Virus record (IMG/VR): IMGVR_UViG_3300023238_000014
Location: 1 to 46,041 of that record
Length of the DNA stretch: 46,041 bases
Direction: 5' to 3' (one strand)
Source of the DNA: a virus
The position numbers were made by a program, and so were the translations under genes. Numbering within the stretch: the stretch's first letter is position 1; the number at the start of each line of letters is the position of its first letter. Under the pieces are notes generated by a model. That model was given only the letters and a program-made list of their open reading frames with translations, searched no databases and had not been told where the DNA came from. Below are positions 1 through 46,041 of this stretch, in pieces.

Positions 1-638
1 GCCCATAGACCGTTTTCTACATCTGCACCTACCATAGTCCAAATGTATACCCAATGCAAACATCTCCAATGATTATTTTTAAATTCTTCTTTAGAGATTC
101 TGGCGCCACGATCAGTTGCAAGCTTTACACCTTCTCTGAATCCAGCTCGCCATGCTTGTGCAGGCGTTTCATTGTTATATACATCAGAGTAGCAACTATT
201 CATTTGAATATATTGTGCATCCCAGCAAAAGTCTACTTGTGCGTGTGCATTGTTAGGATCTGCTGCTTCGTGTGTGCGCATATTTAATACGTATTTTTTA
301 GGCCAACATTTAAGTCCGCCATTGCCGTACATCAATCCGTTTATTTCGTTTCTGCCGCACCAACTAATTACAGTATTTTGTAAGTCAGTGTGTTCGTCAA
401 AATCAAGTACTTGATTTAAGAAATCTTCGCGGATTCTATTGTCACCGTCTACTGTAATAAAACGGTCTGTTTCACTTAGTTTAGCACATGCTTTGTGTGC
501 GGCATCGCTGCCATCTACTCCGTGTACACGCTTTGCCCATGGAACTTTTTTACATAAGTCTGCATAGTTTTTTTCAGCATTAGGTTCATCGTAACTTAGA
601 TAGATGATATCGTAATCGATTGGCTTAAATTTTGCCAT
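1..638 (-). CDS. Glycosyltransferase-like protein (GT-A fold), C-terminus beyond window edge
   Basis: The gene starts with ATG at 638 and stays open to base 1, so at least 212 residues are visible and the C-terminus is missing. The N-terminus (MAKFKPIDYDIIYLSYDEP) leads into a Rossmann-like start, and a VDGDN motif with D64 and D66 fits the DxD metal and nucleotide-sugar site of GT-A glycosyltransferases. A Trp/Cys/His-rich stretch follows. Its ATG overlaps the TAA stop of the upstream 446-aa gene by one base (TAATG), so it is the fifth and last visible member of a coupled operon driven from 4030-4058. It probably transfers a sugar to a phage product such as a fibre, DNA or lipid, but the acceptor cannot be inferred. 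It differs in sequence from the two glycosyltransferases upstream, so it is not simply a third copy. The fold call is by motif only. Confidence 0.6.
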   Translation of the reverse strand, partial: MAKFKPIDYDIIYLSYDEPNAEKNYADLCKKVPWAKRVHGVDGSDAAHKACAKLSETDRFITVDGDNRIREDFLNQVLDFDEHTDLQNTVISWCGRNEINGLMYGNGGLKCWPKKYVLNMRTHEAADPNNAHAQVDFCWDAQYIQMNSCYSDVYNNETPAQAWRAGFREGVKLATDRGARISKEEFKNNHWRCLHWVYIWTMVGADVENGLW

Positions 639-1978
639 TAAATAACCTCGTGTGCGTAACTATTAAAATATTTTGCTGTATATATACTTACATTTAGTGG
701 GTCAGCTTCGGCTTTAGAATTGAACGGAATTACCGAAGTATTAGCATCTAACAAATCTGCTACAGTAAATTCTAAACTCCTGTGCAATACATTTGGGTCG
801 TATTTCGATGTAACACTAAAATACAAAGTTTCTGCAGGACTATATCCGCTAGTTTGTAAGAATCTTTTAGTGTGAGGATTAATTTGAAGATTCCAGACAT
901 TAGACATAGTATCTTGCTGAACAATAATATCGTACTCTTTATCAACTTGTGTTTGGTATAGCTGTTTACCGGTGAGTATTGTTTGGCCGTTGCGCAAGTC
1001 CTGTATGTCTGTTAATTCTAGTTCTATATTAACTATTTGTACATCCTCATGTATAGTATTTAAATCAGCTTCAATACAGTTATTGCCATTATAATAAAGT
1101 AGTGTATGTGGTGTAGTATAGAAAAACACACTACGTTTATCTTTGTCAAACTCTTGTTGTACTAGCTGAATACTATAGATACTGTTATCTTTTAATATAA
1201 CATCGCCGTGCGCAACTTCGCTAATTGGTTTTAGTGATTTATTTTCATCAGAGTATAATTGCACATTGCTAACAATAAGTTCTGCGTTATCCATCGTAAA
1301 TTCTGTATCTACAGCTTGGTCATCTAACAGTTTGTATACCGTTCCATTTAACCAAACGTGCTGTCCTGCTAGATGCGATAATTCTTTATACCACACATCT
1401 ACATGCACCCCGACATATTCGTTTATCATCGCCAGTTTTTCTACAGAATGTGTTTGTGTAGGCAACGAAGTTAACCATACATCTTTTACAAATATAGTGT
1501 GTATGGTCAAATCAAACTCTGTGTTTGCAGAGATGTCAGTTGAAAGTTTATAAACATTACTATTATACCATACGCATTGATTTTTTTCGTAAGATTGTTC
1601 TTTAGACCATATATAAATTTCCATTCCTTCATATACACTTGTCACCGAAAGATGTCCTTCATTTGTACCTTTAATAACAGGTAATTGGTAAGTCATTGTA
1701 GCAGCAGTATTGTGACTGTCATCATATGCTACTTCTTTTAACCGTATTTGTTTTAAACTAACATCATACGTTATAGTAAACTCTTCAGTTCTGCGTTCTC
1801 CACTAAGAATAGGCAACACTTCTTCGTTTTCAATTTCAAAAACTGTAAGTCCTTCATCAGGCGTATTTTTCGAGCTAATTTTATGTATCTTACCGGTTTC
1901 TTTTTCGTAATAAACATATGATATTGTACTAACTGGACCTGCATTAAGTTTTTTAAGTAAAGATTGTAAATCAGACAT
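638..1978 (-). CDS. Conserved phage protein with two carbohydrate-binding-like repeats, function unknown
   Basis: 446 aa, ATG start at 1978. I do not recognise a named family for the whole protein. Two segments look alike: residues around 130-155 (SYEKNQCVWYNSNVYKLSTD) and around 200-225 (HLAGQHVWLNGTVYKLLDD). Both have the pattern aromatic, Gly/Asn, V-W, N-x-x-V-Y-K-L, like the compact carbohydrate-binding modules of CBM5/12 type. The rest is beta-rich and acidic, with no signal peptide or membrane segment. The start overlaps the preceding glycosyltransferase by 8 nt, and the stop overlaps the next by 1 nt, so it is translated with sugar-transfer enzymes. It could be a virion protein that binds host glycans, or the acceptor or scaffold for glycosylation. 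The CBM-like reading is inference from short motifs. Confidence 0.6.
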   Translation of the reverse strand: MSDLQSLLKKLNAGPVSTISYVYYEKETGKIHKISSKNTPDEGLTVFEIENEEVLPILSGERRTEEFTITYDVSLKQIRLKEVAYDDSHNTAATMTYQLPVIKGTNEGHLSVTSVYEGMEIYIWSKEQSYEKNQCVWYNSNVYKLSTDISANTEFDLTIHTIFVKDVWLTSLPTQTHSVEKLAMINEYVGVHVDVWYKELSHLAGQHVWLNGTVYKLLDDQAVDTEFTMDNAELIVSNVQLYSDENKSLKPISEVAHGDVILKDNSIYSIQLVQQEFDKDKRSVFFYTTPHTLLYYNGNNCIEADLNTIHEDVQIVNIELELTDIQDLRNGQTILTGKQLYQTQVDKEYDIIVQQDTMSNVWNLQINPHTKRFLQTSGYSPAETLYFSVTSKYDPNVLHRSLEFTVADLLDANTSVIPFNSKAEADPLNVSIYTAKYFNSYAHEVI

Positions 1979-2813
1979 TTGTTAAATTCCTATATCTCTC
2001 AAGTGCAGGCGAGTTTTCTATAAAGTCTTTTTCAGTATAATGTAGTATTCCTGTTTGAGCATAATTGCCCAGTTTAGTGCTACCGTCTTTAGAAATATAA
2101 ACACCTATTTGATCTTGCCAACTACTATTAACTTCGTTCCAGCCTTGGCAATACGGTTTCATATGTGTAAAACTTGGAAATTTAGAAACCTTATTTGTTA
2201 CAGCTGACTCGCAGTTTAATATGTTTGTTACGATAGCAGCACATACATCAATACTTACATGCTTAGGACGACTAGTTGCTTTAAGATGCTGTTCATAAAA
2301 TGTTTCCCAGTTGTTAACTACTAATTCTAACCAAGTATAAAACTCTTGTGCAAATTCGCACTTCTTAAAGTAGTGCAATCCACTAAACAAATTAGGAAGA
2401 TTGTTATCAATAAACGTTTGTCTATAATAACTAGTGTCAGCAATATCGCCTCTGTATGTTAGTACATTACTAGTAAAGAACATTTCGTAATTAGCTAAGA
2501 AATCCCACCATACATCAATGTTTTGTAATACTAACATATCAGTATCCATCACAATAGTTTCATCATAAGGACTAGCGTGATATAATTTATGTCTGTTTTC
2601 AACTTTCCAGTCACTGCCTTCGGCGCTGTCGCCAAACGGAATAGGTATAATCTTATCAAAAAGACTTATATACTCTTTTGGCACTTCATCATTTGTGATT
2701 AAACTAATGCTTGCATCATTATAAGTGTGTAAACTCATTGCTAATAAAGCAGCTTGTTCTACATAATTATCAGTTGCATTGTTTTGTGCAAGAACTACAA
2801 TTCCTTTAGTCAT
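1971..2813 (-). CDS. GT-A/GT8-like glycosyltransferase, paralogue of the upstream gene
   Basis: 280 aa from ATG at 2813. An in-frame TTG at 2831 would add six residues, but the ATG has a good Shine-Dalgarno (AGGAG, about 7 nt upstream) and gives the same N-terminal pattern (MTKGIVVLAQNN) as its paralogue (MSKGAVLIARNN). The motif YDETIVMDTDMLV places D90 and D92 as a DxD-type metal/UDP-sugar site, as in GT8-like enzymes. N-terminal lines such as VEQAALLAMSL match the upstream gene's IKQAVFLAKRI. It overlaps the previous gene's stop by 8 nt (ATGACTAA) and the next gene's start by 8 nt (ATGTCTGA), so the three are translationally coupled. The donor and acceptor are unknown; position next to fibre genes suggests modification of a virion or cell-surface component. 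Confidence 0.7.
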   Translation of the reverse strand: MTKGIVVLAQNNATDNYVEQAALLAMSLHTYNDASISLITNDEVPKEYISLFDKIIPIPFGDSAEGSDWKVENRHKLYHASPYDETIVMDTDMLVLQNIDVWWDFLANYEMFFTSNVLTYRGDIADTSYYRQTFIDNNLPNLFSGLHYFKKCEFAQEFYTWLELVVNNWETFYEQHLKATSRPKHVSIDVCAAIVTNILNCESAVTNKVSKFPSFTHMKPYCQGWNEVNSSWQDQIGVYISKDGSTKLGNYAQTGILHYTEKDFIENSPALERYRNLTNV

Positions 2814-3657
2814 TTGCAAACTCCTGATCAATTATTCTATTAAGACTAGCTTTGTTCATTACATGGATATTCTGTCCTGATGTTTTTAATGCCGTGTACT
2901 CACCTAGATAATCTTTCTTCTCAACTAAAAACATCATTTCATCTTCGTTCATCTGCCACAACACATCCTTGTCAGTAGTATATAACATGCTGCCTGGCAG
3001 TTGTTGTGCAAAGTTGCCTGGCTGAAACCCATTCATTATGTGTATTGCAATACTAAACGCAAAATCATTCCTAAACAACCCAGAGGTTATTTGGTACACT
3101 CGCCTGTAATGATTCCATTCTTGCTCAATATGCTTAACTAAGTTAAAGAAGATTGTGTTAGCTTCTGTCTTTCTAAAATACACAACAGTTGCCCAATAAA
3201 AGTCAACACTTGTATTGCTTATTTTATCAAATTCACGTTCGTCTCGAACCTTTGCAATATCATCAGACTTTTTGTATATCATAAAATCTGAATCTGACTC
3301 AAAGCAAGATGCTAACAAGTTATTCGAAATAACATAATCAGTATCTAGTATTAATGTTTCGTCGTATGGAGTAAGGTCATATATTCCTGCTCTGTTGTTA
3401 TTTTTAAAACTGGCTGTCTTTTTAGAAAGAGTACCATCAAAGAAATAACGCATGTTAGATTCAGCAGTATAATCCAATTGAATAACTTTATCAAAGTCAT
3501 CGATACCAAATTCTGATGTTAGATATTCTATACTATCAGTAGCAACCGAAACAGGAATATTTAAATGCTTCTTTATTCGTTTTGCAAGAAATACAGCCTG
3601 TTTTATATAATCAATATGTCCGTTATTTCTTGCAATTAAAACTGCGCCTTTACTCAT
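2806..3657 (-). CDS. GT-A/GT8-like glycosyltransferase
   Basis: 283 aa, ATG at 3657. The N-terminus (MSKGAVLIARNNGHIDYIKQ) resembles nucleotide-diphospho-sugar transferases. The motif YDETLILDTDYVI carries D105-T106-D107, the expected DxD metal-binding site, in the same context as in the neighbouring paralogue. A later conserved-looking stretch, DFYWATVVYFRKTEAN, would fit the acceptor side. The ATG lies inside the end of the preceding 116-aa gene (8-nt overlap, ATGAGTAA), which indicates coupled translation. It and the next gene are clearly related but well diverged, so the duplication is old. Catalytic activity is inferred; substrate unknown. Confidence 0.7.
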   Translation of the reverse strand: MSKGAVLIARNNGHIDYIKQAVFLAKRIKKHLNIPVSVATDSIEYLTSEFGIDDFDKVIQLDYTAESNMRYFFDGTLSKKTASFKNNNRAGIYDLTPYDETLILDTDYVISNNLLASCFESDSDFMIYKKSDDIAKVRDEREFDKISNTSVDFYWATVVYFRKTEANTIFFNLVKHIEQEWNHYRRVYQITSGLFRNDFAFSIAIHIMNGFQPGNFAQQLPGSMLYTTDKDVLWQMNEDEMMFLVEKKDYLGEYTALKTSGQNIHVMNKASLNRIIDQEFAND

Positions 3658-4000
3658 AGTCTACCAATTTCTCTACACTTCTATTCTTTTTAAGGCTATC
3701 ATACGCAGTGTAGTAATTATTAGATGCAATGGTATATTTGTTTATAATTTCACTATAAAAGTTAGCTAAATCTTCTACCATACACGGAATATTATTATCG
3801 TCTGCAATGACAATTTCGTCTTGATCAGCAGATACCATTGTGCTTACAAATGTAATCAGCTCACGGGTAATTGTAAATTGCGAACCGCTGTAAAAGTGTA
3901 TCAATTCTTCTTGGTACTTTTCTGCTAACAGTCTCTTCTGATTACTCAGTGTTAGCATATAATTAGAAAAGTCTAGTGCTTTTTCTAAACGCTCATCCAT
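3650..4000 (-). CDS. Small conserved phage protein, first gene of the glycosyltransferase operon
   Basis: 116 aa, ATG at 4000 with AGGAG eight or so bases upstream. I recognise this type (MDERLEKALDFSNYMLTLSN at the start, a charged C-terminus ending SVEKLVDYE) as a conserved protein of marine T4-like phages with no known function. It is predicted mainly helical with a short strand-like centre (DEIVIADDNNIPCMV). It has no signal peptide, transmembrane segment or catalytic motif that I can see. It is the first gene after the promoter at 4030-4058 and overlaps the next gene by 8 nt, so it is probably made in stoichiometric relation to the sugar transferases and could be a partner or chaperone. 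That role is a guess from position. Confidence 0.65.
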   Translation of the reverse strand: MDERLEKALDFSNYMLTLSNQKRLLAEKYQEELIHFYSGSQFTITRELITFVSTMVSADQDEIVIADDNNIPCMVEDLANFYSEIINKYTIASNNYYTAYDSLKKNRSVEKLVDYE

Positions 4001-4029
4001 AGTTAAACTCCTAGTTTATTATTACTACT

Positions 4030-4058
4030 AGTATATATTGGATTTAATGATTTGTCAA
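4030..4058 (-). promoter_or_regulatory. Sigma70-type (early-like) promoter for the glycosyltransferase operon
   Basis: On the minus strand TTGACA (4053-4058) is followed after exactly 17 bp by TATACT (4030-4035). Transcription would start near 4023, leaving a leader of about 23 nt before the ATG at 4000. The same arrangement occurs at three plus-strand sites in this window (40271, 41176, 45496), which supports it as a real phage promoter class. Confidence 0.8.
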
Positions 4059-4069
4059 GTGGAGATTGG

Positions 4070-5050
4070 TTAAGAAAGTGGGCGGATTGTTGCGCCTTGG
4101 GGAATTGAGTTAATAATTACTGCATTATGCGTTGTGCCATTAATTGATATTTGACTATTCGGTGTTGCAGTTTCTATAACACTATTAAATCCGCCATACA
4201 CAACTTCATCTACTCCGTAGCTTGGATCATTTGGAGAGCCGTCTACAAATTCTACTTTAAATTGTATTGCTGACGTAGAGTTACCTGTTGCGTGTTCTTT
4301 TGCAAAAATTCTATATTCGTTATTAGCATATACTGCGCCTCCGTCTCTAGAATATACTCGCTGATAGGCGCTGGTAAGATCATAGTTGCCTATATTAGTA
4401 CCTGTTCCAACACTTGCATTATTTAATGTCGATTCTGCTTTGAAGCTCGTCGAGCCCATAGCGTTTAATATTGTTTGCCAGTCGACTGTTTTTGCTTGAC
4501 TGCCAGTATATCCAACTGATGCACTTAACCGTATTTGTCCGCCTGCATTAAAAAAGTGACGCCTTTCAAGTGCAGTATTAAATGTTATTGTAAAAATGTG
4601 ACTAATTGTACCTGTCCAAGTTGATGAAACCCTGGAACTACTTGCAGTAGGCACGCTGGCGAGATCTAAATTAGCAGCAGCAACAGAAAATCTGTCAGTA
4701 AGAATATTATTTCCTAAAGCTATTAATCCTAATATGTACGATTCTTCAATTTTATCTGTTGTTGCTCCGTTAGTATCATAATCGCCTATTACAAATGCAT
4801 CGATAGCTGCTGCTGCACCTATTTGATGTGAACGCACTCGTATTAAGTCAATATATAAATCTTCGTAGCCTTGTGCTGTTACTTTAGAAGCTGTTGTCGG
4901 ATCACTTACTGATCGTGTACCGACTACAGCATTTGTACTAAATCCTTGCCCATAGCCATAACTAGGACTGACAACATCAGAAGTGCCAAGCACATCATTT
5001 GTGACTATCCTAAGTGCGTTGTATTCATCTGCTAGTACGGTTGTTGGCAT
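4070..5050 (-). CDS. Virion structural protein, paralogue of the adjacent 307-aa protein
   Basis: 326 aa, ATG at 5050. It aligns by eye with the upstream neighbour: both have RVHQ/RSHQ-I/V-GA near residue 65-75, a segment RRHFFNAGGQIRLSA (here) versus RRFFFNTGSELRISA, then GNYDLTxAYQ and a C-terminus ending in PLS. The low-charge, Ser/Thr/Asn/Gly-rich composition is typical of surface proteins of T4-like marine phages. It is the last gene of the fibre block, followed by the oppositely regulated glycosyltransferase operon on the same strand. A late-like motif at 5074-5081 may give it independent expression. It is likely a small fibre or decoration protein; exact location on the virion is unknown. 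Confidence 0.65.
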   Translation of the reverse strand: MPTTVLADEYNALRIVTNDVLGTSDVVSPSYGYGQGFSTNAVVGTRSVSDPTTASKVTAQGYEDLYIDLIRVRSHQIGAAAAIDAFVIGDYDTNGATTDKIEESYILGLIALGNNILTDRFSVAAANLDLASVPTASSSRVSSTWTGTISHIFTITFNTALERRHFFNAGGQIRLSASVGYTGSQAKTVDWQTILNAMGSTSFKAESTLNNASVGTGTNIGNYDLTSAYQRVYSRDGGAVYANNEYRIFAKEHATGNSTSAIQFKVEFVDGSPNDPSYGVDEVVYGGFNSVIETATPNSQISINGTTHNAVIINSIPQGATIRPLS

Positions 5051-5073
5051 CTATCATCTCTTTTGTTATCAAT

Positions 5074-5081
5074 GTATTTAT
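5074..5081 (-). promoter_or_regulatory. Putative late promoter (ATAAATAC)
   Basis: Minus-strand ATAAATAC lies 24 nt upstream of the ATG at 5050, in the 62-bp gap after the 307-aa gene. It matches the T4 late promoter core (TATAAATA) except at its first base. A short A/T-rich run precedes it. Confidence 0.5.
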
Positions 5082-5112
5082 TTAAAAAATAATACAATGT
5101 TGGCATGCCTGA

Positions 5113-6036
5113 TTATGATAGCGGTTGTATGTTATAATATGCAGGTGCCGGAACAGTTACATCGCCATTTGCGCGGTAATGCTGTAGTGTACTAGTAAGC
5201 GTACCGTCTACGTTGTTATCTACATTGTTATCGAATACTACATCGTTAAATTCAATTCTAAAAGTAATACGTGTATCAAGATCTGATTTAGCTTTAACAG
5301 TATAAATGTTACCTGCATAAACTGCACTATACGTACCACTTCCTATTTTTTGATATATGTTTTGGTATGCCGGTGTTAGGTCATAATTACCGATGGCTGT
5401 TCCGCCACCAGTTGTTGAAGTTGTTGTATTTGCGCTAAATTTAATTGTTCCAGCTTGTGTGCATAACTGATTCCAGTCTAAACCTTTTGGTGTAGACGCT
5501 CCTGTGTTATTTGCACTTATTCTAAGTTCACTACCTGTATTAAAAAAGAACCTTCTAGCATTAACAGATGAAAATGTAACAGTTACTTCATGGTAAAGTA
5601 AACCATTCCACGTGCTAGATCTAGCACTTGCTATTGCAGGCTCTAATGCAGCTTGGCTTGTGTGCATTAATGTTTTATCTACTTGCACTTGGGCCATTAA
5701 TGTTTCAAAGTCTACTACGCCTTTCTTTAAGCCGTCTGGATCAGCACTTGCTACACCAGCATCACTAATAAAAGAACTTGTGTTTTCAGCAACTATGTTA
5801 AGATTTTGTATAACTTGAGCAATTCCAATATCGCCAGCGCCTACTTGATGAACTCTTGCTTTAAGAATATCAGCATAGATTGCGTTCATATCAGCTGCTT
5901 CAACTACGTCTCCTGTATTATTAACAGGAGCACTAGACACTGATTGTCCGTAGCCGTTTTGTCCTGAGCCGGATCCTAATATGAGTGCAATACTAGATTG
6001 TAGATTATTAATTCGTGCTGCTGTAATATCTGCCAT
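5113..6036 (-). CDS. Virion structural protein, fibre or decoration type
   Basis: 307 aa, ATG at 6036, four bases after the end of the 494-aa fibre gene, so it is in the same transcript. The N-terminus (MADITAARINNLQSSIALIL) is helical; residues about 70-130 look like a helical hairpin, and the rest is beta-rich with the shared RRFFFNTGSELRISA and GNYDLTPAYQNIYQKIGSG segments. It is a diverged paralogue of the following 326-aa protein. A DNNVDNNVDG stretch comes from a short DNA repeat near 5210-5235. No enzymatic motif is visible. The function is inferred from family resemblance and from its position in a fibre operon. Confidence 0.65.
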   Translation of the reverse strand: MADITAARINNLQSSIALILGSGSGQNGYGQSVSSAPVNNTGDVVEAADMNAIYADILKARVHQVGAGDIGIAQVIQNLNIVAENTSSFISDAGVASADPDGLKKGVVDFETLMAQVQVDKTLMHTSQAALEPAIASARSSTWNGLLYHEVTVTFSSVNARRFFFNTGSELRISANNTGASTPKGLDWNQLCTQAGTIKFSANTTTSTTGGGTAIGNYDLTPAYQNIYQKIGSGTYSAVYAGNIYTVKAKSDLDTRITFRIEFNDVVFDNNVDNNVDGTLTSTLQHYRANGDVTVPAPAYYNIQPLS

Positions 6037-6039
6037 TTT

Positions 6040-7524
6040 TTATACCTTAAGTACGCATTCTACTAATTTCTCTTCTACTGAATCGTTTGACGCAAGTGCA
6101 ATTCCTACAATTGCTGTTGTAGCAATAGTAGTACATACACCATCTGCCATCGCATAAACTACATCGCCTTTGCTAACTGCGCCTTTAACTCTTACAGGTA
6201 AACGTCCTTTAAGTCCAATGTATTGACCATCTGCTTCACTGTTCATCATGTATGCTGGATCTGTTGAAACAACTCCAATACAATGATTACTTGCAACTGC
6301 TGGCTCCACTTCGTGGTCTGGGTGACTGCATACTGATACTGCTGTACCTGCTGGTAATTCTGTTTCTGTCGTATATTTTTCTGCTAAGTCAGCATAACGT
6401 GCTTGTGTTGCAACACCTTGGAATAAGTTTGCTGCGATATTGCCTGTTGCATCTCTTACTGCAACTGTATTATTAGTTGCGCTTGCACTTGCACTACGGA
6501 AATCAGTACCTACTCTTAGTGTAGCTGCTTTAGATGCTTCGCCTGTAAACGCTACTGCGTGTACATTTGAAAAACTTAGTGCTGCTGTGCCTAATGCAAA
6601 TGTATTATCTACTGCTGGAACTATTCCTGTTGGTACAACTGTACCAACGTGAGTTAATGCTCCGCCGGCAGTTGTAACTTTTAATTGGATTGTTCCGTTG
6701 TTAGTAACATTTTGTATTATGCCGTCGTATCCGTTTGCAGCAATTTTAACTTGCAAATCATTAGAATCGCCTATTAGTACTCCTGCATCCGGTACTTCGA
6801 TTGCATTAGTAAATACTGTGTTGCCGGCACCAGTTTGTATAAAGTTTCCTGCTGCAATGCCGCCTAGCTTATCAGCATTTGTTGCTGTGCCGTGGAATCT
6901 GTCAGTTGTACTTGTAACGCCAGCTGTTGCGAGTTTGGTATTTCTTAGCGTAATACCTTTGTAGATTCTATCGAACCCTTGTGCAGCTAGTGAAGTTTCG
7001 CTAGCGTTTAATACAAAGTCATCAAACGAACTTACAATAAAAATTGTAGCATCTTCAATTACAGCAGCAATTATACTGCGTGTGGCACTTGTATTATCAA
7101 GTACTTCAAGACTTTGCATTTGGGTTACGCCTTCGCCTGCATTTTGTGGTCCTATAAGTACAAAGCTAGTACCATTATAAACATATAACTGATCGTTACC
7201 GCTGTCCCACCAAAAATCACCAACCGCCAACCCAGTAGGTTGTGTAGAGCCTATTTCTGCGCCTCCGGTTGTGCGCCACTGTGTGCCGTCATAAAACTTT
7301 AGTTTGCTGTTTGCGCTGTCAAACCATACTTGACCGCTGATAGGGCGGGCTGGTTGATTTGCTCCGCTAAAGTTTTCTAACAAAAACAAAAAGTTTTCGT
7401 TTTGTATTTCGCCGTAACCTGCGTAGTTTTTGCCGATGAATTTAAGATCAGTTGTCTGGTCAACTGTTCCATCTTCCACTGATGTTAACAGTGTGTTGTT
7501 ATATCTATCTATTGCATATGCCAT
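6040..7524 (-). CDS. Tail-fibre-like structural protein with shared N-terminal module
   Basis: 494 aa, ATG at 7524. Residues about 1-125 are the module shared with the next two fibre genes: LKFIGKNYAGYGEIQNENFL, then an ENF segment, PISGQVWFDS, and two W/F-rich 'YDGT-W' turns. The middle is beta-rich and repetitive. The C-terminus (from about residue 375, YADLAEKYTTETELPAG) is a compact domain ending KLVECVLKV, with Cys, His and several GDVVYA-like strands. It resembles C-terminal domains in cyanophage fibre proteins and might be a self-processing (peptidase G2-like) or folding domain, but that is a weak inference. It lies 45 bp downstream of the 636-aa paralogue, with a late-like motif in the gap. 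Confidence 0.75.
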   Translation of the reverse strand: MAYAIDRYNNTLLTSVEDGTVDQTTDLKFIGKNYAGYGEIQNENFLFLLENFSGANQPARPISGQVWFDSANSKLKFYDGTQWRTTGGAEIGSTQPTGLAVGDFWWDSGNDQLYVYNGTSFVLIGPQNAGEGVTQMQSLEVLDNTSATRSIIAAVIEDATIFIVSSFDDFVLNASETSLAAQGFDRIYKGITLRNTKLATAGVTSTTDRFHGTATNADKLGGIAAGNFIQTGAGNTVFTNAIEVPDAGVLIGDSNDLQVKIAANGYDGIIQNVTNNGTIQLKVTTAGGALTHVGTVVPTGIVPAVDNTFALGTAALSFSNVHAVAFTGEASKAATLRVGTDFRSASASATNNTVAVRDATGNIAANLFQGVATQARYADLAEKYTTETELPAGTAVSVCSHPDHEVEPAVASNHCIGVVSTDPAYMMNSEADGQYIGLKGRLPVRVKGAVSKGDVVYAMADGVCTTIATTAIVGIALASNDSVEEKLVECVLKV

Positions 7525-7554
7525 TATTTGTGTAACCCCTAGTGCTATTAGTAT

Positions 7555-7561
7555 TATTTAT
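7555..7561 (-). promoter_or_regulatory. Putative late promoter (GATAAATA)
   Basis: Minus-strand ATAAATA preceded by G, 31 nt upstream of the ATG at 7524 and just after the stop of the 636-aa gene. It is one of several TAAATA-type motifs placed in structural-gene gaps of this window. Confidence 0.45.
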
Positions 7562-7569
7562 CGTTTATC

Positions 7570-9480
7570 TTAGTACGCAGTAACTGACTGATATGACCAA
7601 GCAGTGCCGTTCGATTTATAAGTCATTAATGTTCTTGCCGGTGATAGGATAACTGTTCCGCTTGCGCCGCCTGCGTCAAAAACAATGTCCTGTACCACTG
7701 ATTCATTCTGTGTTCCGTTCGAATCAACAGCAATATAGCTTACATTCTTTGCACTTTCAACATCCACACCCTGTACTGTTGCTCCAGCATATGATGTTGT
7801 GTGTATCCGTGCTACTTTATTTGTGTTTAGTGCAGCAGCAGGGTACATATCATTTAAGTATATTGCAAGAGCGTTTTGAAGCGCAGTGCTAGTCCCCATG
7901 CCTGTAATATCCATACTAAATGCAAGATCTGATGTAGCAATTTCTTCATCTGCATATTCTTTAGTTGCAACTGTGCCTGCTGAAGATTCAGTAACACCTA
8001 GTTCTACCGCTTTCTTTGCACTAATTGCTTTACCAACGCCAGTAATTTTTTGCGTGTCAGTAATATTAATATCGCCGCCACCTGTAATTGCTATGCCAGC
8101 AGTTGAAGTAAATGCCATATCATTAGTAGAACTAATTACTTTACCATTAATATTAATTTCATCAACTTGTAGTACAGTAAGTGTACCTACTTGGTCTAAA
8201 TCTAGCGCCTTTGTAACATTTACTAATGAATCATTAGTAAGTTTATTAATTCCGCCAATTTGATAAGTCATTAATGTTGAACTTATATCTATATTGACAT
8301 TAGATGTCCATGCATCTTGTGCAGTAATCCAAGTCCATGTTTTAGATCCTACATCACTTGTATCTAATATTAAACCTGCATTGTTAGCATTAGTTCCAGT
8401 AAGTGTTACGCCGGCTGCTGTCTTAGCAATTTCGATATTTTTATCTTCAACTCGTAAAGTAGCAACGTCAATGCTTGTTTGGTCGCCTTCTACAATTAAG
8501 TTGCCTGTACAACGAATATCACCTTCAACATCTAGCGTATATGCTGGTAATCTATTAGTTGTAAATATACCAACTTTAGCTGTGCTTGCATCTACATAAA
8601 TTGCATCTACTGAAATAGCTCCGAAGCTACTTGACTTAACTCGTAAGCTTAAATCGTGATCTGTAAGCTGGTTTTCAATATAAAAACGTGGTCCAACAAC
8701 TTTTTGTACGGTGTTTTGTGATAGACCAATTGTTAAACCACCTGAGTTTTGAATTGTTAGTGTACCAGTTGTAATGCCACTTGCTGTTGATGGAAGGAAA
8801 CTGTCCGCGCCTCTAACTACGCCGCCTGCTGTAACAAGTGCGTTTGCAGAATCTGCAATGCCTCTGTATTTAAAGTTAGCAGTATCAATAATATTCATAC
8901 CAATGTAAATAATGCCATCTGGATTTGCTGCTGTAACTAATCCTATTACTCGTTGTGCATAAATTGGAGTAAACTCAATACTACTAATTACGGCTGTAAG
9001 TGTTCCGCCTACATATAAATTTGTGACGGTACGTGATCTACTCTGCGAGTCAAGTATACTACCAATTTCAAAGCCACTTTTACCCTGTGTTTCTGAGTAC
9101 TGTGGGCCCATTAGCATTAAATCTGTACCATCAAATGCATAAACTTGGTTATTTAGATTATCAATCCATAAATCGCCTGCAACCATTTGAGGACGAGTGT
9201 TTTGTACAATTGGGCCGCCACTTGACTTCCAGACTGATCCGTCGTATACTTGTAATCTTTGATCTGAGCTATTCCACCATAGTTGTCCTGTTAGTGGATT
9301 GCTAGGTGCAGCAGTATTGCTAAAATTTTCTAGTAATTTAATAAAGTTTTCGTTAAAATATTCACCGTAACCCGTATAGTTTCTACCAACTAATGTAAGG
9401 TTTGTACTAGCTGTATCAATTTGCCCGTCAATTAAGTCTAGTAACAATGTGCCGTCTGTTTTGTTTAGTTGATAACTCAT
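7570..9480 (-). CDS. Tail-fibre-like structural protein with shared N-terminal module
   Basis: 636 aa, ATG at 9480, one base after the previous gene's stop. Residues about 1-125 match the shared module (LVGRNYTGYGEYFNENFIKL, PLTGQLWWNS, YDGSVW, DLWIDNLNNQVYAFDGT). Around residues 325-350 there is the motif GNLIVEGDQTSIDVATLRVE followed by DKNIEIA, which is common in fibre-like proteins of marine T4-like phages and probably forms a trimeric beta unit. The C-terminal ~100 residues form a different domain, ending SYQSVTAY. It is probably a trimeric fibre or baseplate appendage. The distinct C-termini of the three paralogues suggest different tip functions. Confidence 0.75.
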   Translation of the reverse strand: MSYQLNKTDGTLLLDLIDGQIDTASTNLTLVGRNYTGYGEYFNENFIKLLENFSNTAAPSNPLTGQLWWNSSDQRLQVYDGSVWKSSGGPIVQNTRPQMVAGDLWIDNLNNQVYAFDGTDLMLMGPQYSETQGKSGFEIGSILDSQSRSRTVTNLYVGGTLTAVISSIEFTPIYAQRVIGLVTAANPDGIIYIGMNIIDTANFKYRGIADSANALVTAGGVVRGADSFLPSTASGITTGTLTIQNSGGLTIGLSQNTVQKVVGPRFYIENQLTDHDLSLRVKSSSFGAISVDAIYVDASTAKVGIFTTNRLPAYTLDVEGDIRCTGNLIVEGDQTSIDVATLRVEDKNIEIAKTAAGVTLTGTNANNAGLILDTSDVGSKTWTWITAQDAWTSNVNIDISSTLMTYQIGGINKLTNDSLVNVTKALDLDQVGTLTVLQVDEININGKVISSTNDMAFTSTAGIAITGGGDINITDTQKITGVGKAISAKKAVELGVTESSAGTVATKEYADEEIATSDLAFSMDITGMGTSTALQNALAIYLNDMYPAAALNTNKVARIHTTSYAGATVQGVDVESAKNVSYIAVDSNGTQNESVVQDIVFDAGGASGTVILSPARTLMTYKSNGTAWSYQSVTAY

Positions 9481-9481
9481 G

Positions 9482-11536
9482 TTATACTCCAGTATAGATA
9501 ATATAATTAACTGCTAAGAATGGATTCATAACATCTATAGGCGCACCTAGTGTCGCATCTGTTTTGATTCCTCCACTCGATGCAATGCCTTGTGTTCCGC
9601 CGCCACCAGGTTCAATCGGTAGTGAAATTGCATTGTCGTCGACTGGCTCTCCAGCTCCAACTCTAACACCGTAAAACTGTGTGCCACTAGCGCCTTCTAA
9701 ATCATGTTCGTGTTCTGGCAAATTGTCAGTGCCTATCGTCTTAGTTTCTGCGCCTGCGTTTCCGCCTATAGCATCAGCAGCAATATTTGCAACTCTGTTT
9801 GCGCTTGGGCCGCCCATATTGTCAAGGCCTAGTGCAAATCTGCCTCTAAAGTCTGGCAATGTAAATTTAGCAACGCCATTGTCACTAACTAAACTAGCAT
9901 CTTTAAAGTTATGCGAGATCGCTAACCATAATTCGTTGTAATCAGACTTAGCAATTTCACTACCGTCACATAACAACCATCCATTTGGGGCTTCTACTCC
10001 ACCAAATGGCATCATTGCGCCTGCTGGTACTAATGGAATTGTTTTTAAGAAGTTACGTTTTGTAATTCTGCGAACACCTGTTGATCCTGTGGTTACGTTT
10101 AGTAGTAATTCGTCTGCATTGCCTGCATCGTAAGTAACAGTCTTGTTACTAATAAAGCTATCAGCAATACTTATAGCAAAAGTCTTTGTGCTTCCGCCAG
10201 TTTGCCCGTCAAACTCAAAGCTATTTGGAGCAACATCACCGCTTAGTGTAAAAGTTGTAGCACTTGCTAGTCTGTCTGCGCTGCCTGCTCTTCCGCTAAC
10301 TGTGCCGCTTACGTTGCCTTGGATATTTCCAAAGAATGTTGTAGAATGTATTTCTGCATATTTGTTAATTGATGTGCCAATGTTTCTTGTACTGTTTGAA
10401 TCAGGAGCAATATTGCCTGTTTGTAATATGCCGTTTATGTCTACGTTGCCGCCGACATACGCATTAAGTGCAATACCAATGCCTCCTGTTGTTGTAATAC
10501 TGCCGGTGCCAATTGATGTAGAATTTTCAGTACTAGTAAGCTGTAATATACCTGTTTCAGCTTCTCCTGTCTTAGGAGATATCTTAATGTTACCTTTAAC
10601 ATCAACTGCTTGTTCTGGAGCAGGGTTATTAAATCCAACATTGCCGCTACTATTAATACTTATAATAGTAGGAGTTAGATTGCCATTACGCATCCTAACA
10701 TCAATACTCGATCCGCTTGTGTTATGTTGTATAACACCAGTTTCGCCATCAATGCCTAGACTTAACTGTCCGCCTGTACCAATTTTAATGCCATCGTTAC
10801 TCTTAACACTTAATTGATAATCTGTACTACTTGCAGCGTTACCTCTTAAAAAGTTACTTGCTGCAATTGATACGTTACCAACTACTAACGCTTCTGCTTT
10901 TTCAGCAGTTCCGTAATATTTTAGTGCTTGTACGCCAATAATTGCTTCATCAGCAATATTCATGCCAGGATTAATTCCAGTTCTAAAACCTTTAATCGAC
11001 ACCTTTGGAATGAAACTTTGGCTACTAATAATAATTACTGGCTGGTCTTCAACTCTAATTGATAATACATTATAAGTTATGTCATCTGTGCCTACAATTG
11101 CTTGTGCTGTAGCTCCAGTTAATAGTCCGTCACTAAAGTCCGGGCCTACTAATACCCAAGCACTGCCTGTAAACAAATATAGCTGCTGACTTTCTGTGTT
11201 AACCCACAAGTCACCTGCACTACTGTTTGCTACAGCAGGTGCTGCACTAGCTTTTTTAAGTCCGCCACTAGCAACCCAATTTGTGCCATCATACACTTTA
11301 AGCTGATCTACGCCTTGCGTAGAGTCATACCAAAGTTGTCCTTCTACTGGACGTAACGGGGCAGTAGTATTTGCAAAATTTTCTAATATGTGCAGAAAGT
11401 TTTCATTTACTGCTTGACCGTATGCTGTTGTTCCTCTACCTGGAAAACTTAAAGTAGTTTCACTGTTGAGCGTATTATCTGCAACAACTATTGTGCCTTT
11501 ATTAACAGTGTCAGTATAATTTATTATATATGGCAT
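9482..11536 (-). CDS. Tail fibre protein with phage tail collar domain
   Basis: 684 aa, ATG at 11536 with AAGGG upstream. The N-terminal ~130 residues carry the shared module (TTAYGQAVNENFLHILENFA, PVEGQLWYDS, YDGTNW). Around residues 505-560 is a classic tail collar domain: MPFGGVEAPNGWLLCDGSEI, then a YNELW segment and TLPDFRGRFALG, as in T4 gp12 and related short tail fibres. The following TDNLPEHEHDLEG matches the metal/His-rich region next to such domains. The C-terminus ends in a hydrophobic NPFLAVNYIIYTGV, also typical of this family. It is the only collar-bearing member of the three tandem paralogues and the best candidate for a receptor-contacting short tail fibre. Confidence 0.85.
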   Translation of the reverse strand: MPYIINYTDTVNKGTIVVADNTLNSETTLSFPGRGTTAYGQAVNENFLHILENFANTTAPLRPVEGQLWYDSTQGVDQLKVYDGTNWVASGGLKKASAAPAVANSSAGDLWVNTESQQLYLFTGSAWVLVGPDFSDGLLTGATAQAIVGTDDITYNVLSIRVEDQPVIIISSQSFIPKVSIKGFRTGINPGMNIADEAIIGVQALKYYGTAEKAEALVVGNVSIAASNFLRGNAASSTDYQLSVKSNDGIKIGTGGQLSLGIDGETGVIQHNTSGSSIDVRMRNGNLTPTIISINSSGNVGFNNPAPEQAVDVKGNIKISPKTGEAETGILQLTSTENSTSIGTGSITTTGGIGIALNAYVGGNVDINGILQTGNIAPDSNSTRNIGTSINKYAEIHSTTFFGNIQGNVSGTVSGRAGSADRLASATTFTLSGDVAPNSFEFDGQTGGSTKTFAISIADSFISNKTVTYDAGNADELLLNVTTGSTGVRRITKRNFLKTIPLVPAGAMMPFGGVEAPNGWLLCDGSEIAKSDYNELWLAISHNFKDASLVSDNGVAKFTLPDFRGRFALGLDNMGGPSANRVANIAADAIGGNAGAETKTIGTDNLPEHEHDLEGASGTQFYGVRVGAGEPVDDNAISLPIEPGGGGTQGIASSGGIKTDATLGAPIDVMNPFLAVNYIIYTGV

Positions 11537-11546
11537 ATTTTATCCC

Positions 11547-12137
11547 TTACCCTGCCAAACTTTGTACACGTACAGTGTAGTCAATTTGTATTAATCTGTT
11601 AAGTGACTTTTGTACTGGGTGAAAAATAACATGTGTCATTAATCTTCCTGTGCCAGAAGCACTATAACTGCGCAAGCCTAATTCGTCAAAAACATACGGA
11701 CTGTCTGTTGCACTTGCAGTATCAAATGCATCTTGGCCGTTAGGCTCACCGTAATCAAGTAAGCAACTTACAACAATATCACTATAATTTGTTCCGCTAA
11801 CATGCCTAGTTTCTAGCTTATTTCTTGCAGGATCAGTGTTGTTTACGCTTCTGTCATCAACAACCTTAGTATAGGTTTGGTTGTATAGACTTGCATTAGT
11901 TCCTGTGCTATTAGGTGTTAGATACGTGATAATACCAGTTGGATCAACGCTCGTGCCGCCGTTTCCAAAGCTCATTTCATATATAAATCCTGCGCCAGCA
12001 TTAGACAAGCTTTCTGCTAGAGCAATACTCATATTTTCGTAATGGATACTATTTTTCTTGTCTACTAAAATTTCTCCAGTGGCAGGATTTGAAATTTTTA
12101 TAAATCCTTCAATTTTTAAATTATTATTTGTTAGCAC
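11547..12137 (-). CDS. Fibre-associated structural protein with GTG start
   Basis: 196 aa. The start is GTG at 12135-12137, preceded by a strong Shine-Dalgarno (AAAGGAGG, 8 nt away); no ATG occurs until about residue 32. The N-terminal ~35 residues (LKIEGFIKISNPATGEILVD) are repeated in two mini-ORFs upstream at 12778-13014. The rest (IHYENMSIALAESLS, then beta-rich to IQIDYTVRVQSLAG) is the type of conserved structural protein seen beside fibre genes in marine T4-like phages. It overlaps the end of the GIY-YIG endonuclease gene by 14 nt. Normal expression probably depends on the strong ribosome site that lies inside the endonuclease coding region. Confidence 0.65.
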   Translation of the reverse strand: MLTNNNLKIEGFIKISNPATGEILVDKKNSIHYENMSIALAESLSNAGAGFIYEMSFGNGGTSVDPTGIITYLTPNSTGTNASLYNQTYTKVVDDRSVNNTDPARNKLETRHVSGTNYSDIVVSCLLDYGEPNGQDAFDTASATDSPYVFDELGLRSYSASGTGRLMTHVIFHPVQKSLNRLIQIDYTVRVQSLAG

Positions 12138-12777
12138 TTGTTGGGCCTCCTTTGCCTTGGCCGTATTTGGTTAGTGTAAATCCGTCTTTTTGACGATACA
12201 CTCTATTGTAATTATGACCATTGTCTAAACACCATTTTCTTAATCCGTGAACCCACACTGTTTGTCCGTTAGGAGTAACAATTTTCCACTGTAATGCATT
12301 AGAGTTGTTTGATCCAGAAGAACGTATTGACATTTTTTCTTTAGTTTCTTCTGAAACTAATCTTCCTGTTCTTTGATTCGACCACAATTCTTTAGTTTCT
12401 TTCGACGGTTTCCATCCTTTTCTGCTCATTTTCCACGCATCCGAAACAATTTTTTTATTTTTATGTTTCATTCCTTTAACTCCTCCGCCCGGAGCATATA
12501 ATTCAGATTTATTATAAAATTCTTTAGAATGTTTAACATTGTTTTCCTTTAGAAGCCGAGCTTCTTTTTTTCTTAAATCTTTATTATTAATATTTTTGAA
12601 AAACTTTAAAGGTATCTTAACAAAAAATTCTTCTCCAACTTTTTCAATATCTTCTTTTAACTCACGATTACTTCCAAAATAATTATCTCTGTCGTGCTGA
12701 TCTGACCCTATATATCTATAAGGATATATATTGTTTTTTAAATTATACAAGTTTATTGTTTCGTATATCTGGGGCAT
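12124..12777 (-). CDS. GIY-YIG homing endonuclease (Seg-like)
   Basis: 217 aa, ATG at 12777 directly after the TAA of a 32-aa ORF. The N-terminus has the GIY-YIG pattern in a degenerate form (NLYNLKNNIYPYRYIGS, then NYFGSN). Residues about 95-155 hold Lys/Ser/Glu-rich DNA-binding repeats of the NUMOD3 kind (SKETKELWSNQRTG, SEETKEKMSIRSSG). Residues about 160-200 fit a NUMOD1/IENR1-like module (TPNGQTVWVHGLRKWCLDNG). This is the layout of free-standing phage homing endonucleases, which cut alleles lacking the gene. The gene looks more A/T-rich than its neighbours, consistent with separate origin. It is packed without spare bases between the 32-aa ORF and the 196-aa gene. Confidence 0.85.
   Translation of the reverse strand: MPQIYETINLYNLKNNIYPYRYIGSDQHDRDNYFGSNRELKEDIEKVGEEFFVKIPLKFFKNINNKDLRKKEARLLKENNVKHSKEFYNKSELYAPGGGVKGMKHKNKKIVSDAWKMSRKGWKPSKETKELWSNQRTGRLVSEETKEKMSIRSSGSNNSNALQWKIVTPNGQTVWVHGLRKWCLDNGHNYNRVYRQKDGFTLTKYGQGKGGPTSANK
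12135..12153 (-). promoter_or_regulatory. Ribosome binding site and GTG start deciding the 196-aa gene
   Basis: Minus-strand AAAGGAGG (12146-12153), 8-nt spacer, GTG (12135-12137). The site lies inside the last codons of the endonuclease gene and fixes the unusual GTG start. Confidence 0.75.
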
Positions 12778-12876
12778 TTACGCTCGTTTGTTTATAAAAA
12801 TTTCACCTGTAGAAGGATCGTGAATTTTAATGTGACCTTCTACATGTATTCCGTTTAGTTCATTAATCTCTGTCAT
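12778..12876 (-). CDS. 32-aa mini-protein, N-terminal paralogue of the 196-aa structural protein
   Basis: ATG at 12876, TAA at 12778-12780. The core VEGHIKIHDPSTGEIFINKR matches VQGHIKIFDPESQKVYIDKR in the 37-aa ORF upstream and IEGFIKISNPATGEILVDKK at the start of the 196-aa protein, so the coding sense is supported by paralogy although it is very short. It sits behind an ATAAATAC motif (12893-12900). It could be a free small virion protein, or an N-terminal fragment left when downstream sequence was lost or displaced by the homing endonuclease. No function is known to me. Confidence 0.65.
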   Translation of the reverse strand: MTEINELNGIHVEGHIKIHDPSTGEIFINKRA

Positions 12877-12892
12877 GTTTACACCTTATACT

Positions 12893-12900
12893 GTATTTAT
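12893..12900 (-). promoter_or_regulatory. Putative late promoter (ATAAATAC) for the 32-aa ORF
   Basis: Minus-strand ATAAATAC, 17 nt upstream of the ATG at 12876. It is part of a 15-bp sequence (12887-12901) repeated exactly at 13026-13040 before the 37-aa ORF. Confidence 0.55.
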
Positions 12901-13014
12901 TTAGGTAAGCGAATCGTTGCGCTTGTCAATGTATACCTTTTGTGATTCAGGGTCAAATATCTTAATATGTCCCTGAACTAATACTCCGTTTGTGTCTTGC
13001 ATGTTATCGCTCAT
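12901..13014 (-). CDS. 37-aa mini-protein, N-terminal paralogue of the 196-aa structural protein
   Basis: ATG at 13014, TAA at 12901-12903. The sequence contains NGVLVQGHIKIFDPE followed by KVYIDKR, aligned with the 32-aa ORF and the first 35 residues of the 196-aa protein. Differences at synonymous and conservative positions among the three copies suggest real coding. It lies 21 bp after the giant gene's stop. An internal ATG four codons further is possible as start. Confidence 0.6.
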   Translation of the reverse strand: MSDNMQDTNGVLVQGHIKIFDPESQKVYIDKRNDSLT

Positions 13015-13031
13015 ATGTTTTTTCCTATACT

Positions 13032-13039
13032 GTATTTAT
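13032..13039 (-). promoter_or_regulatory. Putative late promoter (ATAAATAC) overlapping the giant gene's stop codon
   Basis: Minus-strand ATAAATAC; its TAA (13036-13038) is the stop codon of the 5091-aa gene. It stands 18 nt upstream of the ATG of the 37-aa ORF. The flanking 15 bp (13026-13040) are identical to 12887-12901. Confidence 0.55.
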
Positions 13040-16000
13040 TCGGGTAGCTCAGATGTTCCGGCACGTAAGAATCTTGCAATGCTATTTTCTGTATCACCTA
13101 ATGATGTACCGTTTGTAGTCCAACTTTGGCCCACTTTTTTCACTACTGTTACTCTTGTATTCTCTGCAGGTGTTGCTAGTAATGTAATTGCATTAGTATT
13201 AGCATCAAATGTAAAGTCTGCTACAACTATAGCATCTCCTTCTGGACTATCTAATGCTGTTACAGGGTTAAACACATCTAACGTAGTCTTACGCATACGT
13301 ACACCTGCCGCAAACACTTCAATCTCATTAATCGATGCTACTGGGTAGCCAATCTCAAACGTTGCTGTAAGACCGTCTACAGTAGCTTTTGGTACATTAT
13401 AAGCTAAAGTTTGATCTTTATATGGAACAGTTTTACTTATGTTCTGATCGTACACCTTGGTATTAATTGTGTGTGACGATTTAACACCAGTGCCCAATGT
13501 TCCTCTACGCAACTGGCGCAATGTATTTTGTTGTTTTACAAAATACTCAATACGTTCGCCGTTAATAAAGATTACACCCGGTAAATTTTGTCCTTTGTTT
13601 GGTTCTGCTAACTCACTTGCATCGTCTAATTCAATTCTTAAATCATAATAATTTAAATCTTGTGCTAGTTTAGCAGGTGCAGTATCTAAACGCTTGAAGT
13701 GTGTTCTGTTTAACATATCCTTGAACTGTCTATATGCAAACTTAGATGTACTAACTGGTGCAGTAAAGTGAATAATGTCTATGACATCGTTTGCTGCTGG
13801 CTGACTAACTAACTGCACTTTTAATTTATCATCAGTTACATAGTAGTCTACGCTAGGCGTTAGCAACTCTCCGTTTACACTTACCCATACATACTGTGCA
13901 TCAACAGCAGGCTTACGTAAAGCAATTTCGCCAACTGTTAATCTGTTATATGTAATATAATCAACATCTGCTTCAATTAAAGTAGTTCTTGTTACTACTT
14001 CATAATTAATACGCTCGAGACCTAGTAAATCATGATTAGTAAATTGAATTACTTCAACAACTGCGCCATTTGCAGGTGCAGTATCTAAAGTAACAGTAGT
14101 TCCGTCAATTCTGTAATCTCCATCTGTAATTACATACATTTCAAGTAAATCGCCTGGAGCACCAATTTCGTCTGCAAGTATAATACTACTGTTTGCAATT
14201 TCAAAACGCCATTGTAGCGGAGTTGTAATTGAAGCCCCATTTAAGAATACCTTAACATCAGAAACATCAAGACTACCTGCTGGGATTTGGAATATCTCCA
14301 TTGGGAATTCTCTTTGGCTACTTGCTGGGATTGTATACTGTATATTATATCCTGCATTTAATATAGCATTGTCTACTTTAACAATTATATTATGTTCTGA
14401 AGGAATAGCATATAATGGTGCATTTGCCAGTGTAAACACAGTGTCAGTGCCGTTGCCAGCAAATGTATCTTTAGTAATTTGACTATAATTAACTTGCGTA
14501 TCTGCTGCGAATACAGTGTAATTAACTACTGCACCAGTAACAACAACTTCTGCAAATCTAATAACTGTCTTAGGAGTTGTTTCTGACTTAAATGCTACAA
14601 CTGGTTGTTGCACACCATTAATGCTTGCATAAACATTTGTGCCTGCTTCCCAATCAACTGTTGTTTCAAAATCAGTAGTTGAATCATCTCCAAACAGTTG
14701 TCCAAAGTCTAGTATGTTTTGTGTACCTTGTGCAACTGTTACAATATTAAGTTCTGCTCCAATAGTTGCAGAGTCTAATGTTATAGTTTTATTAATCCAA
14801 TTAATTGTATAGTTAGTTTGTGGTAATATAACATTGGCAACTTTTACAATAACTGCATCTTTACTGTTTGGTGTAACACCTAAGTCGTAAGTTAATGTAC
14901 TATCCATAGTATAACTTTGACTATGAATAATTCCTTGTCCTGCACTATCTCTTGTAAACACTTTAATGTCTAATGTGTCAAGAATCTGTCCAGGAACTAC
15001 TTCTTCAGGGCCGCCACTTGTAGTAGGAGTAACAAATCCGTCACCATCTACAATAATTTCTTCTGCACTAATACCTTTTGCAGTCGAGTAAGCTAAGTTT
15101 CCTCCGCTTAGTGCAGTATCATAACTGTTAGTATCAGGAATAACACTACCATCACTTGTTGATTTTCTTACAACAAATATATCGTTGTCTAACAAAGTTA
15201 TTTCTAAGTCTTGTACATATATTATGTCGGTTACGCCATCGCCTGTAATACTATTTGTAATAGCATTTACATTAGTTGCAGTTCCTAAACTAAAGTTAGG
15301 ATCGTCAATTCTTACACCGTTTTTATAAAGGTTATAAACAACTCCGGCTACTAGCGGAGCACTTAACTGTACTGCAATTGTCGAGCCGTCTGCTGTAAAT
15401 ACTTCATCTTCAAAAGTACTATCAAACTCATCCCAATTATCTGTATACCAGCCAGCTGTGTCAAATCCAGCTGGACCATCAAAGTCAAAGCTACGTACTT
15501 CAACGCCACCGTAATCTACGCCTGTCATTAACTGTGCTAAGTCTTTACCGTACATTCCTGCAATTGGATTGTAAGCAAATTTAACTCTATCTTCAGCACT
15601 TAGCATACTTAAAGGGATATTATAGTCTATTCTTACAACTGCATTTACTTTTGGGGGAGTTGTGAATAATATCTTACCCTGCTCTCTAATATAAGTTTTG
15701 TCAGTATTTTCGATATTCGCAAATGTGTATTTGCTGCGTAGCTGTAAAATATTATCTACATATACACTAACCTTTTTAGTATCTAAATCCATTGGCCACT
15801 CTAGGAAGAATCTATTTTCAAATCCTGTGCCAGAGAATGTTTCAGATTTTAAAAGTGTAGTAAATGTAAATGTTCCACTTGTTCTGTCAAACTTAATTTT
15901 AACACTTGGACTTCTTACTAATCCGTTACCTAAAACAGCAGTTGCGATTGCAGGCGTGCCGGTTGCTGTTTGTGAGCCTGTTATAACAACTGTTGGCGCA

Positions 16001-19000
16001 CTTGTATATCCTGTACCAGAATTTGTTACTTTAATATTAGTAATTTTTCCATAGCCTAAATATGCTTTTGCTGTTGCGCCTGTTCCGTTGCCGCCAATTA
16101 AAGTAACAACAGGTTCATAAGTGAATCCGCTGCCGCCATTGCCTATTTTAATTCCAGTTATTTGATAACCATGATTATCATTCCAGTTTTTTCTAGGATA
16201 ACTTGTAGTGTCTAAGTTTGCTCTTTTAATTGTGCCGTCTACAATAATTGCTCTACTCGGATCAATTGTGTTAGTAATACTATTATATACTGGAGGTAAA
16301 TCAAAGTCACTAACACTACTATTTGTAGGATCTATTGCATTGTATTCGCTAACAAATTCTCTTAGCTTTGTTGAGTAAGGTTTAAATTCTTCAACAAAGT
16401 CTTGGTAGCTTGCAAGATTATCATTATTAAATGTTATGTCTTTTTGATTTAATGTTTCTCTGTTATGTTTTGCTTTAACAAAACTTGTTTTAAACATCCA
16501 ATCAACTGATTGCTGTTCTGACATTACATAACGCAATGCAGCCATAAACAAATTATTATATTCAACTTCTAACTCGCCTACAAAAATATTATCCCTAATA
16601 GTTTCGAGTATAATTCTTAATTCTACGCTTGGGTTATTATCATAAAAATTACTATCAAAGCTACGGTTGTCAAAGCCTACTGTATTCTTACTGTAATCGT
16701 ACAACGTATCTTTAAATTGGAGTGTGCCGTTTTGACGTCCAATAGTATCGTAATTAATTGTATAGTCTTCAGTATCTTGATTATCTACTTTTATCATTAA
16801 TACCCAGCCGCCAGTTCCTACTGTTTCAATTTTTACAATATTACCAATCTTATTTGTTAGACTAGGCAGTTGATATGAACCTGCTATAGTGTCGTTAATA
16901 TTTGAGAATTGATTATACCCTGTAGCATACCAGTCAGCATAATTCCAATACGATGCTACATTGTAACTTTGTAGTTTTCTTCTATACCATGCTGTTCCGT
17001 TCCACGAATACAATGCCCATTTGTTTTGTATACTTTCGTCTGCGTTAACTAACACAGTAAATGGACGTACAGTAATACTTGCAGTTGCATCATATCCGCT
17101 GCCTGCATTAGTAATAGTAGCTGAAGTAATTTGGCCTAGGTTATTAATAGTAATATCAAATTCTGCTCCAGTACCTTTACCATTAACCTTAAAGCTAGGA
17201 GCTACTTTATAGCCTCTGCCTGCATCAGTAATGTTAATTCTTGATATTCTGCCATTAGTAATTACAGGCGTTAGTGTGGCAGGTGTAATTTTGTTTGTAC
17301 TTACAAATGTAAGTTCAGACAATGTGTCTGTTGCTAAATCATAAGTTTGTGATATTGCAGTTGGTGCAACATCAAGTTGAGTTAATTTAGAAATGTTATT
17401 TTGGTCAACTACAAGATTTTCAGCTAACTTTAAATTTATTCTTTCAATAGTCTGTTTTAGTGCTTCAAATCTATTAGCAAACATACTTTGTCTTGGACGA
17501 TTTTGTACACCATAACGATTTTTAACGGATATAGTTGGATCTGGAACAATTCTATTATTGCTGTCGAACCCAATTAAACTATCAAACCATTTGCGTTCAA
17601 TATCTGCATCAGGTTTGCTTGTTTTCAATCCGTCTGATATTAACTTGTACTGGCTGTGTACATTTTGTACTTTCTTAGGTCCTGTTGAATACTTAATGTT
17701 TAAAACTAAGTCATTGCTATCAATAAACGTGTCGAAGTTATTAAGTACAAACTTACTATCTGAAAGTAAACTTACAAACGGATAACCTTGTGTTCTTGGA
17801 TTCTCAATAAGTGCCGCAACATCACGGATACTTAACTTTCTGTTTTCCATTATAGGTACAGTAACTTTATTAACTACCCAGAAGTAATATACATTGTTAA
17901 ACGTTTTACTAACTTCGTTATATATTATTTTAGTTGAATACTTTTCATCGCCAAATAAACTTGTGCCACTAATTTTAGCTGTAAGTCCGTCTGGAGTATC
18001 TGCTATACTATCCCACACACTAGGAATAAAGTTACTTTGTACCCATTCAAATACATCAATTCTACCATCAGGTGTTAATTTATTCCAGTTATTTTTCTGG
18101 AATGTAGTTGACCCTTGGTATGCATGAGCAAATTTAGCAGAATTAATATTCCACCATACTTGACCAACGTGTGTCTCACACCACGCTCTATTAGGATCAA
18201 CTGAATTATCTAAAAGATTACCTGTATTATATACAGCAGGATCAAACGGAGTTTTAAATGTAATTTCTTGATCAGCTGGGCCTGCAATTTTACCTTGCAC
18301 AGGATCAATATAATCAATATAGCTTACAATGCTGTTTTCTCGTTTGTTGTATAAGAACATGCCTCGAATATTATCTACATCTACTGGGGTAATGCCTTCG
18401 CTAATAACGTTCCATGCAAATGTGTTTTTATTTTTTCTAAAGTCAAGTAGCTGTCCTTTATTGCCGCTTGCGTCTTCTACAGCGCCAACTAGCTGATCTG
18501 GCATGCCAATATAAACGTGGTTGCCGTTAGCATAAATGTTCTCGCCGAATGTAGTTTGTGTTAGTGGATATACAAACTGCTCTGAATATATCAAACTGTT
18601 ATCAATAGTTTCGTATACATAAACAACGCCCTTGTCGAGTTTAATATTTCTAAAGTTTGTAAACTCTCTATCAAAAGTTGTTGTAGTATCTTCAGTTGCA
18701 GTGAATACAGCAACGTCAAACGTTGTCGGAATTGTTTGATCACCGTTTAAACTTGATACTACTAAGTTATCAGTTCCAAAATCTAAGCCAAATCCAAAGC
18801 CTTCACTTTCTTCGTTATTTGGTGGAGTTAGTGTTTGTGTTAAAGTAAATGTACCAGCTGCTTGTGTATAAACATACACAACGCCTTGATTAACTTTATT
18901 TGTATCAGCTAACATTGAACTAATTGCAATCTGTGTTCCTGCAGGATTTAATACAACTTTATCTGCCCATGCTGTAACATTATCTGGTGCAGCTATTATT

Positions 19001-22000
19001 TGATCTAACTGAAATTGGTTTCCAACTGCGCGATAAATTGCAAGTTTTGTATTTGTTGTACTTGTATTATCAGTTTGTGTACTAGTCACAACCAGTACTT
19101 GCGCATCACTACTAACATCGAAGCTCTTACTAAACTCTATTATATTTTCAATAGGATCAAATACAGATTCATTATAGAATGCATTTGCAGTTAAGTTTGG
19201 CAAGTAACCTACATAATCAACATCAGTTGTAACGCTTGACCATGAGTTATTTGATGCACTTGGAACTGCTGCATTAATTGCTATGTTAGTTTTTGCTTTC
19301 CATAGTGCATTACCTTGTACAACTATATTACCTGATCGATAAGTGTATGTATTGTCAAATGTTCCGCGATAGTTTGCATCTTTGCCGTGCTGCCAGCTAA
19401 TTTTATTCCAGTATATTGGATCAACTATAACATTTTGTGATACTGTTGTTACTTTGCGGCAAATATAATAATCGTCTTTATATATTACAATGTCGCCAAT
19501 TGCGTATGCTGTTATTTGGTATTCGCCCTTAAAGCTGTCAGTTGCTTTTGTGCCATGGCGGAATATTTCAATCGAGCCTGGCTGCGATCTTCTGCCTGTT
19601 GAGTCAGTTACTGGTATAGTAGTGTCACTATTACTACTAACTAATAGCGTGTAAAAGTTTCCTGTTTGTACTATTGCAACTTTATCACCAAAGTTTCTAT
19701 TTGCTGCTCTATACTCTGATATTAATACATTTTGGAATCTGTAAGTGCCGTCATTTAATCTTCTGTAAATTGCAACAGCACCTTCGTTTGCTACAGTTGG
19801 ACTTGTTCCTGTTGCGTCAGCAGGGATATTATATACTTGTGTATAATCTTTGTTTAAACTATATGGAGGATTTGATAATCGTTGGACGCCTGCTACTGTA
19901 GTTTCATCAAAGAACCAATATTCTTCATCAACAATTGTTGGTGTGGTAACAATATTAAAGTTACTACTATGTTCGAATACTACTAATTTGCCGACTAGTG
20001 ATGTGCCTAGCACAATGCTGTTATTAATATCTGTTATGGTACCAATTGTACGGTCAGCATCTGTCGCGCCACGTAACGCAACACTTGCCTTTCTGCGAAT
20101 CTGGAAACGTCCAATATTTGATTGTTCTATCCAGCTGCCTGTTGCAATTTTTAGATAAACTCTCACAGCGTTAAAGTTACGTTTTATAAACACAACTTCA
20201 GCAGTACTTGTACTAATTGTTGTTAATGCCAAGCCTCCTGCGCCGTCTCGAGGTGTTTGCACATCTTCAAGAATATCACCAATTTGTGGTTCAAATGCAA
20301 ATCCTTGAAAGTCAAATTCTGTTAATGTAAAGTCAATATAGCCGTCCCATAGATCAACAACGGTTTGTTGCTTGTTTAGAATATCATATGAAAATCCGGG
20401 GCTTGCAACATCAATTACTCTGTTTTCAAGATTGTACAAACGGAACTCTTGTGTTTCACCAATTGTTAAATAATCACTAAATGTCTTACCTACTCTAGCT
20501 ACCCATTTATTACTTGGTAAATCTCTTTCAACGCCATCTTGTGCGTCGGCACCTGCAGGATCTCCTCGATATGATAATTGCTCGATGTAACTTGCTTGGT
20601 TCTTGTTAGTTACATATACACCAATTGCGCCAACAGTATCTTGAATGTTATAGTATTCGTTAAGAGCTCTTACTGATCCTTGTAGTTTAACATCGGCATA
20701 TACCAAGCCTCGGCCGGTATCATAATAGACACTATTATTCGAATAACTAAATCCTGTGCTAATCATCCAGTAGCCATCTATGGCAGTACTAGTAGCATAA
20801 GTCGATTCTTCTGTGTAAAATCCTACAAAATCTAATTCATTAATAAACATTTCACCAGTAACATTAAATACACCATTTGTGTTTTTAACATAAACAACTG
20901 CACTATCTCTACGAGATCCTACATATGCTACTTCTGCACTACCTGTATCAGTTGTTACTATAGATCCCACAACTGGTAATGATACAAAAGTGTCAATAAA
21001 AAATACATGGTCAATTTTTTCAACAATTGTATGATCTTGACTTATAAACTCTGGTGTTAATTCTGGAATTAAGCCTTCAAAAGGAATAAAATTATCTAAT
21101 GTAGGATACGTGTAACTACGTCTGTTCCAGAATAAGTTAATTGTATCGCCGGCTGTTGTGCCAATATACATATCTTTAGGAGCGCGGACTAACATATGAG
21201 TTGTCGAATTTCCTGGCAACCCTGCATCACCTGCAACTAACAAGTTTAAAGTTGTACTATCAGAATCTGCTGCACTTACAAGATTTACATATGTATCAAA
21301 AGTACTAAATGGCTGATTTGCAATCTGTGGAAGTATCGACCTATTAGTTTTCCATAAACTTTCTCTATACCGTACAATGTTATTTTTAGTATACACAGCG
21401 TTTGGTTGGAAGTCAAATGTGCTTGCGCCCGTGCTTGCGTCTGTTTTATAAGTTAGTTTAGTCTTAACATTACTAGCTTGCGGAATACCTACAATAAGAT
21501 ATTCTCCGTCCGGTGATACTGCAACACTTTTTCCAAAGTCAGAATCTGCAATAGCAAACAAGTCATTATTATCTATAATAATTTCTTGGTCTAATAATAA
21601 ATTAGACTGTTCTCTTGTTCTACGGTATACTGAAACTTTGCCGTTTAAGTCATTTGGTGCTGATACAAAAACATTAGTATTGTTTTCGTTTACAGCAATA
21701 CTATCACTAAACCCTTGATCAGTACTGTCATAATCTGAAGGATTTGTAATTGCTTGAGAATTTAAATATACAGAATTATTTTCTAATACTGCCCATTCAC
21801 TCTTATAAGTATCAATCCATAATCGCTGTTTACTATAAATATCTTGATTTGTTGCAGCATTAATTCCTGCAACATTACTTACTCTTATAGTTCTTAGAGC
21901 AGACATTGCAAAACTTCTATTATCTTCAATTGTAAAATAAGAAATGGTGCTGTCAATAGGAACTCTTATTTGTATTTTATTAAGATTAATATTATCAACT

Positions 22001-25000
22001 TCATATAATCCATTAATACTATACTCTTGTGCGCCACGGACGCCAACGTAGTCGCCTACTGCAAATATTCCAGTTACCCACTTATCTAGTGTTAGTTCTA
22101 CTAAACTTAATCCGTTAACTGCAAAAGTGGCAGCAACTGTGTCTGCACCAACTACATTAACAGTTCCTTGTGTTAGTTGCATAACTGTCCAGTTCTTATT
22201 GTCTGTGTCAGTTACCCATATAGTATCACCTAAACTAATTTGGTTAGTATCAACAGTTGCAAGGTCTTCTAAATTGCCAACAATAAAGTCAACATCGTCT
22301 TCGTTAGTATAGCCGCCAGTTCTAATATATTCATTAGTTAGTGTCTTAGTAGGAAACGGTGCGTGAGTATATCCTGCAGGCTTGTCAAATACTTCGTTTG
22401 GTTTAATTCTATAAATCTTATCAAAGTTAGTTTCAGGTATAGCGTTTACAAGCTCAACTGCTTGCGGAGACTCTTGGATATCATCTTGCAGCAAGTTAAA
22501 CTCTACTTGCTGTACATCATCAACTGCACCATAACGACCAACTTGTATTGCCCATTCTTCGTAAAATTCTAAGTTATCAGCAGTATTGCCTAGTGCATCA
22601 AACAGTTTAGTAAACACATTCATTGTGCCTTTGTCTGCAATTGCGCCTCTGTAGAATTTAAACTGACTTACGTCATCATTAATAATGTTAGCAAGGTACT
22701 GGCGCTTTTGATAACCTATCAAATGCTGTGCCATTTTTTGCTGCTCAGTATCAAAGCTATCTGAATCTAAATCATAAAAGTCCGTAAACTGTGTAACTCT
22801 GTAATCAAAGTTAGTCATTAACTGTGACTCAGGCTTTTCACTTAACTGATACCAGTTAGTTGAATTAAAGTTCTGTGACCCTGTAGCATTTATTGTTGCC
22901 ACATAGTAATATTGCTTGTACTTTACAATATCGCCGATCTTATAATCTTTCCACTGAGTCCAATCTGTAAAGCTTGCATCGTCATATACAAATCCTGGAA
23001 TATTTAATCCGCCATTCCAATCATCAGATCTGTAACCGTTAACGCGGATTCGCTCTTGTCTATAACCTGTGCTTGGATTATAAATTGTGTCGTTAAAGTC
23101 TGTAGTATTATCTATTAATACAACGTGTTCTTTTTGTATTAACGGTAAAGACACATGGTATAAGCCTTCGTCAGTGCCAATAGTTTCGATACCAAAACTA
23201 TTTTGATCTCTTAACAGACTATTAAATTCTGAATCTAAAAATAAACCGTCTGCTTTAAGAATACTGTATCCGTAGAAATCGTCTTTAATATTATCAACTA
23301 TAACATAATCTTTTTGGAATTCTAATAAGTTTGCGCCCGGACTTAATGCAATCAGTGAGTTGTTTGCCCAACCTTGTGTTGTCCAGAATAAGAACTGCTT
23401 TGCTGCTTGCTTCCAGTTTTCAACTTCGTTAGATCCAGCAATTACATTCTCAAAACTAAATCCCATCTCTTGTTGTCTTACATTGTAGCCTAAAATAAAG
23501 TCAACGACATCTTGTGCTGTAGTAAAGCGTGTTCCATATTGGACTCTTTTAAGGGATACAGTATTAAAATCTTTCTTAAATGCTGCTGTTCTTCCGCCAG
23601 TAAGAGGAAGTGCAGGAAGCTTAACTATATCGTTAGTGTTAAACGTTGTGTCACTAGTAAAAGAAGTAATAACTCTGTAATATGCATTATTATGCAATAT
23701 TACTTCACCGCTAATGTAGGCAGTATTAGTATCCCAAGGAACTATCTTTTCAGATATGCCGCCAACTGTTACAATATTTGCAGACGACCCAGTTAGTGCT
23801 TCATAATATTCAAAGTATGGCTTTTCTGAATTGTATCCTCTTACAATATAACCTAGTTCAGCTCGTTCTATAATAATACCACTGTATATTGCTAGTTCAG
23901 TAGGACTACTTGTATTTAAAAATACTTGATAGTTTTCTTGTGGGACAAATATACCGTCTTGTGTTAAAGACTGAGTTGGTGATCTGCTGTCTAGTATCAA
24001 ATTAAACTTTTCTTTACTAGTAAATCCAGCAATCTTAACACCAATTTGGTTAGTAATTAGCGACAAGTCAGTTTTATAACTCTTATATACTGATAATATA
24101 TCACTTGCTACAAGGTTATAAATGTAGTTTACTAACCCTGCTGTATTAATTCGTGTAGCTGAATCAAATGTGTTTGGCAATGTTAAATCTTTAATAACAA
24201 TAGGAGCATTTGTATCTATGTTAACCCATTGATTTGCTAAATTCTTAGATATCCTAGAAACATCAAATCCTAAGCCCATTGTTTTAGCAGGTTTATTTAA
24301 CAACATTGCAGTTAGTACAGCAAACGGATACTCGGAGCTTCTGCGCCACGCATTTTCGATTGGTGCATGATCGCCGAATTTAAAGTTTTGTGTTGCACTT
24401 TGTATCTGGAAATCTTTAGCATACTTACTGTTTATCGGCGATAGCAATTTACCGTTACTATCAACTGGTATACAGTTAGTTAATCCAGGGCGAGCATAGT
24501 TGAGATCAATTCTAGTATTAAGAGGATCTGCGATGCGACCTACTTCTAAGTCTTTCCACAAAACTAAGTTGTCGCCAGTGTACGGAGCAGGTCCGTAAAC
24601 TGTGTTCCACCAAGATGGCTTAGTAGAGATGCCAAGCATCTCCCACGGATGGCTGTGAGGACGGTCAGTATCAAATGCTCTAGAATACATGCCTCTCCAG
24701 AATCCCGGGTTTATATTACCGGCTGGTGAAGTAGTATCCTGATAGTTAAATGTCCAATTATTAGTTCTGTCGTAGAACGTATTGTTTGTATAAGTTTGAT
24801 TGTTTAAATTTTGCTGCAACCACTGCGTAAAATCACCAAGCAACGTATTATCTATTTCAGTTTTAGTAAATTCATTAACTCTAAATTCTCCACCGATGAA
24901 AGTATTAACATCTAACCTATCAGTTGAATATTCTGCTTTAATATTATTAAAAATTCTTTTTTCTAGTTCTAATAGTAACTCGTCTCTAAAGTCTTTATAC

Positions 25001-28000
25001 GCTTTAATATAGCTGCCGTCATGGCCCTTAATAAAAGCAACGCCAACTGAGTATTCAGTAACTTCGATATTGTCATTGCCGCCAAGTGTTGCGCCAGCTG
25101 TAGGAATATAAAATATTTTATTCATTCCTGTAAATACATGGGATTTCGATGCAGTACCTGCGCCTGCTGCACTTTTAGCTGTGTACACAGGATAAAACCA
25201 GCCTCTAGTACCAGTTGCACTGTCTTCGCCATATACTTTAAATGGGCCAGTAGTTGTTGGCTCAGCAGCAAGTACAGTATCGTCAATAGTTAGCTCAGGA
25301 TAATACTTTGGAAATAATCCCAGTTTACTAGGAGTAGGAGCAACGAAGCTACCATCAGTATTATTATATTCGTGTATTTCAATTAAATCGTTTTCTATTT
25401 GTCCAGCTTCGATTGTAACATAGCCAGCAATATTAAAATTATAATCTTTCAAATAAGTTAACTGTGTACCATTTAAATATACAGTTGTGCTTGCTGCGCT
25501 CAGTTTAGATAAATTAAAAGTTCCAGTAATTGGATACTCTGTTGTTCTTTTATCTAATATAGTATACGCTATTTTATTAGATGCGCCATCAGGCAGCATG
25601 TCTGAGAAGTAAAAAGGCTGCGACTTTAATTTATCACTATTAATTGTTTTTAATATAAGGTCAACATGTTCTTTAATAGGACCGTCATATCCTAATGTTG
25701 CGGCGGTGTCTAAAAAAGTCTTCTTAAATCTTGAATATTCTTTTTTAGAATATTTTAATGCCTTTACAATATTATAACTTTTATTAGTTACGTGGTACAG
25801 CGGCAAGTTGATTGGGCCGCTGTGTTTAACAAAGCGTTTACCAAATTCATCTAGGTCACCTAAATCACGCAAGTTACTTGATCCTAAGTAATTACCGGCA
25901 TATCCTGGAATATCTTCTAGCATACTATCAACGTGATCTATTACTTCACCAAGTGTGAATTGGTTAACATCATCGTTTAGAGGATTGCGTTCTAAGTTAT
26001 ACGGAAACTCGTAATAGCCATTAGAATTTTTAATAGCTTTACTGTCTGTTTTAATTTTAATAACATCAGTGGCTACTAAATCTTTTACAAATGTAATAAC
26101 TGCATTGGCTTTAGTTTTATCAATTGTGTAATCAGTAGTTATTAATTGTAATTTGTTATTGACAAACACAACTACTTTTAAATCTGCAATACTACTCGAG
26201 TTATCGTAGACATTAATTTCAAAGTTATTAACCTGAATGGCAGTTGCAGCATATTCGTTTATAACATACTGTTTACTAATAGTAGGCTTGCTACTAAATC
26301 CATTTACATAAGCAAATTTAGTAAGTGAACTATATTTCTTTAAATAGCCGCCATTAATTTTTTGTGTGTATAAATTATCATCTGTTTGGTAAGTAAATGT
26401 ATCTGACAGTAAGTTAAAATCAAATACAATATCACCTGAGTTATTAATAGACTTATAATCTAGTGCAAATCCTAATTCAGTGTCTACCGTTCCTGTGCCT
26501 ACAGCATATGAAAATAACTTAGTACCGTTAAACGTAGTTGATCCATAATAAGTTTCATTGCTGTAGTTGTTACCATTTGTGTCGCATAATTCAAATGTAG
26601 GAGCTTGATTACGTGTTGTTTTTTCTTGTGCAGTAGTCCACTTAGCGTTATGGTAGTGATAACTCTTACCTGCATTTTTTACACCTTGTGTAATTAACAC
26701 TGTTTCAAGATCGATAGGTAATGTATCAGTAGTTTCAATTAAACTAAGCTGTCTGTTATTTCCAATGTTAACAAATTTAACTTGGTATATTTTTCCGCTT
26801 ACTAATGCATCAGTATCTGCTGTGAACAAAATACGCATATTATCAGCAAGATTAATGCCGTCAATATTATATCCTATTTGTCCTTCAATAGTACTAAACA
26901 CATCTGTAGTAAATGTATCAATTAAGTCAACATCTTGTTTAGCATATGCTCCGAAGTTGTGTAGCTTTAAGCCTGCTTCAAATTCTATAATAGGACGTTT
27001 CGCTCTATTTTCTTCGTTAACATTTCTTGTTAAATTATTAAGTTCAAAACTCTTTAAAATTACATCTTTGTGGTGCCATCTGTTGTAGCGACTCCAGGCG
27101 TTTCTGTCTGGTGTTGCGCGGTTAATGACAATGTAGTCTTTATTAGTTGCATATGCAGTTGCATCAGAAAATGGCATAGTGTCAAAGTTATCAGCATCAA
27201 ATGCTATACGATTAATATCACTGTATGCAGCTGGAATAATTAAATCTTGATCTTTAATTAATTTAATTTTGTCGCCGACTCCTTCTACATACCAATCGTT
27301 AGTGTTATATTCAGCAGGCAATACATCGCCTTGGAATTTAACTTTCATTCCGTTAGATAACGCAACGCCGTTTGCACTAGTATAAGTTTTCTTACCTAAT
27401 ACATCTTCGCCGATATTAAGAAATGTATTTTCTTCAATGTCATAAATTTTAATAAAGTTACTTGTATCGATAGCATTTTTACTAATATAATATAGTACGT
27501 CAGGAGCGTTTGATGGAATAGTAAATTCAATTGCTCCCTTTTCAATATAACTAAGAGTTGTAACATTACCATCTTTGTCATACACAGTTATACCGTCAGT
27601 ATACAATGTACTAACATTAGTGTCAACTGTCGCGCCTGGAGTAAACGTTCTACTAAGAGCAATTGACATAGGATGTCCAGGTGCATCTATTTCAAAACGG
27701 TATGTTTGTCCTCGGTAAAGATTTAATTCTGGGTTACGTATTAATCCGTCGTTAAATATGTAAGCAATATTATCGCCTTGGTCTTCAGTAGTTACAGTGT
27801 ATGTGCTAACAACATCTCTACTCTGTCCTCTAACTTGTACACTAAGTGGACCGTTTGGCATCCAGTAGTACTCGCGGAAGTTTACAAACTTATCCCAATC
27901 TATGCTTGGATTCCAAGCATATGTTTCTTGGCTGTTTAAACGACTGTGATTATCTACGCTTGCGCCATATACACCAAGTTGCCCTATGTAGTCATTGTAG

Positions 28001-28311
28001 TCTTTATAAAAAGTTATATTGTCATAGTTATCTTTAATAACTGTCGCTGGTTCTAGCTGATAGTTAGTTCTATTAGCTGATACATCATCAATATAGTTGT
28101 CAGTTACTTTATATGCTTTAGCAGTTGTTCTACCATAATAACCATTTATCTTTTCAGCAACACCAGGTTGTATAAGTTGGTCAAGTGTGCCTTGCAAAAA
28201 CTTTTTGTTAGCTTGTGTTCTAAAGAACTTAGGTAAAAAGTCACTTGCAGTGATTTTATTATTCTGTCCTGGAACAGGTAGTGCGCTTTCGTTTTGATCA
28301 TTCTTAGCCAT
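13036..28311 (-). CDS. Giant 5091-aa virion protein (baseplate/fibre-associated)
   Basis: One uninterrupted 15.3-kb frame, ATG at 28311 overlapping the gp6 stop (TAATG). The N-terminal ~170 residues (SDFLPKFFRTQANKKFLQGT) probably attach it to the baseplate. About 195-220 is a cupredoxin/YHYH-like strand (LYRGQTYRFEIDAPGHPMSI). CBM5/12-like segments occur near 1525-1550, 1780-1800, 2932-2955 and 2985-3010 (pattern Y-x-x-G-[DEN]-[IV]-V, aromatic, Y or W). FG-GAP-like propeller blades lie near 2197-2275 (SDFGKSVAVSPDGEYLIVG) and 3100-3275 (FGENIYANGNHVYIGMPD). Gly-rich 'GSGY' repeats are near 3702-3742 and 4055-4112. The C-terminal domain (~4905-4945) has GVIFINGERIEYF and LRQLRRGTLGTG. No protease or hydrolase motif is evident. 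Position between gp6 and the fibre genes fits a large wedge-attached fibre or shell. In T4 this slot holds gp7, gp8 and others; I cannot show homology to them. Confidence 0.8.
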   Translation of the reverse strand: MAKNDQNESALPVPGQNNKITASDFLPKFFRTQANKKFLQGTLDQLIQPGVAEKINGYYGRTTAKAYKVTDNYIDDVSANRTNYQLEPATVIKDNYDNITFYKDYNDYIGQLGVYGASVDNHSRLNSQETYAWNPSIDWDKFVNFREYYWMPNGPLSVQVRGQSRDVVSTYTVTTEDQGDNIAYIFNDGLIRNPELNLYRGQTYRFEIDAPGHPMSIALSRTFTPGATVDTNVSTLYTDGITVYDKDGNVTTLSYIEKGAIEFTIPSNAPDVLYYISKNAIDTSNFIKIYDIEENTFLNIGEDVLGKKTYTSANGVALSNGMKVKFQGDVLPAEYNTNDWYVEGVGDKIKLIKDQDLIIPAAYSDINRIAFDADNFDTMPFSDATAYATNKDYIVINRATPDRNAWSRYNRWHHKDVILKSFELNNLTRNVNEENRAKRPIIEFEAGLKLHNFGAYAKQDVDLIDTFTTDVFSTIEGQIGYNIDGINLADNMRILFTADTDALVSGKIYQVKFVNIGNNRQLSLIETTDTLPIDLETVLITQGVKNAGKSYHYHNAKWTTAQEKTTRNQAPTFELCDTNGNNYSNETYYGSTTFNGTKLFSYAVGTGTVDTELGFALDYKSINNSGDIVFDFNLLSDTFTYQTDDNLYTQKINGGYLKKYSSLTKFAYVNGFSSKPTISKQYVINEYAATAIQVNNFEINVYDNSSSIADLKVVVFVNNKLQLITTDYTIDKTKANAVITFVKDLVATDVIKIKTDSKAIKNSNGYYEFPYNLERNPLNDDVNQFTLGEVIDHVDSMLEDIPGYAGNYLGSSNLRDLGDLDEFGKRFVKHSGPINLPLYHVTNKSYNIVKALKYSKKEYSRFKKTFLDTAATLGYDGPIKEHVDLILKTINSDKLKSQPFYFSDMLPDGASNKIAYTILDKRTTEYPITGTFNLSKLSAASTTVYLNGTQLTYLKDYNFNIAGYVTIEAGQIENDLIEIHEYNNTDGSFVAPTPSKLGLFPKYYPELTIDDTVLAAEPTTTGPFKVYGEDSATGTRGWFYPVYTAKSAAGAGTASKSHVFTGMNKIFYIPTAGATLGGNDNIEVTEYSVGVAFIKGHDGSYIKAYKDFRDELLLELEKRIFNNIKAEYSTDRLDVNTFIGGEFRVNEFTKTEIDNTLLGDFTQWLQQNLNNQTYTNNTFYDRTNNWTFNYQDTTSPAGNINPGFWRGMYSRAFDTDRPHSHPWEMLGISTKPSWWNTVYGPAPYTGDNLVLWKDLEVGRIADPLNTRIDLNYARPGLTNCIPVDSNGKLLSPINSKYAKDFQIQSATQNFKFGDHAPIENAWRRSSEYPFAVLTAMLLNKPAKTMGLGFDVSRISKNLANQWVNIDTNAPIVIKDLTLPNTFDSATRINTAGLVNYIYNLVASDILSVYKSYKTDLSLITNQIGVKIAGFTSKEKFNLILDSRSPTQSLTQDGIFVPQENYQVFLNTSSPTELAIYSGIIIERAELGYIVRGYNSEKPYFEYYEALTGSSANIVTVGGISEKIVPWDTNTAYISGEVILHNNAYYRVITSFTSDTTFNTNDIVKLPALPLTGGRTAAFKKDFNTVSLKRVQYGTRFTTAQDVVDFILGYNVRQQEMGFSFENVIAGSNEVENWKQAAKQFLFWTTQGWANNSLIALSPGANLLEFQKDYVIVDNIKDDFYGYSILKADGLFLDSEFNSLLRDQNSFGIETIGTDEGLYHVSLPLIQKEHVVLIDNTTDFNDTIYNPSTGYRQERIRVNGYRSDDWNGGLNIPGFVYDDASFTDWTQWKDYKIGDIVKYKQYYYVATINATGSQNFNSTNWYQLSEKPESQLMTNFDYRVTQFTDFYDLDSDSFDTEQQKMAQHLIGYQKRQYLANIINDDVSQFKFYRGAIADKGTMNVFTKLFDALGNTADNLEFYEEWAIQVGRYGAVDDVQQVEFNLLQDDIQESPQAVELVNAIPETNFDKIYRIKPNEVFDKPAGYTHAPFPTKTLTNEYIRTGGYTNEDDVDFIVGNLEDLATVDTNQISLGDTIWVTDTDNKNWTVMQLTQGTVNVVGADTVAATFAVNGLSLVELTLDKWVTGIFAVGDYVGVRGAQEYSINGLYEVDNINLNKIQIRVPIDSTISYFTIEDNRSFAMSALRTIRVSNVAGINAATNQDIYSKQRLWIDTYKSEWAVLENNSVYLNSQAITNPSDYDSTDQGFSDSIAVNENNTNVFVSAPNDLNGKVSVYRRTREQSNLLLDQEIIIDNNDLFAIADSDFGKSVAVSPDGEYLIVGIPQASNVKTKLTYKTDASTGASTFDFQPNAVYTKNNIVRYRESLWKTNRSILPQIANQPFSTFDTYVNLVSAADSDSTTLNLLVAGDAGLPGNSTTHMLVRAPKDMYIGTTAGDTINLFWNRRSYTYPTLDNFIPFEGLIPELTPEFISQDHTIVEKIDHVFFIDTFVSLPVVGSIVTTDTGSAEVAYVGSRRDSAVVYVKNTNGVFNVTGEMFINELDFVGFYTEESTYATSTAIDGYWMISTGFSYSNNSVYYDTGRGLVYADVKLQGSVRALNEYYNIQDTVGAIGVYVTNKNQASYIEQLSYRGDPAGADAQDGVERDLPSNKWVARVGKTFSDYLTIGETQEFRLYNLENRVIDVASPGFSYDILNKQQTVVDLWDGYIDFTLTEFDFQGFAFEPQIGDILEDVQTPRDGAGGLALTTISTSTAEVVFIKRNFNAVRVYLKIATGSWIEQSNIGRFQIRRKASVALRGATDADRTIGTITDINNSIVLGTSLVGKLVVFEHSSNFNIVTTPTIVDEEYWFFDETTVAGVQRLSNPPYSLNKDYTQVYNIPADATGTSPTVANEGAVAIYRRLNDGTYRFQNVLISEYRAANRNFGDKVAIVQTGNFYTLLVSSNSDTTIPVTDSTGRRSQPGSIEIFRHGTKATDSFKGEYQITAYAIGDIVIYKDDYYICRKVTTVSQNVIVDPIYWNKISWQHGKDANYRGTFDNTYTYRSGNIVVQGNALWKAKTNIAINAAVPSASNNSWSSVTTDVDYVGYLPNLTANAFYNESVFDPIENIIEFSKSFDVSSDAQVLVVTSTQTDNTSTTNTKLAIYRAVGNQFQLDQIIAAPDNVTAWADKVVLNPAGTQIAISSMLADTNKVNQGVVYVYTQAAGTFTLTQTLTPPNNEESEGFGFGLDFGTDNLVVSSLNGDQTIPTTFDVAVFTATEDTTTTFDREFTNFRNIKLDKGVVYVYETIDNSLIYSEQFVYPLTQTTFGENIYANGNHVYIGMPDQLVGAVEDASGNKGQLLDFRKNKNTFAWNVISEGITPVDVDNIRGMFLYNKRENSIVSYIDYIDPVQGKIAGPADQEITFKTPFDPAVYNTGNLLDNSVDPNRAWCETHVGQVWWNINSAKFAHAYQGSTTFQKNNWNKLTPDGRIDVFEWVQSNFIPSVWDSIADTPDGLTAKISGTSLFGDEKYSTKIIYNEVSKTFNNVYYFWVVNKVTVPIMENRKLSIRDVAALIENPRTQGYPFVSLLSDSKFVLNNFDTFIDSNDLVLNIKYSTGPKKVQNVHSQYKLISDGLKTSKPDADIERKWFDSLIGFDSNNRIVPDPTISVKNRYGVQNRPRQSMFANRFEALKQTIERINLKLAENLVVDQNNISKLTQLDVAPTAISQTYDLATDTLSELTFVSTNKITPATLTPVITNGRISRINITDAGRGYKVAPSFKVNGKGTGAEFDITINNLGQITSATITNAGSGYDATASITVRPFTVLVNADESIQNKWALYSWNGTAWYRRKLQSYNVASYWNYADWYATGYNQFSNINDTIAGSYQLPSLTNKIGNIVKIETVGTGGWVLMIKVDNQDTEDYTINYDTIGRQNGTLQFKDTLYDYSKNTVGFDNRSFDSNFYDNNPSVELRIILETIRDNIFVGELEVEYNNLFMAALRYVMSEQQSVDWMFKTSFVKAKHNRETLNQKDITFNNDNLASYQDFVEEFKPYSTKLREFVSEYNAIDPTNSSVSDFDLPPVYNSITNTIDPSRAIIVDGTIKRANLDTTSYPRKNWNDNHGYQITGIKIGNGGSGFTYEPVVTLIGGNGTGATAKAYLGYGKITNIKVTNSGTGYTSAPTVVITGSQTATGTPAIATAVLGNGLVRSPSVKIKFDRTSGTFTFTTLLKSETFSGTGFENRFFLEWPMDLDTKKVSVYVDNILQLRSKYTFANIENTDKTYIREQGKILFTTPPKVNAVVRIDYNIPLSMLSAEDRVKFAYNPIAGMYGKDLAQLMTGVDYGGVEVRSFDFDGPAGFDTAGWYTDNWDEFDSTFEDEVFTADGSTIAVQLSAPLVAGVVYNLYKNGVRIDDPNFSLGTATNVNAITNSITGDGVTDIIYVQDLEITLLDNDIFVVRKSTSDGSVIPDTNSYDTALSGGNLAYSTAKGISAEEIIVDGDGFVTPTTSGGPEEVVPGQILDTLDIKVFTRDSAGQGIIHSQSYTMDSTLTYDLGVTPNSKDAVIVKVANVILPQTNYTINWINKTITLDSATIGAELNIVTVAQGTQNILDFGQLFGDDSTTDFETTVDWEAGTNVYASINGVQQPVVAFKSETTPKTVIRFAEVVVTGAVVNYTVFAADTQVNYSQITKDTFAGNGTDTVFTLANAPLYAIPSEHNIIVKVDNAILNAGYNIQYTIPASSQREFPMEIFQIPAGSLDVSDVKVFLNGASITTPLQWRFEIANSSIILADEIGAPGDLLEMYVITDGDYRIDGTTVTLDTAPANGAVVEVIQFTNHDLLGLERINYEVVTRTTLIEADVDYITYNRLTVGEIALRKPAVDAQYVWVSVNGELLTPSVDYYVTDDKLKVQLVSQPAANDVIDIIHFTAPVSTSKFAYRQFKDMLNRTHFKRLDTAPAKLAQDLNYYDLRIELDDASELAEPNKGQNLPGVIFINGERIEYFVKQQNTLRQLRRGTLGTGVKSSHTINTKVYDQNISKTVPYKDQTLAYNVPKATVDGLTATFEIGYPVASINEIEVFAAGVRMRKTTLDVFNPVTALDSPEGDAIVVADFTFDANTNAITLLATPAENTRVTVVKKVGQSWTTNGTSLGDTENSIARFLRAGTSELPE

Positions 28312-31300
28312 TAGTAACTATAGCCTCCACCGTTAGAACCACTTGATCCCGAACCACTTGATCCCGAACCACTTGAATTTGTGTTTAGCCCGCCGCCTAG
28401 TGACAACGTTGTTGCAGGTGTCGATGCACTGCTTGATATTCCTGATGTTATGCTAGTTGCAACAGTGTTAATTACTGTTCCGCTAGCTTGTAAATTAGTT
28501 GCTGTTAATTGATCAATTGTTTCGATATCACTCACCTTCGCTGCACTTGCAAATATTTCATCTGGCTCACTCTTTATTTCAAATAGACTACCAAACGATT
28601 GTGTTGTTTGGCGCGGTACTATTAGTATACTTACCAGTTTTGGTGACAGCTGGTTTATAATATAGGCGCTAAGTTCTTGGAAGTAAAATGTCTCTCCAAA
28701 GTCCCAATTTTCAATATCAAAGAATTTATTAATAGCTTCAATAATGTCTGATTTAAGTTCGTTGTCATTGGTAACTACACCAGCATTTTTAACAATCTTA
28801 AATTTAACTTGCAGATCTGCTGGGGCTTTGTCGCCAAATAAGATTTTATACTTTGCAGGGTGATAGATAACTTCGTCACTTAAACTTTTTATTTTGTTTA
28901 TTTCTCTGCCATAGCTTCTAAATAATTCATCATTACTAGGAGGCTTAGGCTGTACTAAAAGTGTTCCAGCAACATATTGCTTTACTTGCATGTCGTACGC
29001 TTTAGATAAAATATAAGTATCAATAATGTTACTTGCACTTGGATCAATTCTATAGCCACTGTCTGCAACATGTACATAATGGAACTTTAAATCTGCTCTG
29101 CCAAAGAATGCTTTATAGTCTGTATTAATTTCTGTATTGTTTAGTAGTTTATTAAGCTTCCTAAAAATACCTTCGTTAATTAAGTAAAATATTTGTCCTT
29201 CTACTCTAGCACTGTACGGAGCAATAGCTGCTTCGTTTTGTACTACAATAATTTCAGCAGTTGTGTTTGCAAAATATTTAAAATCTTCTACACCGTCAGT
29301 TGTGGTGTATTTCTTTTGGAATATTAATTTGTCTTTTGTAAGAATAGTTGTATCTTCTTCGCCGACAATTTGCTCAAAAATATCAGGATCATCAACTACA
29401 CCGTCATCATCAAGGTCAATAAATTGAACTTGAATTTTACGACTATCTAAGTATCCTTCAGAATCTCTATATGCATCAGTAATTGTCCAGTTATAGTCTG
29501 ATGTGAACGGAATTAATTGTCCAGGCTTACGGTTAATATTTAATATATCAATTTTGTCTCTAACAATTTGTCCTGTTGACGGATCATAAATCTTATCAGC
29601 AGCGTCAAAGAAAAATCTAATTTCGTCTGCGCTTTCCATTACATATCTTAAATTTCGATATGTAATTGTATATTTTTCGCCGTCTGTTTTAAAGTATAGC
29701 ATCCAGCTTGAATCTAAATTAGCACCTGTTATGTCGCCTGCTTTACCAGTAGCAAATGCATTAAGTGTGTTAATGTCTTGTGCTAATACTAGTTTCCACT
29801 GTCTGACATATTGATCGTAACGTAGTGCAAAATCCTTGTATTCAAATGTTTGGTCAATTAATTGTGTCTTTATGTCATTAATTAATACTTTAGAAAAATT
29901 TGGTATAACTTGCTGTAGTACTGCGCCTGTCGGTATAACATCGTTTACTGAAATAGGAGCAATGCCATCTTCGTCTATTACTGTGCCGTCTCCTGTTACA
30001 GAAATTAACTTACACCATTTGTATGTTGTTTTTCCTAAATGGTCTCCGCTACTGCTGTCTTCCATTAATGTGCCGTCGGGCATAAAGTGCTTGCCAGTAG
30101 GAGCAACAAACTTCAACATCGAGCCTGCTTCTAATAATCGCAAACTATTAGCAGTAAACGTACCTACAGTATATGCATTACTATCAGTATCTTGCAATAG
30201 ACCTAATGATCTATTTGTACTTGTGCTAGATTGAGACCAAGTTGCGTTAAGATCACTTACTATAATTTTTGGATATTTTGCTAGATAAAAGTTCTGTGCA
30301 GTTGCACTACTTAATATGCTTTCAATAGTATTATATATAATACCTTCAATGTCAGTTTGTGTTGCAAAAGTAAATGATTGTTTTTCGGCAAATTCTTCTT
30401 TATAAATTATGCCGTCATCTGCAAACAAACTAGTATTTGAATACTTGCCGCTTGCATCCTTTAAGTCAAAGAACCGACTTATTCCACTTGAAATTCTATT
30501 CGAACTTTTAGTTTTAATAATGTCTTGGCTAATTGCTAACGGACCAATGTTATAATCTTCGCCAGTAACTAAACGGTTTTGTGTATAATATGTTGCTGGT
30601 GCATTTTGTTTAATTTCTGCACTAGTTTCTGATGCGGTACCGTTACTAACTGTGTAATTTAATTTAAGACCAACTGTAAGTGTTTGCGCTGAGCCGTTTC
30701 TCGACTGGTACGGAATATCAATGCTTACTGTTCCTACTGCACTAGGAGTAATCACACTACGTAGATTATTGCTAGTCCTGTAATACGATCTAAAGTTGCC
30801 AGTAGCTAAGTTTCCAAACACACCATCACTAAAGTTTAAATTAATTCTGTCGCCAATGCGTGTTGTTACAGCAAATACGTCTCTAGTTTTATTAAACAAA
30901 CTATTATAGATAACGTTATTGCCTTCAGTAGAGTCAATTTTTGTCCACTCACTGCTTTCAAAGCCTGCACTATTTAATGCAAATAACCATACATCACTGT
31001 CGTTAATATTTTCAGCATCAATTTGTACTGCTTGATTTGGAGTTGGATTACTTACTGCAAAGTTTCCTGTCTCAAGTTTACCTTGACGGAAATGCATAAA
31101 GAATCCAGTGTTATTACTACCAGCTCCTTGTCCATCATCTCTAAACAAAAATGCAGGACTGTTGCCAGGCAGTGGCGCTTCCTCTAACACGTTTTCGCCT
31201 GATATGTCAGTACTTACTACTTCAAAACGTGTGCTTACCCCTTCAACACGTTTAGTAAACGGGTAAATTGCTTGCCCAGTGTTTGTAGCATTTAAGCGAT

Positions 31301-31859
31301 ATTTTTGTGTTTGCACATCTGCAATTAATGCAGACTTTAAAGGATTACCAATTGAGTTAGACAACGGCAATGCCGAATTCATAATCTTAACAAACTGTTC
31401 AAAATAACTTGAGTTAGTTTGGTCATTCCACTTAACAGTAATACCTGCCATGTTTAAACCATTGCTATCTAAAATATTTTCAGTTGTTTTAATAGTGTCA
31501 AATTTAAGTAAACCGTTTGCTGCTTGATTACGTCTAGGATTGTAAGACAGCATACGTGCAAGACGTAATACACTTTCTCTACGTTCTGCTGTTTCAAGAA
31601 AGTTTTCACGAGCGTTTAAATCAATGCGGAATGATAAGTTTTGCCCAAGGAAAGCAATCATATCAATTAGCGCAAGATATTCACTCGATTCAATGTAATC
31701 GTTAAAGTCTTCTGGATAGTTTTGACGCAAATAGTTAATCATTGTGCGTCTTAGGTTATCAAAATCGTAGCTTTGGAAATCTGCGTTCCTAAAGCTTTGG
31801 TAAATTCGTTTCCAGTCCTCTGCTACTAATAGCCTGGACTGTCTATCATTTGAAGACAT
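28311..31859 (-). CDS. gp6: Baseplate wedge protein gp6
   Basis: 1182 aa, ATG at 31859 with AAGGA upstream. The N-terminus (RLLVAEDWKRIYQSFRNADF, then YLRQNYPEDFNDYIESSEY and AFLGQNLSFRIDLNARENF) is the hallmark of T4 gp6-type wedge proteins, which form the ring that holds the baseplate together. T4 gp6 is about 660 aa, so this one carries a large insertion in the middle, beta-rich with several acidic loops (for example DLDDDGVVDDPD). A baseplate J-like stretch is near residues 1010-1110. The C-terminus ends in a Ser/Gly linker (SSGSGSSGSGSSGSNGGG) coded by a 15-bp tandem repeat. gp25 precedes it and the giant protein follows with a 1-nt overlap, so wedge partners are co-expressed. Confidence 0.9.
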   Translation of the reverse strand: MSSNDRQSRLLVAEDWKRIYQSFRNADFQSYDFDNLRRTMINYLRQNYPEDFNDYIESSEYLALIDMIAFLGQNLSFRIDLNARENFLETAERRESVLRLARMLSYNPRRNQAANGLLKFDTIKTTENILDSNGLNMAGITVKWNDQTNSSYFEQFVKIMNSALPLSNSIGNPLKSALIADVQTQKYRLNATNTGQAIYPFTKRVEGVSTRFEVVSTDISGENVLEEAPLPGNSPAFLFRDDGQGAGSNNTGFFMHFRQGKLETGNFAVSNPTPNQAVQIDAENINDSDVWLFALNSAGFESSEWTKIDSTEGNNVIYNSLFNKTRDVFAVTTRIGDRINLNFSDGVFGNLATGNFRSYYRTSNNLRSVITPSAVGTVSIDIPYQSRNGSAQTLTVGLKLNYTVSNGTASETSAEIKQNAPATYYTQNRLVTGEDYNIGPLAISQDIIKTKSSNRISSGISRFFDLKDASGKYSNTSLFADDGIIYKEEFAEKQSFTFATQTDIEGIIYNTIESILSSATAQNFYLAKYPKIIVSDLNATWSQSSTSTNRSLGLLQDTDSNAYTVGTFTANSLRLLEAGSMLKFVAPTGKHFMPDGTLMEDSSSGDHLGKTTYKWCKLISVTGDGTVIDEDGIAPISVNDVIPTGAVLQQVIPNFSKVLINDIKTQLIDQTFEYKDFALRYDQYVRQWKLVLAQDINTLNAFATGKAGDITGANLDSSWMLYFKTDGEKYTITYRNLRYVMESADEIRFFFDAADKIYDPSTGQIVRDKIDILNINRKPGQLIPFTSDYNWTITDAYRDSEGYLDSRKIQVQFIDLDDDGVVDDPDIFEQIVGEEDTTILTKDKLIFQKKYTTTDGVEDFKYFANTTAEIIVVQNEAAIAPYSARVEGQIFYLINEGIFRKLNKLLNNTEINTDYKAFFGRADLKFHYVHVADSGYRIDPSASNIIDTYILSKAYDMQVKQYVAGTLLVQPKPPSNDELFRSYGREINKIKSLSDEVIYHPAKYKILFGDKAPADLQVKFKIVKNAGVVTNDNELKSDIIEAINKFFDIENWDFGETFYFQELSAYIINQLSPKLVSILIVPRQTTQSFGSLFEIKSEPDEIFASAAKVSDIETIDQLTATNLQASGTVINTVATSITSGISSSASTPATTLSLGGGLNTNSSGSGSSGSGSSGSNGGGYSY
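28336..28380 (-). repeat. 15-bp tandem repeat coding a Ser-Gly linker at the gp6 C-terminus
   Basis: Plus-strand GAACCACTTGATCCC occurs at 28336-28350 and 28351-28365, with a third copy (28366-28380) that diverges in its last bases. It is in frame (5 codons per unit) and encodes the flexible Ser/Gly tail, so copy number could change without frameshift. Confidence 0.85.
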
Positions 31860-31881
31860 ATCATTTTCCTTGTTTACTAAT

Positions 31882-31888
31882 GTATTTA
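31882..31888 (-). promoter_or_regulatory. Putative late promoter (GTAAATAC) before gp6
   Basis: Minus-strand TAAATAC in the 58-bp gap between gp25 and gp6, 23 nt upstream of the gp6 ATG. The first bases (GG) deviate from the T4 core, so this is a weaker candidate than the ATAAATAC sites. Confidence 0.35.
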
Positions 31889-31917
31889 CCTGAAATGATA
31901 ATGTGTGTATTTAATTT

Positions 31918-32358
31918 TTATTGTTGGAGTAGACCGTTGTCTTTGTCAAATTTGAAGCGCAATTCATCAGTTATACCAAAAGGAAGTACAGTTATAGTAC
32001 AATCAATTTGTATGCCTTGCTCATACGTATCAATAACAATATTTTCAGCCTTTATTCTAGGATCGTAGTTAATAATTTTAGTAACATCTTCGATAATTGC
32101 TTCTTGCACGTCAACTGTAAATGGCTCGTATAGAATATCCCATATAATGGTGCCAAATGTAGGATCACTTAATTTTTCAGTTTGGCGTATATGGAAATGG
32201 TTAATTAAATCTTGCTTTATAAGCTCGTAGTCATACACACTGAAGCTCTTAGCGTCTGCAACTGTTGAAAATCCTCTGTATTTTCTGCCAGTGTTTGCTG
32301 TTTGAGTAGGCTGGCTTACGGTAACACGTTTATAAAGATTTTTTTCTAATTGGCTCAT
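31918..32358 (-). CDS. gp25: Baseplate wedge protein gp25 (lysozyme-like fold)
   Basis: 146 aa, ATG at 32358 with AAGG close upstream. The core ELIKQDLINHFHIRQTEKLS, then DPTFGTIIWDILYEPF, and INYDPRI are the conserved features of the gp25/T6SS TssE family, which locks the sheath to the baseplate wedge (gp6-gp53-gp25 in T4). T4 gp25 is 132 aa, so length is normal. The N-terminus is extended by about 20 residues. It follows gp5 by 16 bp and precedes gp6, the usual order in marine T4-like phages. Despite the old name it is not expected to be an active lysozyme. Confidence 0.92.
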   Translation of the reverse strand: MSQLEKNLYKRVTVSQPTQTANTGRKYRGFSTVADAKSFSVYDYELIKQDLINHFHIRQTEKLSDPTFGTIIWDILYEPFTVDVQEAIIEDVTKIINYDPRIKAENIVIDTYEQGIQIDCTITVLPFGITDELRFKFDKDNGLLQQ

Positions 32359-32374
32359 ACTATATTTACCTTAA

Positions 32375-34861
32375 TTAAACAGCGCCACGATGCGGTGCTA
32401 CGGTGTTAGTACCTGCACTATTATCTGTTGGGTCTGATGTCGGAGGATTTGCTTGTGCAATTAGAATTTCTTCGTTTAAACTTCTAATTGCATCTGCCTC
32501 TTCATTATGAAATCTGTCAACAACACTATTTCTGATACCTTCACTACTGCTAGGGAAATATTTGCCACCATGTTTAGCTCGGCGTTCAGAATATATTGCT
32601 CTAATTAACGCTGCGTCAGTAGGCACTGTTGCAGTTATATCAGCTGGTGTATATCCTAATCCAGCTAATGCATTTCGGAAAACTTTTGACGCTCCGCCAG
32701 CACCATGTTGTATTGTTGTGGAAAATGCTGCTTGGCGTACTGTCGTAGACCGGAGTGCAAGATTAACTCCAGATCCATTTAAGATTCGTTTGGCGCCAGG
32801 AACATAATATTGTATTCCAGCATACTGACTTTGTATTTCTCCTCCTGCAGCCGTTCCCATTACTAAAGACCAAGCTTCTTTATATGCTGCACTGCCTGCT
32901 CTTCCTCCTGCTGGTCCGCCTGCGGTCTTTAGTTGACTTTCAATGTTAGGGTGTGTCTTTTTTAACCAACTATGGAATTCATTTAGTGCGCCTGTATTTG
33001 CTGCTAGTTGGTATTTTCCGTAACTCCATCCACCGGTACTATCCCATCCAATAATAGCAGGGTTGCCTCGAGATTCGTATTTTTCACTTAATGCTCCTAT
33101 ATTTTCATCAAACACATAGTCACTGTTATAGTCTCCTGGAGGCACAGGTGTTTGTCCGCTACCACCTGGACGACTAGAATTTCCTGTACTAATATTGCCG
33201 CCGCTGCCTTGTACATATCCACTCGATTTTCTGCCTTGTAAATTTTTATCAAACGTGTCTGGAGTAACAATACGGTCTGCACTAGGAAGTGCGCCAGGTG
33301 AATCTCTATCTGTGTAAATTTTCTTAAACGATAACGGATCTAAGTTTTCATGATGCGGCCAAGGCTCATGTTGGGGGGATCTTGCTAATATACTTTCGTA
33401 GGAGCTTATTTGCCCGCCGGATTCAGTACGAGGTAATGTATTTGTTGTCAAAGGAGTTACTTCTTCAGCAACATTTGATGGCGCTGCTTTTGGTCCGTTC
33501 ATATGAACATACGTTGCTGTTTCTCTATGCTCTTTAGCACTAGTAATATGTGTCGATCCTGCGGCTGTTAATCTGTTGTCTTTACCTGAATGTATATGTA
33601 ATGATTTTGTTGTGTCAATATATTGCGATTCTTTTACTTTTATGTGCTGATTTTTACCTACTGTAATTTTACTATTTGCTCCAACATGCAAATTAAAGTC
33701 TTGTTTAGATTCAATTTGAACTCTGCCTGTTTCGCCTTCGCCGTCTTGGTTTCTGCCTGTAGCTCTAATATTAACATTCCTACCAGCTTCCATATTAATG
33801 TCGCGTTCAGCAGTAATGTTTAAATCGTTCTCGGTCATAATACTAACACTATCTTGTGCATGAATATCAATTTTACCATCACTGGACATTTCTATCCAAG
33901 TAGTTCCTCTAGAATTTCCTATGTAAATTAAGTCTTCACTGTTGTGCATTAATATTTGATGACCAGTTCTAGTTCTAAAACGCAGTAATTCATTTTGTGG
34001 GATAGTGCTGTCACCGCCCGCTTCGTTGTCGCTTTTATTTTTATAAATCGGAGGACCGTCTTCTGCGTGTGTTGTGCGCACAAATCTTTCGTCACCGTCA
34101 TCCATTGTAAATGAACTTCCGCCTAGTCTGTTAGAAGGAACTGCTATCTTATTTCCTGCTGTTCCGATCTCTGCTGTTGGAGATCCGTCTCTGCGATCTT
34201 TAGGACCAGGAGTACTAATGCCAAATACCATACTAGGCATTTCTCGCCTTGAACTAGTTGTAGTTGTGCCACGGGATTCGTCATTTAACAAACCTTGTAT
34301 TTCAAGTGTTTCTGTAAAATCTTTGTTGTACGGTTTAGCAAATAGTGTCGGATCGACTCTTGCACCTGTTTCTATTGCTTTGTTATATTCGCCTACTGGA
34401 AGTTTTCTTCCTCTTAGTCCTGGCGGGGTATTTGCAGTTGTGTTTTGTGTCGATGCTCGGCCGTCAGGAACCATAAAGTTCATATTTTCTGCAGGTATAC
34501 ATCCAATCCAATAACCAAAGTTTGCATTGCCTTCTGCAAATATTACAAGAACTTTTGTTCCTACATCAGGCGGCACCATCCACATGCCGTAACTTTTTTG
34601 TGTGTGTTCGTAACCTTCATTTGCTGTAAGTGCAGAACTTGGGGTTACTCCGTAAAATGGAGAAAGGTATTTTACATTTAATAACTGTCCAGATTTCTCC
34701 GGTGTGCTACCTGCGCTTGTATATCGTAATAGTTCAACAGTCATGCCGCCCATATATTTTGTGTCAAGGTTATTAACTACAATTGCTTCATACGGTCCTC
34801 TGTCTGCAAAACCAGATGTACTACTGCTAGTTGTTCTTGTGTAGTTGCCGTTTCCTGCCAT
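32375..34861 (-). CDS. gp5: Baseplate spike/hub gp5 with C-terminal muramidase-like domain
   Basis: 828 aa, ATG at 34861. Residues about 10-135 form the OB-fold of spike proteins (AIVVNNLDTKYMGGMTVELL, GTKVLVIFAEGNANFGYWIG). Residues about 330-455 are a run of short alternating strands (NDLNITAERDINMEAGRNVN) that fits the triple-stranded beta-helix needle. After a Gly/Ser/Pro linker, residues about 585-800 form a separate domain beginning LSEKYESRGNPAIIGWDS and followed by a GKYQLAA segment. It resembles the C-terminal peptidoglycan-degrading domain of VgrG3-type spikes, with E596 a candidate catalytic residue. In T4 gp5 the lysozyme sits between OB-fold and needle; here the hydrolase is at the end. 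The enzymatic activity is inferred. Confidence 0.85.
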   Translation of the reverse strand: MAGNGNYTRTTSSSTSGFADRGPYEAIVVNNLDTKYMGGMTVELLRYTSAGSTPEKSGQLLNVKYLSPFYGVTPSSALTANEGYEHTQKSYGMWMVPPDVGTKVLVIFAEGNANFGYWIGCIPAENMNFMVPDGRASTQNTTANTPPGLRGRKLPVGEYNKAIETGARVDPTLFAKPYNKDFTETLEIQGLLNDESRGTTTTSSRREMPSMVFGISTPGPKDRRDGSPTAEIGTAGNKIAVPSNRLGGSSFTMDDGDERFVRTTHAEDGPPIYKNKSDNEAGGDSTIPQNELLRFRTRTGHQILMHNSEDLIYIGNSRGTTWIEMSSDGKIDIHAQDSVSIMTENDLNITAERDINMEAGRNVNIRATGRNQDGEGETGRVQIESKQDFNLHVGANSKITVGKNQHIKVKESQYIDTTKSLHIHSGKDNRLTAAGSTHITSAKEHRETATYVHMNGPKAAPSNVAEEVTPLTTNTLPRTESGGQISSYESILARSPQHEPWPHHENLDPLSFKKIYTDRDSPGALPSADRIVTPDTFDKNLQGRKSSGYVQGSGGNISTGNSSRPGGSGQTPVPPGDYNSDYVFDENIGALSEKYESRGNPAIIGWDSTGGWSYGKYQLAANTGALNEFHSWLKKTHPNIESQLKTAGGPAGGRAGSAAYKEAWSLVMGTAAGGEIQSQYAGIQYYVPGAKRILNGSGVNLALRSTTVRQAAFSTTIQHGAGGASKVFRNALAGLGYTPADITATVPTDAALIRAIYSERRAKHGGKYFPSSSEGIRNSVVDRFHNEEADAIRSLNEEILIAQANPPTSDPTDNSAGTNTVAPHRGAV

Positions 34862-34862
34862 G

Positions 34863-35975
34863 TTATTGTGGTCCTATTGTTGCGTTAGCGTTAGGTGCAG
34901 TAGTTGGTGTTGGCTCTACTGCTTCGATACTTGGTCCAGTATCTGGAGTAAAAACCTTTTTACCACTATTAAAGTCGTATCTGTCTAAACCAGTTTGCAT
35001 TGCTTTATATATGTATACGTTTCGCGGGCGAGAGTTGTCGGGTGCTGGCACAGCGCCATTAGCTGCTGCTCCTGGCGTAGTAACTACGGTTGGAGATACA
35101 ACTGTACCTGCTGCGGCTCCTGCTGCATCAAGCGAGCCTATTCCAGATGCTGCTTTTTTAGCAGCCGCTAGAGCAATAGCCGCAGGTGTTCTTCCGTCAT
35201 TAGGTGCTGGAGCAACACTACCAGATCCTGTTCCTGTTGTGTCAGGCAAACATGGTTTTAAGGCAGGTGCACCTTGTGCCATATATTTCATCTGTTCTGG
35301 AGTAGCTATGTCACCAACTTTAAGATTGTTAACTTGGTCAGCCACACTAATTTCTGTTGTTGTAACGGTGCCTGCAGTTTTAGGATCATTAACTGTTTTA
35401 GTTTTAACTGTAACTCCAGTTGTGGCGCTGGATGTGGATGCAGTTACGCCTGGAGGTCTTGAGTAGTCTAGATCCGGATTGGGTACAATATAAGGTACGC
35501 CGCATCTTGTATCTGGTGTGCCATCTGGGTGACCACCGTTGGCATTAACCCGTATATATTCCATAGTTTCGGACATGTTCATAGTTCTCGATACTGGCAG
35601 TCCAAGCTCTATGCGCATCTTCGCATTCTCGGCTATGTCATCGATGTTCTTTTTCCTTTTTATGCCCCAAATAATCAAAGGCTTAAACCTACTGTATCCC
35701 AAACTGGTTTTAATGGATGTGAAAAATTTAGGTGTACCTGGATATCCTAGATTGTGTATTCCTTGATCATCAATAACAACAACAATTGTATTACTATACA
35801 ACTCATCAGTGTTTCTTATAGTCCCTTTTAGGCTCTCTAAATCATCATATGTTTCGTATACTGGCCAAGGGGCATTTTGGCTAGGATCTAGAAAATACGG
35901 TTCGCGAGGGTTATCTTTAATGCCATTAGATTGATCTAATTTGCCTTGAGTGTTTTCTGGGCAACTTTCTGCCAT
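34863..35975 (-). CDS. Structural protein with Ala/Thr/Pro-rich linker, unknown function
   Basis: 370 aa, ATG at 35975 overlapping the previous stop by one base; the last codons of that gene (GGAGGCACG) double as its Shine-Dalgarno. Residues about 1-150 look folded (YSNTIVVVIDDQGIHNLGYP, FKPLIIWGIKRKK). After that the protein is low-complexity, rich in Ala, Thr, Gly and Pro, with a last folded-looking patch (RPRNVYIYKAMQTGLDRYDF) near residue 315. It lies between the hub-like 1025-aa gene and gp5, so a baseplate hub component or a spike-loading factor is likely. I do not recognise a T4 homologue. Confidence 0.6.
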   Translation of the reverse strand: MAESCPENTQGKLDQSNGIKDNPREPYFLDPSQNAPWPVYETYDDLESLKGTIRNTDELYSNTIVVVIDDQGIHNLGYPGTPKFFTSIKTSLGYSRFKPLIIWGIKRKKNIDDIAENAKMRIELGLPVSRTMNMSETMEYIRVNANGGHPDGTPDTRCGVPYIVPNPDLDYSRPPGVTASTSSATTGVTVKTKTVNDPKTAGTVTTTEISVADQVNNLKVGDIATPEQMKYMAQGAPALKPCLPDTTGTGSGSVAPAPNDGRTPAAIALAAAKKAASGIGSLDAAGAAAGTVVSPTVVTTPGAAANGAVPAPDNSRPRNVYIYKAMQTGLDRYDFNSGKKVFTPDTGPSIEAVEPTPTTAPNANATIGPQ

Positions 35976-38900
35976 TACGTGCCTCCTAATAGTGAACTAG
36001 CTTTAGATTTTGCAGCGCCAGATACACTAGCAATTTTTTCATTTGCAGCAAGAGAAGCTGTTACTGCATCAGTTGCCTTTTGTCCTGCTGCAAGTCCAGC
36101 TTGGAGACCAGTAGGGTTGAATCCGCCTTTTAAAGCTGTTCCAATGCCGCCTATTGCATTACTTGCTAGTGAGCCGGCAGCAATTCCTGCTACGCCGCCA
36201 AGCTTACCTGCTACTGCGCTGAATGCTGCGTCTTTTAATCCACTTGAGATTGCACCTGGAATAATCTTGCTTAAATCCGGAAGTTTTGCAAAGGGGTTTT
36301 TATCTTTTTCAAGGCCCGCGATTGCTGTTTTAAAGTCACCAGCTGCGTTGCTGAGCATGTTCTCAAGCTGATCAAGTCCATTTGTTGCTGCTGCGGCAAC
36401 ATCTGCTCCAATTGCTGGATTTATTTCTCTAATATCATCACTTTTTGGAGCTGGGAAACAATCAACTCCTGGTTGCTGTCCTCCAACTGTGCCGTCTGAT
36501 TGTACGCCATCCTTTACTAATGCTGAATCGTTGTTTACTATCATCGTTCCTGAATTTGCAGTTGTTGCTTCATCGTCTTGGCCTTTACGTCTTATTAGCT
36601 TAATAACTTGAGTAAACTTGCCGCCGCTAAAATTATTAGTAACTGCCCATATTTGAAACAATCCACTAAACCCTTGTACAATTTGTGGAAATTCCATTGT
36701 TGCACCTTTAACTTGATAATCAAACGGAGTTCTAAAATTTATAATACAAAATACTGACTGGTCTAAGTAATTCATTGTGCCGCCATTAATTTCAGCTATC
36801 GTATTTCCAACAGCACCAACGTAGTTACCGGTTTGTTGCGGTATAAAATAAGGATCTCCTAGTATCTCCATCTCAGCAGTAACCATGTCTACATTCATTT
36901 TTGTAATTTTATCGTGGAAGATTTCAGCAATTTTGCGTCGAACGTCACTGCCTTGATATCCGGATGGCGTATCCACGCCAGTCACAAGTTCTGTACCTGC
37001 GCTACCTTCTTCATTTGTTCTTTTTTCACCTACTGGAGTTGTGACGCCTTTGTCTTTTTCGTTACCAGAGGCAATATTTGTTGCATTATCAGCCGCACCT
37101 CGGAGTCCGCCTGCGGCCATTCCAAGATCTGCAAATGCAGTCATCATATATGCATTATTAAATTTTAAATCAAAGTTTAACACATCTTCATTTTTGCCAC
37201 TATAGATATAGTTGTATTCTTTCTGCGCAAGTTGCCTTAGTCCTTTAGTATTTTGCGGTGCTTGATTACCAGCCATTGTAACTGCTTGATCAACTTCATA
37301 TTCGATAACACTGTACACATAAACTCTAGGTCGTCGGCCCATTGTTGCTTCGGTTAAGGCGCCTTCATCTATGTAAACATGTGTATCAATTCTAAACCAT
37401 TTGTTCATACCATTTTTGGCGCCTTCAGTTGACTTTTCGGCAGCGTAAGTTGTTTGTAATACCATTTTTTCAATAATAGCAGTAATTAGCTCGCCCTGAG
37501 TAAACTGATGATCTCTTGCTTTATCTGCAGGCTGTGCTGCTTTCCCAGCTGGATCAATTTGTCCTGTTTCGGGATTGGTTGCTGCTTTTGGGTCTGCTGC
37601 GGATGTGTTTCCAGCTGCATTTGTATCTTCATTTAATGGGCTTAGTCCTATTGCATTCATTAAATTAGTATTTTCAGCAAACGATTTAAGTATTCCATAT
37701 GTGTCATTCGGAGGTTTAATTGTTATGGTTTTTGGCTGGTATGTGTCTCGTAGTTCTGGGTTGGTTTCGAAATCAATTCCTTGACGTTGAATTTCTAAAT
37801 CTTCAGGAGTAGATACAAACGCAGTCTCGTCTTGTTCTCCTTTTTGATATGCGTCTTTTAATTCTTTACGTGTTTTTGGAAAACAAATAATATATCTATC
37901 ATATGGTGCAAGTGCTCCTGCTTCTTCTAAAGCTGAAATAGCTCCATTAACTGCACCTGTTACCGACTGGTCATTTGTTTCAAGAATTTCTGAACATAGT
38001 ACACCTGTTGCTTTAACATTTGTATTAATTTTATTAATATCATCAGATAACCCTGTTTCGCTCATTGGCACTGCTGTAACTGCATATTTGCTGCCTTGGC
38101 CAGAAACACTAAAATCCATCTCCGTTATTTTAATCGGAACAAACATTGGTTGTGTTAAAAAATTTGCATTAAATGTTCCGTCTAAATTATAGCCAGCAAA
38201 GTCAATTTTTATACAAAACGGAGCATGTGCATAATTAGCATATCCTGCATCATGTGCTGCGCCTCTAATTGCTTGTATAAAATTTCCCATACTATAAGGT
38301 TCAGTAACGTTAAATGTTAACGATGTTCCTAATGTCATTCTAGTATTTTCATTAGGTGCAACTACTGAATCTAATTCGATATCATCAATGTAATATTCTG
38401 CGTGAGTTTCTTTAGCGTCAATGTGGTGATTGCCTTTAACGTTGCCTTCGTGTTCGTCAAACACTTGATAACGTTTGTTTAGGTTGCCGCCTGCACTTTG
38501 TATTATGTAATTTTTAAAACTTCCTATGTTTCTATAAGTGTCAGGATTATTATATTCTTCTGCACTAAGTACGCCTAACGTAATTATATAATTAACTCCG
38601 TTGTAACTTCTTAACGGATTAGGAACTTTACTTGCAGCAGAATCGTCAACTTTGTATGACGGCAAAAATCCACTATCAACAAAATTGCCGGATATACCAG
38701 TTCTGTCTGCTAATTCTCTATACTGGTCCATCTTCAGGCCGTATTCGCCGCCCAGACCTTTAAGATCTGCTGCGCCTTTTTCTACTAGCTTCAGTGCTGT
38801 GTTGGTCAGACCTCGAAGCTCAGGTGAATTAGCTGCTAGTCCATCTAATTTTCCTTTTATTGCACCAATCAGTCCGTCGGATCCGCCACCAAGTGCTCCA

Positions 38901-39052
38901 CCAATAGCGCCTTTAATGTCTCCGCCTTTTAGTGCCGATGACATCATCTGGCTGCTAACTCCAGGAATTTTAGAATTAATTTTGCTAGTAACAGTATCTA
39001 TTGTAGCAGATTTTACTGCATTTTTAGCTGCTGATTTTAAATCAAATGCCAT
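35975..39052 (-). CDS. Large baseplate hub-type structural protein
   Basis: 1025 aa, ATG at 39052, one base after gp53. The N-terminal ~110 residues are Ala/Gly-rich with amphipathic helices (MAFDLKSAAKNAVKSATIDT), and the C-terminal ~120 residues have a similar composition (AAGSLASNAIGGIGTALKGG), so both ends may pack together or be cleaved. The centre is beta-rich (YNGVNYIITLGVLSAEEYNN; MFVPIKITEMDFSVSGQGSK; VYVYSVIEYEVDQAV), which would suit a gp27-like hub that cradles the spike. It stands directly upstream of the 370-aa protein and gp5. Proteins of this style are conserved in marine T4-like phages as structural proteins. The hub assignment is inference from position and composition. Confidence 0.6.
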   Translation of the reverse strand: MAFDLKSAAKNAVKSATIDTVTSKINSKIPGVSSQMMSSALKGGDIKGAIGGALGGGSDGLIGAIKGKLDGLAANSPELRGLTNTALKLVEKGAADLKGLGGEYGLKMDQYRELADRTGISGNFVDSGFLPSYKVDDSAASKVPNPLRSYNGVNYIITLGVLSAEEYNNPDTYRNIGSFKNYIIQSAGGNLNKRYQVFDEHEGNVKGNHHIDAKETHAEYYIDDIELDSVVAPNENTRMTLGTSLTFNVTEPYSMGNFIQAIRGAAHDAGYANYAHAPFCIKIDFAGYNLDGTFNANFLTQPMFVPIKITEMDFSVSGQGSKYAVTAVPMSETGLSDDINKINTNVKATGVLCSEILETNDQSVTGAVNGAISALEEAGALAPYDRYIICFPKTRKELKDAYQKGEQDETAFVSTPEDLEIQRQGIDFETNPELRDTYQPKTITIKPPNDTYGILKSFAENTNLMNAIGLSPLNEDTNAAGNTSAADPKAATNPETGQIDPAGKAAQPADKARDHQFTQGELITAIIEKMVLQTTYAAEKSTEGAKNGMNKWFRIDTHVYIDEGALTEATMGRRPRVYVYSVIEYEVDQAVTMAGNQAPQNTKGLRQLAQKEYNYIYSGKNEDVLNFDLKFNNAYMMTAFADLGMAAGGLRGAADNATNIASGNEKDKGVTTPVGEKRTNEEGSAGTELVTGVDTPSGYQGSDVRRKIAEIFHDKITKMNVDMVTAEMEILGDPYFIPQQTGNYVGAVGNTIAEINGGTMNYLDQSVFCIINFRTPFDYQVKGATMEFPQIVQGFSGLFQIWAVTNNFSGGKFTQVIKLIRRKGQDDEATTANSGTMIVNNDSALVKDGVQSDGTVGGQQPGVDCFPAPKSDDIREINPAIGADVAAAATNGLDQLENMLSNAAGDFKTAIAGLEKDKNPFAKLPDLSKIIPGAISSGLKDAAFSAVAGKLGGVAGIAAGSLASNAIGGIGTALKGGFNPTGLQAGLAAGQKATDAVTASLAANEKIASVSGAAKSKASSLLGGT

Positions 39053-39053
39053 A

Positions 39054-39353
39054 TTAAAATCCTAATGTATTACGTAATGCTGAAGGATCTGGTAAAAATA
39101 TTTTAGTGCCTGCGACAAAGTCAAATACAGGATCTTTTAATATATCTAAATTACGCTGTGCAAATACCCACCATAAATCTTTTCTACCATATGTAATGTG
39201 TGCTAGTAAATCAGGACGATATGTAAATTCAGTTGTTATTTCAAATACAATATCGTCTCTGTTAGCAGGAACAGGACGAGGTTTTAGTATGTCTAAATAT
39301 CCAGATTGATTAATTGGAGTACGTGCATACGGACTTAAACTGTTTTTTTCCAT
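39054..39353 (-). CDS. gp53: Baseplate wedge protein gp53
   Basis: 99 aa, ATG at 39353 overlapping the gp48 stop (TAATG). The sequence RPDLLAHITYGRKDLWWVFA, then NLDILKDPVFDFVAGTKIFL with a terminal proline-rich end, matches gp53 family wedge proteins, which have a LysM-like fold and clamp gp25 and gp6 around the tail tube. T4 gp53 is 196 aa; the short form is usual in marine relatives. It is placed in its expected location among other baseplate genes. Confidence 0.85.
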   Translation of the reverse strand: MEKNSLSPYARTPINQSGYLDILKPRPVPANRDDIVFEITTEFTYRPDLLAHITYGRKDLWWVFAQRNLDILKDPVFDFVAGTKIFLPDPSALRNTLGF

Positions 39354-40201
39354 TATACAAATCCTTCCGCGCCGCCAATATGTCTGCCGCCTGCATAATC
39401 ATTTAAACTAAATCCTGCTTGCGAACGTCTTGCGTATTGTGGCTGTAGTGTAACTGTAATTGAACTTTGTGTAGGAACATAGTTAGGATGCCCGTTAACG
39501 GTACACATAATATAATCTACATCAACTGGTAAATCTGTAGTAAAGTTTGTTATTACAACTGGCATATCATTTAATATATGTTTACCATAGCCGTTAAGTC
39601 TACAAACAACTGGAGGATTTCCTAACGGATTACTATTTCCGTAAAACATTTTAGTTGCAGTTCTTAAAAAGTGCAAACATGCTATCCAGTATTTTGCATC
39701 GTTTTCGTTTTCTTGATAAAATTCGCCAGTGATTGTAATTGCATCTACTTGACTGCTTTCGTATGCATTGTATGCATAATTTGTATGAGTAGGTTGCACT
39801 TGTGAATAGTTTGCACTATGACTTAAAAGTACCGTTGGGTTAAAAGGAAATATCATTTTATTTCCTGTATTCCAAACTCCTTGGCTAGTTGCTCTCATCG
39901 GCGCAAGTATATCGCCTTCGTCTAGTATAACGTCTGGGACACCAATACTAACACGCCAATCACCTGCTTCAGTAACACTATTAGTTGATGCAATAATTGC
40001 TCTAGAAATCGTTCTGTTATTATTAGACGATCCAAATCCACCCGTTTGGTTAATAAATGTCGCAGCTAGTTTTCCTAGTGGACCTAAGGCACCTAGCTTC
40101 TGTGTTACAGTATCGCCGATAGCAGATTTAATTGCGCCGCCGACATCACTTACAATGCTACTTAGAAAGTTTGTGGAAGCTTTTTTAATACTAAACGCCA
40201 T
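39353..40201 (-). CDS. gp48: Baseplate tail-tube cap/initiator gp48
   Basis: 282 aa, ATG at 40201 with TAGGAGA 11-12 nt upstream. The N-terminal ~60 residues are helical and Gly/Ala-rich; the remainder is beta-rich, with TITGEFYQENENDAKYWIA and ATKMFYGNSNPLGNPP, features I associate with the gp48 type in cyanophages. gp48 and gp54 sit on the hub and start tail-tube polymerisation. T4 gp48 is 364 aa. No second gp54-like gene is present in the window, so this protein might serve both roles or gp54 lies elsewhere. It is the first gene of the baseplate operon. Confidence 0.75.
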   Translation of the reverse strand: MAFSIKKASTNFLSSIVSDVGGAIKSAIGDTVTQKLGALGPLGKLAATFINQTGGFGSSNNNRTISRAIIASTNSVTEAGDWRVSIGVPDVILDEGDILAPMRATSQGVWNTGNKMIFPFNPTVLLSHSANYSQVQPTHTNYAYNAYESSQVDAITITGEFYQENENDAKYWIACLHFLRTATKMFYGNSNPLGNPPVVCRLNGYGKHILNDMPVVITNFTTDLPVDVDYIMCTVNGHPNYVPTQSSITVTLQPQYARRSQAGFSLNDYAGGRHIGGAEGFV

Positions 40202-40224
40202 AATTATCTTGTCTCCTATACTAC

Positions 40225-40230
40225 TATTTA
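40225..40230 (-). promoter_or_regulatory. Putative late promoter (CTAAATA) for the baseplate operon
   Basis: Minus-strand TAAATA preceded by C, 24 nt upstream of the gp48 ATG. It lies about 40 bp from the divergent early promoter of gp55. It deviates from the T4 core at the first bases. Confidence 0.45.
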
Positions 40231-40270
40231 GTTGACAAAATTATGTATGTATATTATAATTATTCTTCGG

Positions 40271-40299
40271 TTGACACTGATACAATTGTCGTGTATAAT
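40271..40299 (+). promoter_or_regulatory. Consensus sigma70-type promoter for gp55
   Basis: TTGACA (40271-40276), 17-bp spacer, TATAAT (40294-40299), both hexamers perfect. Transcription would start near 40306, with TAGGAGAG just before the ATG at 40323. Confidence 0.88.
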
Positions 40300-40322
40300 A
40301 GTAATTAACACTATAGGAGAGA

Positions 40323-41174
40323 ATGATGCGTCCCAAGAATTATCTAAACAATAAAGACATACTTAAAGAAATACACAAATCAAAGAATCAGTTCAACAGT
40401 TATTTAGAACCTGAATATGGTCAATATGATATTATTTTACTAGATGTAGGTAAAATAAATCGACTGTCTGTTGCTGAAGCAAAGCGTAATAAAGCAAAGA
40501 AGATGTCTTCAGCAGAATACGAGCGCAGGAAAGGCTTAGGTGAGAAGGTCAAACAAGCAGAATGCGAAACATTAGCATCTGAAATTACAAAAGAAGAGCT
40601 AATCTTCCGTGTAATGACATTTGATCACATTCCAGAAGAGCCAGGTCGCAAAAAGAACCCTAAGACTATTGCTGATACAAAAGTTAAGCTACCGTTTCCC
40701 CCATTTAAACATTACAAGTATGATGACGAAGGCGAAATTATCCTAGTAGGTAAAAGCCATTGGGAAGGCGGGATGGATAACGGCAATTTTAATCATAAGC
40801 ACGGTAAAGCAACTAACAACCTTGCTATGATGTGGTTAAAACTTGTTGATCGTTATGCAACTCGAGGCAATGTACGTGGTTACACATATAATGATGAAAT
40901 GAAAGGACAAGCTATCTTGCAACTTTCACAAATTGGACTACAGTTTGACGAATCTAAGTCAGATAATCCATTTGCATACTATACTGCTGCTGTTACTAAT
41001 AGTTTTGTACGTGTTATTAACATAGAAAAACGCAATCAAAACATTAGAGATGATATCTTAGAGATGAATGACTTGTCTCCTAGTTATACAAGACAGAATC
41101 AAGGCGAATGGGAAGCAAGTGTGAAGCGGAATGAAGAAGCTCCGATCACTCAATACACAGGTTCCAAGAAATAG
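40323..41174 (+). CDS. gp55: Late-transcription sigma factor gp55, with long N-terminal extension
   Basis: 283 aa, ATG at 40323 (a second ATG follows immediately). The C-terminal half contains the gp55 signature: GYTYNDEMKGQAILQLSQIG, FDESKSDNPFAYYTAAVTN and RVINIEKRNQNIRDDILEMN, corresponding to sigma region 2, which binds the RNA polymerase beta' clamp and reads the late promoter. T4 gp55 is 185 aa. Here about 100 extra residues precede the core, including the segment KLPFPPFKHYKYDDEGEIIL. The start MMRPKNYLNNKDILKEIHKS resembles the usual 'YVNNKDL' opening of the family, so the extra material is an insertion after the normal N-terminus. It is transcribed from a consensus host promoter, as needed for a factor that opens late transcription. 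Confidence 0.85.
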   Translation: MMRPKNYLNNKDILKEIHKSKNQFNSYLEPEYGQYDIILLDVGKINRLSVAEAKRNKAKKMSSAEYERRKGLGEKVKQAECETLASEITKEELIFRVMTFDHIPEEPGRKKNPKTIADTKVKLPFPPFKHYKYDDEGEIILVGKSHWEGGMDNGNFNHKHGKATNNLAMMWLKLVDRYATRGNVRGYTYNDEMKGQAILQLSQIGLQFDESKSDNPFAYYTAAVTNSFVRVINIEKRNQNIRDDILEMNDLSPSYTRQNQGEWEASVKRNEEAPITQYTGSKK

Positions 41175-41175
41175 G

Positions 41176-41204
41176 TTGACAGGTGTTAACATTTGCTATA
41201 TACT
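41176..41204 (+). promoter_or_regulatory. Sigma70-type promoter for gp47-gp46
   Basis: TTGACA (41176-41181), 17-bp spacer, TATACT (41199-41204), beginning one base after the gp55 stop. The predicted leader before the gp47 start is about 20 nt. Confidence 0.85.
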
Positions 41205-41231
41205 TTAACAAGTACATATGGAGAATAAAAC

Positions 41232-42248
41232 TTGTTTAAAAAAGCTGCGGTATTTACAGACATCCATTTTGGATTGAAGGGCAATAGTCGTGTTCATAAC
41301 GAAGATTGCGAAGAATTTATTGATTGGTACATAGAACAAGCTCAAGCTGCTGGTTGCGAAACTGGTATCTTCTGCGGAGACTGGCATCACAACAGAAATT
41401 CACTTAACCTTACCACTATGGATGCAACAATTAGAAGTATGGAAAAGCTTGGTGCTGCATTTGAGAAGTTTTACTTCTTTGATGGTAACCATGACTTGTA
41501 TTATAAAGACAAGCGTGACGTTAACAGTACTGCTTTTGCAAAACACATTCCAGGCATTACGTTTATAGACGAAATCTTCATTGAAGATGATGTTGCACTT
41601 GTGCCGTGGCTTGTTGGTGACGAGTGGAAGAAGATGAAAGACATCGAAACAAAGTATTTGTTTGGACACTTTGAACTTCCTAGCTTCTATATGAACGCAT
41701 TGGTTAGAATGCCTGATCATGGTGACCTAAAGCCTGAACACTTTAAGCATCAAGAGTATGTATTCAGTGGACACTTCCACAAACGTCAGAAGCAAGGTGC
41801 TATTCATTACATTGGTAATGCATTTCCGCACAACTATGCTGACGTAGGTGATGATGACCGTGGTATGATGATACTTGATAAAGAGAATAACAAAGAGCCG
41901 GAGTTTATTAACTGGCCCAACTGTCCTAAGTACCGTACTGTAACACTTAGTAACCTAATTGACAACGCAGATACCTTTATTAAACCTAAAATGTACTTGA
42001 GAGTAACGCTTGACCTTCCTATTAGTTACGAAGAAGCAAGCTTTATCAAGGAAACATTCATTACCCAGTACAACTGTCGTGAGATCACACTTATTGCACA
42101 GAAGCACTTAGAAGAAATGAGTACAGAGCTTGATATTGCACAGTTTGAAAGTGTAGATCAAATCGTAAGCAATGAAATAGCAGAACTTGACACTACTAAC
42201 TTTGATAAAAGTTTGTTGTTGCAAATATATAATGGACTAGAATCATAA
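41232..42248 (+). CDS. gp47: Recombination endonuclease subunit gp47 (SbcD/Mre11-like), TTG start
   Basis: 338 aa. The start is TTG at 41232, supported by GGAG (41220-41223) 8 nt upstream and by the N-terminus MFKKAAVFTDIHFGLKGNSR; no ATG fits. The metallophosphoesterase motifs are in order: DIHFG (I), GDWHHNR (II), DGNHD (III), GHFELPS and GHFHKRQ (IV/V), giving the Asp/His/Asn set for two metal ions. With gp46 it forms the Mre11-Rad50-like complex that resects phage DNA ends for recombination-dependent replication. The gp46 start follows the stop by one base, so the two subunits are coupled. Confidence 0.93.
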   Translation: MFKKAAVFTDIHFGLKGNSRVHNEDCEEFIDWYIEQAQAAGCETGIFCGDWHHNRNSLNLTTMDATIRSMEKLGAAFEKFYFFDGNHDLYYKDKRDVNSTAFAKHIPGITFIDEIFIEDDVALVPWLVGDEWKKMKDIETKYLFGHFELPSFYMNALVRMPDHGDLKPEHFKHQEYVFSGHFHKRQKQGAIHYIGNAFPHNYADVGDDDRGMMILDKENNKEPEFINWPNCPKYRTVTLSNLIDNADTFIKPKMYLRVTLDLPISYEEASFIKETFITQYNCREITLIAQKHLEEMSTELDIAQFESVDQIVSNEIAELDTTNFDKSLLLQIYNGLES

Positions 42249-42249
42249 T

Positions 42250-44025
42250 ATGATAAAGATTAAAGACCTTACCGTAAAAAACTTTATGAGTGTGGGCAAT
42301 CAGACTCAAGCAGTAGACTTTGACCACGAACAACTAACATTGGTACTAGGTGAGAACTTAGATCAAGGCGGTGATGACAGTGGATCACGTAATGGTACCG
42401 GTAAAACTACTATTATCAACGCTTTGTCCTATGCATTGTATGGTACAGCACTTACAAACATCAAACGCAACAACTTGATCAACAAAACTAACAGCAAAGG
42501 CATGATAGTAACATTGCAATTTGAAAAAGATGGCAATAGTTACCGCATTGAACGAGGACGTTCGCCTAATATCTTTAAATTCTATATTAATAATCAAGAA
42601 ACTCTAGTAGACGAGTCACAAGGCGACAGTAGACAGACACAAGACGATGTAAACACCCTGTTGGGCATGAGTCATGATATGTTTAAACATATTGTTGCAC
42701 TGAATACCTATACTGAACCGTTTTTAAGTATGCGTGTTAATGATCAGCGTGTTATCATCGAACAATTACTAGGTATTACTATACTATCCGAGAAAGCTGA
42801 CTTACTTAAAGAGCAAACTCGTCAGAGCAAAGACGCTATCACCGAAGAAACGCTAAAGATCAATGCTATTCAAACTGCAAACGAAAAAATTGAAGTAAGT
42901 ATTGAACAATTAGTCGGTAGACAACGTGCATGGGTGTCTAAACACAAGCAAGACCAAGATAAATTAGCAAATGCTATTGATCAATTAGAACATTTAGATA
43001 TTGAGACTGAACTTGAGCTGCACGAAAGGCTTTCTAACTGGACTGAACACAATAACAAGATAACTTCTCTGAGAAAAGAACTAAGCACACTGGAACCAGC
43101 ACTACAACGTGCAGATAAGAGTGTTGCAAAGCTTGTTAAGGATATTACAGATCTTGATGATGCAACTTGTTACACATGTGGTCAAGAATTACATGCAGAC
43201 AAGAAGGCAGAGATCGCAGAGCGTAAAGATAAAGAACTTATTGACGCAAACGCTTATCAAGTAGAAGTTTCTGACAAATTATCACATGTTGTTACTGATC
43301 TCGAAGCAATTGGTGACATTAATGGCAAGCCTACAACGTTTTACGATAGTGCAAAAGAAGCATACGAGCATAGAAGCAACGTAGACAACTTAAAACAGAC
43401 ATTAGACACAAAGATCGCCGAAGAAGACCCATATACTGCACAAATTACCGACCTAAATGAAACTGCTATCCAAAAAGTTGATTGGGGTGTTGTTAACGAG
43501 CTTACAAGTTATAAAGAGCATCAAGAGTTCTTGTTAAAGCTACTTACAAACAAAGATAGTTTCATTCGTAAGAAGATCATTGATCAAAACTTAGCATATC
43601 TTAACAACAGACTTACATATTATCTTGATAAGATTGGCTTGCCGCATCAAGTTGTATTCTTAAATGACTTGAATGTTGAGATTACTCAGTTAGGACAAGA
43701 CCTAGACTTTGATAACTTGTCAAGAGGCGAACGTAACAGACTTATCTTAGGCTTGAGCTTTGCATTCCGTGATGTTTGGGAAAGCTTATACCAGAATATT
43801 AATTTATTGTTCATTGATGAACTTATAGACAGTGGTATGGATACTGCTGGAGTAGAAAATTCGTTAAGCATACTTAAAAAGATGGCACGGGAACGTGAAA
43901 AGAACATCTATCTTATCTCACACAAAGATGAACTCATTGGAAGAGTTAATCATGTGTTACGAGTAGTAAAAGAAAATGGCTTCACCTCATACGAACCAGA
44001 TTTAGATATTACTAGTATCGTATAA
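42250..44025 (+). CDS. gp46: Recombination endonuclease subunit gp46 (SbcC/Rad50-like ATPase)
   Basis: 591 aa, ATG at 42250. Walker A is at GSRNGTGKTTIINALSYALYG-like residues 44-65 (GTGKTT), a long coiled coil spans about 185-480, with a zinc-hook CYTCGQEL near residue 305. The ABC signature LSRGERNRLILGLSFAF and Walker B NLLFIDELID are near the C-terminus. The T4 homologue is 560 aa. Coiled-coil arms are short, as in phage gp46. It partners gp47 in end resection and repair. Its TAA stop lies within a TATAAATA sequence that serves the next gene as a likely late promoter. Confidence 0.95.
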   Translation: MIKIKDLTVKNFMSVGNQTQAVDFDHEQLTLVLGENLDQGGDDSGSRNGTGKTTIINALSYALYGTALTNIKRNNLINKTNSKGMIVTLQFEKDGNSYRIERGRSPNIFKFYINNQETLVDESQGDSRQTQDDVNTLLGMSHDMFKHIVALNTYTEPFLSMRVNDQRVIIEQLLGITILSEKADLLKEQTRQSKDAITEETLKINAIQTANEKIEVSIEQLVGRQRAWVSKHKQDQDKLANAIDQLEHLDIETELELHERLSNWTEHNNKITSLRKELSTLEPALQRADKSVAKLVKDITDLDDATCYTCGQELHADKKAEIAERKDKELIDANAYQVEVSDKLSHVVTDLEAIGDINGKPTTFYDSAKEAYEHRSNVDNLKQTLDTKIAEEDPYTAQITDLNETAIQKVDWGVVNELTSYKEHQEFLLKLLTNKDSFIRKKIIDQNLAYLNNRLTYYLDKIGLPHQVVFLNDLNVEITQLGQDLDFDNLSRGERNRLILGLSFAFRDVWESLYQNINLLFIDELIDSGMDTAGVENSLSILKKMAREREKNIYLISHKDELIGRVNHVLRVVKENGFTSYEPDLDITSIV

Positions 44026-44028
44026 ATA
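44021..44028 (+). promoter_or_regulatory. Late promoter (perfect TATAAATA) overlapping the gp46 stop
   Basis: TATAAATA at 44021-44028 is identical to the T4 late core; the gp46 TAA (44023-44025) is inside it. It is 25 nt upstream of the HNH gene ATG, with AAAGGAGAT as ribosome site. It is the only exact T4-type core I found on the plus strand at a gene start. Confidence 0.65.
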
Positions 44029-44053
44029 CTAAGTAAATTCTAAAGGAGATATA

Positions 44054-44815
44054 ATGTTTACGCAAAATAATTATTTAAAAGAATATTATGATATTATAAA
44101 AAATAACAAAGTACTAGATCCAAAATCTCAATATTGTGAAAGACATCATATCATTCCTAAATCACTGAATGGATCTAATAAAAGAGACAACGTTGTGTGC
44201 CTTAGTGCTGAAGATCATTTTTTGTGTCACAAGTTATTAGTTAAATTTACAACAGGAGTCGACAATCAGAAGATGTGGAGCGCTTTATGGAGAATGATGA
44301 ATAAACAAAGTCGTTCGCAGCAAAGAGAGTACACATTTACAGAAAAAGACTATGAAGAGGCAAGAATCAAACATTCAATTGCGCAATCTAAAAGAATGAG
44401 CAAAGAAAACAATCCTTTTTTTGGAAAAAATCACAGCGAAGAAACTAAGAAAAAAATGTCAGAAGCAAAAAAAGGAAAGTCATATGAAGAAATCTTTGGA
44501 GACGAATATGCTTCTGTTATGCGAGAAAAGCGTAAGAATGAAACTACTGGAAAAAAGAGAAGTGATTCTACAAAAGAAAAAATTAGACAAAATAAGTTAG
44601 GAAAATCTAGAGATCCTGAGCTAATGAAAAGAATAGGCGAAAAACTTAAAGGCAGAAAGCAATCACAAGAAACTATAGAGAGAAAAAAATTAGCACGAAT
44701 AAACGGACAGAAAACTTGCGAGTTTTGTGGAAAAACTACAATGCTTACGAATTACAAAAGATGGCACGGACAAAATTGTAAATCATATGCAAATGACTTA
44801 GAGGTTACAAACTAA
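44054..44815 (+). CDS. HNH homing endonuclease
   Basis: 253 aa, ATG at 44054 with strong AAAGGAG. HNH core: H31-H32-I-I-P, N46, H55 and H59 (ERHHIIPKSLNGSNKRDN, then AEDHFLCHK). Residues about 120-215 are repeated NUMOD3-like DNA-binding segments (NPFFGKNHSEETKKKMSEAK; RSDSTKEKIRQNKLGKS; KQSQETIERKKLARING). The C-terminus is a zinc-finger-like C222-x2-C225-x12-H238-x3-C242. This is the layout of free-standing phage homing endonucleases (Mob type). The gene is A-rich compared with gp46. It is inserted between gp46 and a small conserved gene whose ATG overlaps its stop (TAATG). Confidence 0.9.
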   Translation: MFTQNNYLKEYYDIIKNNKVLDPKSQYCERHHIIPKSLNGSNKRDNVVCLSAEDHFLCHKLLVKFTTGVDNQKMWSALWRMMNKQSRSQQREYTFTEKDYEEARIKHSIAQSKRMSKENNPFFGKNHSEETKKKMSEAKKGKSYEEIFGDEYASVMREKRKNETTGKKRSDSTKEKIRQNKLGKSRDPELMKRIGEKLKGRKQSQETIERKKLARINGQKTCEFCGKTTMLTNYKRWHGQNCKSYANDLEVTN

Positions 44816-45012
44816 TGGAAGATGACGCACATGACTTGCTTGTAAAAGCATATCTGGCATATTTTGCAGCAAATGAAAAATTTGAAAGACGAAATAGTGT
44901 ACGAACACATCGCGCGGTACGAAAGTGCTTGCGTGAAATTCGTACGTTAGCAAAAGACCGCGCAGATCAAATACATAACCATCATAACACAACAAGGCAA
45001 ACCAGAACTTAG
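44815..45012 (+). CDS. Small basic conserved phage protein
   Basis: 65 aa, ATG at 44815 overlapping the HNH stop. It is helical and rich in Arg/His (HDLLVKAYLAYFAANEKFER, then RTHRAVRKCLREIRTLAKDR), of a kind I recall as conserved and unnamed in marine T4-like phages. The basic face could bind DNA or RNA. Its ribosome site (TTAGAGG) lies in the last codons of the HNH gene, so before the insertion it would have been read directly behind gp46. Confidence 0.6.
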   Translation: MEDDAHDLLVKAYLAYFAANEKFERRNSVRTHRAVRKCLREIRTLAKDRADQIHNHHNTTRQTRT

Positions 45013-45044
45013 GCAAAATAATTTAGGCTACGGTAAGTATACTC

Positions 45045-45491
45045 ATGCAGTGGACTTACGAAGGCAACGAGATTGACCAAATACCAAACGACTACGAAGG
45101 ATTTGTTTATCTTATTACCAACACCACTACAGGCCAGAAATACATAGGCAAGAAACTAGCAAAGTTTAAAACTACTAAGCCACCACTTAAAGGCAAGAAA
45201 AATAAACGGCGCGGAACTAAAGAAAGTGACTGGAGAGAATACTATGGCTCCAGTGATAGACTGAACGCAGACGTTGCAGCACTAGGCGCAGATAAATTTA
45301 CAAGAGAAATACTATACCTATGTAAAGGTAGGGGCGAAATGTCCTACATAGAGGCAAGAGAACAGTTTGAACGCAGAGTACTTGAAACAGATGAATACTA
45401 CAACGGTATTATAAATGTTAGAGTCGGTGGATCAGACAAACTCAAACAGGCATTACTAGAACATCACATGCAGGCAAAAAAATTAATTTAA
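45045..45491 (+). CDS. GIY-YIG nuclease-domain protein
   Basis: 148 aa, ATG at 45045; the ribosome site is weak. The core EGFVYLITNTTTGQKYIGKK carries the two GIY/YIG tyrosines (Y22, Y33), followed by a basic loop and REYYGSS near residue 68, with a later Glu-rich helix (SYIEAREQFERRVLET) that can supply the catalytic Glu. It lacks NUMOD repeats, so it looks like the conserved small GIY-YIG protein of marine T4-like phages rather than a full homing endonuclease. It may act in DNA repair or as a solo nuclease. It follows the 65-aa gene by 32 bp. Confidence 0.8.
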   Translation: MQWTYEGNEIDQIPNDYEGFVYLITNTTTGQKYIGKKLAKFKTTKPPLKGKKNKRRGTKESDWREYYGSSDRLNADVAALGADKFTREILYLCKGRGEMSYIEAREQFERRVLETDEYYNGIINVRVGGSDKLKQALLEHHMQAKKLI

Positions 45492-45495
45492 TCAG

Positions 45496-45524
45496 TTGAC
45501 AGCTACATCGAAATCAACTATACT
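45496..45524 (+). promoter_or_regulatory. Sigma70-type promoter for the terminal region
   Basis: TTGACA (45496-45501), 17-bp spacer, TATACT (45519-45524). Transcription would begin near 45531, reading into a stretch with no ATG until 45789. Confidence 0.82.
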
Positions 45525-45530
45525 TGTTTA

Positions 45531-45788
45531 TAGGCAGATTTAATATACAAGCTCAACAGGCATCCACAGGCAAACATTCCAACACATAAGGTTAGCGGGC
45601 CGGATAATAATACCGCTGTGGAAAAAGCTCTCGTATAGAAGCACACGTACATATTGATCGACTACCCAGAGGTAGGAAGCCACCAAACAAATTGGGCTCA
45701 CTGGTTGATATAGATTGTATTGTTGGCAGTCGAAAAACACAACATAGTTCATAAAAACTTCTTAGCAACAGGAACGAAGCGGAAGGTA
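45531..45788 (+). other. Possible structured leader or small RNA
   Basis: From the predicted start near 45531 there is no ATG for about 258 nt and stops occur in all frames. Possible stems: TCCAC (45563-45567) with GTGGA (45618-45622), stacked directly on AGCGG (45594-45598) with CCGCT (45613-45617); and CTACC (45662-45666) with GGTAG (45671-45675) closing a 4-nt loop. An alternative extension TCCACAG/CTGTGGA competes with the second stem. I do not recognise a known riboswitch. A short unannotated ORF with a non-standard start cannot be excluded. Confidence 0.35.
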
Positions 45789-45980
45789 ATGTACTATAAA
45801 GGTAGCACTAACACAGTTAATGCGCTCTTTATGTTACATGATGTCGATGTAGGTTGGGAAAGGTCAGAGCCCAATGAACTTGTGTATAATAATTACCTAC
45901 TTCCAATGTCATTGCTGGATAAGACTCACATGAAGTTTATCTTAAAGACGACGGAGCTAGAAATAGTTCCGTCTGACTGA
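45720..45980 (+). CDS. Small hypothetical protein, start unresolved
   Basis: The frame is open from 45714; possible starts are TTG at 45720 or 45723 and ATG at 45789. The ATG would give 63 aa (MYYKGSTNTVNALFMLHDVD at the start), but the purine-rich GGAAGG lies only 2 nt away, too near for a normal ribosome site. The stretch before the ATG (NIVHKNFLATGTKRKV) also looks protein-like, so the longer form is possible. No family or motif is recognised. It would be read from the promoter at 45496. Downstream (45981-46041) I see nothing coding. Confidence 0.4.
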   Translation: MLAVEKHNIVHKNFLATGTKRKVMYYKGSTNTVNALFMLHDVDVGWERSEPNELVYNNYLLPMSLLDKTHMKFILKTTELEIVPSD

Positions 45981-46041
45981 AACGATCTACATGAAATTAA
46001 TACAATATTACATTCGTAATATTGCTTGTTCATATATAAAT

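Follow-up and report, generated by a model that had tools for sequence, protein, structure and literature searches.

The window analyzed here is the whole of a 46,041-base viral contig, 33% of which is taken up by one gene. This gene lies on the minus strand at 13036-28311, running from an ATG at 28311 to a TAA, and its 15 kb encode a protein of 5091 aa (hereafter, the giant) with a computed mass of 567 kDa and a computed pI of 4.7. A preliminary description of this DNA had recorded a single uninterrupted 15.3-kb frame occupying about a third of the window; that extent proved exact, and the strand, absent from the description, is minus. The frame is not a product of chance: given the base composition of the gene, log10 P for a random frame of such length is about -176. 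GC content is 45/38/23% at the three codon positions, a strong gradient. GGAGG is found upstream of the start codon, which overlaps the stop codon of the preceding gene in the sequence TAATG.

This preceding gene (28311-31859; like all genes below, on the minus strand unless noted) encodes a 1182-aa homologue of the baseplate wedge protein gp6 (phrog_10646, E 5e-291). Further upstream are a homologue of the sheath initiator gp25 (31918-32358), a gp5-type hub/lysozyme with a VgrG3-like C-terminal domain (32375-34861), ORFs without assignment (34863-39052), and a baseplate wedge subunit (39054-39353; phrog_7145) placed at the gp53 position by gene order relative to T4 and RaK2. The opposite strand encodes the late sigma factor gp55 along with gp47/gp46. 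Because homologues of gp55, gp46/47, the gp53-position subunit, gp5, gp25 and gp6 surround the giant, the contig derives from a T4-type phage, as the preliminary description had held. Downstream of the giant are a 196-aa protein (11547-12137; phrog_11259) and separate collar/fibre-type genes (6040-11536). Genes of a size similar to that of the 196-aa protein come after the giant in several isolates. A collar-domain tail protein (9482-11536) is the first of three paralogues encoded after the giant. Of 20 related contigs, 19 encode this protein, with paralogues following it in most.

The giant directly follows gp6 in this contig and in seven isolates (PA5oct, Atu_ph07, Phosso, RaK2, 121Q, CBB and Vibrio phage 2.275.O), which agrees with the earlier statement that it sits where T4 has wedge genes; the exception is SCTP-2, where the giant gene is not adjacent to gp6. 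Among viral contigs, gp6 was present in all 15 that were checked and adjoined the giant in both of those whose coordinates were compared.

Far from being an orphan, the giant falls in PHROG 10938 ('virion structural protein', placed by PHROGs in its head and packaging category), the giant virion protein family of RaK2-like and Atu_ph07-like jumbo phages, which it matches with E 2e-225 over its N-terminal 2000 residues and again in its middle and C-terminal thirds. Its N-terminal half matches 84 phage records (tblastn). Isolate homologues include PA5oct gp355 (3857 aa), Atu_ph07 gp180 (4449 aa), RaK2 ORF070w (3326 aa), 121Q gp582 (3323 aa), CBB_236 (3340 aa), and proteins of Phosso (4555 aa), SCTP-2 (3807 aa) and Vibrio phage 2.275.O (3771 aa). 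Existing annotation of the family goes no further than 'virion structural protein' or 'hypothetical protein'. In 150 fetched contig stretches, 66 complete relatives measured 4441-5345 aa (counted from stop to stop, with the upper end bounded by the 10-kb flank), and the size of the giant is therefore typical of its clade. The PA5oct gp355 record carries an ESI-MS/MS note, meaning that the protein was found in virions, and mass spectrometry of purified virions detected CBB_236, whose gene lies beside that of the CBB gp6 homologue, with 21 unique peptides at 7.7% coverage (PMC5259590). Judged by these two homologues, the giant is probably a virion protein, and its previous designation as a virion gene is supported.

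Three blocks of the chain, all present in every isolate homologue examined, are conserved: block A (residues 1-900; 25612-28311), which has no fold recognizable by sequence, block B (residues 1090-2000; 22312-25044), and block C (residues 3290-4060; 16132-18444). Profiles of blocks A, B and C match the isolate homologues in order, with E values of 1e-92 to 1e-244. More variable modules sit between and after the blocks. CBM5/12-like modules were found at residues 1526-1555 (23647-23736; E 0.005, below the cut-off; chitinase A1, E 0.016; fold match to 1ed7 within block B), at residues ~1788-1827 (22831-22950; a weak match, similar to a P-SSM2 gp7 module as well), at residues 2301-2321 (21349-21411), and at residues ~2930-2975 (19387-19524; a sequence pattern with a profile match to All3316 (7b5h) at E 7e-4, position approximate). 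A second CBM5/12-like pattern occurs at about residue 2991. An FG-GAP (propeller-type) repeat at residues 3156-3191 (18739-18846) scores 28-30 bits against a Pfam cut-off of 23, and Gly-rich GxGY repeats occupy residues 3682-3742 (17086-17268; shared with cyanophage gp8/gp7, P 7e-5 against S-SSM7 gp8) and 4050-4114 (15970-16164). Across the family, FG-GAP was seen in 27 of 29 aligned members; CBM_5_12, which in the window protein stays below the cut-off (E 1e-4), was seen in 28 of 29, with a best value of 7e-11. Sequence searches of the PDB returned CBM-type modules only for block B and residues 2020-3290, and no match for blocks A and C or the C-terminal region. An AF2 model of residues 1090-2010 was fair (mean pLDDT 73), and its fold matches were the CBM5/12 module 1ed7 (TM 0.73) and members of the giant's own family, with no gp7 among them. 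The mixed make-up proposed earlier is thus upheld as a modular composite of CBM5/12-like, FG-GAP propeller and Gly-rich elements; the cupredoxin-like strand that was also proposed found no match.

Selection acts on all of this chain. We obtained dN/dS values of 0.10-0.18 for the gene overall and 0.08-0.23 in each block (8 relatives), and since every block falls in this range, the whole chain is under constraint. The giant gene is real and intact, with purifying selection along its entire length. Every 50-residue window was 54-97% identical across 28 close relatives (66-99% identity). In more distant relatives, residues ~2250-3150 were unaligned in up to ~39%. These patterns bear on whether the giant serves as a receptor-binding protein or as the long host-contact arm that the preliminary description had suggested. 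CBM5/12-like and propeller-type modules, together with fibre-like FxGxG repeats in the C-terminal region, would fit such a protein. However, the C-terminus is no more variable than the N-terminus in the 28 close relatives, and the C-terminal 1000 residues have a dN/dS of 0.12-0.20; because conservation is even and there is no hypervariable tip, a receptor-binding arm is disfavored. Moreover, All3316, which a CBM5/12-like module also matches, is a baseplate protein of a contractile injection system, and genes for separate collar-domain tail proteins lie downstream. We consider a host-contact role for the giant quite improbable, and the three downstream paralogous tail proteins are better candidates for that function.

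The large size of the giant, its gene position and the lack of a clear gp8 in the window would be accounted for if it were an end-to-end fusion of equivalents of T4 gp7, gp8, gp9 and gp10, and the preliminary description had supposed that it replaces several T4 baseplate and fibre proteins. The comparison with gp7, gp8, gp9 and gp10 proposed there was run, and no end-to-end match to gp7, gp8 and gp10 emerged. Across the whole family profile, T4 gp8, gp9, gp10, gp11 and gp12 were unmatched (best P 0.14), which leaves an end-to-end fusion unsupported. What gp8-linked matches there were fell in the Gly-rich repeats of cyanophage gp8, and repeats of this type match several other families of virion proteins too. 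Separate collar/fibre-type genes are still present downstream. Such a fusion is thus highly improbable, and replacement of several T4 proteins finds no backing in these alignments.

A heterotrimer of the (gp6)2-gp7 type is common to several contractile systems (PMC10457771, PMC6300606). TssF/TssG of the T6SS correspond to it (PMC6300606), and the XM1 protein gp17, with 242 residues as against 1032 in T4 gp7, binds tail spikes (PMC10457771). Because this module recurs in several contractile systems, we infer that the phage most likely needs a gp7 equivalent, for which the giant is the positional candidate. We built a gp7-core profile, covering the latter half of that core, from seven T4-like gp7s and the N-termini of cyanophage gp7s, and scanned a full-length family profile of the giant (57 sequences, 4541 columns). 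The top match in the whole family profile was a helical FY..KGT motif at residues 1869-1915 (22567-22707), with a score of 30.4 (P 0.009) and the next match at 20.6. Against a 53-sequence alignment of the motif, the score was 29.0 (P 3e-4). The highest scores among 60 column-shuffled decoys were 24.3 with the family profile and 24.8 with the motif alignment, and the reversed profile reached 20.2 and 10.2, respectively; the T4 and cyanophage segments had been chosen with guidance from a motif seen by eye, which makes this decoy test not fully blind. The motif reads approximately YL-x(n)-FY-x-G-x-I-x(2)-KGT, followed by EEWA and YG, and it is kept with small changes in isolate homologues; its KG pair is invariant among those aligned.

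The match covers ~45 residues and appears in profile-to-profile comparison only; a gp7-core HMM run against single sequences misses the motif, and Pfam gives no gp7 or tail-protein-I match there. For the motif by itself, AF2 gave a poor model (pLDDT 61, pTM 0.28), with which a fold search returned no PDB match. Blocks A, B and C gave no signal against T4 gp7 and gp8 profiles, whether single- or multi-sequence, and none aligned to full-length T4 gp7. Region HMMs compared with T4 and with gp6-gp8 and the following ORFs of cyanophages yielded only weak matches at the Gly-rich repeats. A short match to P-SSM2 gp7 (22 columns, P 7e-5) was rejected as low-information once the alignment was read, and P2 gpI relatives from viral contigs were unusable as a profile because they are near-identical. 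The PHROGs category, head and packaging, also counts against a gp7 role, as does the separation of the giant gene from gp6 in SCTP-2. Core-bundle/trifurcation helices with a KG(T/I) signature characterize T4 gp7 and P2 gpI wedge proteins; the similarity of residues 1869-1915 to such a gp7/gpI-type core is, at the level of sequence profiles, suggestive and not proven.

One could instead suppose that the giant is a peripheral baseplate or tail protein that binds gp6 and is not the gp7 equivalent, with the wedge core completed by another protein, such as the upstream 370-aa or 1025-aa product or one encoded outside the window. The lack of significant full-length similarity to gp7, the distance between gp6 and the giant gene in SCTP-2, and the presence of ORFs without assignment upstream are consistent with this arrangement. 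However, the gp7-core profile ranks the KGT motif of the giant above all decoys, no other ORF of the jumbo-phage loci matches it significantly, and the gene order is that of gp6-gp7 in T4 and cyanophages. We regard a peripheral giant as rather unlikely. Together, these data suggest that the giant is most likely the gp7-equivalent wedge protein in the baseplate of a T4-related jumbo phage of the RaK2/Atu_ph07 type, a reading to which we assign a probability of roughly 0.6.

If the giant does the job of T4 gp7 in the baseplate of RaK2/Atu_ph07-type jumbo phages, a single giant chain would join two gp6 chains in each wedge to form the central (gp6)2-gp7 core, taking part in it through a short helical segment at about residues 1840-1960. 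Blocks A and B ahead of this segment and the propeller, CBM-like and beta-repeat modules behind it would together make up the outer body of the wedge and dock the separate collar/fibre proteins encoded downstream. Its place in the baseplate, a gp7-like role for the motif, a copy number of six and the docking function are all things that we infer. A tentative extension, which we hold to be possible and short of probable, is that the wedge is built largely as one chain: a gp7-type core would lie ~1870 residues into the 5091-residue protein, modules added on both sides would form the outer baseplate instead of separate gp8-like subunits, and one small core would have been expanded twice, separately, into giant gp7s in cyanophages and in jumbo phages. 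If so, six copies (six being assumed, as for T4 gp7) would contribute ~3.4 MDa of baseplate.

The gp7 equivalence is the sole part of this account that goes beyond existing annotation; otherwise, the giant, though large, is an unexceptional representative of a group that is poorly understood. That group is abundant, with at least 569 viral contig stretches encoding block B, and it is represented in many cultured jumbo phages. Assigning its members to the gp7 slot, and tying that role to a specific residue range, would give one of the larger phage proteins a better annotation; the proposal is testable in culturable phages (PA5oct, RaK2 and 121Q).

The closest known counterparts of the giant are the PHROG 10938 proteins of isolates, which share homologous blocks A, B and C, the same KG motif, a position beside gp6 and a probable place in the virion. 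The window protein is longer than these isolate giants (3323-4555 aa), with most of the additional residues falling in the poorly conserved stretch 2000-3290 and in the C-terminal repeats. T4 gp7 (1032 aa) resembles the giant in its slot after gp6 and in a core motif with the KG signature, for which the giant has a candidate counterpart; in contrast, it is five times shorter and has no other alignable part. The cyanophage gp7 proteins (P-SSM2 PSSM2_111, 5195 aa; S-SSM7 SSSM7_101, 3007 aa) share with the giant the slot after gp6, the size class, Gly-rich repeats, a weak CBM5/12-type module and a KG motif; outside the repeats, no homology to blocks A, B and C is detectable in them. The gp7 core of cyanophage gp7 is N-terminal (residues 1-250), whereas the candidate core of the giant lies at about residue 1870.

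The start of the giant virion structural gene is closely preceded by a tandem repeat with a 15-bp unit, present in 2.7 exact copies (28336-28376, -), that lies inside the 3' end region of the gp6 gene. At its other end, the giant gene is immediately trailed by a homing endonuclease gene of the GIY-YIG/NUMOD3 type (12124-12777, -). Further downstream, three tail-protein paralogues in a row (6040-11536, -) have an N-terminal part in common: the product of 9482-11536 carries a Collar domain, that of 7570-9480 has the common part, and that of 6040-7524 ends in a Peptidase_G2 match (autoproteolytic chaperone type) exactly at the Pfam cut-off. Elsewhere in the window, the product of 45045-45491 (+) matched homing-endonuclease families in addition to phrog_447 (E 1e-40), whose PHROG label, 'NAD synthetase', looks wrong. 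Comparison with Pfam and PHROG revealed no significant match for a 370-aa ORF (34863-35975, -) between the gp5-type hub gene and a 1025-aa structural gene.

Among isolates, synteny around the giant gene is broken in Salicola phage SCTP-2, where a separate 3096-aa gene (L005 10609-19899) precedes the giant gene and gp6 is located away from it. Runs of radical SAM genes lie shortly past the giant gene and its following genes in both Atu_ph07 (L003 38163-44324) and Phosso (L004 36885-44009).

In cyanophage S-SSM7, two genes are annotated as gp7, one encoding 3007 aa and the other 3001 aa, and a 340-aa gene separates them (L167 9562-28656), whereas P-SSM2 has a single gp7 of 5195 aa at the corresponding place; the S-SSM7 pair may represent a natural split or a duplication.
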